64,000 nucleotides of DNA. Source: Mesorhizobium sp. YIM 152430 (lineage in GTDB: Bacteria > Pseudomonadota > Alphaproteobacteria > Rhizobiales > Rhizobiaceae). Within the stretch, counting starts at the first letter, position 1, and each line of letters starts with the position of its first letter. The notes under the pieces were generated by a model that was not told the origin of the DNA, did not search any database, and worked only from the letters and a program-made list of their open reading frames with translations. Both the position numbers and the translations under genes were made by a program. Positions 1 through 64,000 of the stretch are shown here, piece by piece. The stretch covers positions 248,001 to 312,000 of the forward strand of contig NZ_JARGES010000018.1 in the NCBI RefSeq assembly GCF_029210365.1, read 5' to 3'.

Positions 1-120
1 CTGGCCATCGAGGGGTTCTGGTCACTGCGCCTGATGGAAAGCGACTGCATCCGTCCCGACGAAGTCCAGCGCGTGCTGGACAGATTGGAACGGGAACTTG
101 AGGGCGTCGACCCCGCCTAG
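1..120 (+). CDS. C-terminal fragment of a probable TetR-type regulator (truncated by window start)
   Basis: An open frame enters from the left edge and ends at TAG 118-120, giving 39 residues that begin LAIEGFWSLRLMES. The rest is charged and helical (DEVQRVLDRLERELEG). The aliphatic/aromatic helix followed by a charged helix resembles the C-terminal ligand-domain tail of TetR-family regulators, but no DNA-binding domain is in view, so the family is a guess. Its stop overlaps the stop of the convergent dehydrogenase gene within a shared CTAG palindrome at 117-120, so there is no room for a terminator between them. Confidence 0.4.
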   Translation: MAIEGFWSLRLMESDCIRPDEVQRVLDRLERELEGVDPA

Positions 121-851
121 AGATTGCGCAGGTCGGTGATGACCTCATTGCCAAAGCCGTCCGACAGGAGATGGTCCGCGATCTTCGTGCCCGCCTCTGC
201 CGGCGACGAGAGGACGCCGTCGGCCTTCATCGCCTTGAACTGGTCGATGGCGGGAAATTGCTCGACGGTCGAGCCGCGAATGTCTGCCTGCATGTCGGTG
301 TCGATGACGCCGGGGGCAAGGCTCGAGATGCGCAGGCCGGCAATGCCGTCTTCGGCGACCGCGCGCGCATGATTGTCAAGCGCCGCCTTGGTCGCGCAAT
401 AGATGCTCCATCCGGCCATGCCGCGCCGTCCCGCACCTGACGAGATGTGGAGGATGCGACGGTCCCTGACTGGCGCCGCGACGGCCTGAAAGAGATCGGC
501 CAGCACCAGCGGTCCGGTCACGTTGAGCGTCACCGCCTTGGCTATGGCCTCCGCGCCGCCGGTTCCCACCGGGCCGATCGGCTTGACCATGCCGGCATTG
601 TTGACGAGCAGCACGCGCTCGGCGCCTGCACAGAACGCCTCGATCCGGTCGGCAAGCGCCCGGTCGGCGAGCGCCGCCGCATCGCCGAGATCAAGTGCAA
701 CCTGCGTCAGCTTCGCGCCGTTCGTCGCCGCCAGATGCGCGGAACTGCGCCGCGACAGGCCGAGCACGTCGACATGGCTGTCCAGCAGCGCAGCGGCGAT
801 CGCTTCGCCAAGCCCCCGGCTGTGTCCGGTCACGATAGCCTTCGTTTTCAT
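117..851 (-). CDS. SDR-family short-chain dehydrogenase/reductase
   Basis: A classical NAD(P)-dependent short-chain dehydrogenase of about 244 residues. The Rossmann motif TGHSRGLG lies at the N-terminus and NNAG follows in mid-protein. The catalytic Ser ([10 protein letters not shown]) and the Tyr/Lys pair YCATK are all present, so it should be active. The substrate is unknown; it looks like sepiapterin-reductase or 3-oxoacyl-reductase type SDRs. I chose ATG 851 because GGAGG at 857-861 lies at ribosome-binding distance. ATG 854 is adjacent and too close to that site, and an upstream extension to 935 is non-conserved in character. The gene is divergent from the transglutaminase gene at 991 across a short intergenic region. 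Confidence 0.88.
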
Positions 852-990
852 CATTCCCTCCATCGTCGGTGCGCAAGGTGATGGCGTCGGACGGACCATG
901 CAACTCTTTTCCAACAAAGCTGTGGTGCAACGCACCTATTTGTGGAAACGTCGGCTCGACTCGATCCCACATGGAAGCTCCATCCGCCCG

Positions 991-3900
991 ATGTCGATCC
1001 TCGCTGCCATCAGCCATCTGACGCATTACAAATATGATCGCCCGGTCACGCTCGGCCCGCAGATCATCCGCCTGCGTCCCGCGCCGCACAGCCGCACGCG
1101 CGTCGTCTCGCATTCGCTGAAGGTCTCGCCCGACACCCATTTCGTGAACTACCAGCAGGACCCCTACGGCAACTGGCTGGCGCGCTACGTCTTTCCCGAG
1201 CCGGTGCGCGAACTGAAGATCGAGGTCGACCTCGTCGCCGACATGACGGTCTACAACCCCTTCGATTTCTTCGTCGAGGAGGAGGCCGAGCACTGGCCGT
1301 TCGACTATCCGGCCGCGTTGCAGGACGATCTCGTCATCTACCGCACGCCTGAACCGGCCGGCCCGCGTCTTCAGGCATTTCTCGACACCGTTCCGCGTGA
1401 GCGCACGCGCTCAGTCGATTTCGTCGTCAATCTCAATGCGCGGCTGGCCCGCGAGATCGGCTACGTCATCCGCATGGAGCCGGGCGTGCAAATGCCCGAG
1501 GAAACCTTCGAGCGCGCCTCCGGCTCGTGCCGCGACACGAGCTGGCTGCTCGTCCAGATTCTTCGACATCTGGGTTTCGCAGCGCGCTTCGTCTCGGGCT
1601 ACCTCATCCAGTTGAAGCCCGATCTCGTCGCCCTCGACGGGCCGGCGGGGACCGACCACGACTTCACCGACCTCCACGCCTGGGCCGAGGTCTACCTGCC
1701 TGGCGCGGGCTGGATCGGCCTCGATCCGACCTCCGGCCTCCTGACCGGGGAGAGTCATATCCCGCTTGCCGCTACGCCGCATTTTTCCAATGCCGCGCCG
1801 ATTTCCGGCATGGCGAGCTATGCCGAGGTCGATTTCGCCTTCGACATGAAGGTCATGCGGGTCGCCGAACATCCGCGCATCACCAAGCCTTTCTCCGACG
1901 AAGCCTGGACCGAACTCGACCGTCTCGGCGAGACCGTCGATAAGGCGCTCGAGGCGGGCGACGTGCGGCTGACCATGGGCGGCGAACCGACCTTCGTGTC
2001 GATCGACGATTTCGAATCCGCCGAATGGAACACCGACGCCGTCGGCCCGACCAAGCGCGCGCTCGCTGACCGGTTGATCCGGCGCCTGCGCGACCGCTTC
2101 GCGCCGGGCGGATTCCTGCATTACGGGCAGGGCAAGTGGTATCCGGGTGAGACGCTGCCGCGCTGGACATTTTCGCTCTATTGGCGCGAGGACGGCAAGC
2201 ACATCTGGCGCGATGCCGACCGGATCGCGACGGAAACTGGCGGCGGCGTGGCAACGCCTCAGGAGGCCGAAAGTCTGCTGCGGGCCATCGCCGGCGAGCT
2301 CGGTCTTCGGGGCGAAAACGTCGTCCCGGCCTATGAGGACCCGGCCGAGTGGCTGTTGAAGGAAGGCCAGCTTCCCGAGAACGTCACGCCGGAAAATTCC
2401 GAACTGAAGGACCCGGAGGAGCGCTACCGCATCGCGCGCGTCTTTTCGCGTGGCCTGACCGAGCCGTCCGGCTATGTCCTGCCGGTGCAGCGCTGGCAGG
2501 CGGCGGCGGCCGCGCCGCGCTGGATGTCCGAGGTCTGGAACGTGCGGCGCGGGCATCTCTTCCTCGTGCCCGGCGACAGCCCGGTGGGTTACCGCCTGCC
2601 GCTCGGCTCGCTCCCCTATGTGCCGCCGGCGCAATATCCCTATGTGAACCCGGCCGACCCGACCGAGGCGCGCGGTCCATTGCCCGAGCCGCCGGACCCG
2701 GAGCAAAAGGTCGCGAGCTTCACCGCCGCGACGCCGCAGCAGGCGATCGTGCCGCAGGAGATCGGTGAACTCGGCGGTGCCGTGCGCACCGCGCTCTCGG
2801 TCGAACCGCGCGACGGGCGGCTCTGCGTCTTCATGCCTCCAGTCGAGCGCATAGAGGACTATCTGGAACTGGTGGCCGCGGCCGAGAACGCCGCCGAAAA
2901 GCTCGGCGTCAAGGTTCATATCGAGGGCTACGCGCCGCCTGCCGACCCGCGCATGAACGTCATCCGCGTCGCCCCGGATCCGGGCGTCATCGAGGTCAAC
3001 ATCCACCCGGCCTCGTCCTGGCGCGACTGCGTGGCGACGACCGAGGCGATCTACGAGGAAGCGCGCCAGTGCCGGCTCGGCGCCGACAAGTTCATGATCG
3101 ACGGCCGGCACACCGGCACCGGCGGCGGCAACCATGTCGTCGTCGGCGGCCGCACGCCGATGGACAGTCCGTTCCTGCGCCGGCCCGACCTGTTGCGCAG
3201 CCTGATCCTCTACTGGCAGCGCCATCCCTCGCTCTCCTATCTGTTCTCCGGCCTCTTCATCGGCCCGACCAGCCAGGCGCCGCGGATCGACGAGGCCCGC
3301 CATGACGGGCTCTACGAGCTCGAGATCGCGATGGCGCAGATCCCCGATCCGTTGGATGGGAACCAGCCGCTGCCCTGGCTGACGGATCGGCTGCTGCGCA
3401 ATCTCCTGACCGACGTGACCGGCAACACGCACCGCGCGGAAATCTGCATCGACAAGCTCTATTCGCCGGACGGGCCGACCGGGCGATTGGGGCTGGTCGA
3501 ATTCCGCGGCTTCGAGATGCCGCCCAATCCGCGCATGTCGCTCGCGCAGCAATTGCTGGTCCGCGCCATCCTTGCGCGGCTCTGGCAGGCGCCGGTGAAG
3601 GGATCGTTCACGCGCTGGGGAACGGCGCTGCATGATCGCTTCATGCTCCAACATCACGTCTGGACGGATTTACTCGACGTCCTTTCAGATCTGAAGGATC
3701 ACGGCTTCGCTTTCCGTTCCGAATGGTTCGAGGCGCAGGCCGAGTTCCGCTTCCCGTTCTGCGGCGAGGTCGAGTATGAGGGCGTGAAGCTCGAACTGCG
3801 CCAGGCGCTTGAGCCGTGGCACGTTCTCGGCGAAACCGGCGCGATCGGCGGAACGGTGCGTTACACCGACAGTTCCACCGAGCGTCTTCAGGTCAAGCTT

Positions 3901-4296
3901 CAGGCGGCCGATCCGTCACGCTACGCCGTCACCTGCAACCGCCGCCGCGTGCCACTGGAAAAGGTGGCGAACGGCGTCGCGATCGCCGGCGTTCGCTACA
4001 AGGCGTGGCAGCCCGCCATGGCGCTTCACCCCGTTCTCGAAGTCGATACGCCACTGACCTTCGACATCTACGACAACTGGACCGGGCGGTCGCTCGGCGG
4101 CTGCGTCTACCACGTTGCCCATCCGGGCGGGCGCAACTACGAAACCTTCCCGGTCAACGGCAACGAGGCCGAGGCGCGCCGGCTTGCCCGTTTCGAGGGC
4201 TGGGGCCATACGCCCGGCCGCTTCGAGGCGGTGCGCGAGACGCCGCATCCCGAATTTCCCTCCACGCTCGACCTGAGGCGTCCGGCAAACCTATGA
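991..4296 (+). CDS. Transglutaminase-like protein fused to DUF2126
   Basis: A large cytoplasmic protein of 1101 residues. Residues 1-100 match the bacterial transglutaminase N-terminal beta region. A transglutaminase/protease core follows with Cys180 (SGSCRDTSW), His229 (DLHAWAEVY) and Asp245 (GLDPTSG), an intact catalytic triad. From about residue 320 to the end is DUF2126, with its hallmark [10 protein letters not shown] and the glycine-rich [14 protein letters not shown]. As I recall, DUF2126 has been grouped with glutamine-synthetase-like carboxylate-amine ligases, so the protein may both ligate and cleave or transfer amide bonds. The start is ATG 991, where the conserved domain begins; earlier in-frame starts add unconserved sequence and no clear ribosome site is visible. 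Its TGA overlaps the next gene's ATG (4293-4296), implying coupled translation. Confidence 0.9.
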
Positions 4297-6671
4297 GTGT
4301 CCCGTCGCCGCGCATCTCCCGCGAACGAAGGCGCACCGCGCTCCTGGAAACCTATCGCGCGTTTCCCGGAACGCATGACGAGCTTCTGGATGCCGGCGGC
4401 GCGGTGCGCCCGCTCTGGCGCGGCCTCGTCGATGACCTTGCGCGGATGCAGCCGGGCGAGATCGAGAACCGCGTCGCGCGCGGGGACGAATATCTGCGCG
4501 ATGCCGGCGTCTATCTGCGCCAGTTCGGCGCGGGCGATGCCGAGCGCGTCTGGCCGCTCAGCCATCTGCCGGTCCTGATCCACGAGACCGACTGGTCCGA
4601 CCTCGTCGCCGGGCTCGTCCAGCGCGCCGAGCTTCTGGAGACTATCGCGGCCGACATCTACGGCGAAAACCGGCTCGTCGCGGACGGGCATCTGCCGGCG
4701 GCGATCGTGGCGCAAAGCCCCGAATGGCTGCGCCCGATGGTCGGCGTGCCGCCCGCATCGGGTCACCGCCTGCACATCGTCGCCTTCGACGTGGCGCGCT
4801 CGGTCGAGGGGAACTGGTGGGTGCTCGGGGACCGCACGCAGGCGCCGTCCGGCGCCGGCTTCGCACTGGAAAACCGCGTCGCGACCGCGCGTATATTCTC
4901 CGAACTCTACGCCCACACCAACGTCCATCGCCTCGCCGGCTTCTTCCGCGATTTCCGCTCCAGCCTGCAATCGCTGGCGCCGGGTGGGGAGGGGCGCGCC
5001 GCGATTCTGACGCCGGGCCCGCACAGCGACACCTATTTCGAGCACGCCTATATCGCGCGTTATCTCGGCCTGTCGCTTCTGGAAGGCGAGGATTTGACCG
5101 TGCGCGACAGCCGCCTGATGGTGCGCACGGTTTCCGGCCCGCAGCCGGTCGGCGTCCTGTGGAGGCGTCTCGATGCGAGCTATGCCGATCCGCTCGAACT
5201 CGACGACCGCTCGCGGCTCGGCACGCCAGGTCTCATGTCGGCCCTGCGGCAGGGCAGCCTCGCCATGGTCAACGCGCTCGGCGTCGGCGTTCTCGAAACG
5301 CGCGCGCTCCTCGCCTTCCTGCCCCGCCTCTCCGAAATCCTCCATGGCGAACCGCTCGCGCTTCCCAATGTCGCCACATGGTGGTGCGGCGACGAAGCAA
5401 CGCGGACGGCCGTCGCGGAGCGGAGCGATCTGCATCGCTCCTCCGCGCTCTCGACCAGCCTTCCCTATGAAGGCGACATACCGCTATCCACGCACGGCTT
5501 TTCGATCGACGCCTCGCCTGCGACGCATCCCGAACTCTTCGTCGCGCAGGAGATCGTCTCGCTCGGCTCGACGCCGGCGCTCGACGGCGAAAGGTTGGTC
5601 GCGCGGCCGTTCAGCCTGCGTGTCTTTCTGGCCCGCACGGCCGATGGCTGGCAGGCGCTACCCGGCGGCTATGCGCGCATCGCGGCGGGCGAGGGCGGTG
5701 CGGCGAGCCTCGCGCTCGGCGGCAAGGTCGCCGATGTCTGGGTCGTCGCCGACAGGCCGGTCGAGGCGATCAGCCTCCTCTCCGGCGAGCACGCGGCCAA
5801 TCTCAAGGCGCAGCAGGGCGCGCTGCCGGCCCGCGCCGCCGACAATCTCTTCTGGCTCGGGCGCTATGTGGAACGCGCCGAGGACACGATGCGGCTCGTG
5901 CGTGCCTATCGCGTCCGCGCGGCGGAGGCCGGTGGCGAGGAGACGCCGCTGCTCGTTCATTTCGGCGAATTGCTGGAGGATTTGGGCATCGACCTTGCCC
6001 AGCGCATCCCAGAGGCGCTGTCCGCAACCATCGGCTCGGCCGTCTTCAGCGCCTCCAAGGTGCGCGACCGTTTCTCGGTCGATGGCTGGGCGGCGCTCAA
6101 GGATTTGGCCGCAACGACCCAAAGTATGAGCGAAAAAGACGAGGTTTCGGACGCAAACGGACGGATAATGGGCGTTCTTTTGCGCAAAATCACCGGTTTT
6201 TCCGGCCTTGCGCATGAGAATATGTACCGTTTCACCGGCTGGCGCTTCATGCGCATCGGCCGCTCGCTCGAGCGCGCCATCGCCACAGCCTCCATGCTCG
6301 GCCTCATGATCGCCGACGACGCGCCGGAAGGCGCGCTCGACATCGCCATCGAGATCGGCGACAGCGTTCTGACCCATCGCCGCCGCTTTTCGCTCGAGGC
6401 CAGTGTCGAAAGCGTGGTCGCGCTTCTGGCGCTCGACCCGATGAACCCGCGCTCGATCCTGTTCCAGGTCGCGGAGATCAACGATCAGGTGCAGTTGCTT
6501 CCCGATGGTGGCCTTGCCGGCCGCGCCGGCGATCTCGCGCGGGCAGCACTACGGTTGCACACGCAGCTTGCAACCACCCAGGCCGGAGAGGTCGACACCG
6601 CCTTTCTCGAACGCGTGCATGGCGAACTGGAAATCATCTCCGATCTCGTCGCCGCGGCATATCTGGGATGA
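4293..6671 (+). CDS. Circularly permuted ATP-grasp / Alpha-E fusion protein
   Basis: This 792-residue protein joins two families that are often separate genes. Roughly residues 1-480 are the circularly permuted ATP-grasp type 2 domain (COG2308-like), a predicted ATP-dependent carboxylate-amine ligase. From about residue 511 ([20 protein letters not shown]) to the end is the all-helical Alpha-E domain (COG2307-like). These families are known to co-occur with transglutaminases in predicted peptide synthesis or protein-modification operons. The ATG sits inside the stop of the upstream transglutaminase-DUF2126 gene, and the second transglutaminase starts seven bases downstream, so the three form one operon. 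Substrate and product are unknown. Fusion should fix the two activities at equal stoichiometry. Confidence 0.9.
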
Positions 6672-6677
6672 CGCGCC

Positions 6678-7550
6678 ATGCTCTATGACATCAAGCTGAC
6701 CATGCGCTTCGACTATTCCGGGCTTGCCGGCGGCGGGCGCCATGCGATCCGGGTGTTGCCGCAGACGCTCGGCGCGCATCAACGGATGATCGCCGGCCAT
6801 GTCGACGTCGACCCGGTGCCGCGCGAGCGCTCGGCGCGGGTGGATTTCTTCGGCAATCCGGTCACCGACTGCGCCTTCGACGCCATCCCCGACGATCTGG
6901 TTTATACCGCGCAGGCGCGGGTGGAGCGCACGGCGCCGTCCTATGCCAATTCGGATTCGACTCTGCTAGCCGATCTGCGCGCCGAACTCGATGCCGACAG
7001 GACGCTTCTGGCGCGCTCGCCGGCGCATTTCCTCAACGCATCGGCCCTCGTCCCGCCCCATGCGGGCATCCGCGACTACGCGCGGCAACATTCATCGCGA
7101 ACCGTCTATGAGACGGCGCTGGCTCTCAATGCGGCGCTGCACAAGGACATGCGCTACGACGCCGAGGCGACCGATGTCGACACGCCGCTGGCCGAAGCTT
7201 TCGAAGCGCGGCACGGCGTCTGCCAGGATTTCAGCCACATCATGATCGCCGGTCTGCGGCATCTCGGCGTTCCCGCCGCCTATGTCAGCGGCTATCTTCG
7301 CACCATTCCGCCGAAGGGCAAGCCGCGGCTAGAAGGCGCCGACGCGATGCACGCCTGGGTGTCGGCCTGGTGCGGGGCGAAAACCGGCTGGGTCGAGTTC
7401 GACCCGACCAACGACCTCGTGGTCGGCGCCGACCACATCGTCGTCGGCTATGGCCGCGACTATGCCGACGTGCCGCCGGTGCGCGGCGTCATCCGCACCG
7501 CCGGCGGTCAGACGGCAACGCAGGCCGTCGACGTGTTGCCGCTCGATTAG
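6678..7550 (+). CDS. Transglutaminase-family cysteine protease-like protein
   Basis: A 290-residue protein with the bacterial transglutaminase N-terminal region followed by the core. The catalytic residues are Cys182 (HGVCQDFSH), His225 (DAMHAWVSAW) and Asp242 (WVEFDPTND). No signal peptide or membrane segment is visible, so it is probably cytoplasmic. It closes the transglutaminase/ATP-grasp/Alpha-E operon. In many genomes an HslV-like Anbu protease gene lies beside such sets; here the next gene is the convergent manC, five bases away, so no Anbu gene is linked. It is predicted to hydrolyse or transfer peptide amide bonds made by the neighbouring ligases. Confidence 0.9.
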   Translation: MLYDIKLTMRFDYSGLAGGGRHAIRVLPQTLGAHQRMIAGHVDVDPVPRERSARVDFFGNPVTDCAFDAIPDDLVYTAQARVERTAPSYANSDSTLLADLRAELDADRTLLARSPAHFLNASALVPPHAGIRDYARQHSSRTVYETALALNAALHKDMRYDAEATDVDTPLAEAFEARHGVCQDFSHIMIAGLRHLGVPAAYVSGYLRTIPPKGKPRLEGADAMHAWVSAWCGAKTGWVEFDPTNDLVVGADHIVVGYGRDYADVPPVRGVIRTAGGQTATQAVDVLPLD

Positions 7551-7555
7551 CTGGT

Positions 7556-8959
7556 CTACGACCTTCCGTAGCGGTCCTCGAAGCGCACGATGTCGTCCTC
7601 GCCGAGATAGGAGCCGGTCTGGACCTCGATCAGTTCGAGCGGAATCTTGCCGGGATTTTCGAGCGCGTGGATCTCGCCGAGCGGGATGTAGACGGATTCG
7701 TTCTCCGTCAGCATGATCGTCTCCTCGCCCTTATGCACCCGCGCCGTACCGCGCACGACGACCCAGTGCTCGGAACGATGATGGTGCATCTGCACCGACA
7801 ATTTGGCGCCCGGATTGACAGTGATGCGCTTCACCTGATCGCGCTCGCCGACATCGATGGAATCGTAGTGCCCCCATGGCCGGTAGACGTCGCGGTGGTT
7901 CAAGTGCTCGGTGCGGCCTGCCTCGCGCAACTGGTCGACGATTCCCTTGACGTCCTGCACCTTGTCCCGGTGCGCGACCAGGAGCGCGTCCTTGGTTTCG
8001 ATGACGACGAGGTTTTCGATGCCGACCAGCGCGACGAGGCGTCCGTCCGCGCGCACCAGCGTGTTGCGCGTGCCGATCGACAGCACGTCGCCCGAGAAGG
8101 AATTGCCGTCTGCGTCCCGCTCCTGCACCGACAGGAGTGCAGACCACGAGCCGATGTCGTTCCACTCTGCATCGAGCGGCAGGACGACGGCGTCTTTCGT
8201 CTTTTCCATCACCGCATAGTCGATGGATTCGGAGGGGCACTCCTGGAACGCCTTGGCGTCGATCCGCACGAACTGCATGTCTGGCGTCGTGGCAGCCATG
8301 GCCTGCCGACAGGCGGACAGGATATCGGGCCTGAACTTCTTCAGTTCTTCGAGATAGCGCCGCGCGCGGAACATGAACATGCCGCTGTTCCAGAGATAGT
8401 TGCCCTCGGCGACGTAACGCTCGGCAGTGGCGGCGTCGGGCTTTTCTTCGAACGCGGCGACCTCGAAACCGGCCCCGAGCGGATTGCCCTTGCGAATATA
8501 GCCGTAGCCCGTCTCCGCGCTTGCCGGCACGATGCCAAATGTGACGAGCTTGCCCTCGGTTGCCAGCTTGATGCCGGCGCGCACGCAATCGCGGAATGCT
8601 TCGGATTGGCGAATATGATGGTCGGCGGCCAGGACGAGCAGGACCGGATCGTGCCCGGCTGCCGATGCGCGGATCGCGGCGAGCGCAATGGCGGGCGCGG
8701 TGTTGCGCCCGACTGGCTCAAGCAGGATCGTCGCATCGCCCTGGCCGGCGACGCGCATCTGCTCGGCGGCGAGGAAACGCTGTTCCTCGTTGCAGATGAC
8801 GAGCGGGGTCCGCCCGTCTAGGCCTTCGAGCCGCGTGACGGTCGCCTGCAACATGGTCTGGCTGCCGATGAGGGCATGAAACTGCTTCGGGTAGAGCTGG
8901 CGCGAGAGTGGCCAGAGCCGGGTCCCCGACCCGCCAGCCATGATGATCGGCAAGAGCAT
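7556..8959 (-). CDS. manC: Mannose-1-phosphate guanylyltransferase / mannose-6-phosphate isomerase (bifunctional)
   Basis: A type II bifunctional enzyme of 467 residues, the usual length for ManC/AlgA/XanB. The N-terminal nucleotidyltransferase has the signature [14 protein letters not shown] and the EKPDA sugar-binding motif. The C-terminal cupin isomerase domain has the metal-site stretch [14 protein letters not shown]. It makes mannose-6-phosphate from fructose-6-phosphate and GDP-mannose from mannose-1-phosphate and GTP. The start ATG 8959 puts the signature at residue 6; the frame extends upstream without conserved content. It is divergent from manB (9081), so the two probably share a control region and together supply GDP-mannose to the polysaccharide locus. 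Confidence 0.93.
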
Positions 8960-9080
8960 TCGCGCGTCCCCGCTGTCTTTCCCGGTTCTATCCGGGAGCA
9001 TTCATGACAAAGTCGAATTTACATGTCGTGAACGCAAATCGTGCAACTTGCCCGATAAAGTCTTCCGTGGAGGCAGCGCA

Positions 9081-10445
9081 GTGGGATCGCCTTTCAAGGC
9101 TTACGATGTTCGCGGCCGCATCCCGCAGGAGGTCGACGTCGCCTTCATGCACCGGTTCGGCAAGGCGGTCGGCCGCGAATTGTCGCCGCGCGCGGTCGTT
9201 ATCGGTCATGACATGCGCCAGGAAAGTCCCGCCTTCGCGCTGGCGCTGGCGCAGGGGCTTCTGGACGCAGGCGTCGATGTTCTGCCATTGGGCATGTGCG
9301 GTACCGAGGAGGTCTATTTCCACACCGCCGCGAGCGGCGCCGATGCCGGGCTGATGGTCACGGCCAGCCACAATCCGGCCGACTATAACGGGTTGAAGAT
9401 GGTGCTGTCCGGCGCGCGGGCCGCAACGCGCGAAAACGTCCTTGACGCGCTGGAGAGCGTCGTCCTGTCAGAAATCCCGCTGCCGCCGGTAGCAAACTAC
9501 GCGGCACGCGGACGTCTGCACGACATCCTGCCGCGCCGCGCCTATGTCGACCGGTTGCTCGCCTCAGTCGCCGACAAGGCGCTGAGGCCGATGAAGGTCG
9601 TGGTCCACGCCGGCAATGGCTGCGCCGGGCCCGTGCTCGACATGCTGGAGCCGCACCTGCCCTTTGAGTTCGTGCGCGTCGACCACGAGCCCGATCCGCG
9701 CCTGCCGAACGGCATCCCGAACCCGCTTCTGCCGGAAAAGCGCCTGCGCGCGAGCGCCGCCGTGCGCGAGACGGGTGCCGATCTCGGCATCGCCTGGGAC
9801 GGCGATTTCGACCGCTGCTTCCTCTACGACCATCGCGGCGAATTCGTCGAAGGCTACTACCTGGTCGGCATGATCGCGGCGACCATGCTGCGCGACCATC
9901 CCGGCTCGCCGATCATCTACGATCCGCGCGTCTGCTGGAACACGATCGATATCGTCGAGAAGGCGGGCGGAGTGGCCAAACCCTGCCCGACGGGTCATGC
10001 CTTCTTCAAGCAGAAGATGCGCGAGGAAGACGCGGTCTATGGCGGCGAGATGAGCGCGCATCATTACTTCCGCGATTTCGCCTATTGCGATTCCGGGATG
10101 CTTGCCTGGCTTGCGATTGTCGCGGAACTGTCGGCGCGCGACATTGCCCTTGCCGATCTCCTCGCTGACCGTATCGCGGCATTTCCCTGTTCCGGCGAGA
10201 TCAATTTCACCATTGCCGACAGCCGCAGGGTCCAGCAACGCATCGCCGACAATTTGGCAGGCAAGGCGCGTTCGACCGATTGGCTGGACGGGCTGTCGAT
10301 GGAGTTCGACGACTGGCGCCTGAACCTGCGCGCGTCGAACACCGAGCCGCTTCTGCGCCTCAACCTGGAGACGCGCGGCGACGTCGCGCTCCTCGCCGAC
10401 AGGCAGGCGGCCGTGGAAGCGATGATCCGCGACGATCGCACCTGA
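9081..10445 (+). CDS. manB: Phosphomannomutase
   Basis: An alpha-D-phosphohexomutase of 454 residues that interconverts mannose-6-phosphate and mannose-1-phosphate. The phosphoserine loop TASHNPADYNG, the metal loop DGDFDRC and the sugar-binding loop GGEMSAHHYF are all present. The last is typical of ManB/CpsG rather than phosphoglucomutase. I place the start at GTG 9081: it has GGAGG at 9069-9073 with seven-base spacing and puts the conserved SPFKAYDVRG right at the N-terminus, whereas the frame upstream encodes low-quality sequence. With the divergent manC it completes GDP-mannose synthesis. A perfect hairpin (10464-10500) separates it from glmS. Confidence 0.92.
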   Translation: MGSPFKAYDVRGRIPQEVDVAFMHRFGKAVGRELSPRAVVIGHDMRQESPAFALALAQGLLDAGVDVLPLGMCGTEEVYFHTAASGADAGLMVTASHNPADYNGLKMVLSGARAATRENVLDALESVVLSEIPLPPVANYAARGRLHDILPRRAYVDRLLASVADKALRPMKVVVHAGNGCAGPVLDMLEPHLPFEFVRVDHEPDPRLPNGIPNPLLPEKRLRASAAVRETGADLGIAWDGDFDRCFLYDHRGEFVEGYYLVGMIAATMLRDHPGSPIIYDPRVCWNTIDIVEKAGGVAKPCPTGHAFFKQKMREEDAVYGGEMSAHHYFRDFAYCDSGMLAWLAIVAELSARDIALADLLADRIAAFPCSGEINFTIADSRRVQQRIADNLAGKARSTDWLDGLSMEFDDWRLNLRASNTEPLLRLNLETRGDVALLADRQAAVEAMIRDDRT

Positions 10446-10463
10446 CGCGTTGGGGCGCCAGCC

Positions 10464-10500
10464 TTGCGGCGGCAAAACCGCAATGCTATGGCCGCCGCAA
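10464..10500 (+). terminator. Strong stem-loop between manB and glmS
   Basis: A perfect 10-bp inverted repeat, TTGCGGCGGC (10464-10473) and GCCGCCGCAA (10491-10500), encloses a 17-base loop. It lies 18 bases after the manB stop and about 100 bases before glmS. There is no T-run after it, so it is not a textbook intrinsic terminator. It could be a transcription pause or rho-assisted end, or an mRNA-stabilising or processing structure between the two genes. Confidence 0.5.
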
Positions 10501-10601
10501 CATCATGCTGCGCGATCCCGTGTCCACCTGGAGTCGCGGTGCAGCTTTGCCCGAAATGGATGCCGCCATGCGGGGCGGCGCCTTCCCGATGAGGTCCTGA
10601 T

Positions 10602-12425
10602 ATGTGCGGTATTGTTGGAATCGTGGGCGTCCGCCCCGTCGCTCCCCTGATCGTGGACGCACTCAAGCGCCTCGAATATCGGGGCTACGATTCCGCCGGC
10701 GTCGCGACGCTGTCCGATGCCGGGCTCGACCGCCGGCGCGCCGAGGGCAAACTCGTGAATCTGGAGCGTCGGCTCGAGGACAGCCCGCTCGACGGCACGA
10801 TCGGCATCGGCCACACGCGCTGGGCCACGCACGGCGTTCCGAACGAGACCAATGCCCACCCGCACTTCTCGGGCGGCGTCGCGGTCGTCCATAACGGAAT
10901 CATCGAGAATTTCGCCGAGCTTCGCGAGGAACTGAAGCGCGACGGGTATTCCTTCGTCTCGCAGACGGATACCGAAGTCGTCGCCCATCTCGTCGCGCGC
11001 GGCATGAAGAACGGCGCGGGTGCGGTCGAGGCCGCCCACGCGGCGATCAAGCGGCTGGAGGGCGCCTTCGCGCTTGCCATCATGTTTGCCGACGATGCCG
11101 ATTTGATCGTCGGCGCGCGCAACGGCCCGCCGCTCGCCATCGGCCACGGCGAGGGCGAAATGTTCCTCGGCTCCGACGCCATCGCGCTGTCGCCCTTCAC
11201 CAACGCCGTCACCTATTTGGAAGACGGCGACTGGACCGTGGTCCGCCGCGACAGCTTTGCCGTGTTCGATGCCGCCGGCAACGCGGTCAATCGCGAGAGA
11301 AGGCAGGCGGCCAACGCCGCCTATGTCGTCGACAAGGGCAATTACCGCCACTTCATGGAGAAGGAGATTTTCGAGCAGCCGGAGGTCGTCTCGCACACGC
11401 TCGCCCACTATCTCGACTTCTCCACCGGCCGCATCCGCGACATGGCCGCGCCGTTCGATTTCGCGTCCATCGACCGTCTTGCCATCTCGGCCTGCGGAAC
11501 CGCCTATCTCGCCGGCGTCGTCGGCAAATACTGGTTCGAGCGTCATGCGCGCCTGCCGGTCGACATCGATATCGCCTCCGAGTTCCGCTACCGCGAGATG
11601 CCGCTCGCGGCGAGCGACGCCGCGCTGTTCATCTCGCAGTCGGGCGAGACCGCCGACACGCTGGCCTCGCTGCGCTACTGCCGCCAGGTCGGCATGAAGA
11701 TTGGCGCGGTGGTCAATGTTCGCGAGTCCACCATCGCCCGCGAATCCGACGGCACTTTCCCGACGCTCGCCGGTCCCGAGATCGGCGTCGCCTCGACCAA
11801 GGCGTTCACCTGTCAGCTTTCCGTCCTCGCTTCGCTCGCCGTCCGCGCGGGTGTCCAGCGCGGCACGATCGATGCGGCGGAAGAGGCACGGCTGGTTCGC
11901 CAACTCGCTGAGGCCCCGCGCTATATCAATTCGGCGCTCAAGGTTGTCGAGCAGGTCGAGAAAGTCGCACGCGAGCTTTCGCATACCCGGCACGCGCTCT
12001 ATCTCGGCCGCGACACCAGCTATCCGCTGGCCGTGGAAGGCGCGCTGAAGCTGAAGGAAATCTCCTATATCCACGCCGAAGGCTATGCCGCCGGCGAACT
12101 GAAGCACGGCCCCATCGCGCTGATCGACGAGGATATGCCGGTGATCGTCGTCGCGCCGCACGACCGCGTCTTCGAAAAGACCGTGTCGAACATGCAGGAA
12201 GTCGCGGCGCGCGGCGGCAAGATCATCCTGATCACCGACGAGAAGGGGGCCGAAAAGGCAGGCATCGAGACGCTGGAGACCATCGTCGTGCCGACCGCGC
12301 CCGAGCTTCTCGCGCCACTCGTCTTCGCCGTGCCGTTGCAGATGCTCGCCTATCACACGGCCGTTCTGAAGGGCACGGATGTCGACCAACCGCGCAATCT
12401 GGCCAAATCCGTCACTGTCGAATAA
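10602..12425 (+). CDS. glmS: Glutamine--fructose-6-phosphate aminotransferase (isomerizing)
   Basis: Glucosamine-6-phosphate synthase, 607 residues, full length. Met is followed directly by Cys (MCGIVGIVG); this Cys is the N-terminal nucleophile of the glutaminase domain after Met removal. Two SIS isomerase domains follow, with SGETADT in the first, and the C-terminus DQPRNLAKSVTVE is that of GlmS. It makes glucosamine-6-phosphate, the entry to UDP-GlcNAc and hence to the HexNAc sugars of the downstream locus. GAGG at 10591-10594 gives a good ribosome site. Its last 14 bases overlap the 3' end of the convergent epimerase/reductase gene. Confidence 0.97.
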   Translation: MCGIVGIVGVRPVAPLIVDALKRLEYRGYDSAGVATLSDAGLDRRRAEGKLVNLERRLEDSPLDGTIGIGHTRWATHGVPNETNAHPHFSGGVAVVHNGIIENFAELREELKRDGYSFVSQTDTEVVAHLVARGMKNGAGAVEAAHAAIKRLEGAFALAIMFADDADLIVGARNGPPLAIGHGEGEMFLGSDAIALSPFTNAVTYLEDGDWTVVRRDSFAVFDAAGNAVNRERRQAANAAYVVDKGNYRHFMEKEIFEQPEVVSHTLAHYLDFSTGRIRDMAAPFDFASIDRLAISACGTAYLAGVVGKYWFERHARLPVDIDIASEFRYREMPLAASDAALFISQSGETADTLASLRYCRQVGMKIGAVVNVRESTIARESDGTFPTLAGPEIGVASTKAFTCQLSVLASLAVRAGVQRGTIDAAEEARLVRQLAEAPRYINSALKVVEQVEKVARELSHTRHALYLGRDTSYPLAVEGALKLKEISYIHAEGYAAGELKHGPIALIDEDMPVIVVAPHDRVFEKTVSNMQEVAARGGKIILITDEKGAEKAGIETLETIVVPTAPELLAPLVFAVPLQMLAYHTAVLKGTDVDQPRNLAKSVTVE

Positions 12426-13371
12426 GCGGCGTCTGGGTGCCTCCTGAGGCGCCGATGAAGCCGGCGCCGGACTTGCGAATGCCTTCCTGCGCCGTCTCGG
12501 GCGGCTGCCAGTCGAAGACGTGTCGGAACCGTGACGAATCGACTTCGAGATTGCCGAACAAGCTTTCGGCCATCTGGCCGCGTCCCATCAGTTTCATGAG
12601 CGCTGTCATGAGGCTCGGTGGCACCGGCAGGAGTCTGGCGGGCCGCCCCATGCCGCTGCGCAAGTGAGCGATAATTTCCGGAAGGCTGACGCTTTGCATG
12701 TCGCCGACGGCATAGGCGCCGCTGTTGACAGGCTGGCCGCGGTGGCACGTTTGACTGACGGCGTCGGCAAGATTGTCGATCGACACCATTGTCCGCCGGT
12801 TGTCGACCAGCCCAAAAGGCAAGGGAGCAGGGCTGGCAGCTATTTTCTGCAAGAGTCCCCAGTTTCCCTTGGCCCTTGCTCCGTAGACCATCGGCGCGCG
12901 CAGGCTGATGCCCGTGCGCTCGGGTGAAGAGAAGGCTGCGATCTGCTGCTCCGCGGCGAGCTTGGAGCGGCCGTATGGCAGTTGCGGCCGGGTCGGTGTC
13001 GCGTCGTTCACCGGCCCGTCATGTGCATTTTCCGCCACCGCGAAAATACTCGACATGAAGATGAGCGTCCGCACCCCTGCGGATCGGGCTTCCTCGGCCA
13101 ATCGGGCGGTTGCAAGTTCGTTGATCTCGATGAAATCGCGGTCGCTCGTGCCGCCTCCGGGAACCTGTGCCGCCAGGTGGACGACCGTGTCGCATCCTTC
13201 AAGGTGGGATGCCCATTCCGTAGCTGCCGAAAACGATCCGACGACCGCCTCGTCGGGATCTCCTGAAGGCGCGCGAACGGCCTTGACGACGTGAAACCCT
13301 TCGGCTTGAAGCCGTTCCACGACAGCGTGGCCGATAAAACCTGAAGATCCGGTGACAAGGATTTTTCTCAT
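12412..13371 (-). CDS. NAD-dependent epimerase/dehydratase-type 4-ketoreductase (WbpV/WreQ-like)
   Basis: An extended SDR of 319 residues with the Rossmann motif TGSSGFIG and the catalytic YGRSK pair. Its form and its position next to a WbpM-type dehydratase and an initiating transferase suggest the C4-reductase that turns UDP-4-keto-6-deoxy-GlcNAc into UDP-QuiNAc, as WbpV does in Pseudomonas and WreQ in Rhizobium. This is inference; a UDP-hexose 4-epimerase is the alternative. GAGGTG precedes ATG 13371. The gene is divergent from the dehydratase across about 200 bases and overlaps the end of glmS by 14 bases. Confidence 0.75.
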   Translation of the reverse strand: MRKILVTGSSGFIGHAVVERLQAEGFHVVKAVRAPSGDPDEAVVGSFSAATEWASHLEGCDTVVHLAAQVPGGGTSDRDFIEINELATARLAEEARSAGVRTLIFMSSIFAVAENAHDGPVNDATPTRPQLPYGRSKLAAEQQIAAFSSPERTGISLRAPMVYGARAKGNWGLLQKIAASPAPLPFGLVDNRRTMVSIDNLADAVSQTCHRGQPVNSGAYAVGDMQSVSLPEIIAHLRSGMGRPARLLPVPPSLMTALMKLMGRGQMAESLFGNLEVDSSRFRHVFDWQPPETAQEGIRKSGAGFIGASGGTQTPLIRQ

Positions 13372-13449
13372 CGGTTCACCTCGTAACGAACATTTGGCCT
13401 CGTGCCTGACAGGTGCGATATCGCAATGTCATGATTTTTCCAACTTGTT

Positions 13450-13469
13450 GTGGCGTCATTTTCCGCCAC
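13450..13469. promoter_or_regulatory. Inverted repeat in the divergent polysaccharide promoter region
   Basis: The roughly 200-base gap 13372-13573 separates the divergent reductase and dehydratase genes. It contains a 6-bp inverted repeat GTGGCG/CGCCAC with an eight-base spacer, and an AT-rich stretch further on (TTAATATGTTG near 13491-13500) that could hold a -10 region for the plus-strand dehydratase. No regulator can be named. Confidence 0.3.
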
Positions 13470-13573
13470 CAATTCGCACGCCAACCGTGTTAATATGTTG
13501 CCGTCAGCCCACTCGGCCTGTATGGGGCAGTGTATTTGGAGTTGAGTGGTTTTTCTTAAGCGGCGGTTTGACG

Positions 13574-15526
13574 ATGGCGATATCACGAAGACGATTTCGT
13601 CTGGCCTTCTGGCGGGGCGTAAGCATTTTTTTCGATCTTGCCATAGCTTATCTGGCCTTTTACGGCTCCTACGTTATTGTGTATGACAGTCTCGAAGTCG
13701 GACATGTTCCGGGACTTGAGGAAAAATCGCTCGCCTTTGCTGCTATTTGTGGATGCATGATCTTTGTATTCGGTGTGCATCGCAGCACTTGGCGCTATGT
13801 CTCGCTTCCCGATACGCTCAATCTGGTCAAGACGGTCGTGGCGACAGTCGCCTTCTATACGGTAGGCGCATTTCTCATGTCGCGCGGACAAAACGTGCCA
13901 CGCAGCGTCATCGTTCTCAGTATGCTCCTTTTGATAGCGGGCCTGGTGACGCCTCGCCTGATCTATCGCCTTGCTGTCGAAGGACACCTGCTCAATCCGA
14001 TCGGCGGCCGGCGTCCGGGGCCCGGAATGCGCGCGGTTATCGTTCTCGGCCTGACCCATCTGGCCGAGAACTTCATTCGCAACACGCGACGCAACCGGAA
14101 GCCGGAATTCTTCATCGCCGGCATTCTGGACTCGGCGGAAGCGTCGCGACCAGGCGCGGTTCAGGGCATCCGCATCATGGGAAGCCTGAACGACATCAAG
14201 TCGGCGACTGAAAAGCTCGCGCGCCAAGGTATCGAGGTTCAGGAACTCGTCATTGCCGAGCAGTCGCCGAGCCGACGCCGGCTGAGTGAAATCCTGCGCG
14301 CCGCCACGGCCGCAGGGTTGAAGACCACCCGCATTCCAGATGTGCTGGAAACGTCCTCGATCACCGACAGCGCGCTGATCGACCCGAAGCCAATCGAACT
14401 GCGCGACCTTCTGGGACGCCCGGAAGTCCAGTTGGATACGCAGGGTATTGCCGGACTGATTGCCGGCCGAACGGTATTGGCAACGGGCGCGGGCGGCTCG
14501 ATCGGCTCGGAACTGACGCGCCAGATAGCACAGTTCGGACCGAAGCGATTGATCATCAGCGACAATTCCGAATTCAACACCTATATGCTCGACAAGGAAA
14601 TCCGGGAAAACTTCCCGGAACTGGACTTCGTCTCCCGCCTGGTCAGCGTGCGTGACAGGAGGCGGCTGAATGATCTTTTCGCCAGCTACCAGCCGGACGT
14701 GGTCTTTCATGCTGCGGCGTTGAAGCATGTCCCCTTGGTGCAGGACAATCCGATCGAGGGCATCAAGACCAATGTGCTGGGCACGCGCAACGTCGTCGAC
14801 GTCGCAATGAAGCACGGCGTATCGACATTCGTCATGATTTCCACCGACAAGGCCGTCAATCCGACCAATGTCATGGGCGCGACCAAACGAGCGGCCGAGG
14901 CTTACTGCCAGATGATGGACGTTTCATCCGAAACGACGCGCTTCAAGACGGTGCGTTTCGGGAATGTCCTGGGCTCAAACGGGTCCGTTGTTCCGCGCTT
15001 CCAGGAACAGATTGCCGCCGGCGGGCCGGTCACCGTGACGCATCCCAATATCGTACGCTACTTCATGACCATTCCGGAAGCTGTCCGGCTCGTCCTGCAC
15101 GCGTCGGCACACGCCCTTGAACAGCATACCGAGCGCGGAAAGATCATGGTGCTCGATATGGGCGATCCCGTAAGAATTGCCGATCTGGCCGAGCGGATGA
15201 TCCAACTGGCCGGTTTCAATGCGAATGAAGACATCGACATCGTCTATACGGGCCTGCGTCCAGGCGAGAAGCTTTATGAAGAGCTTTTCGATCCGAGTGA
15301 AGTGCAGAACGCCCGCACCAAAGAGGGCTTTGTAATCGCATCACCCCGAATGATCGACCGTGCGTTCTTGCTGAGCACGCTTGCACGACTGGAACAAGCG
15401 GTGGAGAAGGAAGATCCCGAACGGGCCGTCGAATTGCTGCGGCACATCGTTCCCGAATACCGGCAATCCCCTGACGCCACGGATGACGCGGACAAAATTC
15501 GCCATATCCAGCTTCAGGCGTTATGA
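13574..15526 (+). CDS. Membrane-bound UDP-HexNAc 4,6-dehydratase (WbpM/CapD family)
   Basis: A 650-residue protein: an N-terminal membrane portion with several hydrophobic segments in the first 150 residues, a CoA-binding-like fold, then an extended SDR domain with GAGGSIGSE at about residue 305. In the active-site stretch (STDKAVNPTNVMGATKR) the usual SDR Tyr is replaced by Met, as in the S-M-K triad of WbpM/PglF dehydratases. It should convert UDP-GlcNAc to UDP-4-keto-6-deoxy-GlcNAc at the membrane. The start is ATG 13574, just before the first hydrophobic segment; the frame extends upstream to 13352 with sequence unlike the family. The next gene starts inside its stop codon (ATGA at 15523). 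Confidence 0.9.
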   Translation: MAISRRRFRLAFWRGVSIFFDLAIAYLAFYGSYVIVYDSLEVGHVPGLEEKSLAFAAICGCMIFVFGVHRSTWRYVSLPDTLNLVKTVVATVAFYTVGAFLMSRGQNVPRSVIVLSMLLLIAGLVTPRLIYRLAVEGHLLNPIGGRRPGPGMRAVIVLGLTHLAENFIRNTRRNRKPEFFIAGILDSAEASRPGAVQGIRIMGSLNDIKSATEKLARQGIEVQELVIAEQSPSRRRLSEILRAATAAGLKTTRIPDVLETSSITDSALIDPKPIELRDLLGRPEVQLDTQGIAGLIAGRTVLATGAGGSIGSELTRQIAQFGPKRLIISDNSEFNTYMLDKEIRENFPELDFVSRLVSVRDRRRLNDLFASYQPDVVFHAAALKHVPLVQDNPIEGIKTNVLGTRNVVDVAMKHGVSTFVMISTDKAVNPTNVMGATKRAAEAYCQMMDVSSETTRFKTVRFGNVLGSNGSVVPRFQEQIAAGGPVTVTHPNIVRYFMTIPEAVRLVLHASAHALEQHTERGKIMVLDMGDPVRIADLAERMIQLAGFNANEDIDIVYTGLRPGEKLYEELFDPSEVQNARTKEGFVIASPRMIDRAFLLSTLARLEQAVEKEDPERAVELLRHIVPEYRQSPDATDDADKIRHIQLQAL

Positions 15527-16110
15527 GCCTTGCAGGAAGTCTCGTTGAAATGAATCGTACTCTGGAAATTCCTGCGGCACTTGCAGGAATCATCGTGGCG
15601 GCGCCTGTGATCTTTGTCCTGGTGTCTCTGATCCGGCGCGAATCCGAAGGTCCGGGGATATTCTCGCAGGAGCGTGTCGGTCTCGACGGGCGAATTTTTC
15701 GCTGCCATAAGCTGCGGACGATGCGCCGCGACGCGCCGAATGTGCCGACCCATGCGGCGGACGGCGCCCAGATCACCCCGATCGGCCGGTTCCTTCGTCG
15801 CACCAAGCTCGACGAGTTGCCGCAATTGTGGAACATCCTCAAGGGCGAGATGAGCTTCGTAGGCCCTCGTCCGTGCCTGCCATCCCAAGTGGAATTGATC
15901 GAGGAGCGACGCCGACGAGGGGTGCTGACCATCCGTCCGGGCATCACCGGACTGGCGCAGGTCAACGATATCGACATGTCCGATCCTGTCCGCCTTGCCG
16001 AGAAGGATGCCGAATATCTCGATCAGCGTTCGTTGAAACTTGATCTCAGACTGATCTACATGACGATCTTCGGCCGCGCTGGGCAAGGGGACCGTATTTC
16101 GAACGGGTGA
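15523..16110 (+). CDS. Undecaprenyl-phosphate sugar phosphotransferase (initiating bacterial sugar transferase)
   Basis: A monotopic sugar transferase of 195 residues. One N-terminal hydrophobic helix (about residues 15-37) is followed by the conserved core: FRCHKLRTM, KLDELPQLWNILKGEMSFVG, PRP and ITGLAQV. It would load the first sugar-1-phosphate of the repeat unit onto undecaprenyl phosphate at the inner membrane. It is translationally coupled to the preceding 4,6-dehydratase, which points to a 6-deoxy-HexNAc such as QuiNAc as its donor, as for WreU of Rhizobium. The donor is inferred from context only. Confidence 0.9.
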   Translation: MSLAGSLVEMNRTLEIPAALAGIIVAAPVIFVLVSLIRRESEGPGIFSQERVGLDGRIFRCHKLRTMRRDAPNVPTHAADGAQITPIGRFLRRTKLDELPQLWNILKGEMSFVGPRPCLPSQVELIEERRRRGVLTIRPGITGLAQVNDIDMSDPVRLAEKDAEYLDQRSLKLDLRLIYMTIFGRAGQGDRISNG

Positions 16111-16157
16111 TTTTCGCCCCCCTGGCAAAGTAAGTTGAAAAATCGAAGGAGCAGATT

Positions 16158-17087
16158 GTGAAAGCGCTAGTCACCGGTGGGGCCGGCTTCATCGGGTCCA
16201 ATGTTTGTAAGAAGCTGCTTGAGAACGGGGATGACTTTATTGTTGTCGACTCGCTAGTGACTGGCTATGCGGAAAATCTTCAGTTCTGCGATAGTGACCG
16301 TCTGCACAGGGTCGACATACGTGATCGAGAGAGACTGGCTCAACTATTTCAAGGCATCGACACTGTTTTTCATTTAGCCGCATCAGTTGGCAACAAACGC
16401 TCGATAGATGCACCCCACTTCGACGCCGAAATTAATGTGCTTGGGACCGTCACGGTTATGGAGTTGGCTCGTCAGGCTGGAGTCAAACGCGTGGTTGTCT
16501 CATCATCCGCTGGCACGTTTGGCGAGCTCAAAACTTTGCCAATCTCGGAGAACCACGCTGTAGAGCCGGACACTCCTTATGGAGCTTCGAAGCTATTCAA
16601 AGAAAAATTTTGCCTTAGTTACGGCAATCTATACGACATGGATGTCGTCGCACTCAGGTATTTCAATGTCTACGGGCCAAATCAGCGTTTTGATGCATAT
16701 GGAAACGTTATTCCTATATTCGCCTACAAATTGCTCCGAGGCGAAAAACTAAAAATATACGGTGACGGCAACCAGACGAGAGATTTCATCCACGTAGATG
16801 ATGTTTCTCGTGCAAATTATTTGGCAGCTAGTGTCGACGGTGCAAATGGTGCTTTCAATCTTGGCAGTGGGACAAGAATTACAATAAATGAACTTGTTGA
16901 TATTCTGCAGAAAATTTCAGGTTTAAAAGCAGACATTGAGTATGTTTCTCGTCGTCCTGGGGACGTTATGCATTCTATGGCAGATATAAGCAAGATAAGA
17001 GATATGCTTGGCTTCCGCGTGTCTGTGGATATAACGGATGGATTGATAGAATATATAGAATGGCTTAAATTTGAAATTGATCGTTAA
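16158..17087 (+). CDS. NAD-dependent sugar nucleotide epimerase/dehydratase
   Basis: An extended SDR of 309 residues with TGGAGFIG at the N-terminus, Ser in VSSSAGTFG, and the catalytic pair in PYGASK. It resembles UDP-glucose/UDP-HexNAc 4-epimerases (GalE, WbpP type), but I cannot fix the substrate. It starts at GTG 16158 behind AAGGAG at 16146-16151. Base composition drops sharply here: many AT-rich codons (ATA, AAA, GAT, TTA), unlike the GC-rich genes before it. This suggests that it and the next glycosyltransferase gene were acquired separately from their neighbours. Confidence 0.85.
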   Translation: MKALVTGGAGFIGSNVCKKLLENGDDFIVVDSLVTGYAENLQFCDSDRLHRVDIRDRERLAQLFQGIDTVFHLAASVGNKRSIDAPHFDAEINVLGTVTVMELARQAGVKRVVVSSSAGTFGELKTLPISENHAVEPDTPYGASKLFKEKFCLSYGNLYDMDVVALRYFNVYGPNQRFDAYGNVIPIFAYKLLRGEKLKIYGDGNQTRDFIHVDDVSRANYLAASVDGANGAFNLGSGTRITINELVDILQKISGLKADIEYVSRRPGDVMHSMADISKIRDMLGFRVSVDITDGLIEYIEWLKFEIDR

Positions 17088-17104
17088 TTTGCGTGTGAAA
17101 TGTT

Positions 17105-18313
17105 ATGCATATACTGATCGTAACTCAGTATTTTTGGCCAGAAGAATTTCGTATAAATGATCTCGCGCGTGGATTGGCTCAGCGAGGAATTCGCGTAACC
17201 GTTCTAACGGGCCTTCCAAACTATCCGGAAGGAAAGATATTCCCCGGATACAAGAATACAGGTCCCCTGCGCGAAATCTGGGAGGGTATTGATATAATCA
17301 GATCTCCAATGATTGCACGGGGAAATAACAGCAAAATTAAACTTGCATTAAACTACGTTAGTTTTGCGGTATCCGCTAGCGTAGTTGGGGCATTCCGGAC
17401 ACCTGCGGACGTTGATGCGATTTTCGTTTATGAGCCATCTCCCATAACGGTTGGAATTCCTGGAGCTGTATGCCGATGGCGGAGCAAGGCTCCTTCCTTT
17501 ATTTGGATACTCGATCTGTGGCCGGAGAGTCTTGAGGCATCTGGTCTGGTTCGATCCCCGATAATAAAGGCCATCGCGGGATGGGTCGCTCGACAGGTCT
17601 ATCGATTCTCTGACGTCGTTCTGGTGCCATCTAAAGGATATGAAGAGCCGATCCGAAAAGTCGCCAAGCGCGTCCTAGACGTCCGGTATTTCCCGCAATG
17701 GTCCGATGATGCAACCGGAGCCTCTACCGATGCCACATTCGATATCGGCGAAGGCTTTAACGTGGTATTCACCGGGAATGTTGGGGAGGCTCAAGACTTC
17801 GAAGCGATTATTGATGCTGCCGATCGATGTCGTTTGCATCCAGGCATACGTTGGATTATCGTCGGTGATGGGCGACGTCTCCAATGGGCAAAGCAGCGCG
17901 TTGTTGAGTTAGGGCTTTCAAACGTAGTTTTTACGGGTCGCGTGCCGAGCGGTGCCATTCCTGAAATTCTGCAGCAGGCCGATGTCTTGCTGGCCACACT
18001 TCGAGACGATCCAACATTTTCGCTTACTGTTCCGGCCAAAATCCAAACATACATGGCTGCCGGCAAGCCTCTGGTCACGGCGATTAACGGAGAAGTGGCT
18101 CGTCTCGTGTCGGAGGCCGGAGCCGGTGTGGCCGTATCATCTGGGGCATCCGATCAAATAGCTGCAGCCGTGATCCGGCTTTTTCAAATGAGTGACGACG
18201 AGCGCGGCAGATTGGGAAAGAACGCTTTGAGTTGTTACGATTTGAATTTTTCGCGTATTCAGTCGATCGATAAGCTGATCGGTTGGATCATAAAAGAGAG
18301 GAAAATAAGATAA
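17105..18313 (+). CDS. Family 4 glycosyltransferase, WbuB-like
   Basis: A GT-B-fold glycosyltransferase of 402 residues. The N-terminal signature VTQYFWPEEFRINDLARGL and TGLPNYPEG, and the C-terminal donor-binding half (FTGNVGEAQDFEAIIDA, later PAKIQTYMAAGKPLV), fit the WbuB/WcaI-type GT4 group. WbuB of E. coli adds an L-6-deoxy-HexNAc (L-FucNAc or L-QuiNAc), and this locus also has genes for making such a nucleotide sugar, so it is a reasonable candidate for that step. Composition is AT-rich like the preceding epimerase gene. It is followed by about 100 bases of very AT-rich sequence. Confidence 0.88.
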   Translation: MHILIVTQYFWPEEFRINDLARGLAQRGIRVTVLTGLPNYPEGKIFPGYKNTGPLREIWEGIDIIRSPMIARGNNSKIKLALNYVSFAVSASVVGAFRTPADVDAIFVYEPSPITVGIPGAVCRWRSKAPSFIWILDLWPESLEASGLVRSPIIKAIAGWVARQVYRFSDVVLVPSKGYEEPIRKVAKRVLDVRYFPQWSDDATGASTDATFDIGEGFNVVFTGNVGEAQDFEAIIDAADRCRLHPGIRWIIVGDGRRLQWAKQRVVELGLSNVVFTGRVPSGAIPEILQQADVLLATLRDDPTFSLTVPAKIQTYMAAGKPLVTAINGEVARLVSEAGAGVAVSSGASDQIAAAVIRLFQMSDDERGRLGKNALSCYDLNFSRIQSIDKLIGWIIKERKIR

Positions 18314-18410
18314 ATATATTCAGCAATTGTTCGAATGTTTCTACTTCATAATAATTATTGAATATCTCAATAAAAAAATCATTGAATTGCATCCATGAGG
18401 CAAATTAGCA

Positions 18411-19283
18411 ATGAATTCGAGAACCCCAAAAAGGCTATTGATATTCGGAGCATCCGGGATGCTGGGCAATGCCGTGCTGAGGCTCTTCGCGCAGGACACG
18501 TCCTGGCATGTGACGGGGACGACCAGGTCTGCTTCGCAGCATCTGAAATTTCCCGATGATATACGCCGGCAGCTGCTCAACGGTGTGGATGTCGAGAATT
18601 TCGACTCGTTGAGCGCGGCGTTTGCCTCGGCCAAGCCTGATGTGGTCATCAATTGTGTCGGGGTAGTCAAACAGCTCGCAGAGGCGAACGATCCGCTTGC
18701 AGCAATCCCCATCAATTCGTTGTTGCCGCATCGTCTTGCCCGGCTATGCGCGGTGGCGGGGGCCCGCTTGGTGCATCTGAGCACGGATTGCGTCTTCGAC
18801 GGCACGAAGGGGAACTACACCGAAAACGACAGGCCGGATGCGTATGACCTTTACGGTCGGAGCAAGTTGCTTGGTGAGGTGGACTACGAAAATGCCGTCA
18901 CCTTGCGCACCTCGATCATCGGCCGCGAATTGGGTAGCGCGCATTCGCTGATCGATTGGTTTCTCGCCCAGGATGGCCAGGTTCGGGGGTTCACGAAAGC
19001 CATCTTTTCCGGTCTGCCGACAGTGGAATTGGCGCGGGTCATAAAGGACTACGTACTGCCCCGCCCGCATCTGCGCGGCCTTTACCACGTCTCGGCCGAG
19101 CCGACCAGCAAATACGATCTGCTGCAATTGGTGGCTCAGGCATTCGGAAAGACGGTCGAGATCGTGCCCGATGCGAAAGTGACGATCGACCGCTCGCTTG
19201 ACTCGAGCCGATTTCGTCATGAAACGGGCTATCAACCGCCGAGTTGGCCGGAACTCGTTGCCCGGTTGCGCGACTTTGGCTGA
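18411..19283 (+). CDS. RmlD-like UDP-4-keto-6-deoxy-L-HexNAc reductase (WbvR/QnlA-like)
   Basis: A 290-residue SDR of the dTDP-4-dehydrorhamnose reductase group, with FGASGMLGNAV at the N-terminus and STDCVFDG and LYGRSK (Tyr/Lys) further on. It sits directly before a CapE/FnlA-type dehydratase, so it probably reduces the 4-keto group of a UDP-2-acetamido-2,6-dideoxy-L-hexosulose. FnlB/CapF reductases of the L-FucNAc route carry an extra C-terminal cupin epimerase domain; this protein ends before one. That favours the shorter WbvR/QnlA type leading to UDP-L-RhaNAc and L-QuiNAc. Composition returns to GC-rich here. The 27-base gap to the next gene implies co-transcription. Confidence 0.8.
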   Translation: MNSRTPKRLLIFGASGMLGNAVLRLFAQDTSWHVTGTTRSASQHLKFPDDIRRQLLNGVDVENFDSLSAAFASAKPDVVINCVGVVKQLAEANDPLAAIPINSLLPHRLARLCAVAGARLVHLSTDCVFDGTKGNYTENDRPDAYDLYGRSKLLGEVDYENAVTLRTSIIGRELGSAHSLIDWFLAQDGQVRGFTKAIFSGLPTVELARVIKDYVLPRPHLRGLYHVSAEPTSKYDLLQLVAQAFGKTVEIVPDAKVTIDRSLDSSRFRHETGYQPPSWPELVARLRDFG

Positions 19284-19309
19284 CATCGTGTTTAGAGAGA
19301 AGAGATAGA

Positions 19310-20320
19310 ATGTTCGAAAACAAGACGCTCCTCATCACGGGAGGCACGGGCTCTTTCGGCAACGCCGTCCTCAGCCGTTTCCTGAAGACGGACTTCGCGC
19401 AGATCCGTATCTTCAGCCGCGATGAGAAGAAGCAGGAGGATATGCGGCTCGCGCTCCGTGACGACCGGGTGAAATTCCATATCGGCGACGTTCGCGACTA
19501 CGACTCTGTCGATGACGCGGTTAAAGGCGTCGACTACATTTTCCATGCGGCTGCGTTGAAACAGGTCCCTTCCTGCGAATTCTATCCGATGGAAGCGATC
19601 AAGACCAATGTGCTTGGAGCCGAGAACGTTCTGCGCGCGGCGATCGCCCACGAGGTCAGCCGTTGCGTCGTTCTCTCGACGGACAAGGCCGTCTATCCGG
19701 TCAACGCTATGGGCTTGTCCAAGGCGATGATGGAAAAGGTGATGATCGCCAAATCGCGGTTGAGCGATAAGAGCCGCACGATCGTCTGCGCAACGCGCTA
19801 CGGCAACGTCATGGCCTCCCGCGGCTCGGTCATTCCCCTGTTCCTCGATCAGATCCGCCAGGGCAAGCCGCTCACGATTACCGACCCCGAGATGACGCGC
19901 TTCTTGATGTCGCTGGAGGAATCGGTCGACCTCGTTTTGTATGCTTTCAGCCACGCTCAACCCGGCGACATCTTCGTCCAGAAGGCGCCAGCTTCCACGG
20001 TCGGCGATCTTGCGACCGCGCTTCGGGAACTTCTGGGCGGTGGCAGCGAACCAAGGATCATCGGCACGCGGCACGGTGAAAAGCTCTACGAATCGCTCGT
20101 TTCGCGCGAGGAGATGGTGCGTGCCGAAGATCTGGGTGGGTACTATCGGATTCCCGCCGACGCGCGCGATCTGAACTACGACAAGTATTTCGTCGAAGGC
20201 GAGCGCGAGATTGCGCAGATCGAGGACTACACGTCGCACAACACGCACCGGCTGGACGTGGCGGGCGTCAAGGAAGTGCTGATGAAGCTCGATATCGTCC
20301 GGGAGGCGGTGGGTGCCTGA
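19310..20320 (+). CDS. UDP-GlcNAc 4,6-dehydratase/5-epimerase, CapE/FnlA/WbjB family
   Basis: A soluble extended SDR of 336 residues. GGTGSFGNAVL is the NAD-binding motif and STDKAVYPVNAMGLSKAMMEKV the active-site stretch, again with Met in the usual Tyr position. It closely matches the CapE/FnlA/WbjB group that converts UDP-GlcNAc to UDP-2-acetamido-2,6-dideoxy-L-hexos-4-ulose, the first step of UDP-L-FucNAc and UDP-L-QuiNAc synthesis. I start it at ATG 19310 behind a purine-rich GAGAGAAGAGA; the frame continues upstream into fnlB-type coding sequence. The reductase precedes it; the matching 2-epimerase is 7 kb away at 27164-28291. Confidence 0.92.
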   Translation: MFENKTLLITGGTGSFGNAVLSRFLKTDFAQIRIFSRDEKKQEDMRLALRDDRVKFHIGDVRDYDSVDDAVKGVDYIFHAAALKQVPSCEFYPMEAIKTNVLGAENVLRAAIAHEVSRCVVLSTDKAVYPVNAMGLSKAMMEKVMIAKSRLSDKSRTIVCATRYGNVMASRGSVIPLFLDQIRQGKPLTITDPEMTRFLMSLEESVDLVLYAFSHAQPGDIFVQKAPASTVGDLATALRELLGGGSEPRIIGTRHGEKLYESLVSREEMVRAEDLGGYYRIPADARDLNYDKYFVEGEREIAQIEDYTSHNTHRLDVAGVKEVLMKLDIVREAVGA

Positions 20321-20365
20321 CGCTCAAGGCGACCGGGTGGTGGCGCGGGCGCGGCGCTGCTTCTG

Positions 20366-21826
20366 ATGCTGCTGCGTCACACGCTGTTCAACCTTCTCGG
20401 CCTCGGCCTCCCTCTGGTCGTGGCCGTTTTTACCATTCCCCTGCTGATCGAGGCTTTGGGAACGGCGCAGTTCGGACTGCTCACGCTGATTTGGGCCGTT
20501 GTAAGCTATTTCGGCCTTTTCGACCTTGGGCTCGGGCGAACGCTGACCTTGCAGATGTCGGTCGCGGAGAGCCGGGGCGAACGCGAGCGCATCGCGCCGG
20601 CGGTCGCGACGGCATTGACGTTCATGGCCATCCTGGGTGTCCTCGTTGGCGCCTTGCTGGTCGTGGGAGCGGAGCGGGGCATCGACCTGCTGGCCGCTGT
20701 TCCCGAGCGCGAGGAGGCCGTCGCGGCGTTGATGGCCATGGGGATAGCGATCCCCGCGATCACGCTGACATCCGGATTTCGGGGAATGCTGGAGGCGCGC
20801 CATGCATTCGGCATCGTCAATCTGATCCGGCTGCCCATGGGCATCTACACTTTTCTGGGGCCGCTCCTCGCGGTCTGGCTTGGCGAGCCGCGCCTCGATG
20901 TCATCGCATGGATACTGGTGGCGGGCCGGTATGCGGGGTTGTTCGCCCACGCCTGGTTCGCCATGCGGCTCCTGCCGCCCGATTGCGGCGCGTTCCGGTT
21001 CCGCACGGATTTCGTCAAGCCGCTTTTTTCCATAGGCGGATGGCTGACCGTGTCGAACACGATCAGCCCGCTGATGGGTTATGCGGACCGTTTCATCATC
21101 GGCGCGCTGGTGTCGGCGACGGCGGTGGCGTATTACGCGACGCCTTATGAGATCGTGACGAAGCTTTGGATCGTGCCTGGCGCGTTGACGGCGGTGCTCT
21201 TTCCCACATTCGCCGCCCAGATGGCGCGGGACGTGGCCTCCGGGACGGCGCTGTTCCGTCAGAGCGTAACGGCGCTTGCGCTCAGTCTTCTGCCCGTCTG
21301 CGCCGCACTCGCCATCTTCGCGCACGAAATCCTCGGCCTCTGGATCGACGCCGAGTTCGCAGCCAACAGCGCGCTTCTGCTGCAGATTTTCGCGCTGGGG
21401 GTGGTGTTCAATGCCTTGGCAACGATCCCCTTCACATTGATCCAGAGCGCGGAACGCCCGAAATGGACGGCGATGATCCATCTCGCGGAAGTTGTGCCGT
21501 TCCTTGCGATCCTGTGGTGGGCGACGAGCATGTACGGCCCGGTTGGCGCCGCTCTGGCCTGGCTTGCGCGCATCGTCATCGATACGGTGGCGATGTTTGC
21601 AGCCAGCCGGTTCGTGCTCGAGGCGGGCTGGAGTGCGGTCGTGCCGGCCCGGTTCGGCGGCCTTGCGATGCTCACTTTTGTCGCGGCGGCTCTATGTCTG
21701 GTCGAAAGCCCCGCAATCCGCGCCGCAGGGCTGGCCGGACTGTCGGCGGCTGCCGCCATTATCCTCCTGCGCGAGCCGGCCGTGGTTGACCGCCTCGCAA
21801 AGCTCAGGGCGAGCGGGCCGGCCTGA
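20366..21826 (+). CDS. wzx: Wzx-type lipid-linked oligosaccharide flippase
   Basis: An integral membrane protein of 486 residues with about 12-14 hydrophobic segments and few charges. It begins with LLRHTLFNLLGLGLPLVVAVFTIPLLIEALGT, an oligosaccharide flippase/polysaccharide-biosynthesis N-terminus. It would move the undecaprenyl-linked repeat unit across the inner membrane for the Wzy-type polymerase encoded at 24274-25290. The start at ATG 20366 lies 45 bases after the dehydratase stop; the ribosome site is weak. It ends four bases before the convergent glycosyltransferase gene. Confidence 0.88.
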   Translation: MLLRHTLFNLLGLGLPLVVAVFTIPLLIEALGTAQFGLLTLIWAVVSYFGLFDLGLGRTLTLQMSVAESRGERERIAPAVATALTFMAILGVLVGALLVVGAERGIDLLAAVPEREEAVAALMAMGIAIPAITLTSGFRGMLEARHAFGIVNLIRLPMGIYTFLGPLLAVWLGEPRLDVIAWILVAGRYAGLFAHAWFAMRLLPPDCGAFRFRTDFVKPLFSIGGWLTVSNTISPLMGYADRFIIGALVSATAVAYYATPYEIVTKLWIVPGALTAVLFPTFAAQMARDVASGTALFRQSVTALALSLLPVCAALAIFAHEILGLWIDAEFAANSALLLQIFALGVVFNALATIPFTLIQSAERPKWTAMIHLAEVVPFLAILWWATSMYGPVGAALAWLARIVIDTVAMFAASRFVLEAGWSAVVPARFGGLAMLTFVAAALCLVESPAIRAAGLAGLSAAAAIILLREPAVVDRLAKLRASGPA

Positions 21827-21830
21827 TTCA

Positions 21831-22979
21831 TCAGCGGAGAAACAGTTTTCGGTTTGCCTCGATCGCTGCCGGGTCGGTGAGGACAGCCTGCGCATAATCT
21901 CGACACGCGCTGCGCATATCCGTCATGGCGTCCGCGTCGAGACCGGCGAGACGGTCGAGCTCGGCGGCAAAGGCGTCCTCGTCGAGCGGACCGTCATAGC
22001 CCACGCCCTTGGCCGCCAGACCACGCCAGGGCGTGCGGTCGCTGATGACGACCGGCAGGCCGACCGAAAGCGCCTCGGGAATCACATGACCGTAATTCTC
22101 GCCGAGGGTAGGAAGAAAGAAGACGTCGTGCTGCGCGAGCGCCCCATATATCCGGTCACGCGTGAGAACGCCGCCGTCCTCGAAGGTGATATGCGAAGGC
22201 AGGTCGCCTATGGCGCGCCGGCATTCGGCCCAATAGGCCGCGTCTTCCTTGGGGCCGTAAAGCGTGAAGACGGCAGGCGTCTTCATCTTCGCGAGCGAAC
22301 GTACCGCACCGGCAAGGTTTTTCATCGGCGACACGCGCGCGAGAAAACACACGCGCAATGGCGCGCCGGGATTACGCGGCTGCCAGTTAGACAAGTCATT
22401 CGGGTTCGGCAAGGCGCCGAGATCGGGTGCAACATGGATGCGCCCGGCCGTCGCCTTTCCCAGCGCCGCCTCGATTTCCTCGGCCTCATGCGAGGTGGAG
22501 GCGTGCCATTCGATGTTTCGCAAAAGACCGCCGGCTTTCAACGCGGCGATATAGGCGCGCTTGCGCGGCGCCTTCAAGGCCAGCGCCCCGGCGGAAAATT
22601 CGCCGCGTGGCGCGAGGATCAGGCGTGCGGGTGGCAGGCGGCTAAGCCGCCGGGCAAGAAGGACGCGCGCGGTGAACAGCGTGTCGAAGAAGCTGTTGAG
22701 ATAGATGGCCTCAGGCGTCGTATCGTGGACGATCCCATGGATCCTCTCTTGAGAAACCTCGCGAGACGCGAGATAGAGGACGGAGGCATCGCCAAGATCT
22801 GCCCACACGCCGGGCTGGATAGAGGGATAAGGTTCTGTGTCGCGGATATCCCGATCCGTTGTCACCAGCCGAAAGTCGATTTCACTGCCCAAGGCTGCGA
22901 ACAGATTGCTAAGGGATACAATGGGTCCACCGGCCTCATAGCCGGGCAGGAAAAAGCGGTTCGTTACGAAAATTGTCAT
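21831..22979 (-). CDS. Family 4 glycosyltransferase
   Basis: A GT-B glycosyltransferase of 382 residues. The N-terminus (VTNRFFLPGYEAGGPIVSLSNL) and the donor-site block with the E-x7-E pattern in ENYGHVIPEALSVGLPVV identify the GT4 clan. FLARVSPMKNL marks the start of the C-terminal domain. It would add one sugar of the repeat unit; donor and acceptor cannot be told. It is transcribed opposite to the main polysaccharide genes and shares a 125-base upstream region with the divergent GT2 gene at 23105. Confidence 0.88.
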   Translation of the reverse strand: MTIFVTNRFFLPGYEAGGPIVSLSNLFAALGSEIDFRLVTTDRDIRDTEPYPSIQPGVWADLGDASVLYLASREVSQERIHGIVHDTTPEAIYLNSFFDTLFTARVLLARRLSRLPPARLILAPRGEFSAGALALKAPRKRAYIAALKAGGLLRNIEWHASTSHEAEEIEAALGKATAGRIHVAPDLGALPNPNDLSNWQPRNPGAPLRVCFLARVSPMKNLAGAVRSLAKMKTPAVFTLYGPKEDAAYWAECRRAIGDLPSHITFEDGGVLTRDRIYGALAQHDVFFLPTLGENYGHVIPEALSVGLPVVISDRTPWRGLAAKGVGYDGPLDEDAFAAELDRLAGLDADAMTDMRSACRDYAQAVLTDPAAIEANRKLFLR

Positions 22980-23104
22980 GACATTACACCAAATGCACCG
23001 CTAAATAGACATAAGTTCCAACGAACGCAATAGGCAGAGTTCTGGTTCTATGCCAGTAAGTGATTTAGTTTTTGCGTCGATTACAAGATTTTCTGGAAGT
23101 TTCG

Positions 23105-24262
23105 ATGAAAAATCAGTTCGCCGTATCAATTCTGGTGCCAACGCATAATCGCTCGAAATACGCGATCAGTTGTTTGCAAAGCCTGCTCGCCATAAACGAT
23201 CGTGGTGTTCAAGTCGTTTTCCACGATACGTCGAACGACGGCTGCGAACTGAAGCAGTTCGCCAGTACGCTCAATGACGACCGCCTGACATATGTTCATC
23301 ATGCAGAACGATTGTCGATGACCGGCAATCACGAAGCCGCACTGGCTTATGCCAAAGGCGAGTTTGTGTGCCTGATCGGCGATGACGACACCGTGTTGCC
23401 TGCCATCACCAAGGCAGTAGAAATCGCGCGCGAGCAGAACGTGGATAGCCTCGTGCCGATCTTGTCGGCCAACTACTCATGGCCGGATTTCCGAACCATT
23501 TTTTTCGGTGACGCACATGCAGGGCGCCTCTATCTTGGGAAGTACAGTGCCGATATCAGGTCACACAACACCTCCCGCTCGTTAGATGCGGGGTTGCGCA
23601 ATGCGTTTCAAGGGACGGATGGGCTGCCAAAGCTCTATCATGGGTTGGTCCGACGTGAGGTGATCGAACGCATCCGTCTTCGAAACGGCCAATTCTTCTA
23701 TGGGACCAGTCCTGATGCTTCGGCGGCGGTTTCGCTTTCCCTGGAACTCGACCGGTACTGCACCTGGGACTTTCCGTTCACGCTTCCGGGGGCGTCGGGG
23801 GGCAGCAACACGGGACGCAGCGCTCTCAACAAGCACAAGGGCGACTTCAAGACAGACCCCCACATGGCAGCTTTCAAGAATGTCGAATGGGACGATGTCA
23901 TCCCGAAGTTTTTCAGTGTTGAAACGGTTTGGGCCAATGCTGCGTGGGAGACGCTTCGACGTACCAGCCCCGATCATATGTCCCACTTCAACCTGAATCG
24001 GTTATATGCCCTTTGTCTACTCAAACATCGCGAGTATCAACCCCAGATCGCGGCTGCCATCGAAAGTGCGTCGCGACATCCCGGCTTGGATGTGAGAAAG
24101 GTCGGCATCGGAGCCGAAATCGCGCGCGCATTCGTCTTGAACGCGGTCGCCAAAGCAAAACGTTTGACTCGCCCTTCTGCCAGTGGAGGGAAGGCCGTGC
24201 TGGGTACATTCAAGAATGTCGAAGATGCGCAGCGAGAGATGCAGCGACGGTTTTCTTCCTGA
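23105..24262 (+). CDS. Family 2 glycosyltransferase
   Basis: A 385-residue protein with a GT-A fold N-terminus: SILVPTHNRSKYAISCLQSLL, then the metal-binding LIGDDDTVLPA. The second half is not recognised beyond being typical of long GT2 proteins. It probably adds one residue of the polysaccharide repeat in the cytoplasm. I start it at ATG 23105, preceded by GGAAG; the frame upstream to 23072 adds only eleven residues and no better signal. It ends 11 bases before the convergent Wzy-like gene. Confidence 0.85.
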   Translation: MKNQFAVSILVPTHNRSKYAISCLQSLLAINDRGVQVVFHDTSNDGCELKQFASTLNDDRLTYVHHAERLSMTGNHEAALAYAKGEFVCLIGDDDTVLPAITKAVEIAREQNVDSLVPILSANYSWPDFRTIFFGDAHAGRLYLGKYSADIRSHNTSRSLDAGLRNAFQGTDGLPKLYHGLVRREVIERIRLRNGQFFYGTSPDASAAVSLSLELDRYCTWDFPFTLPGASGGSNTGRSALNKHKGDFKTDPHMAAFKNVEWDDVIPKFFSVETVWANAAWETLRRTSPDHMSHFNLNRLYALCLLKHREYQPQIAAAIESASRHPGLDVRKVGIGAEIARAFVLNAVAKAKRLTRPSASGGKAVLGTFKNVEDAQREMQRRFSS

Positions 24263-24273
24263 ATATATGTAGT

Positions 24274-25290
24274 TTATATTATAGGAAAACCCTCGCCGTA
24301 TGTGATTACATTATTTATAAAACCTATGGATTTGAAGCTTAGATAAATCATTGGCAATAGTGCAAGCGGATGATTTATTCTGTTGTCTGTTAAAAGTGCA
24401 TAGAAAAATACCGTATAAGCAATCATATTTACACGATCGGGCCCAACTATAGCCATAACAATGGCAACCGGAACAAAGAATCCGATTAAGCGCATCTTGC
24501 GTCGACTAATTAAAATTCCAAGCAAAAACAGTAGAAAGAAATTCAAGATCGAAAAAGGTCGGAAAACGTTGTTTTCAAAATAATAATTTATTTTATATAA
24601 TATAGTTTCTACATAAGTATAAAATAAAAATGAAATTAAAATAAAAGAAAATACTGAAAATGCCAAAGCGTAAACTGCGATTTTCACGTCAAACCTGTTA
24701 TTAAATGAAAAATATGGGGTTCGCTCAAAGGTGCGAGATAATAGATAGGAACAAAAGTATATCAGCGACTGCGCATGAAACGCCGGAGCTAGGAAGGCAA
24801 AAATCCAGCGCCAGTAAGTTTTGGAAAGGGCTGCCGCTATCATAAGAATATAGGCAAACTTTAAGCGTTCAGCGCCTGTAAGGGCAACTAAAAAATAAAA
24901 ATTAGTAAATAAAAGTATTATTACAAATATATTTGCATGATATTTTTTTAGAATTTTTAAAATTAAAACTATTAGAATAGTATTGAAAAACGATACCCAA
25001 ATTATTTTCGATACACCTATATTTGCTCCTATCCACATAACTAAGGTGAAGGCAGGTTCATTGCTTGTCAGGTGAAAATATTGCGCACGATATGAGTCAA
25101 GCAGCGACAGTTCGGCGATGGCATTATAGAAATTTGTATACGGAACTTGGTCGCCAAACCGATAAATCTGGTTCAGCCAAAGTGATGCAAAGAAACCAAG
25201 CAGGCCAGAAAATATGTATCCCGAAGCGGCTGCGATTTGAAATCGTGCTTCAAAAACACGTCTTGTCGAATGTACTAAAATTTTATCCAT
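24274..25290 (-). CDS. Wzy/EpsG-like polysaccharide polymerase (multi-pass membrane protein)
   Basis: A 338-residue membrane protein with about nine or ten hydrophobic helices and a large loop containing YTNFYNAI and ERLKFAYILMIAAAL, the layout of EpsG/Wzy O-antigen or EPS polymerases. The family is weakly conserved, so the name rests on topology and on sitting between a Wzx/glycosyltransferase set and a Wzz-like gene. It would polymerise repeat units on the periplasmic face. Composition is strikingly AT-rich (runs of ATA, AAA, TTA codons), the lowest GC in the window. It lies 13 bases after the wzz-like gene, in one operon. Confidence 0.78.
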   Translation of the reverse strand: MDKILVHSTRRVFEARFQIAAASGYIFSGLLGFFASLWLNQIYRFGDQVPYTNFYNAIAELSLLDSYRAQYFHLTSNEPAFTLVMWIGANIGVSKIIWVSFFNTILIVLILKILKKYHANIFVIILLFTNFYFLVALTGAERLKFAYILMIAAALSKTYWRWIFAFLAPAFHAQSLIYFCSYLLSRTFERTPYFSFNNRFDVKIAVYALAFSVFSFILISFLFYTYVETILYKINYYFENNVFRPFSILNFFLLFLLGILISRRKMRLIGFFVPVAIVMAIVGPDRVNMIAYTVFFYALLTDNRINHPLALLPMIYLSFKSIGFINNVITYGEGFPII

Positions 25291-25303
25291 AATCTGTGAA
25301 AAT

Positions 25304-25945
25304 TTACCTTATGCGGGAGTGGTTTCGCCAAGCGTCAATGAAGCTGCTGACGAATGCAAGAATGACGCCAAGGCCGATAAAAACAAGCATGGATATGGCC
25401 GGAAGCATGAGTGAATGCCCTTGGCGGGCAATCGAAGTCGACCTAATGCTGTATAGCTCTCGCAATCCAAGTTCACGACCCTTCAGGTATGAGTGAAGAC
25501 TGGCAAGGTGTGGAATTGCATCATCATCTTTAGAAATGCCCTCAAGATACCGAAAAGTCTGGAGTTCTTGTTCATCAATCGAGCTGACCACGTTTTTCAT
25601 AATGTTATCGATAATTGCAGCATCACTTTGACGGGATGGTTCGATGGTTACAAGCAATCCATTGTGCTTGACATTTTCGATGCCTGCACCGGCAAGTGCA
25701 AATGATGCTTGCTCTGCGATTGATGTGCCAATGGTGGATGGGGCGCCTGGCCCGTAAATGGAAATCTCTATACGCGTTGTTGGTGGAACATCACTACGGG
25801 AGTAGTAAACCACAGCAAATGCGATGCAGCCTGCGATCAAGCCAAGAACAATAAAAATGCGCTTTGCATAGATGATATCGGCGAGTTCCAAAAGGCTGAT
25901 ACTGCCGTCTGTCGTGGAGCTTGAACCAGCGTCTAATTCCTTCAT
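25304..25945 (-). CDS. Short Wzz-like chain-length determinant protein
   Basis: 213 residues with the Wzz layout: cytoplasmic N-terminus, first membrane helix at about 31-49, a periplasmic helical domain, and a second helix near 181-203. DGSISLLELADIIYAKRIFIVLGLIAG matches the start of chain-length determinants. The periplasmic part is short compared with usual Wzz proteins of about 330 residues, and no tyrosine-kinase domain is attached. It probably sets polymer length with the adjacent Wzy-like protein. Its ATG overlaps an upstream in-frame TGA (TGATG at 25943-25947), suggesting it was once coupled to another gene, now apparently degraded. Confidence 0.75.
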   Translation of the reverse strand: MKELDAGSSSTTDGSISLLELADIIYAKRIFIVLGLIAGCIAFAVVYYSRSDVPPTTRIEISIYGPGAPSTIGTSIAEQASFALAGAGIENVKHNGLLVTIEPSRQSDAAIIDNIMKNVVSSIDEQELQTFRYLEGISKDDDAIPHLASLHSYLKGRELGLRELYSIRSTSIARQGHSLMLPAISMLVFIGLGVILAFVSSFIDAWRNHSRIR

Positions 25946-26115
25946 CAGTCGAAATCTCCATTCACAGTGCCAGCCGCTGCACCAGGCTCCATATACGACG
26001 TAGGTGCAAAGATCGCTAGTGTTGGCTACGTTGCCCCTGCTTTAACAGCGAAAGGAATTTTATCCCCTCGCTGAGAGATCCAGTTACCCTTGGCTCCCCC
26101 AACCGGAGCCACACC
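25945..26115 (-). pseudogene. Possible decayed 3' end of a gene upstream of the wzz-like gene
   Basis: Read on the minus strand, one frame encodes GNWISQRGDKIPFAVK and a few more residues, hits TAG at 26026-26028, then continues in the same frame for 26 sense codons (PTLAIFAPTSYMEPG...) to a TGA that overlaps the wzz-like ATG as TGATG. Both parts look protein-like, and the coupling is what one expects of a former operon neighbour. Beyond 26115 the frame runs antisense to the DUF2793 gene and shows nothing recognisable. I infer, weakly, a gene truncated when the DUF2793 gene arrived. Chance open frame is the alternative. Confidence 0.25.
26092..26110 (+). promoter_or_regulatory. Hairpin covering the DUF2793 ribosome-binding site
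   Basis: GGCTCC (26092-26097) and GGAGCC (26105-26110) form a 6-bp stem with a 7-base loop. The right arm contains GGAG at 26105-26108, seven bases before ATG 26116, so pairing would hide the Shine-Dalgarno sequence. It may be chance. Confidence 0.35.
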
Positions 26116-27138
26116 ATGCAGTCCACCCATCTCGAACTTCCCTACATCCTGCCCTCCCAGGCACAGAAGCACGTCACCCATAATGAGGCATTGCGGCGGC
26201 TTGATGCCTGTGTGCAGCTTTCGCTCGCTTCGCGCAGTCTCGACGCGCCGCCAGCGCAAAGCGTCGAAGGGGAAAGGTTTCTCGTTGCCGATGGCGCCGC
26301 CGGCTCCTGGGCGGGGCAGGCGGGGCGCATCGCGGTTCGCCAGGACGGCGGATGGTCCTTCCTGACGCCGCGCCAGGGCTGGCTGGCCTTCGTTGAAGAT
26401 GAGGACCGGTTCATCGCCCGCGCGGCGGCGGGCTGGATCGCGCTTTCCGATGCCCTCGACGGGCCGCTCGGCCAGCTTGGCATCAATGCGTCCGCCGACG
26501 CGGTCAACCGGCTCGCCCTCAAATCCGCCGGCTCGCTCTTCGACCATGACGGCGCAGGTCACCGACTCGTCCTCAACAAGGCATCCGCGCCCGACACGGC
26601 CAGCATCCTGTTCCAGGAAGCCTATTCGGGCCGTGCGGAAATCGGCCTTGCAGGCGCGGGGGGCTTCGCTCTCAAGACCAGCGCGGATGGCGAGCAATGG
26701 ACCGAGGCCATGCGCGTGGAGGGATCGAGCGGCCGCGTGACGTTCCCGAAGGGGGCGGGCGGCATCGCCATGCCGATCATGGGCAACAGCGGCTCCAGCG
26801 TTTCGGCCGGCCAGACGCGCTTTCTGACGCCGGGCCTGAATGGCAGCGGCCAGCCGGCGGTCTACGTCCCGGTTCCCGTGGCCGGCCGCTTTCGCGCACT
26901 GACCTGCGTGACGGGCGGCTCGCCCGGCATCGGCGAAAGCTGGACCTTCACGCTGCAAAAGCTGTTTTCCGATACCGCATTGACGACGACCATCCCGGCC
27001 GGATCCAATCAGGGCGTCGATGCGATCAACGAAGTGCAGTTCAACGCGCAGGAGCGGTGGTGCCTCAAGATGGTCGCTTCGCCGGGCGCCGCGAATTCAG
27101 GCAACGTCCTTTTCTCGCTGCTCTTCATTCCGGATTGA
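26116..27138 (+). CDS. DUF2793 domain-containing protein
   Basis: 340 residues starting MQSTHLELPYILPSQAQKHV, the hallmark opening of DUF2793, which occupies roughly residues 5-90. The rest is rich in Gly, Ala and Ser with beta-type repeats and ends in a domain with GNSGSSVSAGQTRFLTPG and a C-terminal VLFSLLFIPD. DUF2793 is seen in phage or gene-transfer-agent-like structural proteins and in stand-alone alphaproteobacterial genes. No function is established that I know of. No signal peptide is visible. It is a lone plus-strand gene between minus-strand polysaccharide genes, with no other phage gene near it. It could be a fibre-like surface protein or a relic of transfer. Confidence 0.8.
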   Translation: MQSTHLELPYILPSQAQKHVTHNEALRRLDACVQLSLASRSLDAPPAQSVEGERFLVADGAAGSWAGQAGRIAVRQDGGWSFLTPRQGWLAFVEDEDRFIARAAAGWIALSDALDGPLGQLGINASADAVNRLALKSAGSLFDHDGAGHRLVLNKASAPDTASILFQEAYSGRAEIGLAGAGGFALKTSADGEQWTEAMRVEGSSGRVTFPKGAGGIAMPIMGNSGSSVSAGQTRFLTPGLNGSGQPAVYVPVPVAGRFRALTCVTGGSPGIGESWTFTLQKLFSDTALTTTIPAGSNQGVDAINEVQFNAQERWCLKMVASPGAANSGNVLFSLLFIPD

Positions 27139-27154
27139 TGAGCGGATGTACGGC

Positions 27155-27178
27155 TGGCGGCGCTTACGGACGCCGCCA
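27155..27178. terminator. Hairpin between the convergent DUF2793 and 2-epimerase genes
   Basis: TGGCGGCG (27155-27162) and CGCCGCCA (27171-27178) form a perfect 8-bp stem with an 8-base loop, 17 bases after the DUF2793 stop and spanning the stop codon of the convergent epimerase gene. No T-run follows on either strand, so termination would need rho or be partial. Confidence 0.45.
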
Positions 27179-28291
27179 GACCCTGCGGTTGACGTAATCG
27201 GTATAGCTCTGGACGATGCGCACCATCTTGTCCGAGACGTTGGCCGGGGCGTAGTCGGCCGGCAGGCGCAACAGGCGCGTCGTGCCGCGCGGCTGTGACG
27301 CGAGGATTTCCAGCGCCTCGACGACGCGCGTCGCATCGAGTCCGACCATCATCACGGACCCTTCCTCGAACCCCTCCGGCCGTTCATGCATCTCGCGCAG
27401 GTTCAGCGCGGGGAAATTGAGGATCGCGCTTTCCTCGGTGATCGTTCCGCTGTCCGAAAGGACGGCCCGCGCGCTCTGTTGCAGCTTGACGTAGTCGAGA
27501 AAGCCGAACGGCTTTTCGAAGCGCACCAGATCGTGACATTCGCGGCCCAGCCCGTCGAGCCGCGCGCGCGTGCGCGGGTGCGTGGAGACGATGACGGGAA
27601 GGCCGTAGCGCGTGGCAAGCTCGTTGAGGATGTCGAGCAGCTTTTCCAGCCGGTCCGGAGAATCGACGTTCTCCTCGCGGTGCGAGCTGAGAACGAAGAA
27701 CTCGTTCTCGGCGAGACCGAGGTCGGCAACGATGGTCGACTGCTCGATGTCCGCCGCATAATGCTCGATGACTTCGCGCATCGGGCTCCCGGTGACGATC
27801 ACCTGCTCGGGCGGAAAGCCCTCGCGCAGAAGATACTGCCGGGCGATCTGGCTGTAGGTGAGGTTGATGTCCGCGACATTGTCGACGATCCGGCGGTTGA
27901 TCTCCTCGGGAACGCGGAAATCGAAACAGCGATTGCCCGCTTCCATATGAAAGACGGGAATCTTGCGACGCTTGGCCGAGATGGCGGCCAGGCAGCTATT
28001 GGTGTCGCCCAGAAGCAGGACTGCGTCCGGCCGATGGGTCTCGAGCGCCTTGTCGGCGGCGATGATCACCTTGCCGACCGTCTCCGCGCCGGTGGCGCCT
28101 GCCGCTTCCAGAAACATGTCCGGTCGGCGGATGCGCAGTTGATTGAAGAAAATCTCGTTCAGTTCGTAATCGTAGTTCTGCCCGGTATGAACCAGCGTGT
28201 GATCGAAGAACGTGTCGAATTTCTCGATGACCCGTGACAGACGGATGATTTCGGGCCTCGTGCCCACGATGGTCATGACTTTCACGGGCAC
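27164..28291 (-). CDS. UDP-HexNAc 2-epimerase, WecB family (FnlC/WbvD-like)
   Basis: A 375-residue non-hydrolysing 2-epimerase. It shows GTRPEIIRLS near the start, HTGQNYDYELNE, LLGDTNS, HMEAGNRCFDFRVPEE and the C-terminal SDSGTITEES. The variant HMEAGNRCFD is the form found in the FnlC/WbjD/WbvD subgroup that works on UDP-L-6-deoxy-HexNAc rather than on UDP-GlcNAc. It would finish the route begun by the dehydratase and reductase at 18411-20320. It stands alone on the minus strand, 7 kb from those partners, with its own upstream region (28292-28514) where I see no other gene. Confidence 0.87.
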   Translation of the reverse strand: MPVKVMTIVGTRPEIIRLSRVIEKFDTFFDHTLVHTGQNYDYELNEIFFNQLRIRRPDMFLEAAGATGAETVGKVIIAADKALETHRPDAVLLLGDTNSCLAAISAKRRKIPVFHMEAGNRCFDFRVPEEINRRIVDNVADINLTYSQIARQYLLREGFPPEQVIVTGSPMREVIEHYAADIEQSTIVADLGLAENEFFVLSSHREENVDSPDRLEKLLDILNELATRYGLPVIVSTHPRTRARLDGLGRECHDLVRFEKPFGFLDYVKLQQSARAVLSDSGTITEESAILNFPALNLREMHERPEGFEEGSVMMVGLDATRVVEALEILASQPRGTTRLLRLPADYAPANVSDKMVRIVQSYTDYVNRRVWRRP

Positions 28292-28514
28292 TCCTAGTCT
28301 GAGGCGCCTTGGACGCCTTCACTTCCAGAACGGATTTGGCAAGACGCGCGATGCTCGACCGGCGCTCGACTGAACTGTCCCGATAGGGCCTCGTTCATTC
28401 TGCCGTCCGGCACGCGGGTTGCCGAAGATGGTCAGCGCTTCCCATACATGGGCTGGCCCTGGCCGACAATCGTGGATTGGTCTTGGCCGGGAGGGGCGGC
28501 GGACGTCGTGCGGT

Positions 28515-29600
28515 TCACAGGCGCGCACCAGCGGCATCGAAAGCGAAAATCCGTGACGGCTCGATGAACAATTCGAACGCATCGCCAGGTTGCACGTCGC
28601 GAGCGTCGCGCAGTTCGGCGGTGATCTGCGTTTCCTCGGTCAGCGAGGCGTGGAGGTATGAAACCGAGCCGAGACGTTCCATCGCCTGGCAGACGACGCG
28701 AACGCTGAACCCGGAACCGGCGGCTTCCGACAGATGCTCGGGCCGGATGCCGATCGTGATTGTTTCGGGCCGGTCTTCGGGCATCGCTCGCGCACGAACG
28801 GGTACGCCGCTCAGGCGCAGTGCAGGGATATCGACGACGAAGTGGTTCTCCTGCCGTCCGGTCACTGTCGCTGGGAAAAAATTCATGCGCGGCGAGCCGA
28901 TGAATCCGGCAACGAAGACGTTGTCAGGATTCTCGTAGAGTTCGAGCGGCCGGCCGATCTGCTCGACCAGCCCGTCGCGCAGGACGACGATCTTGTCGGC
29001 GAGCGTCATGGCCTCCACCTGATCATGGGTGACATAGACCATCGTCGCGCCGAGATCCTTATGGAGCCTGGCGATCTCGAGACGCATCTTGACCCGCAGT
29101 TCGGCGTCGAGATTGGAGAGCGGTTCGTCGAACAGAAAAACCTTGGGGTCGCGCACGATCGCCCGTCCGATGGCCACGCGCTGGCGTTGCCCGCCGGAAA
29201 GCTGCTTGGGCTTGCGATCCAGGTAGTCGGTGAGGTGAAGACTTGCCGCTGCCTGGCGCACCTTCGCCATACGTTCGGCCTTGCCCATGCCCGACATTTC
29301 GAGGCCGAACCCCATATTTTCAGCCACGCTCATATGCGGGTAGAGCGCGTAGGTCTGAAACACCATTGCAATCCCCCGCTTGGCGGGATCGACTTTCGTC
29401 ACATCGCGATCATCGATCGATATCTTGCCGGCAGTCGTTTCCTCGAGGCCGGCGATCATGCGCAGGAGGGTTGACTTTCCACAGCCGGACGGGCCGACGA
29501 AAACGATGAACTCGCCGCTCGACGCCTCGAGCGAGACGCCGCGTATGACTTCGGTGGCGCCGAAGGATTTATGCAGGTCGGTGAGAACGAGTTCAGCCAT
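28515..29600 (-). CDS. Carbohydrate ABC transporter ATP-binding protein (UgpC/MsmK type)
   Basis: A 361-residue ATPase: Walker A GPSGCGKSTLL, signature LSGGQRQRVAIGRA, Walker B VFLFDEPLSNLD and the H-loop VYVTHDQVEA, then a C-terminal TOBE/OB-like region from about residue 240. This is the MalK/UgpC class that energises CUT1 sugar importers. It is the last gene of the amino-sugar module, eight bases after the MalG-like permease gene. The sugar is set by the binding protein at 31328-32608. Confidence 0.93.
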   Translation of the reverse strand: MAELVLTDLHKSFGATEVIRGVSLEASSGEFIVFVGPSGCGKSTLLRMIAGLEETTAGKISIDDRDVTKVDPAKRGIAMVFQTYALYPHMSVAENMGFGLEMSGMGKAERMAKVRQAAASLHLTDYLDRKPKQLSGGQRQRVAIGRAIVRDPKVFLFDEPLSNLDAELRVKMRLEIARLHKDLGATMVYVTHDQVEAMTLADKIVVLRDGLVEQIGRPLELYENPDNVFVAGFIGSPRMNFFPATVTGRQENHFVVDIPALRLSGVPVRARAMPEDRPETITIGIRPEHLSEAAGSGFSVRVVCQAMERLGSVSYLHASLTEETQITAELRDARDVQPGDAFELFIEPSRIFAFDAAGARL

Positions 29601-29608
29601 TCGGGCTC

Positions 29609-30436
29609 CTATTTCACCGCGCCTTCAGTCAGGCCGCTGACGAAGCCGCGCCCGATCAGTGCAAAAAGAGCGACGACAGGGACGATGGCGACCGTGGCAC
29701 CCGCCAGCAGCAGGCCCCAGTCGATCTGATATTGTCCGATGATCCCGGAAAAGCCGACCGGCAGCGTGCGTTTCGCATCCGAGAGGATCAATACGGAGGC
29801 AAAGACATATTCGGTCCATGCGGTCACGAAGGCGTAGATGCCGACTGCGGCAATGCCGGGGGCGATGAGCGGGATCATGATCCGGCGCAAGATTTTCAGG
29901 GTGGACGCACCGTCGATGACCGCCGCCTCCTCGATCTCCTTGGGCACGCCTGCAAGGAAGGAGCGCAGCATCCAGATGGAAAACGGCAACGCGAAGGCGA
30001 CATTGACGATGATCAGCGAGGGCAGCCGGTCGACGAGCCCGACCTTGGCGAAAAGGCCGAACAGCGGGATAAGCACGACGATGGACGGAAACGCATAGGC
30101 GAGCAGGATCGACCGATAGAGGACACCGCGGGCGGGAAACGTCAGGCGGAAGAAGGCATAGGCCGCCGGTATCGCCAGAACGAGCGTGACGAGCGTCGTA
30201 CTGGTCGCCACGATCAGGCTGTTGATGAGATAGACCGGATAGTCCGACGCCTGGAAGAGCTTCTGGTAGTGCTGCGGTGTGAAGCTTTGCGGGAACATCG
30301 TCGGTAAGCGCGAGATGATTTCCTGCGGCAGCTTGATCGAGCCGGACACGACCCACCAGAAGGGCAGGCCGATCAGAGCCGTGAAGAAGGCGAGGCTTGC
30401 GCCGAGAAGGGCGTTGAGCGACAGGGACCGCCTCAT
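29609..30436 (-). CDS. Carbohydrate ABC transporter permease (MalG/UgpE type)
   Basis: A 275-residue CUT1 permease with six predicted membrane helices. The cytoplasmic EAA loop (EEAAVIDGASTLKILRRIMIPLIAPGI) contacts the ATPase. It pairs with the MalF-like permease to form the inner-membrane channel. Its ATG overlaps the stop of that gene (ATGA at 30433-30436). Confidence 0.92.
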   Translation of the reverse strand: MRRSLSLNALLGASLAFFTALIGLPFWWVVSGSIKLPQEIISRLPTMFPQSFTPQHYQKLFQASDYPVYLINSLIVATSTTLVTLVLAIPAAYAFFRLTFPARGVLYRSILLAYAFPSIVVLIPLFGLFAKVGLVDRLPSLIIVNVAFALPFSIWMLRSFLAGVPKEIEEAAVIDGASTLKILRRIMIPLIAPGIAAVGIYAFVTAWTEYVFASVLILSDAKRTLPVGFSGIIGQYQIDWGLLLAGATVAIVPVVALFALIGRGFVSGLTEGAVK

Positions 30437-31302
30437 CGATCGGTCCTGTCGAGTGCGCGCGTGGCAATGACGGCGAATGCCATCAGGAATATCGTCGTCA
30501 TGACGGAGATCGTCGCCGCCTCCGACAGGCGGTACCCCTTGAACGCGGTCTCGTAGATGAGCACGGGAAGGGTGCGCGAGCCTCCGGCCGGTCCACCGCT
30601 GGTCAGGAGCCAGATGATGTCGAACACGTTAAATGACAGCAGGGTTCCGATGACGGCAAGCACACCGAGGGTCGGCGCCAGCAGCGGCCATGTGATGCGA
30701 CAAAACCGCATCCAGGCATTGGCGCCGTCGAGACGGGCGGCTTCGTAGAGGTCGTCGGGAATCCGCGTCAGGCCGGCGAGCATCATCAGCGCGATGAACG
30801 GGAACCAGCGCCATGAATTGATGAAGACCAATGTCGCCATCGCGGTCCACGGCGTGGCGAAGAAGCCGACCGGGCGCTCCAGGATTCCCATCTGGATGAG
30901 AAGCGGGTTGATCATCCCGCCGGAGGTCGAGAACAGCCAGCGCCAGATGACGACGACGACGACCGTAGGCACGATCCAGGTCAGGATGATCCAGCTTCGC
31001 GCGATGCGCACGCCGGGAAACTTCTCGTTCAGGATGATGGCGGCGACGAGGGCGAGGATGGTCTGGACGATCGCATTGGCAACCACCCAGACGATGCTCA
31101 ATCCCGTGGCATTCCAGAAGGCGGGGCCGGAGAGAATGCGCGCATAGTTGTCGAGTCCGACGAAACTGCCCGGCGAGCCGATGACGCGCACGTCCTGCAA
31201 AGAAAGCTGGATGGCCTGCACAAGCGGCCATCCGAGCGTTGCGCCAAGGAAGAGAAGAGCCGGAGCGACGAGCGCGAAGGCGAGGGCTTTCGACTGCTGC
31301 AT
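30433..31302 (-). CDS. Carbohydrate ABC transporter permease (MalF/UgpA type)
   Basis: 289 residues with six hydrophobic helices and the EAA loop YEAARLDGANAWMRFCRITWPLLAP. I start it at ATG 31302 (MQQSKALAFALVAPALL), which puts the first membrane helix close to the N-terminus. The frame could extend to a TTG at 31338 overlapping the binding-protein stop, but that adds a charged stretch with no family likeness. It forms the channel with the MalG-like partner encoded just downstream. Confidence 0.9.
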   Translation of the reverse strand: MQQSKALAFALVAPALLFLGATLGWPLVQAIQLSLQDVRVIGSPGSFVGLDNYARILSGPAFWNATGLSIVWVVANAIVQTILALVAAIILNEKFPGVRIARSWIILTWIVPTVVVVVIWRWLFSTSGGMINPLLIQMGILERPVGFFATPWTAMATLVFINSWRWFPFIALMMLAGLTRIPDDLYEAARLDGANAWMRFCRITWPLLAPTLGVLAVIGTLLSFNVFDIIWLLTSGGPAGGSRTLPVLIYETAFKGYRLSEAATISVMTTIFLMAFAVIATRALDRTDR

Positions 31303-31327
31303 CCGGCTTTCTTTCTCCAGCGCCGCC

Positions 31328-32608
31328 CTAACGGGCAACCTCTTCCATGCGCGCCTGGCCGGCAGCGACGGCCTCTGCGGCGGGCTGGCCGTTGACGACG
31401 ATCGACTGCAAGGTCTCGGCGATGATGTTCTGCGCCGAGATCGCGGCTATGGAAGGAAAGGTCAGGCCGCTCGTGAAGCCGAAGAGACGGCCGTTTTGCG
31501 AGTTCTCGATGACGGTCTCGATCTGCTCGCGATACTTCTCCACCATCGGATCGGACCAGAAGCTCTCGGCTTGCGCGCCGTCGGCCGTCACCGGCATGAA
31601 AAGGCCCGGCTCCATGTTGAGGAAGCGACCGTAATTTTCCGGCTCGAGCAGGAAGGAGACGAACTTCTTCGATGCTTCCATCCTGGCTTCGTCACTCGAC
31701 AGCAGCATGACGGCATTGGCATAGGAGATGGTGTTGTGGTCTTCGCCATCCTTGGAGGGGATGGCCGCCACGCCGAGATCCTCGGCATCGCCCTCTGCCT
31801 GCGTGTCGTAGGTGGAGATCACCGAGAACTGCATGACCATGGCGCAGCTTTGCGCAGAGAAGCAGGCTTCCGCCTCGCCCCATGTCCAGGACGCCGAATC
31901 GGCCGGCGAGAATTGGTGCAGGTTGGTGTAGAATTCATAGGCGGCAACCGTTTCAGGATTGTCGAAGCGCAGCGTGCCGTCCTCGTTGTAGATCTCGGTC
32001 GCACCGCCATTGACCATCACCGAATAGACGGTCTGGTCGGTATAGAGTTGTTTGTTGGCCGGCAGGCCCATGCCCGACACGCCGTCCCTGGAGAGCGCTT
32101 CGGCCGCTGCGCGCCATTCCTCCCAGGTCTGCGGAACCTCGACCCCCGCCTCTTCAAGCACGCTTTTGCGGTACCAGAGGTTCATGGCCATGTTGTAGAG
32201 TGGAACGGCCCAAACCCCGCCGTCGTAGGAATAGGCTTCGACGGCGGTGTCGATGAAGTCGTGTTTGCCGTCGAGTTCCTCGACGAAATCGGCGACCGAC
32301 GTCAGCGCACCGATGTCCTTGAGAATCGGTGTGAAATCGGGAATGGCGAAGAGAAGATCAGGACCCTGGCCGGCGGCCAGCGCTGCCGGTGCCTTGGCGT
32401 AGACCTCACCCCAGTTCTGCGGTTCCTGCGAAACCACGATGTCGGGATTGGCCGCGTTGAATGCATCGATCAGTTCCTGGATTCGCTCGACGCGGTGCGG
32501 CGGCTGTTCCATATGCCAAAGCGTCAGGCGTACCGTTTCCTGGGCAAGAGCGGCGGCGGGCGTCAGCATCGTGGCGGCGCCGAGCGCGATTTTCAAAATG
32601 GTCCTCAT
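31328..32608 (-). CDS. Carbohydrate ABC transporter substrate-binding protein
   Basis: A periplasmic binding protein of 426 residues. A Sec signal peptide (MRTILKIALGAATMLTPAAALAQ, cleavage after AAALA) precedes the mature domain beginning ETVRLTLWH. WGEVYAKAPAALAAGQGPDLLF and WEEWRAAAEALSRDG are typical of family 1 (MalE/UgpB-like) sugar binders. Ligand cannot be read from sequence; the neighbours NagA, NagB-II and SIS proteins suggest an N-acetylated amino sugar or an oligosaccharide of it. Confidence 0.9.
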   Translation of the reverse strand: MRTILKIALGAATMLTPAAALAQETVRLTLWHMEQPPHRVERIQELIDAFNAANPDIVVSQEPQNWGEVYAKAPAALAAGQGPDLLFAIPDFTPILKDIGALTSVADFVEELDGKHDFIDTAVEAYSYDGGVWAVPLYNMAMNLWYRKSVLEEAGVEVPQTWEEWRAAAEALSRDGVSGMGLPANKQLYTDQTVYSVMVNGGATEIYNEDGTLRFDNPETVAAYEFYTNLHQFSPADSASWTWGEAEACFSAQSCAMVMQFSVISTYDTQAEGDAEDLGVAAIPSKDGEDHNTISYANAVMLLSSDEARMEASKKFVSFLLEPENYGRFLNMEPGLFMPVTADGAQAESFWSDPMVEKYREQIETVIENSQNGRLFGFTSGLTFPSIAAISAQNIIAETLQSIVVNGQPAAEAVAAGQARMEEVAR

Positions 32609-32655
32609 CTCCTGTTCCCTTTCTTCTCGTTTGACGACCCCATTGACGTAGTCCT

Positions 32656-33381
32656 CTAAAGGTGCGGGTTTCGGGGCCGAAACCGCGCGACCAGTTCCTC
32701 GTTGATTTCCTTGGCGCCCGGCATGTTGGCGCTGAGGTAGATGGGAGCGTCTCCGGCCGGAGCCAGCCGGGCAGCGACGCTTGCCATGATTGCATTGATG
32801 ATCGTCACGCCGATGGCTGTGGACACCGGCCCGACCTTGAGACCGCTTCCGGCGATCGAGAGCACGGCGTCGCCGGGAGGAGCGCCATTGTCGAGCACGA
32901 TGTCCGCAATGTCCGCCAGACGCTCGGCGCCCTTGGCGGCAGCGGTCGAATAGTCGACGGAGGTGATGGCGATGACGGTTGCGCCTCGGGCCTTGCCGAT
33001 CCGCGCAGCCTCGAGCGGGGCGGCATTGACTCCCGAATTCGACGAAACGAAAAGCACGTCCTCCGCACCGATCGCATATCTGTCGAGGATCGGGCCGACG
33101 ATTCCCTCCATCCGTTCATAGGCCGTCCCGGCGACGGCCCCGCCATGGAGCATGGTCGGACCGGCAAGAATCGGCACGGTCAGCGCCAGGCCCCCGGCGC
33201 GGAAATGCACTTCCTCGGCCAGCATGTGGGAATGTCCGGTTCCGAACACGTAGACCCTGCCGTCCCGGCGCACCGTTTCGACGATCGCATCCTCGGCGCG
33301 CGCAATCGGCTCGGCGAGCGACGACCTGAGCGAGCCCAGGCGGGAGATGAGATCGGAGAAATAGGCGTCGGCGATCGTCAT
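32656..33381 (-). CDS. SIS-domain sugar isomerase-like protein (UPF0309 type)
   Basis: 241 residues with a single SIS phosphosugar-binding domain of the UPF0309/SIS_2 kind: [22 protein letters not shown], then [14 protein letters not shown] (Ser-rich phosphate loop) and VIAITS. Family members are uncharacterised but group with phosphosugar isomerases and MurNAc-6-phosphate etherases. It probably handles the phosphorylated sugar brought in by the adjacent ABC transporter. ATG 33381 overlaps the GntR stop (33378-33381); the frame runs upstream antisense to nothing conserved. Confidence 0.85.
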
Positions 33382-34112
33382 GCGGATATGCTCGCTCCAA
33401 GGGAAAGATCGACCTTCATGACGAAATAGTCGCCGCGATAGGTGGACCGAACGAATTCGAAAGCGTCGCCGTTCTGGTCGCGCGTCAACCGCGTCAGTTT
33501 CAGGACGGGCGAACCGATGTCGGTCTGCAAGGTGCGGGCGGTGGCATGGTCGGCGAGGCCGGCGGTCAATGTCTGCGCGGCGGTCGTGGGCACGATGCTG
33601 AAATGGGAGGTCAATATCCGGTAAAGCGACGCCTTGCCGAAATCCGCAATCTCCAGAAGTCCGGGCGCCCTGCTGGCGCATATATCGGTTGTCTCGAGGG
33701 CCACCGGAACGCCATCTGCAAACCGAACGCGCGCCAGCCGATGAACCTTGCGCGTGACCGCGATCGACAATGCACGCGCGGAAGGCTCGTCGGGATGGCG
33801 TGTGTCCGAAGCGATCACCACGCTCGACACGCGGCGTCCCTGACGGGCCATCTCATCGCTGAAGCCGGACAGAGTTTCGAGCCGCTGCTCGATCCTCGGC
33901 GTCCCCACGAAAGTGCCCTGTCCGGTACGCGTTTCGACGAGCCCCTTGGCGAGAAGATGCTGCAACGCCTGGCGCGCGGTCATGCGGCTGACGCCGAGCT
34001 TTTCGGACAAGGCGCGTTCAGACTTGATCTTGGAGCCGGTCGCAAGCGCACCTGAAACGATTTCCGCTTCGAGTTCGTCGGCGATCCTGAGATAGAGCGG
34101 CGCGTCCTGCAT
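33378..34112 (-). CDS. GntR-family (HutC/UTRA) transcriptional regulator, first of two in the module
   Basis: A 244-residue regulator. The N-terminal winged helix-turn-helix spans roughly residues 5-70 ([32 protein letters not shown]). The C-terminal UTRA effector domain covers about 90-235 ([29 protein letters not shown]). HutC-type proteins such as NagR/DasR bind phosphorylated amino sugars. It leads the UPF0309 and ABC transporter genes. Two TGGT...CCA operators with the same orientation lie within 50 bases of its ATG, so it is probably self-repressing. Confidence 0.92.
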
Positions 34113-34125
34113 GGCGTCTCCGGAA

Positions 34126-34158
34126 TGGTATAGGCCACCCGCATATTGGTATATACCA
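34126..34158. promoter_or_regulatory. Two NagR/DasR-like operators upstream of the first GntR gene
   Basis: TGGTATATACCA at 34147-34158 is a perfect 12-bp palindrome. TGGTATAGGCCA at 34126-34137 is a degraded copy. Their starts are 21 bases apart, two helical turns, so two dimers would sit on one face of the DNA. This form matches the known TGGT-nnnn-ACCA pattern of NagR/DasR-type HutC regulators. They fill the 75-base gap between the FGGY kinase stop and the GntR start. Confidence 0.65.
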
Positions 34159-34187
34159 GTTGAGACTGACGCGGATCGAACGTTAAG

Positions 34188-35687
34188 TCAAGTGATCCCG
34201 AGCAGGCGGTCTCTTGCTTCCCGATAACGGGCCAGCGCAGGAGCCAGACGCGCAGCGCTCGCCCGGTCGGGTTCGAAGAGACGGCCCTTTCCCGCAACGG
34301 TCGCTGAAGCCGAATTGATCGTCGCGAACTGTCCCGCAGCCGTGGCCGCCAACAGGGCGGCACCCCTGGCGCCGAACTGCGATCCGTGCGGAACCTCGAC
34401 CGGCGTGCCGATCAGGTCGCAGATCATCTGCGTCCACAGACTGTTCTGAGCGCCACCGCCTGTCAGCAATACGCGGTCACCGCTGAAATCGAGCAGATCG
34501 AAAAGATCGCGCATGGCAAACGCGACGCCTTCGAAGACGGCGCGGAACAGCAATGCGCGGTCATGCCGGGGGGTGAGGCCGACGAACTGCGCGCGGGCAA
34601 TCGGATCGACGCGCGGCGCGATGATGCCGCTTTCGGAAAGATAGGGCAGATAGGTCAGGCCGTGTGCGCCTTCGGGCGTATCCAGCAGCATCTGCGAGGC
34701 GAGTTCGAACCGGTCGGGCCGTGCGGCGAGATCCGGTGCAAGCGCGCAAAAGGCCCAGTCGAGATTGAGCGTGCCGGCGACGTTGACCATCGCGCGATAC
34801 CAGCGTTCGCCGGGCAAGGTGAACAGAAGTCCCAGATCGGAGGGCGCGAAGACCGGCCTGTCATGGACGACGCCCACCATGCAGGTCGTGCCGAGAACGG
34901 CGGTGGCGGTGCCGGCGGCCAATCCGCCCGCACCGATGACGGTCGCCGCGACGTCGCCGGCACCCACGCAGACCGGAAGGCCTTCGGGCAGGCCGATATG
35001 CCGCGCGGCGATTGCCGACAGGCCGCCGATGAAGGTTTCGGAATCGCGTATCGGAGGCAGAAGGTGCGCTTGCGCTTCGAGGCCGAACAGGGAGATCATC
35101 TCGGCGCTGCGGGTTCGGGTTGCCGCAGAGCCGGGGATGACCGAGGCTTCCGACCGGTCCGTCGCCGCAAGCCCCGTCAACCTGAACCGCAGATAGTCCT
35201 TGTAGCTGAACACGTAGCGGGCCGCATCGAGCACCGCCGGCTCGTTCTGCGCCAGCCAGGCGAGCACGGGCAGGGTGCAGCCCTGCTGCATCACCGAGCC
35301 CGAAGAATTGAAGATCCGCGACATGAATTGGGGGTCGCGCGCCATATGCGCCTCGATGAGCGGCTGCGCGCGGCTGTCCTCCCACGTGATGCCGGGCCGC
35401 AAAGCCTTGCCGTCACCGTCGACGATCCAGGCACCGACCATGGCGGCCGACAGGCCGATGCCGGCAATATCCGACGGATCGATACCGCTGTTGGCGACGA
35501 CACGCCCAAGAACGTCCGTCGTTGCCTCCCAGGCCTCGTCGGGATCGAGTTCGCTCCAGCCGAAATGCGGGCGGTAAAGCGTCGTGCGCGCTTGTGCCTC
35601 GCCCACCTGGACGCCGGAAAGATCGAAGATCGCAGCTTTGGTCAGCGACGTTCCGGCATCGAGCCCGATGAAGAAGGGCGCGCTCAC
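34188..35687 (-). CDS. FGGY-family carbohydrate kinase
   Basis: A 499-residue sugar kinase with the N-terminal phosphate loop IGLDAGTSLTKAAIFD, catalytic region GITWEDSRAQ, mid domain VGAGDVAATVIGAGG and C-terminal LLTGGGAQNSLWTQMICDLIG. It looks nearest to xylulokinases, but FGGY substrate cannot be read from sequence. Here it lies in a nag-type operon, where a ROK or BadF-type GlcNAc kinase would be expected, so it may phosphorylate the incoming amino sugar or a linked polyol. The start is GTG 35687, overlapping the nagA stop as GTGA; a longer frame upstream only runs antisense-like within nagA. Confidence 0.85.
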   Translation of the reverse strand: MSAPFFIGLDAGTSLTKAAIFDLSGVQVGEAQARTTLYRPHFGWSELDPDEAWEATTDVLGRVVANSGIDPSDIAGIGLSAAMVGAWIVDGDGKALRPGITWEDSRAQPLIEAHMARDPQFMSRIFNSSGSVMQQGCTLPVLAWLAQNEPAVLDAARYVFSYKDYLRFRLTGLAATDRSEASVIPGSAATRTRSAEMISLFGLEAQAHLLPPIRDSETFIGGLSAIAARHIGLPEGLPVCVGAGDVAATVIGAGGLAAGTATAVLGTTCMVGVVHDRPVFAPSDLGLLFTLPGERWYRAMVNVAGTLNLDWAFCALAPDLAARPDRFELASQMLLDTPEGAHGLTYLPYLSESGIIAPRVDPIARAQFVGLTPRHDRALLFRAVFEGVAFAMRDLFDLLDFSGDRVLLTGGGAQNSLWTQMICDLIGTPVEVPHGSQFGARGAALLAATAAGQFATINSASATVAGKGRLFEPDRASAARLAPALARYREARDRLLGIT

Positions 35688-36835
35688 AGCTCTTCGCCCA
35701 GCCAGGTGCGTCGGACCGTGAGGTCGTCGCCAAGATGGACGAGATCGGCGCGCGCGCCTGCCGCCAGCCGGCCACGCTCGTTGCCCAGTCTCAAAAAGTC
35801 GGCAGGATCGGCCGTCGCCCGACGCAGCGCGTCCTCCGGCGGAATGCGCACCTTCTCGACGAGAAAGCGAACCGACGAGGCCATGTCTATGTCCGATCCG
35901 GCCAATGTTCCGTCGGGCAGCAAAAGGCGAGGGCAATAGCCTGATGCATCGCGGGTGATCGTGCGGCCGTTGAGGTCGAAGCGGTCAGCATCGCTGCCGA
36001 CGAGTGCCATCGCATCGGTGACGAGAAAAATGCGGCCGGGACCGCTTTTGGCGGCGAGGGCGATCGCAATCGCGCGCGGGTCGATGTGCTGGCCGTCCGC
36101 AATGATCCCGGCCCATGCGTCGCTTCGCGCCAGGACCGCCCCGACGAGCCCCGGCTCGCGATGCGAAAGACCGCTCATTGCATTGAAAAGATGCGTGGCG
36201 CCGCGTGCGCCGGCATCGAAAAACGCGTCCGCCTCATCGGCCGAGCAGTCGCTGTGGCCGATTGAAACGATGACGCCTGCATCGGCGAGCTGCCGCACCT
36301 GGGATACAGTCGCCTGGTTGGCGGCCAGCGTGACGAGGAGCCGACCGACTTTGGGCGCGGCTGCAATGTAGGCGGCAACGTCCGCACCATCGAGCGGCCG
36401 CATGAACTTTTCGAGATGGGCGCCCTTTCGCGCCGGATCGAGATGCGGGCCTTCGAGATGCAGCCCGATGATGCCGGGCTGGCCTGCCGCTTGCCCGGCC
36501 GCGGCCAGCGCTTTCGCGGTGACGTCCGCGCTGTCGGTGATCAGTGTGGGCAGGAGCGCCGTCGTGCCGAAAGCCCGGTGGGCCGCCGCGATCCGCGCCA
36601 TCGCAATGGGCGACGGAGCGTCGTTGAGCATGACGCCCCCGCCGCCATTGACCTGAACGTCGATGAAGCCCGGCGAAAGGATGCCGCCATCGAGCTCGAT
36701 GCGCCGAATGCCGGCGGGCGGCGAGCCGTCCCTGATGGCGATGATCCGGCCATCGCGAACGACCAGATGCGCATTGTCATGGAAGCGTTGGCCATCGAAA
36801 ATCCGTGCGCCGCAGAAGGCATGGGAAAGGGTCAT
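35684..36835 (-). CDS. nagA: N-acetylglucosamine-6-phosphate deacetylase
   Basis: A 383-residue amidohydrolase-superfamily enzyme. It has GFIDVQVNGGGGV, the metal ligand region HLEGPHLDPARKGAH, GHSDCSADEAD, GATHLFNAMS and the late VTDAMAL, all NagA landmarks. It removes acetate from GlcNAc-6-phosphate (or a related HexNAc-6-phosphate), giving the substrate for the SIS deaminase encoded just upstream. It overlaps that gene by four bases and the kinase gene by four, so the set is one translationally coupled unit. Confidence 0.95.
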   Translation of the reverse strand: MTLSHAFCGARIFDGQRFHDNAHLVVRDGRIIAIRDGSPPAGIRRIELDGGILSPGFIDVQVNGGGGVMLNDAPSPIAMARIAAAHRAFGTTALLPTLITDSADVTAKALAAAGQAAGQPGIIGLHLEGPHLDPARKGAHLEKFMRPLDGADVAAYIAAAPKVGRLLVTLAANQATVSQVRQLADAGVIVSIGHSDCSADEADAFFDAGARGATHLFNAMSGLSHREPGLVGAVLARSDAWAGIIADGQHIDPRAIAIALAAKSGPGRIFLVTDAMALVGSDADRFDLNGRTITRDASGYCPRLLLPDGTLAGSDIDMASSVRFLVEKVRIPPEDALRRATADPADFLRLGNERGRLAAGARADLVHLGDDLTVRRTWLGEEL

Positions 36836-37851
36836 GTCGTCTCCGTCACCTTGCGCAGATTGGCAGGGCGATCGGGATCGAGCCCCCGCCCACGCGCGAC
36901 CGCTTCGATCGTGCGATACCAGAGGAGCGCCAGGACCAGCGTGTCGGTGATTGCATGGCCCGTGGAAGGCGCGCCACCGCCGCCCGGCATTGGGGTGGTC
37001 GATAGCGGAAGGACCATGCCGCCAAGCGCGGCAAGACGTTGAAGCGCCTCTGCATTGCCCTGTCGCGCGGCATCGTCGACGACCAGCGCGACGACGGGAA
37101 ATCCAGGTTCGACGAGTTGCAGCGGCCCATGCATGAGTTCGGCCGTCGAGAAGGCCTCGGCATGAATGCCTGCCGTCTCTTTCGCCTTCAGCGCCGCTTC
37201 AAGGGCAATGCCGTAGGCCGGCCCCCGGCCCGTGACGAAGAGGGATCGCGTTCCGGCAAGGGCGTCGACGAGTTCCCTGATCTCGACCTTGAAGCTGCGT
37301 TCGAGTGCATCCGGCAAGGCGTCGAGGCCGGCTTCGAGCGCGCGATCCTCGGTGATGGCAGCGACCAGCGAATAAAGCCCGGCGGCCGAAGCGACGAAGG
37401 TTTTCGTCGCCGCAACGCTCTTTTCCAGCCCCGCATGGATGGGAAGAACGATACCGGCCGAGCGCGCCAAAGGACTCGCGGCGTCATTGACGATCGCGAT
37501 GGTCGCAGCTCCACCGGCCGCGGCCGCTTCTTGCAAGGCGATGATGTCCGGGCTTGCGCCGGATTGCGAGACGGTGAGGTGAACGCCTGAAGGCAGCGTA
37601 AGCGGAGAGCGGTACACCGAGGCGATCGACGGTCCGAGCGAAGCGACCGGTCGGCCGGTTGCAATCTCGAAGGCGTATTTGAAGGCCGTGACCGCGTGGT
37701 CGGAAGAGCCGCGCGCCGCGACGGTGACGGGCCCGCGATGTGTGGCGAAGAGCTTGGCGATTTCGGCGATCCTCGTCCGCTCTCGCGTGCGAAGACGCCG
37801 GATCGCTTCGGCGGCATCGGCCGCTTCTGCAAGCATTTGCGTCGCGATCAT
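36832..37851 (-). CDS. SIS-domain glucosamine-6-phosphate deaminase-like protein (NagB-II/AgaS type)
   Basis: 339 residues with two SIS domains like the isomerase half of GlmS but without the glutaminase domain: VAARGSSDHA, SQSGASPDIIAL, ATKTFVASAAG, HAEAFSTAELMHGP and the C-terminal RPANLRKVTET. Such proteins act as GlcN-6-phosphate (or GalN-6-phosphate) deaminases in proteobacterial GlcNAc catabolism in place of NagB. It would convert the NagA product to a ketose phosphate plus ammonia. Its ATG overlaps the GntR stop (37848-37851). Confidence 0.9.
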   Translation of the reverse strand: MIATQMLAEAADAAEAIRRLRTRERTRIAEIAKLFATHRGPVTVAARGSSDHAVTAFKYAFEIATGRPVASLGPSIASVYRSPLTLPSGVHLTVSQSGASPDIIALQEAAAAGGAATIAIVNDAASPLARSAGIVLPIHAGLEKSVAATKTFVASAAGLYSLVAAITEDRALEAGLDALPDALERSFKVEIRELVDALAGTRSLFVTGRGPAYGIALEAALKAKETAGIHAEAFSTAELMHGPLQLVEPGFPVVALVVDDAARQGNAEALQRLAALGGMVLPLSTTPMPGGGGAPSTGHAITDTLVLALLWYRTIEAVARGRGLDPDRPANLRKVTETT

Positions 37852-38603
37852 GCAGCGCCTCCATTGGCGTCGAGTTCCGCGATGAAGTCGTAGGCGTCGC
37901 CGCGATAGTGCGAGCGTGTGAATTCGACCGGCCGGCCATCGGCGAGAAACGATACGCGCTCGATCAGAAGCGCGGGAGAGCCCGTCTGCACTCCGAGCAG
38001 GGCTGCGACGGCCGGTTCAAGCGAAATCGCGCGCAATCTTTGCCGCGCCCGCATCGGGCGGAAGCCCCGGTCGCCGAGATGGGAATAGAGCGAGTCTTGC
38101 CGGAGCGCGGGAATATCCGTGCCGAAGATGTCGGCGGGAACGGCAGCCGTTTCGATGGCGAGCGGCTGATCGTCAGCAAGACGCAGCCGCTCGAGCCGCA
38201 CGATGGCGACGGAGCCGTCGATGCCAAGCGCCGTTCGCTCCGCCTGCGAGGCAGTGCTGATTTCCTGGCGCAGCAGCCTCGTGCCGGCGACGAGCCCCCG
38301 CACAGCCATGTCTTCGGTGAATGAGGACAGCCGCCACAACGCCTGCTCGATCAGGGGCTGGCGCACATAGGCGCCGCTGCCCGGCCGGATTTCTATGAGG
38401 CCGAGGCGGGCGAGTTCGGCATAGGCGGACCGCACCGTGACCCGCGCGAGGCCGAGTTGGCTGGCAAGGTTCCGTTCGGTCGGCAAGGCTGTGCCCGAGG
38501 GATGGTCGCCATTGCGGATGGCGGCCGCCAACGCATCTGCGAGGCGTCGATAGGTTGGGCCTGCTTCGGAAGCGCAAATGTCGGAAACGATGGTGCGGTC
38601 CAT
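37848..38603 (-). CDS. GntR-family (HutC/UTRA) transcriptional regulator, second of two in the module
   Basis: 251 residues: winged helix at about 20-80 (LASQLGLARVTVRSAYAELARLGLIEIRPGSGAYVRQ) and UTRA domain after residue 90, ending VEFTRSHYRGDAYDFIAEL. The frame also has an ATG at 38615, four codons upstream, but that start would lie inside the palindromic operator at 38605-38621, so I prefer ATG 38603. It heads the NagB-II, NagA and kinase genes and is probably autoregulated. It is a distant paralogue of the regulator at 33378-34112, and the two may respond to the same phosphosugar. Confidence 0.9.
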   Translation of the reverse strand: MDRTIVSDICASEAGPTYRRLADALAAAIRNGDHPSGTALPTERNLASQLGLARVTVRSAYAELARLGLIEIRPGSGAYVRQPLIEQALWRLSSFTEDMAVRGLVAGTRLLRQEISTASQAERTALGIDGSVAIVRLERLRLADDQPLAIETAAVPADIFGTDIPALRQDSLYSHLGDRGFRPMRARQRLRAISLEPAVAALLGVQTGSPALLIERVSFLADGRPVEFTRSHYRGDAYDFIAELDANGGAA

Positions 38604-38604
38604 G

Positions 38605-38621
38605 ATTGGTCCCATACCAAT
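38605..38621. promoter_or_regulatory. Palindromic GntR operator at the head of the nag-like operon
   Basis: ATTGGT and ACCAAT form a perfect 6-bp inverted repeat with a five-base spacer, one base upstream of ATG 38603. It shares the TTGGT/ACCAA core with the operators at 34126-34158. Binding here would block transcription initiation or early elongation of the operon. Confidence 0.6.
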
Positions 38622-38860
38622 CTAAAACCAGTTTGGCAATCGAACCCACAAGCGACGGTCGCTGTCCGTGGCGGGAACGGAGGGGGTCGACATTCGGCAT
38701 CACGCAATGCGCAAGGCGGAAGTGTCGCTGGCGCCATAGGAACCGCAGCCGCGATACGAGCTGCATTGCGACCATCCGTGACGGATCATTGGCACAAGGG
38801 TTTTCTTATTCCCGGTAGGTGGTCCATAACGAAGCCACCCGAATTTCAAGGAGACGCCCG

Positions 38861-40231
38861 ATGCTGAAGAACGACATGCTCGACCAGTGGGACCGCGCAC
38901 ATTTGTTCCACCCGTCGACCCATCTTGGCCAGCATGAGCGAGGCGAGGCGTCGAACCGGATCGTGACCGGCGGCAAGGGCGTCCATATCGAGGACCGCGA
39001 CGGCAATCGCCTGCTCGACGCGTTTGCCGGGCTCTACTGCGTCAATGTCGGCTATGGCCGCCCGGAAATCGCCGAGGCGATCGCGGCCCAGGCAAAAGAA
39101 CTCGCCTATTACCATGCCTATGTCGGCCACGGCACGGAAGCCTCGATCACGCTCGCCCGGATGGTGCTGGAGCGCGCGCCGAAGAACATGTCGAAAGTCT
39201 ATTTCGGCCTTGGCGGCTCGGACGCCAACGAGACCAACATCAAGCTCGTCTGGTATTACAACAACATTCTTGGCCGGCCCGAAAAGAAGAAGATCATCTC
39301 GCGCTGGCGCGGCTATCACGGTTCGGGGCTGGTGACGGGTTCGCTGACGGGCCTGAAACTCTTCCACGACAAGTTCGACCTGCCGCTGGAGCGCATCGTC
39401 CACACCGAGGCGCCCTATTATTTCCGCCGGCCGGACGCCGCGATGAGCGAGGCCGACTTCGTCGCCCATTGCGTCAACGAACTGGAAGCGATGATCGCGC
39501 GCGAAGGCGCCGATACCATTGCCGCCTTCATCGGCGAGCCGATCCTTGGGACGGGCGGCATCGTGCCGCCGCCGCCCGGTTACTGGCAGGCAATACAGAC
39601 GGTGTTGCGCAAGCACGACATCCTGCTGATCGCCGACGAGGTCGTCACCGGCTTCGGGCGGCTCGGGACGATGTTCGGCTCCGACCATTACGGCATCGAG
39701 GCCGACGTGATCACCATCGCCAAGGGCCTGACCTCGGCCTATGCGCCGTTGTCGGGCTCGATCATCTCGCAAAAGGTCTGGGACGTTCTGGCCCGCGGAA
39801 CGGACGAGAACGGCCCGATCGGCCATGGCTGGACCTATTCGGCGCACCCGATCGGCGCGGCGGCGGGCGTCGCCAATCTGAAGCTGATCGACAGTCTCGG
39901 GTTGGTGAGGAATGCCGGCGAGACGGGCGCCTATCTCAACGCCGAGATGCGCAAGGCGGTTGGCGGCCACGCCCATGTCGGCGACGTGCGCGGCGAGGGA
40001 ATGCTGTGTGCGGTCGAGTTCGTCGAGGATCGCGAGAAACGCGCCTTATTCGATCCGGCGAAGAAGGTCGGGCCATCGGTCGCGGCAGCACTGTTGAAGC
40101 GCGGCGTGATTGCCCGCGCGATGCCGCAGGGCGACATTCTCGGCTTTGCGCCGCCGCTGTGCCTGACGCGCGGGGAGGCCGACGAGATCGTCGCGAAGAC
40201 GAGCGAAGCCGTGCGCGAGGTGCTCGGCTGA
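38861..40231 (+). CDS. Class III (omega) aminotransferase, PLP-dependent
   Basis: A fold-type I aminotransferase of 456 residues. [15 protein letters not shown], the cofactor Asp in [13 protein letters not shown], the Lys in [14 protein letters not shown] that would hold PLP, and [12 protein letters not shown] are all present. It is close in look to beta-alanine/taurine/putrescine-type omega-aminotransferases; the amino donor is unknown. ATG 38861 has AAGGAG at 38848-38853. It lies upstream of the cyclic-amide operon on the same strand but is separated from it by a convergent gene, so a link to that pathway is only suggested. The 245 bases before it hold no other gene that I can see. Confidence 0.92.
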
Positions 40232-40239
40232 CCGGCCGG

Positions 40240-40271
40240 GGTGCGATCCTGCTTGTTCAGGCCGTCGCACC
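40240..40271. terminator. Bidirectional hairpin between convergent aminotransferase and tautomerase-fusion genes
   Basis: GGTGCGA (40240-40246) pairs with TCGCACC (40265-40271), and inside it CCTG (40248-40251) pairs with CAGG (40258-40261) around a six-base loop. The structure starts nine bases after the aminotransferase stop and covers the stop of the opposing gene. No T-run is present, so efficiency is uncertain. Confidence 0.45.
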
Positions 40272-40829
40272 TGCCGCCGCAAGATCGTTCCAGACGTCCT
40301 GCCGACGGATCTTCTCGGCCTCGACCTCGAAACGGTCGATGAACCGGATGTCGGCGAAGGGCGTGCCGTCGAGCCATTCGCCATGGAGCGTTCCCGAAAC
40401 GAAAACGGTCGTTACCGTGCCCGAATGGCTCTCGTCGACCAAGGCGATGGACTTGCGCACGAAGCGGTAGCGCGAGGCGGAGAACGCGACCAGATCGTCC
40501 AGGCTGGTCATCGCCGTGCCGTTCGCCTTGCCGGGAAACACCATCTCGAAGTCCGGGCTCAAATACCCTCGCGCGGCGTGAAGATCGCGCGCCTCCATCA
40601 GGCGCAGGAAATCGGCCACGATTTCGCCGGCCGGCCGCACCGCCGCGCCGGGTGAGCGTGGTGCGCGTCCGCGCATGTAGCTGCCGTCGTCGACTTCGTC
40701 GAACACCACTGTGATCGCATTGAGAGGGGCGTGGATCGTCGCGGCGACCGCGTCCGTCAGGCGCTCGGCAAGGCGTCGGCGAACATCGGCGCCATAGCCC
40801 CGGATCAACGTTCCGCGAATGATCGGCAT
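40257..40829 (-). CDS. Tautomerase (4-OT-like) fused to SnoaL-like domain
   Basis: 190 residues in two parts. Residues 1-60 look like a 4-oxalocrotonate tautomerase unit: Pro follows the initiator Met and could be the catalytic amino-terminal proline, with VVFDEVDDGSYMRGR further on. After a short linker, residues 68-185 resemble a SnoaL/NTF2-like cone fold (VADFLRLMEARDLHAARGYLSPDFEMVFPG), a fold used by small isomerases, cyclases and dehydratases. The joined form could carry out two successive steps on an unsaturated keto acid. It is divergent from the GntR gene and shares its control region, which ties it to the operon at 41845. Confidence 0.75.
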   Translation of the reverse strand: MPIIRGTLIRGYGADVRRRLAERLTDAVAATIHAPLNAITVVFDEVDDGSYMRGRAPRSPGAAVRPAGEIVADFLRLMEARDLHAARGYLSPDFEMVFPGKANGTAMTSLDDLVAFSASRYRFVRKSIALVDESHSGTVTTVFVSGTLHGEWLDGTPFADIRFIDRFEVEAEKIRRQDVWNDLAAAGATA

Positions 40830-40863
40830 GTCCCGGCTCCTGATGATGTCGAATCTTGCTTGC

Positions 40864-40887
40864 TATAATGGTATATTGTTATATCAT
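40864..40887. promoter_or_regulatory. Promoter/operator in the divergent GntR - tautomerase region
   Basis: TATAAT at 40864-40869 is a perfect -10 hexamer reading toward the GntR gene. It overlaps a near-palindrome, ATGGTATA-TTGT-TATATCAT (40868-40887, seven of eight positions matching), of the GTATA/TATAC type bound by HutC regulators. The overlap suggests that the GntR protein represses its own promoter, and possibly the divergent tautomerase-fusion gene. Confidence 0.5.
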
Positions 40888-40894
40888 TAGTCAA

Positions 40895-41815
40895 ATGACG
40901 CAACGGCACCGCTCTTCCGGTGTCGGAAGCAAAGCGGGAAGCGGTGTGACGGAATTCGTGCGTGATATGGACCGGGAGCCGAATGTGCAGACAGGGCGCG
41001 CGGGCGCGCCGCGGCGGACGCTGATCGACCCGACGTCGCGCGTGCCGCTCTACCACCAGATCCTGATCATACTGCGCAACCAGATATTCTCCGGTGAGCT
41101 TCGTCCCGGCGCGGCGCTGCCCGGCGAACAGGAACTGGCCGAGCGTTTCGACGTCTCGCGCATAACGGCCAAGCGCGCGCTGAACGAGCTTGCCGATGCC
41201 GGCCTTGCGGTGCGCGAGCGCGGCCGGGGCACGCGCGTTTCGGACGCGCCGCCTGCGCCCACGGTCAAGACATCCGTCGAGGGCTGGCTGGAGAACATCT
41301 CGCTGATGGGCGTCGCGACCGATGTCGAGGTGCTGGAATTCGATTACGTGCCCGCCCTGTCGGAGGTGGCCGAAGCCTTGCTCGTCGCACAGGGCACGAT
41401 CGTCCAGCGAACCGTGCGCGTGCGCTCGCTTGATGGCGAACCGATGTCGCATCTCGTCACCTACGTGCCGGAGGACATCGGACGCTCGTTCGATCGCGAC
41501 GAGATGGGAAGTTTCCCGCTCCTGACGCTGATGGAGCGGCATGGCGTCAAGGTGGCCGACGCGCGCCAGAGCGTTACGGCGACCCTGGCCGAGCCGGAAG
41601 TCGCGCGCGCGCTCGCCATCCATGCCGGCTCGCCGCTGATCGACGTCCGGCGCATCGTGCGGGACGTCGACGACAGGCCGGTCGAATTCATTCGCGTGCT
41701 CTACCGGCCCGACAAGTACCAGTTCGAGATGAATCTGAAACGCGTGCGCCGGCGCGAGGGAATGCAGTGGCAGTCGCTCGGTCCGGGTTCCTCCGGCCGG
41801 TCGAACGAGAAGTGA
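40895..41815 (+). CDS. GntR-family (HutC/UTRA) transcriptional regulator
   Basis: About 306 residues from ATG 40895. The winged helix (LAERFDVSRITAKRALNELADAGLAVRERGRGTRVS) and a UTRA domain (GEPMSHLVTYVPEDIG, VEFIRVLYRPDKYQFEMNL) are clear. The start is uncertain: GTG 40946 and ATG 40967 are in frame and the first 50 residues are not conserved in character. It immediately precedes the Liv-type transporter gene (29 bases), so it is the probable repressor of the operon at 41845-54841, with a ligand derived from the pathway. Confidence 0.88.
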   Translation: MTQRHRSSGVGSKAGSGVTEFVRDMDREPNVQTGRAGAPRRTLIDPTSRVPLYHQILIILRNQIFSGELRPGAALPGEQELAERFDVSRITAKRALNELADAGLAVRERGRGTRVSDAPPAPTVKTSVEGWLENISLMGVATDVEVLEFDYVPALSEVAEALLVAQGTIVQRTVRVRSLDGEPMSHLVTYVPEDIGRSFDRDEMGSFPLLTLMERHGVKVADARQSVTATLAEPEVARALAIHAGSPLIDVRRIVRDVDDRPVEFIRVLYRPDKYQFEMNLKRVRRREGMQWQSLGPGSSGRSNEK

Positions 41816-41844
41816 TCCAATCATAAGAAAAGAGAGGAACTGAC

Positions 41845-43065
41845 ATGAAGACGCTTATCCATACGCCCATCAAACGCAGGCAGTTTCTGGCGGGAGCAGG
41901 AACTGCTGCTTTGGTGACCGGTTTTCCGGCCGTTCTGCGCGCCCAGGAGCCCGAGGCGATCCGCCTCGGGCTGGTCCATCCGGTGACCGGCTTCGTCTCG
42001 TTCTCCGGAACACAGTGCCGCGTGGGCGCCGAGATGGCGATCGCGGACATCAACGCCGCCGGCGGCATCCAGTCGATGAACGGCGCCAAGCTCGAGGCGA
42101 TGCTGGCCGACAGCCAGGGCCGTCCCGAGCTCGGCGCCTCCGAGACGGCGCGGCTCATCGAAGGTGGGGCGACCGGCATCATCGCCGGCTATTCGTCGGC
42201 GATCTCGCTCGCCACCTCGCAGGAAGCGGCCAAGACCATGACGCCGCACATCGTCGATGTCGGCGTCGCCGACAACATCATCCAGCGCAATCTCGAAAAC
42301 ACGTTCCGCTTCGCGCCCGGCTTCGGCTCGGTGGCGAATTCGGCCGTCGAGGCGCTGAAGGCAATCAATGCCAATGGCGACGCCAAGACCGCCGTCATCA
42401 TCCACGAGGAATCGCTGTTCGGCACCGGCACGGCCGAACTTCTGGCCAAGGAACTGCCGAATATCGGCATCGAGGTGCTGGAAGTCATCCGCCACGCCAA
42501 CCCGACGCGCGACTTCACCAACATCGCGCTTCAACTCCGCTCGCTCCAGCCGGACCTGATCATTCCGGCCAACTACTACAATGAATACGTCCTCCTCGCC
42601 CGCACGCTGCGCCAGCAGCGCATCGCGGCCAAGGGCATCTATTCGGTACTTGGCGGCGCTGCCTCGAACCTGCAATTCGTCCAGGAATTCCCGGATGCGG
42701 CCGAAAACATCATGGACTGCAACCACTGGTACGACCCCAATTCGGAGGTCGCCGTGCAGCGTCGCGCGGCCGCCGAGGAAAAGGGGCTGTTCTACACCTA
42801 CGAGATCTTCCTGGCCTACAACGCGGTCGCCTTCCTCGCCGATGCGATCGAGCGCGCCGGATCGACCGAGAACGAGGCGATCATCGAGGCCCTGAACGCC
42901 TCGACCTGGGACAATCACGGTATGCCCTACGGCCCGACGGTGATCGAGAACGGCCAGAACATGGGCGCGCAGGCGGTGAACACGCAGGTCCAGGGTGGCG
43001 AGATCCAGGTTATCCTGCCCGAAGAATTCGCTTCGGCAGAGGCGATCTTCCCCGTTCCGGCCTGA
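41845..43065 (+). CDS. Branched-chain amino acid/amide-type ABC substrate-binding protein
   Basis: A 406-residue periplasmic binding protein. The N-terminus KRRQFLAGAGTAALVTG has the twin-arginine pattern, so export may be by Tat. The mature part starts near EPEAIRLGLVHPVTG and follows the Leu/Ile/Val- or urea/amide-binding fold (GAEMAIADINAAGGI, IIAGYSSAIS). Ligand is unknown; the enzymes downstream suggest a cyclic amide, amide or unsaturated dicarboxylate. AGAGAGG precedes the ATG. A 9-bp GC stem-loop follows the gene and probably raises its expression above that of the permeases. Confidence 0.9.
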   Translation: MKTLIHTPIKRRQFLAGAGTAALVTGFPAVLRAQEPEAIRLGLVHPVTGFVSFSGTQCRVGAEMAIADINAAGGIQSMNGAKLEAMLADSQGRPELGASETARLIEGGATGIIAGYSSAISLATSQEAAKTMTPHIVDVGVADNIIQRNLENTFRFAPGFGSVANSAVEALKAINANGDAKTAVIIHEESLFGTGTAELLAKELPNIGIEVLEVIRHANPTRDFTNIALQLRSLQPDLIIPANYYNEYVLLARTLRQQRIAAKGIYSVLGGAASNLQFVQEFPDAAENIMDCNHWYDPNSEVAVQRRAAAEEKGLFYTYEIFLAYNAVAFLADAIERAGSTENEAIIEALNASTWDNHGMPYGPTVIENGQNMGAQAVNTQVQGGEIQVILPEEFASAEAIFPVPA

Positions 43066-43092
43066 CACCGGCTGACATCGCTTGAACGAAAC

Positions 43093-43117
43093 GGGCGCGG
43101 GAGCCGACCCCGCGCCC
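43093..43117 (+). promoter_or_regulatory. Intercistronic stem-loop after the binding-protein gene
   Basis: GGGCGCGGG (43093-43101) and CCCGCGCCC (43109-43117) form a perfect 9-bp stem with a seven-base loop, 27 bases after the binding-protein stop and 16 before the LivH ATG. There is no T-run, so it most likely protects the upstream mRNA from 3' decay or partly attenuates transcription, giving more binding protein than membrane components. Confidence 0.6.
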
Positions 43118-43133
43118 CAGCACAGGTCGCTTC

Positions 43134-44006
43134 ATGGTCGATCCGGTCATCCTCATACCATCTCTGATCAACGGGCTGACGACCGGCGCGCTCTATGCGC
43201 TGGTCGCGCTCGGGCTGACGCTGATTTACGGCGTCCTCCACATCATCAATTTCGCCCATGGCGCGATGCTGATGATGGCGCTTTACGGCGTCTTCTTTCT
43301 GAACCGACTGTTCGGCATCGACCCCTATGTCGCGCTGCTGATCGTGCCGCCGGCAATGTTCGCCATCGGCTACGCGCTCCAGCGCGGGATCATCGGCCGC
43401 GCCAGCCATGGTCGTGACGAGAACATCCTGCTGGTCACGCTCGGCCTCTCGATCATCATCGAGAACATGGCGCTCTATTTCTTCCGTTCGGACACCCGCA
43501 CCATCGAGACGCCCTATTCCTTCGAGGTGGTCGAGTTCGCCGGCGCCTTCGTCCCGGTCGCCAAGGTCGTCGCCTTCTTCGGCGCGCTGGTGACGGCGGC
43601 GCTGCTCTGGGCGTTCATGTCGAAGACCGATCTCGGCCGCGCCATCCGCGCGCTCGCCAAAGAGCGCAAGGGTGCGCGCCTCGTCGGCATCGACGTCGAC
43701 CACGTTTTCGCCATGAGCTTCGGCATCGGCGTCGCCTGCCTAGGCGTCGCGGCGTGCCTCTTGATGCCGAGCTACTATGTCAACCCGCAGGTCGGCTACG
43801 GCTTCGTGCTGATCGCCTTCACGACGGTCGTGCTCGGCGGCATGGGCTCCTTCGTCGGCGCCATGATCGGCGGGCTCGTCATCGGCGTCGTCGAAGCCAT
43901 GGGCGGATTGTTCCTTGGCGACAGCCTCGGCCAGTTCGGCATCTTCGCCATTTTCATCCTGATCCTGATGTTCCGGCCGACGGGACTTCTGGGCCACAAG
44001 GTCTGA
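43134..44006 (+). CDS. Branched-chain-type ABC transporter permease (LivH family)
   Basis: 290 residues with about eight hydrophobic helices. The family signature is visible in LINGLTTGALYALVALGLTLIYGVLHIINFAHG and in GYGFVLIAFTTVVLGGMGSFVGAMIGGLVIGVVE. It forms the inner-membrane pore with the LivM-like protein encoded nine bases downstream. Hydrophobic-acid transporters of this class also carry urea, amides and aromatic acids. Confidence 0.93.
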   Translation: MVDPVILIPSLINGLTTGALYALVALGLTLIYGVLHIINFAHGAMLMMALYGVFFLNRLFGIDPYVALLIVPPAMFAIGYALQRGIIGRASHGRDENILLVTLGLSIIIENMALYFFRSDTRTIETPYSFEVVEFAGAFVPVAKVVAFFGALVTAALLWAFMSKTDLGRAIRALAKERKGARLVGIDVDHVFAMSFGIGVACLGVAACLLMPSYYVNPQVGYGFVLIAFTTVVLGGMGSFVGAMIGGLVIGVVEAMGGLFLGDSLGQFGIFAIFILILMFRPTGLLGHKV

Positions 44007-44015
44007 GGCGGGCGG

Positions 44016-44993
44016 ATGGTCAACACCAGGCAACTCGCCGCGCTGCTCGTCATCTTCGGGCTGATCGCCACCTGTCCCTTCTGGATCGTCTCGCCTTCGG
44101 CGCTGAACACGGTGATCGCGATCCTCTACATCACGCTGCTCGGCCAGGCGTGGAACATTCTCGGCGGCTATGGCGGCCAGTTCTCCTTCGGCCACGCGGC
44201 CTTCTTCGGCACCGGCGCCTATACGGTGGCGGTGCTGCAAATCCAGTTCGGCACCAATCCGTGGCTCGGCATGATCGCGGGCGGGCTGCTCGCCATGGGC
44301 GTCGCGCTTTTCGTCGGCTTCGCCTCGTTCCGCTACGGGCTGCGCGGCTCCTATTTCGCGCTGGTGACGCTCGCCTTCGCCGAGGTGCTGCGCATCCTGT
44401 CAAACTCGGTCGGCTTCACCGGCGGCGGCGTCGGAATCCTGATCCCGCTCGAACGCAACCTCGCCAACATGCAGTTCGCCGACAATCGCGGCTATTTCTG
44501 GCTGATCTGGACGCTGTGCCTGGTCTGTTTCCTCACCGTCTGGTGGATCGGCCGCTCGCGCTTCGGCGCCTGGCTGATGGCGGTGCGCGACAATGAGGAT
44601 GCGGCGCGCGCGCTCGGCGTCGACGTGTTCAGGACCAAGATGGGTGCGGTCGCCCTGTCCGGCTTCTTCTCCGGGCTCGCCGGTGTCTTCTATGCCCAGT
44701 TCTACCTCTATCTCGATCCGCTGATCGCCTATGGCGCGGCGATCTCGATCGAATCCCTGCTGGTGCCGATCATCGGCGGCATGGGAACGCTGTTCGGCCC
44801 GCTGATCGGTGCCGCAGTGATCCACACCCTGTCCGAGGTCACGCGCCACAATATCGGCGACGTGCCTGGCGTGGCACTGGCCATTTACGGCGTGCTGCTG
44901 ATCGTCATCGTCATGTTCCTGCCGCGCGGGCTGATCAGCATCTTCTCCGTCGCCGGTCGCGTCCTCTCGAGATGGAGGCCGGCCAATGCTTGA
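44016..44993 (+). CDS. Branched-chain-type ABC transporter permease (LivM family)
   Basis: 325 residues with about nine hydrophobic helices. GQAWNILGGYGGQFSFGHAAFFGTGAYT, AVRDNEDAARALGVDVFRTKM and ESLLVPIIGGMGTLFGPLIGAAVIH are LivM landmarks. It pairs with the LivH-like permease. Its 3' end overlaps the LivG-like gene by eight bases. Confidence 0.93.
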   Translation: MVNTRQLAALLVIFGLIATCPFWIVSPSALNTVIAILYITLLGQAWNILGGYGGQFSFGHAAFFGTGAYTVAVLQIQFGTNPWLGMIAGGLLAMGVALFVGFASFRYGLRGSYFALVTLAFAEVLRILSNSVGFTGGGVGILIPLERNLANMQFADNRGYFWLIWTLCLVCFLTVWWIGRSRFGAWLMAVRDNEDAARALGVDVFRTKMGAVALSGFFSGLAGVFYAQFYLYLDPLIAYGAAISIESLLVPIIGGMGTLFGPLIGAAVIHTLSEVTRHNIGDVPGVALAIYGVLLIVIVMFLPRGLISIFSVAGRVLSRWRPANA

Positions 44994-45731
44994 GATCAAC
45001 GGAATCTCCAAATCCTTCGGCGGGCTGAGGGCGGTCGACAATGTGTCGATGAAGATCTCCGAAGGCAGTCTCGTTTCGCTGATCGGTCCCAACGGCGCCG
45101 GCAAGACGACGCTTTTCGCGCTCATCACCGGCTTCCACAAACCGGACAGCGGCACGGTGACGTTTGCGGGTAATGACATTCTGGGCGTGAAGCCGAGCGA
45201 GATCGCCCGCGCCGGCATGGTGCGCACCTTCCAGATCGTCCAGCCCTTCGCAGGCCAGACGGTGCGCGAGAACATCGCCGTCGGCGCGCATCTGCGTCAT
45301 GCCTCGCGCCGCGATGCACTCGACCGCGCGCGGGAAGTGGCTGAAATGGTGGGGCTGGGCGACCGGCTCGATCAGGACGCCGCAGACCTGACCGTCGCCG
45401 GCCGCAAGCGCCTCGAAGTCGCCCGCGCTCTGGCGACCGACCCCAAGCTCGTTCTTTTCGACGAAGTTCTTGCCGGGCTCAATCCGAGCGAGATCCGCGA
45501 CGTCATCCCGGTCATCCGCGCGGTGCGCGATTCGGGCGTGACCATTCTCCTGATCGAGCATGTGATGCAGGCGGTGATGAGCCTTTCGGAATACACCTTC
45601 GTGCTTAACCAGGGCCGGCTGATCGCCGAGGGCGAGCCGCGCGCTGTCGCGGCCGACCAGGCGGTCATCGAAGCCTATCTCGGGCCGGGCATGGCCGCGC
45701 GCCTGAAGGGCCAGTCGGCGCAGGTGCCGGC

Positions 45732-45735
<4 letters not shown>
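44986..45735 (+). CDS. ABC transporter ATP-binding protein (LivG family)
   Basis: A 249-residue ATPase with Walker A GPNGAGKTTLF, an ABC signature region ADLTVAGRKRLEVARALA and Walker B LVLFDEVLAGLNPSE followed by the switch His in LLIEHVMQ. The signature reads TVAGRKR rather than the usual LSGGQ-like form, as is common in LivG proteins. It energises uptake with the LivF-like partner, whose start overlaps its stop (ATGA at 45732). Confidence 0.93.
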
Positions 45736-46444
<709 letters not shown>

Positions 46445-46448
<4 letters not shown>

Positions 46449-47728
46449 CCATGCCCCGCGCGATGACGCTTGCCGAAAAGATCATCGCCCGCGCCGCCGG
46501 CCGCGCGACGGTCACGCCGGGCGAGGTGGTGACGACGAAGGTCGACCTCGCGATGATCCACGATTCCGGCGGTCCGCGCCGGGTCGAGCCGATCCTTAAG
46601 CGGCTCGGCGTCGGTCTGTTCGACAAAAAGAAGGTCGTGCTGATCTCGGACCACTACGTACCCGGCGACACGGAGGAGGGCGCGGCGATTTTGGCGCTTA
46701 CCCGCGCATGGGCGCAGGAAAAGGGCGTATCTTTTTATGACGGCGAGGGCATCTGTCATGTTGTCCTGCCCGAGCGTGGCCATCTCAAACCGGGAATGCT
46801 CGTGGTCGGCGGCGACAGCCATTCGCCGACCGGCGGCGCGTTCGGCGCCTATATGTTCGGCGTCGGCGCAACCGAGATGGCGGGCGTACTCGCCACCGGC
46901 GAGATCTGGCTGAAAGTGCCCGAGACGATCCGCATCGAATGGTCGGGCGCGCTTGGGCACCATCTGATGGCCAAGGACATGATCCTCGCCATGTGCGGCA
47001 GGCTCGGCATGGATGGCGGGCGCTACCAGGCAATCGAATATGCCGGCGAGACGGTGCGCGCGCTGTCGATGCAGGAGCGCATGACCATGTCGAACATGGC
47101 CGCGGAACTCGGCGCGCAGGCCGGGTTGATCGCGCCGGACGCAACGACGATTGACTGGCTTGCCGAACAGGGCGCGAACGACCTCCCCGATGCGACCGAC
47201 TGGCAGAGCGACGAGGGCGCGGTCGTCGTCGAAACGCACCGCTTCAACGCCGCGACGCTGGAGCCGCAGGTCGCTGCGCCTCATTCGCCGGCCAATTCGG
47301 CGGGCATAAGCGACTACGAGCCGACCGGCATCGACGTCGCCTATATCGGTGCTTGCACCGGCGCGAAATATGTCGACCTGAAAGCCGCGGCTGACATCAT
47401 TCACGGTCACACGCTGGCCAAGGGCGTCGAGCTTCTCGTCGCGCCGTCATCGAAGCGCGACCAGGAGCGCGCGGAGCGCGACGGCATCATGAAGGTGCTG
47501 GAGGATGCCGGCGCCAAGGTTCTCCCGAATGCCTGCGGCATTTGCGCCGGCTATGGCTCGGCGCGGCTCGGCGAGGATGTGACCTGCATCTCGACGACGG
47601 CGCGCAACTTCAAGGGCCGCATGGGCGCGAAATCCTCCAAGGTCTATCTCGGATCGCCCTATACGGTCGCCGCCTCGGCGATCGCCGGACGCATCGCCGA
47701 CCCGCGCGAATTCGGAGATGCGACATGA
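46445..47728 (+). CDS. Aconitase-family (3-isopropylmalate dehydratase-like) large subunit
   Basis: 427 residues of the LeuC type. The iron-sulfur cysteines are present in IGACTGAKY and in NACGICAGYG, so a 4Fe-4S cluster can form. GGDSHSPTGGAFGAYMFGVGATEMA is the family substrate/cluster region. It needs the small subunit encoded next. It lies with a lyase and cyclic-amide hydrolases, not with leuAB, so I expect it to hydrate a substituted maleate-type acid (as DmdA does with dimethylmaleate) rather than act in leucine synthesis. ATG 46445 is overlapped by the LivF stop; ATG 46451 is a possible alternative. Confidence 0.9.
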
Positions 47729-48225
47729 ACCGGGCTTTCGTCTTCGGCAGCGACATCGACACCGACGCGCTCGCGCCGGGTCAGTATATGGGCGGCGGGA
47801 TCGAGGTGCTGGCGCAGCATTGCCTCGAAGCCGTCGATCCCGAATTCGCATCGTCGGTGAAGCCGGGCGACGTGATCGTCGCGGGCAAAAATTTCGGCAC
47901 GGGTTCCTCGCGCGAGCAGGCCGCGCAGGCGCTCAAGCATCTGGGCGTCGCCGGCATCGTCGCGCGATCCTTTGCCGGCATCTTCCAGCGAAACGCCATA
48001 AATCTCGGCCTCCCGGTCTTCGTCGGCGGCGACGAGATCGCCGGGATAGAGGCTGGCGACGGCATCGAACTCGACGTTCGAAACAGCCGGCTAACGACCG
48101 CAAGCGGGACGATCGAACTACAGCCTTTGCCTGATTTTCTGATCGAGATGATCGCCGATGGCGGATTGGTGCCGCATCTCGAAAAACGCTTCGCGCGCGA
48201 GCGCGCAAACCGAGGAGAACAATAA
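47725..48225 (+). CDS. Aconitase-family (3-isopropylmalate dehydratase-like) small subunit
   Basis: 166 residues of the LeuD swivel domain. GSDIDTDALAPGQYM at the N-terminus and AGKNFGTGSSREQAAQAL, the substrate-contacting loop, identify it. It forms the hydro-lyase with the preceding large subunit. I start it at ATG 47725, which overlaps the large-subunit stop; the frame continues upstream only as an antisense-free shadow of that gene. The stop TAA shares its last base with the next ATG (48225). Confidence 0.92.
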   Translation: MNRAFVFGSDIDTDALAPGQYMGGGIEVLAQHCLEAVDPEFASSVKPGDVIVAGKNFGTGSSREQAAQALKHLGVAGIVARSFAGIFQRNAINLGLPVFVGGDEIAGIEAGDGIELDVRNSRLTTASGTIELQPLPDFLIEMIADGGLVPHLEKRFARERANRGEQ

Positions 48226-49100
48226 TGAAGCGCCTCAAAGCGCGCCTCGGCGACGAAGGCATCATCGTCGCGCCCGGTGTCTATGACGGCCTGTCGGCAC
48301 TGATCGCCGCACAGGCCGGCGCGGAAGCCATCTATCTCTCCGGCGCCTCGCTTGCCTATACGCGCTTCGGCCGTCCCGACATCGGGTTGGTCTCGATGAG
48401 CGAGGTCGCAGATACCGTCGCAGTCATCTGCGACCGCGTCGAACTGCCGCTGATCGTCGATGGCGACACCGGCTTCGGTAACGCGCTCAACGTGCAACGC
48501 ACTGTCCGTTCTTTCGAGCGCATGGGCGCGGCGGCGATCCAGCTCGAAGACCAGACGATGCCCAAGCGCTGCGGGCATCTCAATGGAAAGTCGCTGGTCT
48601 CGACCGGCGAGATGATCGGCAAGATCAAGGCGGCGACCGATGCGCGGTCGGCCGACGATTTCGTCGTCATCGCCCGCACCGATGCGGTCGGCGTGGACGG
48701 GTTCCAGGCCGGGCTCGATCGTGCCGCGGCCTATGCGGAAGCGGGCGCCGACATGGTGTTCGTCGAGGCGCCGCGCTCGCTCGACGAGATGAAGCAGATT
48801 GTCGCCACCCTTGGCGACCGCGTGCCATTGATGGCGAACATGGTGGAAGGCGGAAAGACGCCGCCGATGACGGCCAAGGATCTCGAAGAGCTCGGCTTCT
48901 CGCTGGTGATCTTCCCCGGTGGCCTGACGCGCGCGGTGGCCAGGATCAGCCGCGCCTATTTCGACAGCCTGCTCAAGTCGGGCTCCAATGCGGCCTTCCG
49001 CGACCGGATGTATGATTTTGCCGGCATCAACGCCGTCGTCGGCACCGAAGATTTGCTCGAAACCGGCAATGCCTATGACGAAAAGAGGTTCATTCCATGA
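48225..49100 (+). CDS. Isocitrate lyase/PEP mutase-family carbon-carbon lyase (2,3-dimethylmalate lyase-like)
   Basis: A 291-residue alpha/beta-barrel enzyme. The Mg-binding DGDTGFGN lies at about residues 79-86 and the flexible-loop motif KRCGH, with Cys116 as the expected acid/base, is intact. The motif places it with the C-C lyases (methylisocitrate and 2,3-dimethylmalate lyases) rather than with PEP mutases or oxaloacetate hydrolases. Following a LeuCD-type hydratase, it should split a substituted malate into pyruvate (or glyoxylate) and a short carboxylate, as Dml splits dimethylmalate to pyruvate and propionate. The exact substrate is inferred from context. Confidence 0.88.
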   Translation: MKRLKARLGDEGIIVAPGVYDGLSALIAAQAGAEAIYLSGASLAYTRFGRPDIGLVSMSEVADTVAVICDRVELPLIVDGDTGFGNALNVQRTVRSFERMGAAAIQLEDQTMPKRCGHLNGKSLVSTGEMIGKIKAATDARSADDFVVIARTDAVGVDGFQAGLDRAAAYAEAGADMVFVEAPRSLDEMKQIVATLGDRVPLMANMVEGGKTPPMTAKDLEELGFSLVIFPGGLTRAVARISRAYFDSLLKSGSNAAFRDRMYDFAGINAVVGTEDLLETGNAYDEKRFIP

Positions 49101-50788
49101 TCGATCCCGTCCTTCTGGCGATCCTCAAGGGGCGTCTGGAACAGATCGCCGACGAGATGGACGCGACGCTCTTCCGCTCGGCCTTCAATCCGATCATCGC
49201 CGAGGCGCATGACGCCTCGCACGGCATCTATGACGCAAAGACCGGCGACACGATGGTGCAGGGCAAGTCCGGCCTGCCGATCTTCGTCGGCGTCATGGCC
49301 TTTGCGGTCAAGGCGGTGATCGAGAAGGCGGCGAAGAGCGGTGGCCCGAAGGAAGGCGATGTGTGGATCTTCAACGATCCCTATGCCGGCGGCACGCATC
49401 TGTCCGATTTCCGGCTCGTGCGCCCGCTGTTTCGCAATGGCGAGGTGTTCTGCTACCTCGCCTCGGTTGGCCACTGGCACGATGTCGGCGGCAATGTGCC
49501 GGGCAACTACAATCCGGTCGCGACCGAAAGCTTCCAGGAGGGAATGCTGATCCCGCCGGTAAAGCTCTACGACGAGGGCGAACTTCGCCAGGACGTGATC
49601 GACATCCTGTCCTCCAACTCGCGTCTGCCGAACTCGCTCTTCGGCGATCTGAACGGCCAGATCAACGCGCTCGACCTCGGCGTCAAGCGGATGAACGAAC
49701 TTCTGTCCGAATATGGCGACGAGACGGTGTCTGGCGCGCTCGGCGAACTCAAGGCGCGCGCGGCGATGCTGATGCGCGCCGAGATCGACAAACTGCCGCA
49801 GGGCACGATTTCGGCCGAAGATTACCTCGACAATGACGGCATCGTCGACGAACCGCTGACCATCGCGCTCGACCTGACGATCGCGAACGGCCGCATGGTG
49901 ATGGACTTCTCGCGCTCGTCTCCCGCCTGCGCCGGGCCGGTCAACATCTCCCGCGCGACGACGATCGCCGCCTGCTATGTCGCCCTGAAACACGTATTCG
50001 GCGACGTGCCGGCCAATGCCGGCGTGCTCGAGCCGGTCGACTTCGTCATTCCAGAGGACAGCCTCCTGTCGGTCGTCGCGCCCAAGCCGGTGGGCGGCTA
50101 CACAGAGACGATCCTGCGCCTGATCGACGTCGTATTCCAGGCGATCGCGAAGATCGCACCGGAGCGCTCGAACGGCTGCGCCTATGGCACGATCAACGCA
50201 CTGTCGCTGGCAGGCTATCGCGGCACGGACAGGCAGCGCTGGGTGATGTTCTCCTTCTTCGGCGGCGGCCATGGCGGCCATCCGGAAGGTGACGGGCTGA
50301 ACCACGGCAACGCGCCGATTTCGACCGCGACGATCCCGCCGCTCGAAATCCTGGAAGCGGCCTATCCGGTCATGTTCACGCAATGGGCTTTGCGCCCCGA
50401 CTCGGGTGGTCCTGGCAAGAGCCGTGGCGGCCTCGGCGCGATCTACGAGCTCGAATTGCTGGAAGAAAATGCCGACGTGTTTCTGTTCGGCGAGCGCGGA
50501 CGCTTTGCGCCGAAGGGTGTCGCCGGTGGCGGCGACGCCGTGCTGAACCGCTTTTCCTATGAGCAGGCCGATGGCGAGCACCGCCCGCCGATGGCCTCCA
50601 AGATGGTCGGCATCAAGCTGAAGCGTGGCCAGAAGGTGCGGTTGGAGACGCCCGGCGGCGGCGGATATGGCCCGACCTCCGAGCGCGACCCGGCGAAGAT
50701 CGAGCGCGACATCGCGCTCGGCTACGTTACGCGCGAAGCGGCCGACCGCGACTACGGCCACGGATTGAAGAAGGATGCGGCGGCATGA
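49097..50788 (+). CDS. Hydantoinase B/oxoprolinase family protein (HyuB type)
   Basis: 563 residues covering the B half of ATP-dependent cyclic amide hydrolases. EQIADEMDATLFRSAFNPIIAE, the strongly conserved WIFNDPYAGGTHLSDF, SFFGGGHGG and the C-terminal LETPGGGGYG are present. With the A subunit encoded next it should open a lactam, hydantoin or imide ring at the cost of ATP. It overlaps both neighbours by four bases (ATGA). Substrates of characterised members include N-methylhydantoin, 5-oxoproline and caprolactam; which, if any, applies here is unknown. Confidence 0.92.
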   Translation: MIDPVLLAILKGRLEQIADEMDATLFRSAFNPIIAEAHDASHGIYDAKTGDTMVQGKSGLPIFVGVMAFAVKAVIEKAAKSGGPKEGDVWIFNDPYAGGTHLSDFRLVRPLFRNGEVFCYLASVGHWHDVGGNVPGNYNPVATESFQEGMLIPPVKLYDEGELRQDVIDILSSNSRLPNSLFGDLNGQINALDLGVKRMNELLSEYGDETVSGALGELKARAAMLMRAEIDKLPQGTISAEDYLDNDGIVDEPLTIALDLTIANGRMVMDFSRSSPACAGPVNISRATTIAACYVALKHVFGDVPANAGVLEPVDFVIPEDSLLSVVAPKPVGGYTETILRLIDVVFQAIAKIAPERSNGCAYGTINALSLAGYRGTDRQRWVMFSFFGGGHGGHPEGDGLNHGNAPISTATIPPLEILEAAYPVMFTQWALRPDSGGPGKSRGGLGAIYELELLEENADVFLFGERGRFAPKGVAGGGDAVLNRFSYEQADGEHRPPMASKMVGIKLKRGQKVRLETPGGGGYGPTSERDPAKIERDIALGYVTREAADRDYGHGLKKDAAA

Positions 50789-52839
50789 GCGGAAAGCGCT
50801 ATGTAATCGGCGTCGATGTCGGTGGAACCTTCACCGACATCTTCGTCTACGACCAGATCGACCACACCGTGCAGACGACCAAGATCCCGTCGACGCGCGG
50901 CGACCAGTCGAAGGGCTTTGCCGAAGGCATTTCCCGCATCGTAGCGGATTTCTCCGAGATCGCGACGGTCGTCCATGGCACCACGGTCGGCACCAACGCG
51001 CTTCTGGAGCGCAAGGGCGCGCGGACGGGCATCATCACCACGCGCGGCTTTCGCGACGTGATCGAGATGCGCCGCCGTGACCGGCCGACGACATGGGGTC
51101 TGTGGGGGCAGTACGCACCCGTCATAAGCCGCGAGCATCGCCTGGAAGTGAGCGAGCGCGTGCTGGCCGACGGCACGGTGCGCGAAGCGGTCAATGACGA
51201 CGAGGTTCGCGCGCAGGCCGAACAACTGCGCGCCGCCGGTTGCGACGCCGTCTGCATCTTCTTCGTCAACGGTTACGCGAACGACGCCAACGAGCGGCAG
51301 GCGGTCGAAGCCGTCCGCGCCGTCTGGCCGAACGGTTACGTGACGGCGGCGACCGAGATCGTGCCGGAAATCCGCGAATTCGAGCGGCTGTCGACAGCGG
51401 CGCTCAATGCCTATCTCCAGCCCGTCGTCTCGTCCTATCTCGAACGTCTGGAAAAGACACTGAAGGCGCGCGGCTTTGCCGGCGACATCCTGATCGTCCA
51501 GTCGAATGGCGGGGTGATGGCCATCGACACCGCCAAACGCTTCCCGGTCCGCACGGCTCTGTCCGGTCCGGCCGCGGGCGTCATGGCCGCGCAGGCGATT
51601 GCGAAAGCCGCAGGCTTCCCGAACGTGATCACCTGCGACATGGGCGGCACGTCCTTCGACGTCTCGCTGGTCGCCGACGGGCAAAGCGCGCTCGCCTCGC
51701 AGACCGCCATCGATTTCGGTCTCGTCGTGCGCACGCCGATGATCGAGATTTCGACCATCGGCGCGGGCGGCGGTTCCATCGCCGGCATCGACAATGGCGG
51801 GATATTGCAAGTCGGGCCGGAATCGGCCAGCTCCGATCCCGGTCCCGTCTGCTACGGTCTCGGCAATGACCGCCCGACCGTCACCGACGCCAATGTCGTC
51901 CTCGGCCGCATCAATGCCGACCGGCCGATCGGCGGCAAGCTGGCGCGTCTCGACGTCGAGGCCGCGCGGCGCGCGATCGAAACCCATGTGGCGGGTCCGC
52001 TGGGCCTTTCCGTCGAGGAAGCGGCCGAAGCGATTTTGAAGATCGCAAACGCCAGGATGGCCGGCGCGATCCGGCTCGTCTCGATCGAGCGCGGGCACGA
52101 TCCGGCCGACTTCGCCGCCATGCCCTTCGGCGGCGGCGGCGCACTCCATACCGGCGCGCTGATCAAGGAGGTGGGGCTCAACTCGGCGCTGGTGCCGCGC
52201 TTTCCGGGCGTCACATCTGCGCTTGGCTGCGTCGTCGCGGACATGCGCCACGACCGCGTGCAGACGGTCAACCGCCTGCTTGACGGGCTCGATGCCTCGT
52301 CGCTCGGCGCCGAGATGAAGAAGGTCAGCGACGAGACGGCCGAGCTCCTCAAGGCTGCTGGCGTCTTCTTCGAGCGCGTCGACCGCATCTTCGAACTCGA
52401 CATGCTCTATCTCGGTCAGACGCACACGGTCTCCGTGCCGCTCGACATGCCGGCGGGCGATCTGACGGTCGATGTGATCCGCGATGCGTTCGAGGCGGCT
52501 TACCGATCGGCCTTCGGGCGGCTTCTGGCAGGCATTCCGATGCGCGTCATGAACTACCGCGTCGCGGTCGTCGGTCGGCGCCCCGTCTTCGACATGGGCG
52601 CCTTCGCGCCGGTCACCGACAAGACGGCCGACCAGTGCCTGACCGGCAGCCGCAAGGTCTATGCCGAAGGCGCCTGGCACGACACGCCGCTCTATGACCG
52701 GCTCGCTCTGCCGGTCGGTGCAGAAATTGCCGGTCCCGCGATTCTCGAACAGGCCGACACGACGATCTTCGTCGATCCTGGCCTTATGGGCAGCGTGGAC
52801 GACTTCGGAAACGTCGTCATCTCGCGGGCGGCGAAGTGA
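50785..52839 (+). CDS. Hydantoinase A/oxoprolinase family protein (HyuA type)
   Basis: 684 residues of the actin-like ATPase half. It has [59 protein letters not shown] and TIGAGGGSIAGID. It phosphorylates the ring amide carbonyl, which the B subunit then hydrolyses. The split A/B arrangement and IGVDVGGT opening differ from the single-chain 5-oxoprolinase at 62732. Its TGA overlaps the following isochorismatase-fold gene. Confidence 0.93.
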   Translation: MSGKRYVIGVDVGGTFTDIFVYDQIDHTVQTTKIPSTRGDQSKGFAEGISRIVADFSEIATVVHGTTVGTNALLERKGARTGIITTRGFRDVIEMRRRDRPTTWGLWGQYAPVISREHRLEVSERVLADGTVREAVNDDEVRAQAEQLRAAGCDAVCIFFVNGYANDANERQAVEAVRAVWPNGYVTAATEIVPEIREFERLSTAALNAYLQPVVSSYLERLEKTLKARGFAGDILIVQSNGGVMAIDTAKRFPVRTALSGPAAGVMAAQAIAKAAGFPNVITCDMGGTSFDVSLVADGQSALASQTAIDFGLVVRTPMIEISTIGAGGGSIAGIDNGGILQVGPESASSDPGPVCYGLGNDRPTVTDANVVLGRINADRPIGGKLARLDVEAARRAIETHVAGPLGLSVEEAAEAILKIANARMAGAIRLVSIERGHDPADFAAMPFGGGGALHTGALIKEVGLNSALVPRFPGVTSALGCVVADMRHDRVQTVNRLLDGLDASSLGAEMKKVSDETAELLKAAGVFFERVDRIFELDMLYLGQTHTVSVPLDMPAGDLTVDVIRDAFEAAYRSAFGRLLAGIPMRVMNYRVAVVGRRPVFDMGAFAPVTDKTADQCLTGSRKVYAEGAWHDTPLYDRLALPVGAEIAGPAILEQADTTIFVDPGLMGSVDDFGNVVISRAAK

Positions 52840-53453
52840 TGGCGACGGGACCGATTGATGTCACGAGATCGGCGCTGCTGATCGTCGATCTGCAGAACGA
52901 TTTTATCGACCCGAAGGGCGCCTATGGCCGGGCCGGCCAGACGGCGGCGATGATCGCCGAACTGCCGGCGCGCCTGAAGCCGTTGGCAGATGTCTTGCGC
53001 GCCAAGGGCGGGTTCGTGATATCGACGCAGTTTACGCTGGTTCCGGGCCGTGGCGGCAAGCCGATGATCTCGCCGCATCTGAAGGATCTGCGCCCGTTTC
53101 TGAAAAAGGGCGATTTCCAGCCCGGCGCATGGGGCCATCAACTGGTCGATGTCCTTCAGCCGGCCGATTTCACGGTCGAAAAGGTGGCATACTCGGCCTT
53201 CTTCCAATCGCGGATGGAATTCGTGCTGAAGAAGGCCGGGATCGAGACCCTGTTCGTCTGCGGCATCGTCACCAATGGGGGCGTCGCCTCGACGGTGCGC
53301 GACGCGCATGTGCGTGACTTTCGCACTTTCGTCCTGTTGGACGGCTGCGGTGCGTTCTCTCAAGCCACGCACGACAACGCGATCCGCGACCTGTCGACTG
53401 TGACGAAGGCCATAACTGTCGCCGAGGCGATCGGGATGGTTCAAGGCGCATGA
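52839..53453 (+). CDS. Isochorismatase-fold hydrolase-like protein lacking the catalytic cysteine
   Basis: 204 residues from ATG 52839 (TGATG overlap with hyuA; a GTG at 52836 is the other option). The fold is that of cysteine hydrolases: Asp17 (LIVDLQNDF) and Lys115 (FTVEKVAYS) match two of the three catalytic residues. The third position, in GIVTNGGVASTVRDA, is Gly148 where amidases of this family (nicotinamidase, maleamate amidohydrolase, RutB) have Cys. True isochorismatases such as EntB and PhzD also have Gly there and do not use a nucleophilic Cys. So it may not be an amidase; it could act on an enol ether or bind a pathway intermediate. Its operon position suggests a step after ring opening. 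Confidence 0.85.
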   Translation: MATGPIDVTRSALLIVDLQNDFIDPKGAYGRAGQTAAMIAELPARLKPLADVLRAKGGFVISTQFTLVPGRGGKPMISPHLKDLRPFLKKGDFQPGAWGHQLVDVLQPADFTVEKVAYSAFFQSRMEFVLKKAGIETLFVCGIVTNGGVASTVRDAHVRDFRTFVLLDGCGAFSQATHDNAIRDLSTVTKAITVAEAIGMVQGA

Positions 53454-54841
53454 GCGCCGTCCTGCCAGCGTCTGCGATGCGCGCGGATGCAGAGGTCGAC
53501 GTGGCGATCATCGGCGCAGGTGCCTGCGGGCTGGTCGCCGCATTGCGCGCGGTTGAGGCCGGTGCCGACGTGCTGGTTCTGGAACGTGACACGAAGCCGA
53601 CCGGCTCGACATCGATGTCGTCCGGCTTCATTCCCGCGCCCGCGACGCGCTTCCAGCGTGCTATCGGGGTCGAGGACGACACGCCGGAACGCCTCGCCGC
53701 CGATATTCAGGCGAAGACGAAGAATCGCTCAGATGCCGGCCTCGTCGCGACGGTTTCGGAGGCAATCGGTCCGGCGCTCGAATGGCTGGCCGACAGCCAC
53801 GGTCTCGAATGGATCGTGCTCGACGATTTCCTCTATCCCGGCCATTCGCGCCACCGGATGCACGCGGTGCCTGAAAAGACCGGCGCGGCGCTGCTTCAAA
53901 GGCTGGCGACGGCTGCGGATGCGGCGGGCGTTCCGGTCGCAACGGGGGCGCATGTGACCGGCTTGTTCGCCGATGGCGAAATCGTCAGGGGCGTGCGGAT
54001 TGCGCGCAATGACGGCGCCGAAGAGCACCTGGCCTGCACGGCGCTGATCCTCGCCTGCAACGGCTATGGCGGCAATGCCGGCCTCGTCGCGCGCCACATC
54101 CCGGAACTGGAGGATGCGCAATATTACGGCCATGCCGGCAACCAGGGCGATGCGGTGCTGTGGGGCGAAGCGCTCGGCGCCGACATCCGCGATCTTTCCG
54201 GCTATCAGGGCCACGGCTCGCTCGCCCACCCGCATCAGATCCTGATTTCCTGGGCGTTGATGATGGAGGGCGGCATCCAGGTGAATGTCGACGGGCGGCG
54301 GTTCTCCAACGAGCATTCGGGCTATTCGGAGCAGGCCGTCAAGGTTCTCGACCAGCCTGACCGGGTCGCCTGGAACCTCTACGACCAGCGCATCCACGAT
54401 TTCGCGCGGTCTTTTCCGGACTATCGCGACGCGATGCAGGCCGGCGCGATCCGGCAGGCCGACAGCCTGGACGATCTGGCGCGGGCGATCGGCGTCGATC
54501 CGCGCGCGCTTTCCGACACGCTGCGCATGGTGGCGACATTGCAATCGGGCGAAGGCTCGGATGCGTTCGGACGCGACTTCACGACCAGGCCGGCGCTCAA
54601 GGCGCCGCTCTACGCGGTGAAGGTCACGGGTGCCCTGTTCCACACGCAGGGCGGCCTGATGGTCGATGGCGAAGCGCGGGTTCTTTCTGCCGAAGGCAAG
54701 CCGTTTCCCAATCTCTTCGCCGGCGGCGGCGCGGCGTGCGGGGTTTCCGGCCCGGATGTTTCTGGTTACCTGTCCGGTAACGGCCTTCTCACGGCCATCG
54801 CGCTCGGCTATGTCGCGGGGCGCAGTTCGGCGGCTGGTTGA
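53450..54841 (+). CDS. FAD-dependent oxidoreductase (fumarate reductase/3-ketosteroid dehydrogenase-like flavoprotein)
   Basis: 463 residues of the FAD-binding_2 family. The dinucleotide motif VAIIGAGACGLVAALRAVEAG and the following acidic residue (LVLERD) are at the N-terminus. ILACNGYGGNAGLV and, near the C-terminus, FHTQGGLMVDGEARVL complete the family pattern. Such flavoproteins reduce or introduce a C=C bond next to a carbonyl or carboxylate. Here it could desaturate or reduce the dicarboxylic intermediate handled by the LeuCD-like enzyme. No signal peptide is evident. It is the last gene of the operon, followed by a hairpin. Confidence 0.88.
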   Translation: MSAVLPASAMRADAEVDVAIIGAGACGLVAALRAVEAGADVLVLERDTKPTGSTSMSSGFIPAPATRFQRAIGVEDDTPERLAADIQAKTKNRSDAGLVATVSEAIGPALEWLADSHGLEWIVLDDFLYPGHSRHRMHAVPEKTGAALLQRLATAADAAGVPVATGAHVTGLFADGEIVRGVRIARNDGAEEHLACTALILACNGYGGNAGLVARHIPELEDAQYYGHAGNQGDAVLWGEALGADIRDLSGYQGHGSLAHPHQILISWALMMEGGIQVNVDGRRFSNEHSGYSEQAVKVLDQPDRVAWNLYDQRIHDFARSFPDYRDAMQAGAIRQADSLDDLARAIGVDPRALSDTLRMVATLQSGEGSDAFGRDFTTRPALKAPLYAVKVTGALFHTQGGLMVDGEARVLSAEGKPFPNLFAGGGAACGVSGPDVSGYLSGNGLLTAIALGYVAGRSSAAG

Positions 54842-54857
54842 CGTGACCGGTAGCCGC
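54830..54857 (+). terminator. Hairpin at the end of the cyclic-amide operon
   Basis: GCGGCT (54830-54835) and AGCCGC (54852-54857) pair, extended inside by GGT/ACC with a small bulge. The stem spans the FAD-oxidoreductase stop and lies 16 bases before the end of the convergent LysR gene. No T-run follows. Confidence 0.4.
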
Positions 54858-54873
54858 AACGGGTGGCCGGCGA

Positions 54874-55776
54874 TCAGGGAGCCGCAGTCGGCAGCGACTG
54901 CGTTTGCGCCACGCGGGCGGCGATGTCGACGACCAGTTCGACCGCCAGCGTATCGGGCGATTCGAGCCAGCTTGCACAGAAGGACAATTGCGGCATCCGC
55001 ACATCGGACTGGATGAGTTCCAGCCTGCCCGAATGCAGTTCTTCCTTCACGAGTTGATAGGGGATGACGGCAACGCCGATGCCCTCCAATGCGAGATGGA
55101 CCACCGTTGCCATCGATGCGCTTGCGTGCAGTTTGATCGCCGGCAGGTCCGGCCTGTTGAACAGCGATTTCACCAGTTCGTAGGGCTGGGTCTTGCGTGC
55201 GAATGTGATGATCGGGAAAGTCGCGAGCTGGCGGATGTCTGCGGGATTGGGAACCTTCATTGACGGGCTTGCAATGAAGCCGACCGCATATTCGCACAGC
55301 AGGCGATTGCGCAGGAGCGGCGCTGTCAGGGGCCCGAGCAGGAACGCGATGTCGATTTCCTGGGCCAAGAGGCGCGCGCGCAGCGAGGGCGAGATATCGA
55401 CCTCGATCTCGACCGACAGATGCGGATAGCAGCGGTTCACCTCCTTGATGAAGTCTGGCAGCCATGTGTGGACGATCGTCTCGGCGACGCCCAGTCTGAT
55501 GATGCCGCGAATGGCCGCCGTGTCGCGAAGTGCGGCGAGCATCTCGGCCCGCATTCCGATCATCTTCTCGGCATAGCCGAGCACCTGCCGTCCGCGCGCC
55601 GTCGGCGTGATGTTGCGCGCTTCGCGCGTCAGGAGCTTGAAGCCCAGTTCGTCCTCGAGTTGCGCGATCCGGTGCGAGATCGCCGGCTGGGTGGTGTTGA
55701 GCTTTTGCGCCGCGCCGCGAAAGCTGCCGAGCGCGACGACCCAGACGAAGGTTTCGAGCCCCTTGAAATCAACCAT
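54874..55776 (-). CDS. LysR-family transcriptional regulator
   Basis: About 300 residues. The N-terminal helix-turn-helix (FVWVVALGSFRGAAQKLNTTQPAISHRIAQLEDELG) and the periplasmic-binding-like effector domain are typical. I use ATG 55776 (MVDFKGLETF), where family likeness begins; the frame extends to 55827. It lies 72 bases after the membrane protein gene on the same strand, at the end of the amidase/TRAP operon, and converges on the FAD oxidoreductase. It may control the TRAP operon, the 5-oxoprolinase, or both; its target sites are not evident here. Confidence 0.9.
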   Translation of the reverse strand: MVDFKGLETFVWVVALGSFRGAAQKLNTTQPAISHRIAQLEDELGFKLLTREARNITPTARGRQVLGYAEKMIGMRAEMLAALRDTAAIRGIIRLGVAETIVHTWLPDFIKEVNRCYPHLSVEIEVDISPSLRARLLAQEIDIAFLLGPLTAPLLRNRLLCEYAVGFIASPSMKVPNPADIRQLATFPIITFARKTQPYELVKSLFNRPDLPAIKLHASASMATVVHLALEGIGVAVIPYQLVKEELHSGRLELIQSDVRMPQLSFCASWLESPDTLAVELVVDIAARVAQTQSLPTAAP

Positions 55777-55848
55777 CCGCCGTGTCCCACGCCCCATGCC
55801 AGTTCCGGATAGAATGCTCATCGGCAACGCTTCAAGGCAAGCCGTCCA

Positions 55849-56640
55849 TCATGCGCGCCGACGTTGCGCGAGGACCATCAGGACGATGGTGATAGCGAGT
55901 GAGGCCGCGAGCGCCGCTCCGAAGGCTCCCCATGGGGACAAGACTCCACCGGCGAGCGCCAGTGCCAGGCAAAAGCCGGCGAGGCTGACGACGCCGACGA
56001 GGCCGGCGTGAGCGGTCTGCCCGGCAATCGCGGCGCCGTGGTCCAGCCGCAGCGAGAGCAGGATGACGCAAAAGCCGATCGGAAAGGCCAGAAGCGTTCC
56101 TGCAAGTGAAGCGCCAAGGCGCGTTGCGGCGAAGGTCACGCATCCGACCAGTATGCCCGCCGCGACCGCGCGCAGGACCAGCAGGCTCCAGCGGGTCGAG
56201 GAGGAGGCGGGCTTATTGGGATCGATGAAGCGGCCGCCGATCGAGCGCGCGAGAAATGTGGTGAGTGCGAACAGGCCCGTGCCGACCAGCGGGTCGTGTG
56301 GTGCGAAGGCGAGCGGTATGGCCAGCACGCACCATGCCGCAATCGCGCAGGCGGTGGCGCCGAACGCCCCAAGCCGGGTGGAAGAGAGGACGAACGCGCC
56401 GAGGAATATCTGGGTCGCAGCGAGCGAGTGAATCGCCCCCGACGCGCTGGCGACGACGAACTCGACTGAATGCTCGCGCAGCATGAAGAAAAAGCCCGGC
56501 GCAAGAACGATCGGCAGGCCGATGACGACGCCGCCGATGGTGGGGCCGAGCCGGGCGGCGATCCAGGCGACGAAGACGACGACCAAGGCCGTGGACGAAG
56601 CCCTGATCGCGAATTCCGTCCACTGTCCGGCATCGCTCAT
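55849..56640 (-). CDS. Unknown multi-pass membrane protein coupled to the amidase
   Basis: 263 residues with about eight hydrophobic segments and almost no soluble domain. I do not recognise the family. The layout suggests two similar halves of four helices each (GGVVIGLPIVLAPGFFFMLRE in the first, GTLLAFPIGFCVILLSLRLDHG in the second, both with a G-x-x-x-x-x-P-I pattern), as in small secondary transporters or exporters. ATG 56640 overlaps the amidase TGA, so the two are translated together. It may export a product or take up a substrate of the amidase pathway. Confidence 0.75.
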   Translation of the reverse strand: MSDAGQWTEFAIRASSTALVVVFVAWIAARLGPTIGGVVIGLPIVLAPGFFFMLREHSVEFVVASASGAIHSLAATQIFLGAFVLSSTRLGAFGATACAIAAWCVLAIPLAFAPHDPLVGTGLFALTTFLARSIGGRFIDPNKPASSSTRWSLLVLRAVAAGILVGCVTFAATRLGASLAGTLLAFPIGFCVILLSLRLDHGAAIAGQTAHAGLVGVVSLAGFCLALALAGGVLSPWGAFGAALAASLAITIVLMVLAQRRRA

Positions 56641-57923
56641 GCGGCGAGAATGTCTTGCGCCTGCCGGGCAATGTCCAGCACGCGCCAGTCCGCCCCGCCG
56701 GGAGCGAAGATCGTCAGCCCCGTGGCGAGTTTCTGGTCATCTTGCATGGGCAGTGTCGCCGCGCAGCCGTCGAGGAAGTTCACGGCGGATGGATTGCGCA
56801 GCATCAAGGCATTCAGCCTGTCGAAATCGGCCTCGACGTCTGCGATGAGCGGCGCGACTGTGGGCAGGGTCGGCATGACGAAAGCATCGAAGTCACGTTT
56901 CATGATTTCGAAGGCGGCGACGGCGTTCCGGCGCCTTGCATAGGCGTCTGCTAAGTCCGACGCGCCAAATGTTTCGGCGGCACGGATGCGGCTCAGGACG
57001 CGTCTGTCGCCCACCTTTTCCAACGCGCCGAGCCTGTCCTTGTGAATGGCGTGCGCTTCGGTGGCGACGATGATGCGGTTGACGCCGCCGAAGCCTTCGA
57101 GCATGGGCAGGTCCACATCCTCAAATTCGAAACCGGCGGCCGCAAGACGCGTCAGCGCGATCTCGAAATCGCGCGCGACCTGTTCGTCGAGCCCTTCGGT
57201 CAAAAGACCGCGCGCAATGCCGATGCGAAGGTTGCGGACGGTGTCGGCTGCCGGGCGCTGCGTTTGCGACAAAACGGTATAGGCGTCCGCGCATTCCCCG
57301 ATCGTTCGGGCCAGCGGTCCGATGCTGTCATAGGTTTGGGACAGTGGAAACGCACCATCCAGCGGCACTGACGCCTGCGTCGGCTTGAAACCTGACAGGC
57401 CATTGAGGGTGGCAGGAATGCGCACGGAACCGCCCGTATCCGAACCGAGCGCCATGTCGGCCAGTCCGAGCGCAACGGTTACGGCCCCGCCCGACGTCGA
57501 CCCGCCGGTGATGCGCGCGGGATCGAGCGCATTGGACGGATTGCCGAAATGCGGGTTCAACCCGACGCCCGAATAGGCGAATTCGGACATGGTCGTGCGC
57601 CCGAAGGCGATTGCGCCGGCAGCCTTCAGTCGCCGGACGGCCTCCGCATCCCTTATTGCCGCCGATCCATTCGCCAGAATGGTCGAGCCGGCGGTCGTGA
57701 TGATGCCGGTCTCGTCGAACAGATCCTTGACCGAGATCAGCACGCCGGCCAAAGGCTTGGCGCTTCGCTCCGGGTCCGCATCGAGCGCCCTGGCATCGTC
57801 CATGATGCGCGCGGCATCGAAGCTGGTGAAGATCGACGCCCGCTTATCGGGCGCAAGCGCCAGCGCGCGATCGATGGCGGCGCGCGCGCGATCCTCGGCG
57901 CCGGCAGGCGAAATATCGGTCAT
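56637..57923 (-). CDS. Amidase-signature family amidase
   Basis: 428 residues, slightly short for the family. The Ser-cisSer-Lys triad is complete: Lys66 (LISVKDLFDE), Ser142 (TGGSTSGGA) and Ser166 (SDTGGSVRIP), with the usual 24-residue spacing between the two serines. It hydrolyses a linear amide to acid and ammonia in the cytoplasm. Beside DUF2848, DUF1445 and a 5-oxoprolinase, it probably acts on an opened lactam or related amide. It lies seven bases after DUF2848 and overlaps the membrane protein gene. Confidence 0.92.
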   Translation of the reverse strand: MTDISPAGAEDRARAAIDRALALAPDKRASIFTSFDAARIMDDARALDADPERSAKPLAGVLISVKDLFDETGIITTAGSTILANGSAAIRDAEAVRRLKAAGAIAFGRTTMSEFAYSGVGLNPHFGNPSNALDPARITGGSTSGGAVTVALGLADMALGSDTGGSVRIPATLNGLSGFKPTQASVPLDGAFPLSQTYDSIGPLARTIGECADAYTVLSQTQRPAADTVRNLRIGIARGLLTEGLDEQVARDFEIALTRLAAAGFEFEDVDLPMLEGFGGVNRIIVATEAHAIHKDRLGALEKVGDRRVLSRIRAAETFGASDLADAYARRRNAVAAFEIMKRDFDAFVMPTLPTVAPLIADVEADFDRLNALMLRNPSAVNFLDGCAATLPMQDDQKLATGLTIFAPGGADWRVLDIARQAQDILAA

Positions 57924-57930
57924 TAAAACC

Positions 57931-58629
57931 TCACGAAATGACGGGCAGGGGGATCATCTCGTAGCAGTGCTCGAGCGTCCGGCCCAGCCTCTCGTCGATC
58001 ATTTCCATGCGGAAGAAGCGCGACGGACGCACGCCGCCCGAAAGAACCGCAAATGTGCCGCACATCATGGCCGTGCCGGCCGCAAGGCGCAGCTTGCCGG
58101 ATGCGGCGGGCGAGGACGCGACCAGTTCGCCCAGCGGACGGATCGAGGCGAGCTTGCCGTCCTGATAGGGCGTCCATTCGGCACTCGCGTCGTCGCGGAC
58201 GAAGGAGCGGATGCGGATCTCGTCGAGATGGCCTGCGACTTCCTCGAATGGCCACAGTGCGAACGCGACCGGCTTGGCGCAAATCTGCTTCGAAAGCGCG
58301 ACGGAATGGGTTTCGAGCGCGCGGTCCGTGTGGTCGGAGCCGAGGCCGAGATAAAGCCGCGTGCCGTCATCGACGAGAACCGGCTCGGCTTCGCCGGATG
58401 AGGTCGCGTCGACGGTCTCGATCGTTTCGTCTGTCGTCAGCAGGCTGGCCGAGACACGGTAGAAGAGCGGAACGGTGCTCGGCGGCGGCACGCCGATCGC
58501 CTCCAATTCGGCGATGTGATGGTTGACGGCATCGGCATTGCGTCCGGTCCAGCCGGCGATGATGCCGCGTTTGATGTCGATGGATGCCTTGCCGTGGCCG
58601 GCGATGTCGAATTCGATTCTGTTGGTCAT
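57931..58629 (-). CDS. DUF2848 domain-containing protein
   Basis: 232 residues matching the DUF2848 pattern: a mid-protein GLGSDHTDRALE followed by KQICAKPVAFALWPFEEV, and FAVLSGGVRPSRFFRMEMIDERLGRTL near the C-terminus. The family is uncharacterised but resembles fumarylacetoacetate hydrolase-like folds, enzymes that hydrolyse or decarboxylate oxo-acids using a metal. Its fixed company with amidases and TRAP transporters suggests a role in amide or carboxylate breakdown. It sits between the TRAP large subunit and the amidase in one operon. Confidence 0.82.
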   Translation of the reverse strand: MTNRIEFDIAGHGKASIDIKRGIIAGWTGRNADAVNHHIAELEAIGVPPPSTVPLFYRVSASLLTTDETIETVDATSSGEAEPVLVDDGTRLYLGLGSDHTDRALETHSVALSKQICAKPVAFALWPFEEVAGHLDEIRIRSFVRDDASAEWTPYQDGKLASIRPLGELVASSPAASGKLRLAAGTAMMCGTFAVLSGGVRPSRFFRMEMIDERLGRTLEHCYEMIPLPVIS

Positions 58630-58657
58630 GTGTTTTCCAGGAAGATGATGAATGCGG

Positions 58658-59935
58658 TCAAGCCGGCGCGAAGAACAGGGCGATGCTCGGGAATGCGACG
58701 AGCAGAACCACCATCAGGAGCATGACGAACACGAAGGGCAGCACGCCGATCATGACCTCGCTCAGCCTGCCGTTCTTGCGGGCGCCCTGGACGACATAGA
58801 GGTTCAGCCCGACCGGCGGTGTGATGAGCGCCATTTCGATCAGCACGATCAGGAGGATGCCGAACCAGACCTTGTCGAAACCGAGGCCGGCGATGATCGG
58901 CACGACGATGGGGATCGTCGCGATCATCAGGGCCAGCGTCTCGATGAAGAAGCCGAGCACGATATACATCAGGATGATGGCGAGCAGCATTCCGTAGGGC
59001 CCGAGGCCCAGATCGTTCAGAAAGGCCGTCAATTGGCGGCCGAGCCCTGTCGCACCGAGCGCGTAGTTGAGAAAATAGGCGCCGACGATGACGAACATCA
59101 CCATCGATGTGGTGCGGATCGTGCCGAGGAGAGCGGCACGCATATTGGCCATCGTGACCGCTCCATGAAACGCTGCGATGACAAGCGCCATGGCGACACC
59201 GATGGCAGCCGCTTCCGTGGGCGTCGCCCATCCGCGATAGATCGAGCCGATGATCACCGCGAAGACGAGGAGAACCGGGATCAGATGTGGAAGGCCGGCA
59301 AGCCGCTCGCGCCAGGTGAAGGAACGGCTGGGGCCACCAAGTTCCGGCTTGATCTTGCAGATGATGCCGGTGATCAGCATGAAGCCCAGCGCCATCAGGA
59401 GACCGGGAATGATGCCCGCCATGAAGAGTTGAGGAACCGATGTCTGGGTCAGGAAACCGTAGACGATCAGGTTGATCGAGGGCGGTAGCATGATGCCCAA
59501 CGTCCCCCCTGCCGCGATGGCGCCGGCGAAGAGCTTAGGATCGTAGCCCTGTTTTTCGGCCTGCGGCATGGCGACGGTCGCAACGGTCGCGGCCGTGGCG
59601 ACCGAGGAACCGGACGTTGCCGAGAACATCGTAGCGGTGCCGATATTGGCGTGGACGAGGCCGCCCGGCAGCCAGGAGAACCAGGTGTCGAGCGTCGCAT
59701 AGGTGCGCTCGGCAATGCCCGCCCGCACCAGGATCTCGCCGAGAAGAACGAAGAGCGGAATGGCGATGAGAAGGAAGCTGTCCGAGGACGAATAGACCAT
59801 CTGCCCAAGGCCGCGTATCAGCGGCAGAGGAGAGAAGAACGCGTCGAGGCCGAAGCCGAGGATGAAGAGCGCTGCACCGACCGGAATGGACAGCGCCAGC
59901 AGGACCGCAAGGCCGATCGCGACATAGGTGATCAT
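58658..59935 (-). CDS. TRAP transporter large permease (DctM family)
   Basis: 425 residues, the usual DctM length, with about 12-13 hydrophobic helices. FVLLGEILVRAGIAERTY, the conserved GG-rich GGTLGIMLPPSINLIVYG and PVGLNLYVVQG are family marks. It is the ion-coupled transport subunit working with the DctQ and DctP proteins. I start it at ATG 59935, which overlaps the DctQ stop (ATGA); an extended frame to 60052 is only a shadow of dctQ. Confidence 0.92.
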   Translation of the reverse strand: MITYVAIGLAVLLALSIPVGAALFILGFGLDAFFSPLPLIRGLGQMVYSSSDSFLLIAIPLFVLLGEILVRAGIAERTYATLDTWFSWLPGGLVHANIGTATMFSATSGSSVATAATVATVAMPQAEKQGYDPKLFAGAIAAGGTLGIMLPPSINLIVYGFLTQTSVPQLFMAGIIPGLLMALGFMLITGIICKIKPELGGPSRSFTWRERLAGLPHLIPVLLVFAVIIGSIYRGWATPTEAAAIGVAMALVIAAFHGAVTMANMRAALLGTIRTTSMVMFVIVGAYFLNYALGATGLGRQLTAFLNDLGLGPYGMLLAIILMYIVLGFFIETLALMIATIPIVVPIIAGLGFDKVWFGILLIVLIEMALITPPVGLNLYVVQGARKNGRLSEVMIGVLPFVFVMLLMVVLLVAFPSIALFFAPA

Positions 59936-60510
59936 GCCACTTCTCCCGTTTCGGAAGGAATGCCGGTGAGGTTCGTGACGAGGCTCCACTGACGCGCAAG
60001 GGCAAGGATGACGGTGCAGATCAGCATGATCGTCGCGGTGACTGCCATCCACGCCCAGCCGGCGAACCAGATCACCTGCGGAATCCAGAGCTGGATCGCC
60101 ATCGGCGTATTGGATCGCGATCCGCGCTCGACCGATTTCGTCAGGACGTCATAGGCATAGTAGGCGACGAGAAGGGCGACGCAGAGCACGCTCGCAAGCG
60201 CGATCACGTCCAGCAGGGCGCGGCCGGGAGCGGGCAGTTTGGCATGAACGATGTCGATGCGCACATGGGCGCGCTCGACCAGCGCATAGGAAAAGCCCCA
60301 GGTCGCGATGCCGGCCATCACATAGCCTGCAATCTCGTCGGCGCCGCCGACGCGGAAGAAGGCAATGCGGCGGCCGAGCACCTCGCAAAGGATGAGGACG
60401 ACGGTGATCATCAGGACCAAGCCGCAGATGAGCGCGATCCACCGGTTGAGTGTTTTCACAAGATCGGCGATGTGCATCGCCAATCCCGCCAGTGACCTTT
60501 GTCCAGACAT
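59932..60510 (-). CDS. TRAP transporter small permease (DctQ family)
   Basis: 192 residues with four hydrophobic helices, the DctQ layout, including LICEVLGR-like ILCEVLGRRIAFF and the central EIAGYVMAGIATWGFSYALVERAHVRID. GGAGGG-type sequence lies before ATG 60510; a GTG one codon upstream is also possible. It bridges the binding protein and the DctM subunit. Confidence 0.9.
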   Translation of the reverse strand: MSGQRSLAGLAMHIADLVKTLNRWIALICGLVLMITVVLILCEVLGRRIAFFRVGGADEIAGYVMAGIATWGFSYALVERAHVRIDIVHAKLPAPGRALLDVIALASVLCVALLVAYYAYDVLTKSVERGSRSNTPMAIQLWIPQVIWFAGWAWMAVTATIMLICTVILALARQWSLVTNLTGIPSETGEVA

Positions 60511-60534
60511 CACGTCGCCCTCCGTTTCGCGGGG

Positions 60535-61590
60535 TTACTGCGCGATCGTTACGTCGAATTCCGCGCCGACGCTCTCGTTCCAACGCGTGGCCCAGTCGCC
60601 GCCGGCACGTTCCGCCCAGTCGGGCAGGATGGTCTCTTCCAGGACTTCGACGGCGCGCGCCTTGTCTTCGTCGGAAAGCTCGACCAGCGTCATCGACGCG
60701 GCCTCGCCCGCAGCGCAATCGCCGCCGGTCAGGCAGGCAATGTCACGTTGCAGCGCGCCGCCGGCATCCGCCCATGCCTTTTCCTCGAACTCGGTCGTGA
60801 TCTGTTCGGTGAGAAAGCTTTGAACGGCTGGGTCGAGCCCTTCCCAGACGTCGAGATTGACGGCGGTGATGACCGGATCCCATCCGCCGAGCGGCAGGTT
60901 GACGAGATGCGTCGAGGATTCGAACCAGCCCGACGCATAGCCCGAACCGGCGCCGGTGACCGCGCAGTCGATCACGCCGCGCTCGAGCGCGCCCGGCACT
61001 TCCGAAAACGCCATCGTCACGCCTTCGGCGCCGAGCGCTTCGAGGAAGAGCGACGTCATGCGACCCGAGCCACGAATCTTCTTGCCTTCGAGATCGGCAA
61101 GGCTGGTCACCTCGGCGTTGCAGAAGACGATCTGCGGCGGGTAGGGCGCGATGGCGAGTGCGTGTGCATTGAAGCGGTCACGCATGATGTCGGCGACCAT
61201 CGGCTTGGCGGCTTCCGTCATGCGGCGCGCGGATTCGGCATCGGTGGCGATCAGCGGCACGTCGAGACCTTCGAGTTCGGGCGCATCGCCGACCGTGTAG
61301 TCGCCGACCGTCATGCCGATGTCGAACACTCCGTCTCCGAGCATCCGGTAGACGTCGCCGCCGCTCACGCCCATCTGGTCGAAAGTGGTCATGTTGACGG
61401 TGATCTGGCCGTTGGAAGCGGTCGGAACCGTCTCTTCCCAAAAAACGCGCTCGAACTGTTGGTAGAGGGGCAGGTTGCTCCAACTCCCGACCACATTGAG
61501 CGTCGTCTCCGGTAGATCCTGGGCCGATGCGGCAAAAGCGAACGGAGCCAGAGCGGCGCCGGCAAGAAGTGTGCGAAGGATGGTTTTCAT
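60535..61590 (-). CDS. TRAP transporter substrate-binding protein (DctP family)
   Basis: 351 residues with a Sec signal peptide (MKTILRTLLAGAALAPFAFAASAQ). The mature protein has DctP features, including the ligand-anchoring arginine region GKKIRGSGRMTSLFLEALGA. TRAP ligands are mostly carboxylates; the neighbouring enzymes suggest 5-oxoproline or a related lactam acid. An unusual Cys pair (IACLTGGDCAAGE) near residue 270 could form a disulfide. Confidence 0.92.
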   Translation of the reverse strand: MKTILRTLLAGAALAPFAFAASAQDLPETTLNVVGSWSNLPLYQQFERVFWEETVPTASNGQITVNMTTFDQMGVSGGDVYRMLGDGVFDIGMTVGDYTVGDAPELEGLDVPLIATDAESARRMTEAAKPMVADIMRDRFNAHALAIAPYPPQIVFCNAEVTSLADLEGKKIRGSGRMTSLFLEALGAEGVTMAFSEVPGALERGVIDCAVTGAGSGYASGWFESSTHLVNLPLGGWDPVITAVNLDVWEGLDPAVQSFLTEQITTEFEEKAWADAGGALQRDIACLTGGDCAAGEAASMTLVELSDEDKARAVEVLEETILPDWAERAGGDWATRWNESVGAEFDVTIAQ

Positions 61591-61651
61591 TTTCAGTTCC
61601 CCTTGGTCTTGTTGGTTGTGATCATCGGCCGGCGCGTTCGGCCGGCGGCGT

Positions 61652-62452
61652 TCAGGCGATCTCCGTTCGAAGGTCGGTCACCAGCATGTGGCCGGGAGCG
61701 TGGGTGATCGCGATTTCCGGTCTTGCGTGCCGGATGGCGGTTTGCGGCGTGACACCGCAGGCCCAGAAGACAGCGACGTCGCCTGGGCGAATGACGGGGG
61801 CATCGCCGAAATCCGGCTTTGCCAGATCGGCAATGCCGATTTGCGCTGGATCGCCGATATGCACAGGCGCGCCATGCGCCTGCGGCAGGTGCGAGGACAA
61901 GATCACCGCGCGGATCGCGTCTTGCGGCGCGAAAGAGCGCATCGAGACCACCAGGGGGCCGGTGAACGGACCTGCCGGGATGGTCTGGATATTGGTTTCG
62001 TACATCGCGACGTTGCGGCCGGCTTCGATATGGCGCACCGGAATGTCGGCGCGCATCAGTGCCGTCTCGAAGGAGAACGAACAGCCCAGGACGAAGGTCA
62101 CGAAGTCGCCGCGCCAGAGCGCGCCAAGGTCCGTGACCGTATCGACGGCCACGCCATCCCTGAAGACGCGGTAGCGCGGCACGTCATGGCGGATGTCGAG
62201 ATCGGCGCCGAGCGATGGCATTTTCGGGTCGCCGGCTTCCGAAACGGCAAGGATCGGAGCCGGTTTGGGATTGCGGACGCAAAAGCGCAGGAAGTCGTCG
62301 GCATAGGCGGACGGAAGAATGACGATGTTCCCTTGCTGAAATCCTTCGGCGAGACCGCTCGTCGGTGCGTCGAAACGGCCTTGGCGGCACGCCTGCCGCA
62401 ATTGGGCAGCCGTGTCGAAGCGCGGGGTGTTCACATGGACCGTGTCTCGCAT
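61652..62452 (-). CDS. DUF1445 putative hydro-lyase (D-glutamate cyclase family)
   Basis: 266 residues covering the whole DUF1445 domain: [44 protein letters not shown] and [11 protein letters not shown]. Mammalian and some bacterial members interconvert D-glutamate and 5-oxo-D-proline, and bacterial annotation calls them putative hydro-lyases. Next to a divergent 5-oxoprolinase this fits oxoproline metabolism, although the reaction here is inferred. It leads the minus-strand TRAP/amidase operon, 61 bases before the binding-protein gene. Confidence 0.88.
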
Positions 62453-62527
62453 CTGGCTTCGCCTTTACCGCTGCCTGCGCCGCATCTCATGGCGCGACGC
62501 GACCTGTGCCAATTAAGGCGCGAGAAT

Positions 62528-62685
62528 GACGATGAGTCGAATTTTAAGTTTTCATCGGCTTCGATCAATTTCGTTCATCGTCATGGGCGCGGCCGAACGG
62601 CTTCACAGAGTCGTTGGTGCAACTTCTTTCATGTCGATTTATTTATCGATTTTGATCCAAAACGATAATTCGACTTATCGAGTCG
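62528..62685. promoter_or_regulatory. Repeat-containing divergent control region of the oxoproline island
   Basis: The 279-base gap 62453-62731 between the divergent DUF1445 and 5-oxoprolinase genes is notably AT-rich for this window. It holds a perfect CGACT-TATCG-AGTCG repeat (62671-62685), an imperfect ATCGATTTTG/CAAAACGAT repeat (62645-62665), and a long-range pair GACGATGA/TCATCGTC (62528-62535 and about 62575-62582). These may be sites for the LysR regulator at 54874 or another factor. Confidence 0.35.
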
Positions 62686-62731
62686 GATCGACAAGATTGC
62701 CGTCATCTTCAACCCGAGGGATGGCGAAGCG

Positions 62732-64000
62732 ATGACACAGTGGGATTTCTGGATTGATCGTGGCGGCACGTTCACCGATGTGATCGGGCGCGACCCTGCG
62801 GGCGTCTTCCATCCGATCAAGGTGCTTTCCGAAAATCCGTCCGCCTATCGCGATGCGGCCGTCCACGGCATTCGCAGGCTGCTCGGCCTGCAACCCGCCG
62901 ATCCCATCCCTGCCGGCCAGATCGGCGAAGTGCGCATGGGCACGACCGTCGCCACCAATGCGCTTCTGGAGCGCAAGGGCGAACGGCTCGCGCTGGTGAC
63001 GACGCGCGGTTTCCGCGATGCGCTGAAGATCGGCTATCAGGAGCGCAAGCACATCTTCGCGACCGAGATCGTCAAGCCCGAAGCGCTCTATGACAGGGTC
63101 GTCGAGGTTGGCGAGCGGGTGCTGGCCGATGGCACGATCGAGACGCCGCTCGATCAAGATGCACTCCGTTCCGAGCTTCGGGTGTTGCGCCAGGAAGGAC
63201 ACGACGCGATCGCGATCGTGTTCATGCACGCTTACAAATACCCCGCGCACGAGATCGAGGCGGCGCGCATCGCGCGCGAGATCGGCTTTAGCCAGGTTTC
63301 CGTCAGCCACGAGGTCTCGCCGCTCATCAAGCTGGTCGGGCGCGGCGACACGACCGTCGTCGACGCCTATCTTTCGCCTGTCCTTCGCCGCTACGTCGCA
63401 CAGGTTTCCGAAGAACTCGACGTCGCGCGCACCGGTGCGCGGGTCATGTTCATGATGTCGTCGGGTGGCCTGACCGCAGCCGATCTCTTCCAGGGCAAGG
63501 ATGCGATCCTGTCCGGCCCCGCGGGCGGCGTGGTCGGGCTTGCCCGCACCGGCGATGCCGCGGGGTTCGACAAGGTCATCGGCTTCGACATGGGCGGCAC
63601 GTCCACCGATGTCGCGCATTTCGACGGCGAGTTCGAACGCGCCTTCGAGACGGAGGTCGCGGGCGTTCGCGTGCGTGCGCCGATGATGCTCATCCACACC
63701 GTCGCGGCCGGCGGCGGCTCGATCCTGCATTATGATGCCGGACGGTTTCGCGTGGGACCGGATTCGGCCGGCGCCAATCCCGGACCGGCCTGTTATCGCA
63801 ATGGCGGGCCGCTGACCGTCACCGACGCCAATGTCATGCTCGGCAAGCTCCTGCCGGAGCGCTTTCCGGCGATCTTCGGGCCGCGACAGGACCAGCCGCT
63901 CGACGTTGAGATCGTGCGCGAGAAGTTCGAGGAAATGGCGCGGCAGATCGGCGACGGCCGCAGCGCCGAGGACGTCGCCGACGGCTTCATCCGCATCGCG
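62732..64000 (+). CDS. 5-oxoprolinase, single-chain OPLAH type (N-terminal part; continues past window end)
   Basis: The first 423 residues of an open frame that leaves the window. [19 protein letters not shown] and the following [21 protein letters not shown] are the opening of full-length bacterial/eukaryotic 5-oxoprolinase, of about 1,200 residues, rather than of split Hyu[29 protein letters not shown] and [16 protein letters not shown] are the ATPase motifs. It would open 5-oxoproline to glutamate with ATP. The start is ATG 62732; GAGGG lies 11 bases upstream. It is divergent from DUF1445, so import, isomer interconversion and ring opening may be controlled together. Confidence 0.9.

What the first reader, a model, noticed from the sequence alone, without database searches (positions are those of the whole stretch)
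41845..54841. Twelve-gene coupled operon for a cyclic amide or imide via a dimethylmaleate-like branch
Nearly every junction after LivH overlaps, so the set is one pathway. Its logic is: uptake (Liv ABC), ATP-driven ring opening (HyuA/HyuB), a Cys-less isochorismatase-fold step, a flavin redox step, hydration of an unsaturated dicarboxylate (LeuCD-like) and C-C cleavage (ICL family with KRCGH). The last two steps mirror DmdAB and Dml, which turn 2,3-dimethylmaleate into pyruvate and propionate in nicotinate fermentation. Substituted maleimides, such as those from tetrapyrrole breakdown, or substituted lactams are possible substrates. I know of no described pathway with this composition.
Basis: inference. 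Interest (0 to 1): 0.65.

Follow-up and report, generated by a model that had tools for sequence, protein, structure and literature searches.

The report
Operon for breaking down cyclic imides
A set of co-regulated bacterial genes, also found in many other soil and ocean bacteria, looks like an undescribed pathway that imports a small ring-shaped amide, opens it with ATP and splits it into central metabolites, possibly a breakdown product of chlorophyll or heme.

Summary
Twelve same-strand genes (41845-54841) encode a Liv-type ABC importer, LeuCD-like hydratase, PrpB-like lyase, HyuB/HyuA, a Cys-less isochorismatase-fold protein and a flavoprotein; 9 of 11 junctions overlap. A GntR gene and a divergent tautomerase/SnoaL gene flank a palindromic operator just upstream. 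Across 59 de-duplicated loci with both HyuA and the isochorismatase-fold protein, 51 have the lyase and 43 the flavoprotein; two LeuCD types replace each other (34 versus 12 loci, never both). So this is a conserved, mostly alphaproteobacterial module; I found no description of it in ten paper searches.

New evidence points to glutarate as one product: glutaryl-CoA dehydrogenase in 6 of 59 loci, a succinate-glutarate-CoA-transferase-like gene in 5. With a PrpB-like lyase (pyruvate released), the simplest skeleton is 2-methyl-3-(2-carboxyethyl)maleimide, hematinic acid, or its dihydro form from chlorins. That identity is inference (about 0.3); a homoaconitate-type route and other lactams remain open. 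Only an assay or growth test can decide.

The parts
40257..40829 (-). Tautomerase (4-OT-like) N-terminal domain fused to a SnoaL/DUF4440-like domain; divergent from the operon
   Evidence: Pfam; in 15 of 59 HyuA+ISO loci as fetched, a lower bound because some stretches stopped short of it; overlaps HyuB by 4 bp in Sulfitobacter
40866..40889 (.). Palindromic operator TAATGgTATAttgtTATAtCATTA between the tautomerase and GntR genes
   Evidence: Palindrome scan; same motif at the GntR or first-gene promoter in relatives; whole-genome search, 12 of 19 genomes with a site
40895..41815 (+). GntR/UTRA (HutC-type) regulator, ends 29 bp before the SBP gene; ATG start chosen after the operator (the mechanical ORF starts at TTG 40856)
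   Evidence: Pfam GntR and UTRA; sequence
41845..43065 (+). LivJ/K-type substrate-binding protein
   Evidence: Pfam Peripla_BP_6; best PDB relatives are named Leu/Ile/Val-binding proteins
43134..44006 (+). LivH-type permease
   Evidence: Pfam BPD_transp_2
44016..44993 (+). LivM-type permease
   Evidence: Pfam BPD_transp_2
44986..45735 (+). LivG-type ATPase
   Evidence: Pfam ABC_tran and BCA_ABC_TP_C
45732..46448 (+). LivF-type ATPase
   Evidence: Pfam ABC_tran
46445..47728 (+). LeuC/DmdA/HacA-family hydratase, large subunit
   Evidence: NF001614 517.7 bits (cut-off 385), TIGR01343 441.5 (385.7), TIGR02086 429.1 (410.15)
47725..48225 (+). LeuD/DmdB-family hydratase, small subunit (ATG at 47725, 4-bp overlap)
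   Evidence: TIGR02087 LeuD/DmdB 174.9 bits (cut-off 108.95); start from sequence
48225..49100 (+). PrpB/isocitrate-lyase superfamily C-C lyase, KRCGH motif
   Evidence: Pfam PEP_mutase; TIGR02317 prpB 300.1 bits, below its cut-off of 354.4; closest PDB are 2-methylisocitrate lyases
49097..50788 (+). HyuB, hydantoinase B/oxoprolinase subunit
   Evidence: Pfam Hydantoinase_B 552 bits
50785..52839 (+). HyuA, ATP-dependent hydantoinase A/oxoprolinase subunit
   Evidence: Pfam Hydantoinase_A and N/C domains; closest PDB: N-methylhydantoinase and 5-oxoprolinase
52836..53453 (+). Isochorismatase-fold protein (ISO) with Gly149 in place of the catalytic Cys (Asp18 and Lys116 kept)
   Evidence: Pfam; alignment of 62 rows; PDB alignments
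53450..54841 (+). FAD_binding_2 flavoprotein (FAD), flavocytochrome-c/KSTD superfamily, Tyr292 and Tyr440 at the positions of the fumarate-reductase arginines
   Evidence: Pfam; TIGR01813 229.7 bits, below its cut-off of 285.45; PDB alignments; both Tyr in 49 of 49 rows

Best explanation
A GntR-regulated catabolic operon for a small five-membered cyclic imide or lactam carrying a methyl and a 2-carboxyethyl side chain, most likely hematinic acid (2-methyl-3-(2-carboxyethyl)maleimide, a tetrapyrrole breakdown product) and its dihydro (succinimide) form. Proposed order: (1) uptake by the Liv-type ABC importer, or by TRAP in relatives. (2) The flavoprotein, acting on ring carbonyls rather than carboxylates, oxidises the saturated ring to the maleimide; racemase- and epimerase-fold genes in some relatives deal with stereoisomers. 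(3) HyuA/HyuB opens the ring with ATP to the maleamate. (4) The Cys-less isochorismatase-fold enzyme releases ammonia, the substrate's own neighbouring carboxylate serving as nucleophile, to give the alkylated maleate. (5) The LeuCD-like enzyme hydrates it to a malate derivative. (6) The PrpB-like lyase splits this into pyruvate and glutarate. (7) Glutarate is activated by a CaiB-type CoA transferase and oxidised by glutaryl-CoA dehydrogenase. Shown: gene identities, conservation, shared operator, residue changes, presence of glutarate genes. Inferred: every substrate and every reaction.
For: Conserved module: of 59 de-duplicated loci with HyuA and ISO, 51 have the lyase and 43 the flavoprotein; of the 48 of at least 15 kb, 45 have the lyase and 46 a LeuC type 1, LeuC type 2 or MmgE/PrpD gene. 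The three long loci without the lyase (L095, L097, L100) come from one genus whose lyase and flavoprotein lie in a second Liv-type cluster. LeuC types 1 and 2 exclude each other (34, 12, 0 both), as expected for two hydratases doing one job. Glutarate: glutaryl-CoA dehydrogenase in 6 of 59 loci and a CaiB gene in 5 of 59; the two CaiB proteins scanned match succinate-glutarate CoA-transferase best (533 bits against 295 and 301 for the next family, but below the cut-off of 750); the window's genome has homologues of both elsewhere, at 80% and 54% identity. The LeuD loop position that is Arg in homoaconitases (recalled) is Lys in 19 and Arg in 3 of 33 rows, which would suit an extra carboxylate on the substrate, although it is Gly in the window. 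PrpB-type lyase keeping the Pro of PrpB (FPGG in 47 of 48 rows). Flavoprotein: both fumarate-reductase arginines are Tyr, the two His kept; no match at E <= 1e-30 in 3 of 12 searched genomes, one of them only 86% complete, which suits a step needed only for saturated substrates. [quoted passage not shown] Hematinic acid occurs in leaves (PMC7318184, passages; simple maleimides were not detected there). C8 = pyruvate (C3) + glutarate (C5).
Against: No substrate was tested. Glutarate genes are in only 6 (GCDH) and 5 (CaiB) of 59 loci, from about four and three lineages; GCDH is, from general knowledge, a common gene, and no GCDH or glutarate-CoA-transferase equivalog cut-off was reached. I recognised no tetrapyrrole- or bilin-degrading genes beside the clusters, though neighbours were not scanned systematically. 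The window's own LeuD loop has Gly, not Lys or Arg. The tautomerase/SnoaL, MmgE/PrpD and Asp/Glu-racemase-fold genes are not needed for a planar maleimide. Two loci (L037, L054) pair the isochorismatase-fold gene with an HspB/PnpA-like flavin monooxygenase, a CaiB and another LeuCD, without HyuAB or the lyase, so that protein may act on something broader, such as a pyridine-derived compound. The type 2 LeuCD scanned passes the cut-offs of true LeuC and LeuD. The best PDB relatives of the SBP are named branched-chain amino acid binding proteins.
Confidence: 0.35

Rival explanations
1. Homoaconitate-type route: a six-membered lactam such as a reduced 6-oxopyridine-2,3-dicarboxylate is opened by HyuAB to an enamine, the Cys-less isochorismatase-fold enzyme hydrolyses the enamine as EntB/PhzD hydrolyse a vinyl ether, and the LeuCD-like and lyase steps act on homoaconitate/homoisocitrate to give glyoxylate + glutarate.
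For: The same glutarate genes. The large subunit matches the homoaconitate hydratase family (TIGR01343, 441.5 bits, cut-off 385.7). The loop position that is Arg in homoaconitases (recalled) is Lys or Arg in 22 of 33 LeuD rows. Isochorismatases (PhzD, EntB; vinyl-ether chemistry recalled) are among the PDB relatives of ISO.
Against: Homoaconitase equivalog cut-offs are not met (NF040615 389.7 of 550, NF040625 149.4 of 230). The window's loop has Gly. The lyase is PrpB-like, not ICL-like. No ring reductase was recognised in the operon. (Confidence raised from 0.18 to 0.20 after the loop was recounted.)
Confidence: 0.2
2. Catabolism of another lactam or imide (for example opine lactams, alkyl succinimides, N-carboxyalkyl amino acid lactams), the MmgE/PrpD and Asp/Glu-racemase-fold proteins acting as epimerases.
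For: The MmgE relative tested (L036) is closest to iminodisuccinate epimerase in the PDB. The authors of PMC6733357 suggest that HyuAB genes may open opine lactams (passages). Racemase-fold genes lie in 5 of 59 loci.
Against: Such substrates do not obviously need a LeuCD/PrpB-type pair or glutarate genes. The cluster also occurs in marine SAR116 and Rhodobacteraceae genomes.
Confidence: 0.17
3. One reading: a DmdAB/Dml-like branch acting on 2,3-dimethylmaleate, giving pyruvate + propionate.
For: The small subunit lies in the LeuD/DmdB subfamily above cut-off; lyase superfamily match.
Against: Co-located genes in some relatives are for glutarate. None of the other nicotinate-fermentation enzymes is among the twelve genes.
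Confidence: 0.12
4. Housekeeping: leucine synthesis or the methylcitrate cycle beside an unrelated transporter.
For: Family-level names only (LeuC, LeuD, PrpB). The lyase is the only full-length PrpB-like match in the genome.
Against: A separate LeuC-type frame exists in the genome; LeuC, LeuD and PrpB equivalog cut-offs are not met; the genes sit with HyuAB and ISO in dozens of loci.
Confidence: 0.03

Closest known systems
DmdAB + Dml branch of nicotinate fermentation (Eubacterium barkeri; recalled)
   Same: Two-subunit LeuCD-family hydratase followed by an ICL-superfamily lyase on an alkylated maleate/malate
   Different: Here joined to ATP-dependent ring opening, a Cys-less isochorismatase fold and a KSTD-like flavoprotein; relatives carry glutarate genes; no B12 mutase or enamidase among the twelve genes
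2-methylcitrate cycle (PrpD/AcnD/PrpB)
   Same: PrpB-like lyase; some relatives add MmgE/PrpD-family proteins
   Different: No citrate-type synthase among the twelve genes; lyase below the PrpB cut-off with FPGG where the closest PrpB has YPLS
ATP-dependent hydantoinase/lactamase HyuAB (N-methylhydantoinase, 5-oxoprolinase, caprolactamase)
   Same: Same two-subunit family
   Different: Well below the caprolactamase cut-offs (537.7 and 297.9 of 1000)
Maleamate pathway of aerobic nicotinate degradation (NicF amidase, NicE isomerase; recalled)
   Same: Isochorismatase-fold step; a maleate-isomerase/arylmalonate-decarboxylase-like gene in L030, L037, L052, L054
   Different: Catalytic Cys absent; ring opened by HyuAB; hydration and lyase instead of fumarate formation
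Creatinine/N-methylhydantoin route (HyuAB then N-carbamoylsarcosine amidase; recalled)
   Same: HyuAB followed by an isochorismatase-fold enzyme
   Different: The second enzyme lacks the nucleophilic Cys; carbon-skeleton cleavage follows

Membership tests
LeuCD/DmdAB/HacAB hydratase family | Match to curated subfamily models above cut-off | tested here: met
   NF001614 517.7/385, TIGR01343 441.5/385.7, TIGR02086 429.1/410.15, TIGR02087 174.9/108.95
LeuCD of leucine biosynthesis | Equivalog cut-offs | tested here: not met
   TIGR00170 246.4/560.25, TIGR02083 364/610.65; TIGR00171 44/116.25; separate LeuC-type frame in the genome. The type 2 LeuCD of one relative (L165) does pass (634.1/560.25, 187.2/116.25)
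Homoaconitase (HacAB) | Equivalog cut-offs | tested here: not met
   NF040615 389.7/550, NF040625 149.4/230
Homoaconitase (HacAB) | Arg in the YLRT specificity loop of the small subunit (recalled) | tested here: inconclusive
   Gly in the window; across 33 rows Lys 19, Gly 5, Arg 3, Ser 3, Ala 2, His 1
DmdAB/Dml nicotinate branch | Activity on dimethylmaleate/dimethylmalate | not testable with these tools
   needs enzyme assay
DmdAB/Dml nicotinate branch | Accompanying nicotinate-fermentation enzymes in the operon | tested here: not met
   none of the twelve genes; not searched genome-wide
2-methylisocitrate lyase PrpB | Equivalog cut-off | tested here: not met
   TIGR02317 300.1/354.4, NF008455 256.7/353
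ICL/PrpB lyase superfamily | KRCGH catalytic motif | tested here: met
   residues 114-118; in 48 of 48 rows
HyuA/HyuB ATP-dependent cyclic amide hydrolase/carboxylase family | Hydantoinase A N, core and C domains plus Hydantoinase_B | tested here: met
Caprolactamase CapAB | Equivalog cut-offs | tested here: not met
   537.7/1000 and 297.9/1000
Isochorismatase-family cysteine amidohydrolases | Catalytic Asp-Lys-Cys triad | tested here: not met
   Asp18 and Lys116 in 62 of 62 rows; the Cys position is Gly in 57, Ala in 1, Cys in 4, the four being the distant 24-34% rows; PDB alignment
Fumarate reductase / flavocytochrome c | Carboxylate-binding arginines (R402, R544 numbering recalled) | tested here: not met
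   Tyr292 and Tyr440 in their places, His255 and His398 kept, in 49 of 49 rows; TIGR01813 229.7/285.45
Succinate-glutarate CoA-transferase (accessory CaiB in relatives) | Equivalog cut-off NF052585 | tested here: not met
   best match by a wide margin but 532.7 and 533.1 of 750 in the two scanned
Glutaryl-CoA dehydrogenase (accessory gene in relatives) | Catalytic Glu and substrate-binding Arg motifs (YEGT, SGYR; recalled) | tested here: met
   both present in 7 of 7 sequences examined, one of them a duplicate
Glutaryl-CoA dehydrogenase (accessory gene in relatives) | NCBIfam equivalog cut-off (NF045552) | tested here: not met
   229.1, 214.8 and 211.7 of 470 in the three scanned

The most novel reading that the evidence does not exclude
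This is the first catabolic pathway for tetrapyrrole-derived maleimides: hematinic acid and its chlorin-derived dihydro form are imported, opened by an ATP-dependent imidase, deaminated by a Cys-less isochorismatase-fold enzyme that borrows the substrate's own carboxylate, hydrated by a LeuCD paralogue and cut to pyruvate + glutarate.
Probability: 0.3. Interest if true: 0.82.

Novelty: new variant of a known kind. Interest (0 to 1): 0.6.

Why it matters
Chlorophyll and heme are turned over on an enormous scale, yet I found no description, in ten paper searches, of how their last one-ring fragments return to central metabolism in bacteria. The cluster's anchor protein is widespread (15 of 101 relatives; 26 of 385 class genomes; 30 of 72,556 plasmid records) and its holders include marine SAR116 and Rhodobacteraceae, Azospirillum, Sulfitobacter and Paraburkholderia. 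A specific growth substrate and a specific lyase product are now testable. Even if the substrate proves to be another lactam, the module is a conserved, apparently undescribed pathway with a Cys-less isochorismatase-fold enzyme and a tyrosine-for-arginine flavoprotein worth assaying.

Tried and rejected
Leucine synthesis and the methylcitrate cycle were rejected on cut-offs and a separate LeuC-type frame. Flavoprotein as fumarate reductase or tricarballylate dehydrogenase: disfavoured, both arginines lost and TcuA score far below cut-off (149.3 of 369). LeuCD replaced by MmgE/PrpD in Microvirga (L042): only tentative, because L036, L038, L096 and L168 carry both. An argument I first made, that the LeuD loop excludes homoaconitase-type substrates, fell on recount: the position is Lys or Arg in 22 of 33 rows. 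Searches for a published pathway gave nothing relevant. PMC11982470 was searched for PrpB specificity residues without result, so those residues are recalled. I considered homarine (search listing), opine lactams, riboflavin and vitamin B6 routes (recall only) and kept opine lactams as part of a rival. I did not run structure prediction or fold search: fold membership was already clear from sequence and I judged that they would not settle the substrate.

Rows dropped before counts: L032, L033, L034 (same genomes as L018-L020 by the gene maps), L046, L047, L048, L056, L057 (dropped as near-duplicates by gene map) and L165 (identical ISO to L100). Five ISO loci without HyuA (L037, L054, L102, L116, L118) and L031 (33% ISO, below threshold) are outside the 59. 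The 59 include the plasmid loci L164 and L166-L171.

Full report
OBSERVATION. The window holds twelve same-strand genes from 41845 to 54841: SBP, LivH, LivM, LivG, LivF, LeuC-like, LeuD-like, lyase, HyuB, HyuA, isochorismatase-fold protein (ISO), flavoprotein (FAD). Nine of eleven junctions overlap; the two exceptions are 68 and 9 bp. A GntR/UTRA regulator ends 29 bp before the SBP gene, and a tautomerase-SnoaL fusion gene is divergent. Between these two genes lies a palindrome, TAATGgTATAttgtTATAtCATTA, 40866-40889.

CONSERVATION. ISO was used as the anchor. With the window's own genome counted, it was found in 15 of 101 relatives at E <= 1e-20 (one of them, G022, is a 33% match without the cluster), in 26 of 385 genomes of the class and 8 of 398 of the phylum at E <= 1e-45, in 26 loci of a species-level collection (which finds close relatives only) and in 30 of 72,556 plasmid records. 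After removing duplicates, 64 loci hold ISO and 59 of these also hold HyuA. Of the 59, 51 have the lyase, 43 FAD, 34 LeuC type 1, 12 LeuC type 2, 20 LivH, 9 a TRAP permease (two of these, L018 and L019, beside Liv genes and probably unrelated), 15 the tautomerase gene, 6 glutaryl-CoA dehydrogenase, 5 the CaiB gene and 5 an Asp/Glu-racemase-fold gene. These are lower bounds, because some stretches were cut; for instance the tautomerase gene also stands beside GntR in G002, G037 and G053. Of the 48 loci that are 15 kb or longer, 45 have the lyase, 34 FAD and 46 a LeuC of either type or an MmgE/PrpD gene. The three without the lyase (L095, L097, L100) belong to one genus; their lyase and flavoprotein sit in a second cluster with GntR, Liv genes, MmgE/PrpD and racemase-fold genes. 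The counts are not corrected for kinship.

SUBSTITUTIONS THAT SPEAK. LeuC type 1 (archaeal/DmdA-like) and type 2 (bacterial LeuC-like; the one scanned passes the LeuC and LeuD cut-offs) never occur together: 34, 12 and 0 both, Fisher p = 4.6e-6 without correction for kinship. This is what two hydratases doing one job would give. The transporter is exchanged for TRAP in several relatives. In 12 genomes searched for FAD at E <= 1e-30, 3 had no match (G073, G467 and G454, the last only 86% complete) and the other 9 had it away from the HyuAB cluster, so it is not always needed.

REGULON. The motif ATGNTATANNNNTATANCAT, up to one mismatch, was searched in 19 whole genomes; 12 have it, at 14 sites, 10 of them exact. 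Twelve sites lie at the promoter of the main cluster, upstream of GntR or LeuC (G002, G037 and G053 checked). The 13th, the second site in G101, lies between a tautomerase gene and a GntR gene followed by TRAP genes. The 14th, in G088, lies upstream of a gene whose sequence I read as TauD/TfdA-like and a DUF2848 gene. The reversed control pattern matched in 3 of 19 genomes. The other seven genomes, all with the cluster, have no site, so their regulators must use other operators.

RESIDUES. ISO keeps Asp18 and Lys116 in 62 of 62 rows but has Gly149 where RutB has its Cys: Gly in 57, Ala in 1, Cys in 4, the last being distant 24-34% rows. FAD aligns with Shewanella fumarate reductases, but both substrate arginines (402 and 544, numbering recalled) are Tyr (292, 440) and the two histidines are kept, in 49 of 49 rows. 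This resembles ketosteroid dehydrogenases (recalled) and fits a carbonyl or imide substrate better than a dicarboxylate. The lyase is closest to 2-methylisocitrate lyases, below the PrpB cut-off (300.1 of 354.4). The PrpB Pro is kept in 47 of 48 rows (FPGG; FSAG in L024), and Tyr-Thr/Ser-Arg follows the SGA motif in 46 of 48. That the Pro marks 2-alkyl substrates is recalled, not tested. The LeuD loop is YM or FM followed by Lys (19), Gly (5), Arg (3), Ser (3), Ala (2) or His (1) in 33 rows. Homoaconitases have Arg there (recalled), so most relatives, though not the window, have a basic residue that could hold an extra carboxylate; this suits both a carboxyethyl-substituted maleate and homoaconitate.

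GLUTARATE LINK. In L027, L028 and L036 a glutaryl-CoA dehydrogenase gene directly follows FAD. In L028, and in the Tistrella-type loci L095, L097 and L100 (L165 is the named copy of L100), a CaiB gene accompanies it; L094 has the CaiB alone. The two CaiB proteins scanned score 533 bits against succinate-glutarate CoA-transferase and 295 and 301 against the next family, below the curated 750. The acyl-CoA dehydrogenases carry the recalled GCDH motifs in 7 of 7 sequences but reach no NCBIfam equivalog cut-off; that they are GCDH rests on motif and my reading of the sequence. The window's genome has homologues of both elsewhere, at 80% and 54% identity. If one lyase product is glutarate and the lyase is PrpB-like (pyruvate as the other), the malate-type intermediate is 2-methyl-3-(2-carboxyethyl)malate and the maleate before it is the diacid of hematinic acid. 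I know of no other common natural imide with this skeleton (recall). A PrpD-type or epimerase-type role for the MmgE genes (closest PDB of the one tested: iminodisuccinate epimerase) and racemase-fold genes would suit the saturated, stereo-rich chlorin-derived form.

WHY A CYS-LESS AMIDASE IS CHEMICALLY REASONABLE. In passages of a review (PMC8751315), amides of alkylated maleic acids break down through intramolecular cyclisation, faster with more substituents; [quoted passage not shown] An enzyme for this reaction would need acid-base residues, not a Cys. The alternative, EntB/PhzD-like hydrolysis of an enamine, is equally compatible with the residues.

WHAT DOES NOT FIT. In L037 and L054 the ISO and GntR genes sit with an HspB/PnpA-like monooxygenase, a maleate-isomerase/arylmalonate-decarboxylase-like gene, a CaiB and a third LeuC type, without HyuAB; neither genome has the lyase at E <= 1e-20, and the best HyuA is 42% and 37% identical. 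L116 and L118 (ISO 53%) also lack HyuA; L102 is cut by a contig end. The role of the tautomerase-SnoaL protein is open.

LITERATURE. Ten full-text searches gave no description of this gene set or of bacterial hematinic-acid catabolism; eight of them were aimed at that, 46 and 80 at enzyme specificity and chemistry. Most subscription papers are missing from the library. I saw search listings only, except passages of PMC6733357, PMC8751315 and PMC7318184; PMC11982470 was searched and gave no passage.

VERDICT. Real, conserved, undescribed as far as I could search. The pathway logic (uptake, ATP-dependent ring opening, deamination, hydration, C-C cleavage) is well supported by anatomy; the substrate is a testable inference.

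Noticed in passing
window 54874-62452 (minus strand): A second catabolic-looking cluster converges on the operon: LysR, a 263-aa protein without Pfam match, amidase, DUF2848, TRAP DctM/Q/P and a D-glutamate cyclase family gene. The gene maps of relatives do not show it next to the operon.
   Followed up: partly
L194:12920-14810 (G088:C18): An exact copy of the GntR operator lies upstream of a gene that reads as TauD/TfdA-like, a DUF2848 gene and what reads as a Dpp-type ABC transporter, suggesting a further regulon member.
   Followed up: partly
L037 and L054: Variant clusters with the isochorismatase-fold gene, GntR, an HspB/PnpA-like flavin monooxygenase, a maleate-isomerase/arylmalonate-decarboxylase-like protein, a CaiB and a third LeuCD type, but no HyuAB or lyase.
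   Followed up: partly
L036:1936-2703, L166:14521-15947, L147:16070-17592: Asp/Glu-racemase-fold proteins; in the one read by eye (L036) the cysteines of hydantoin racemases appear to be missing too (sequence, racemase motif recalled), a second Cys-less variant in the same pathway.
   Followed up: no
window 12001-28000: Lower-GC stretch (down to 0.52 against about 0.65) with polysaccharide-synthesis genes: epimerases/dehydratases, a sugar transferase, a flippase-like gene and glycosyltransferases.
   Followed up: no
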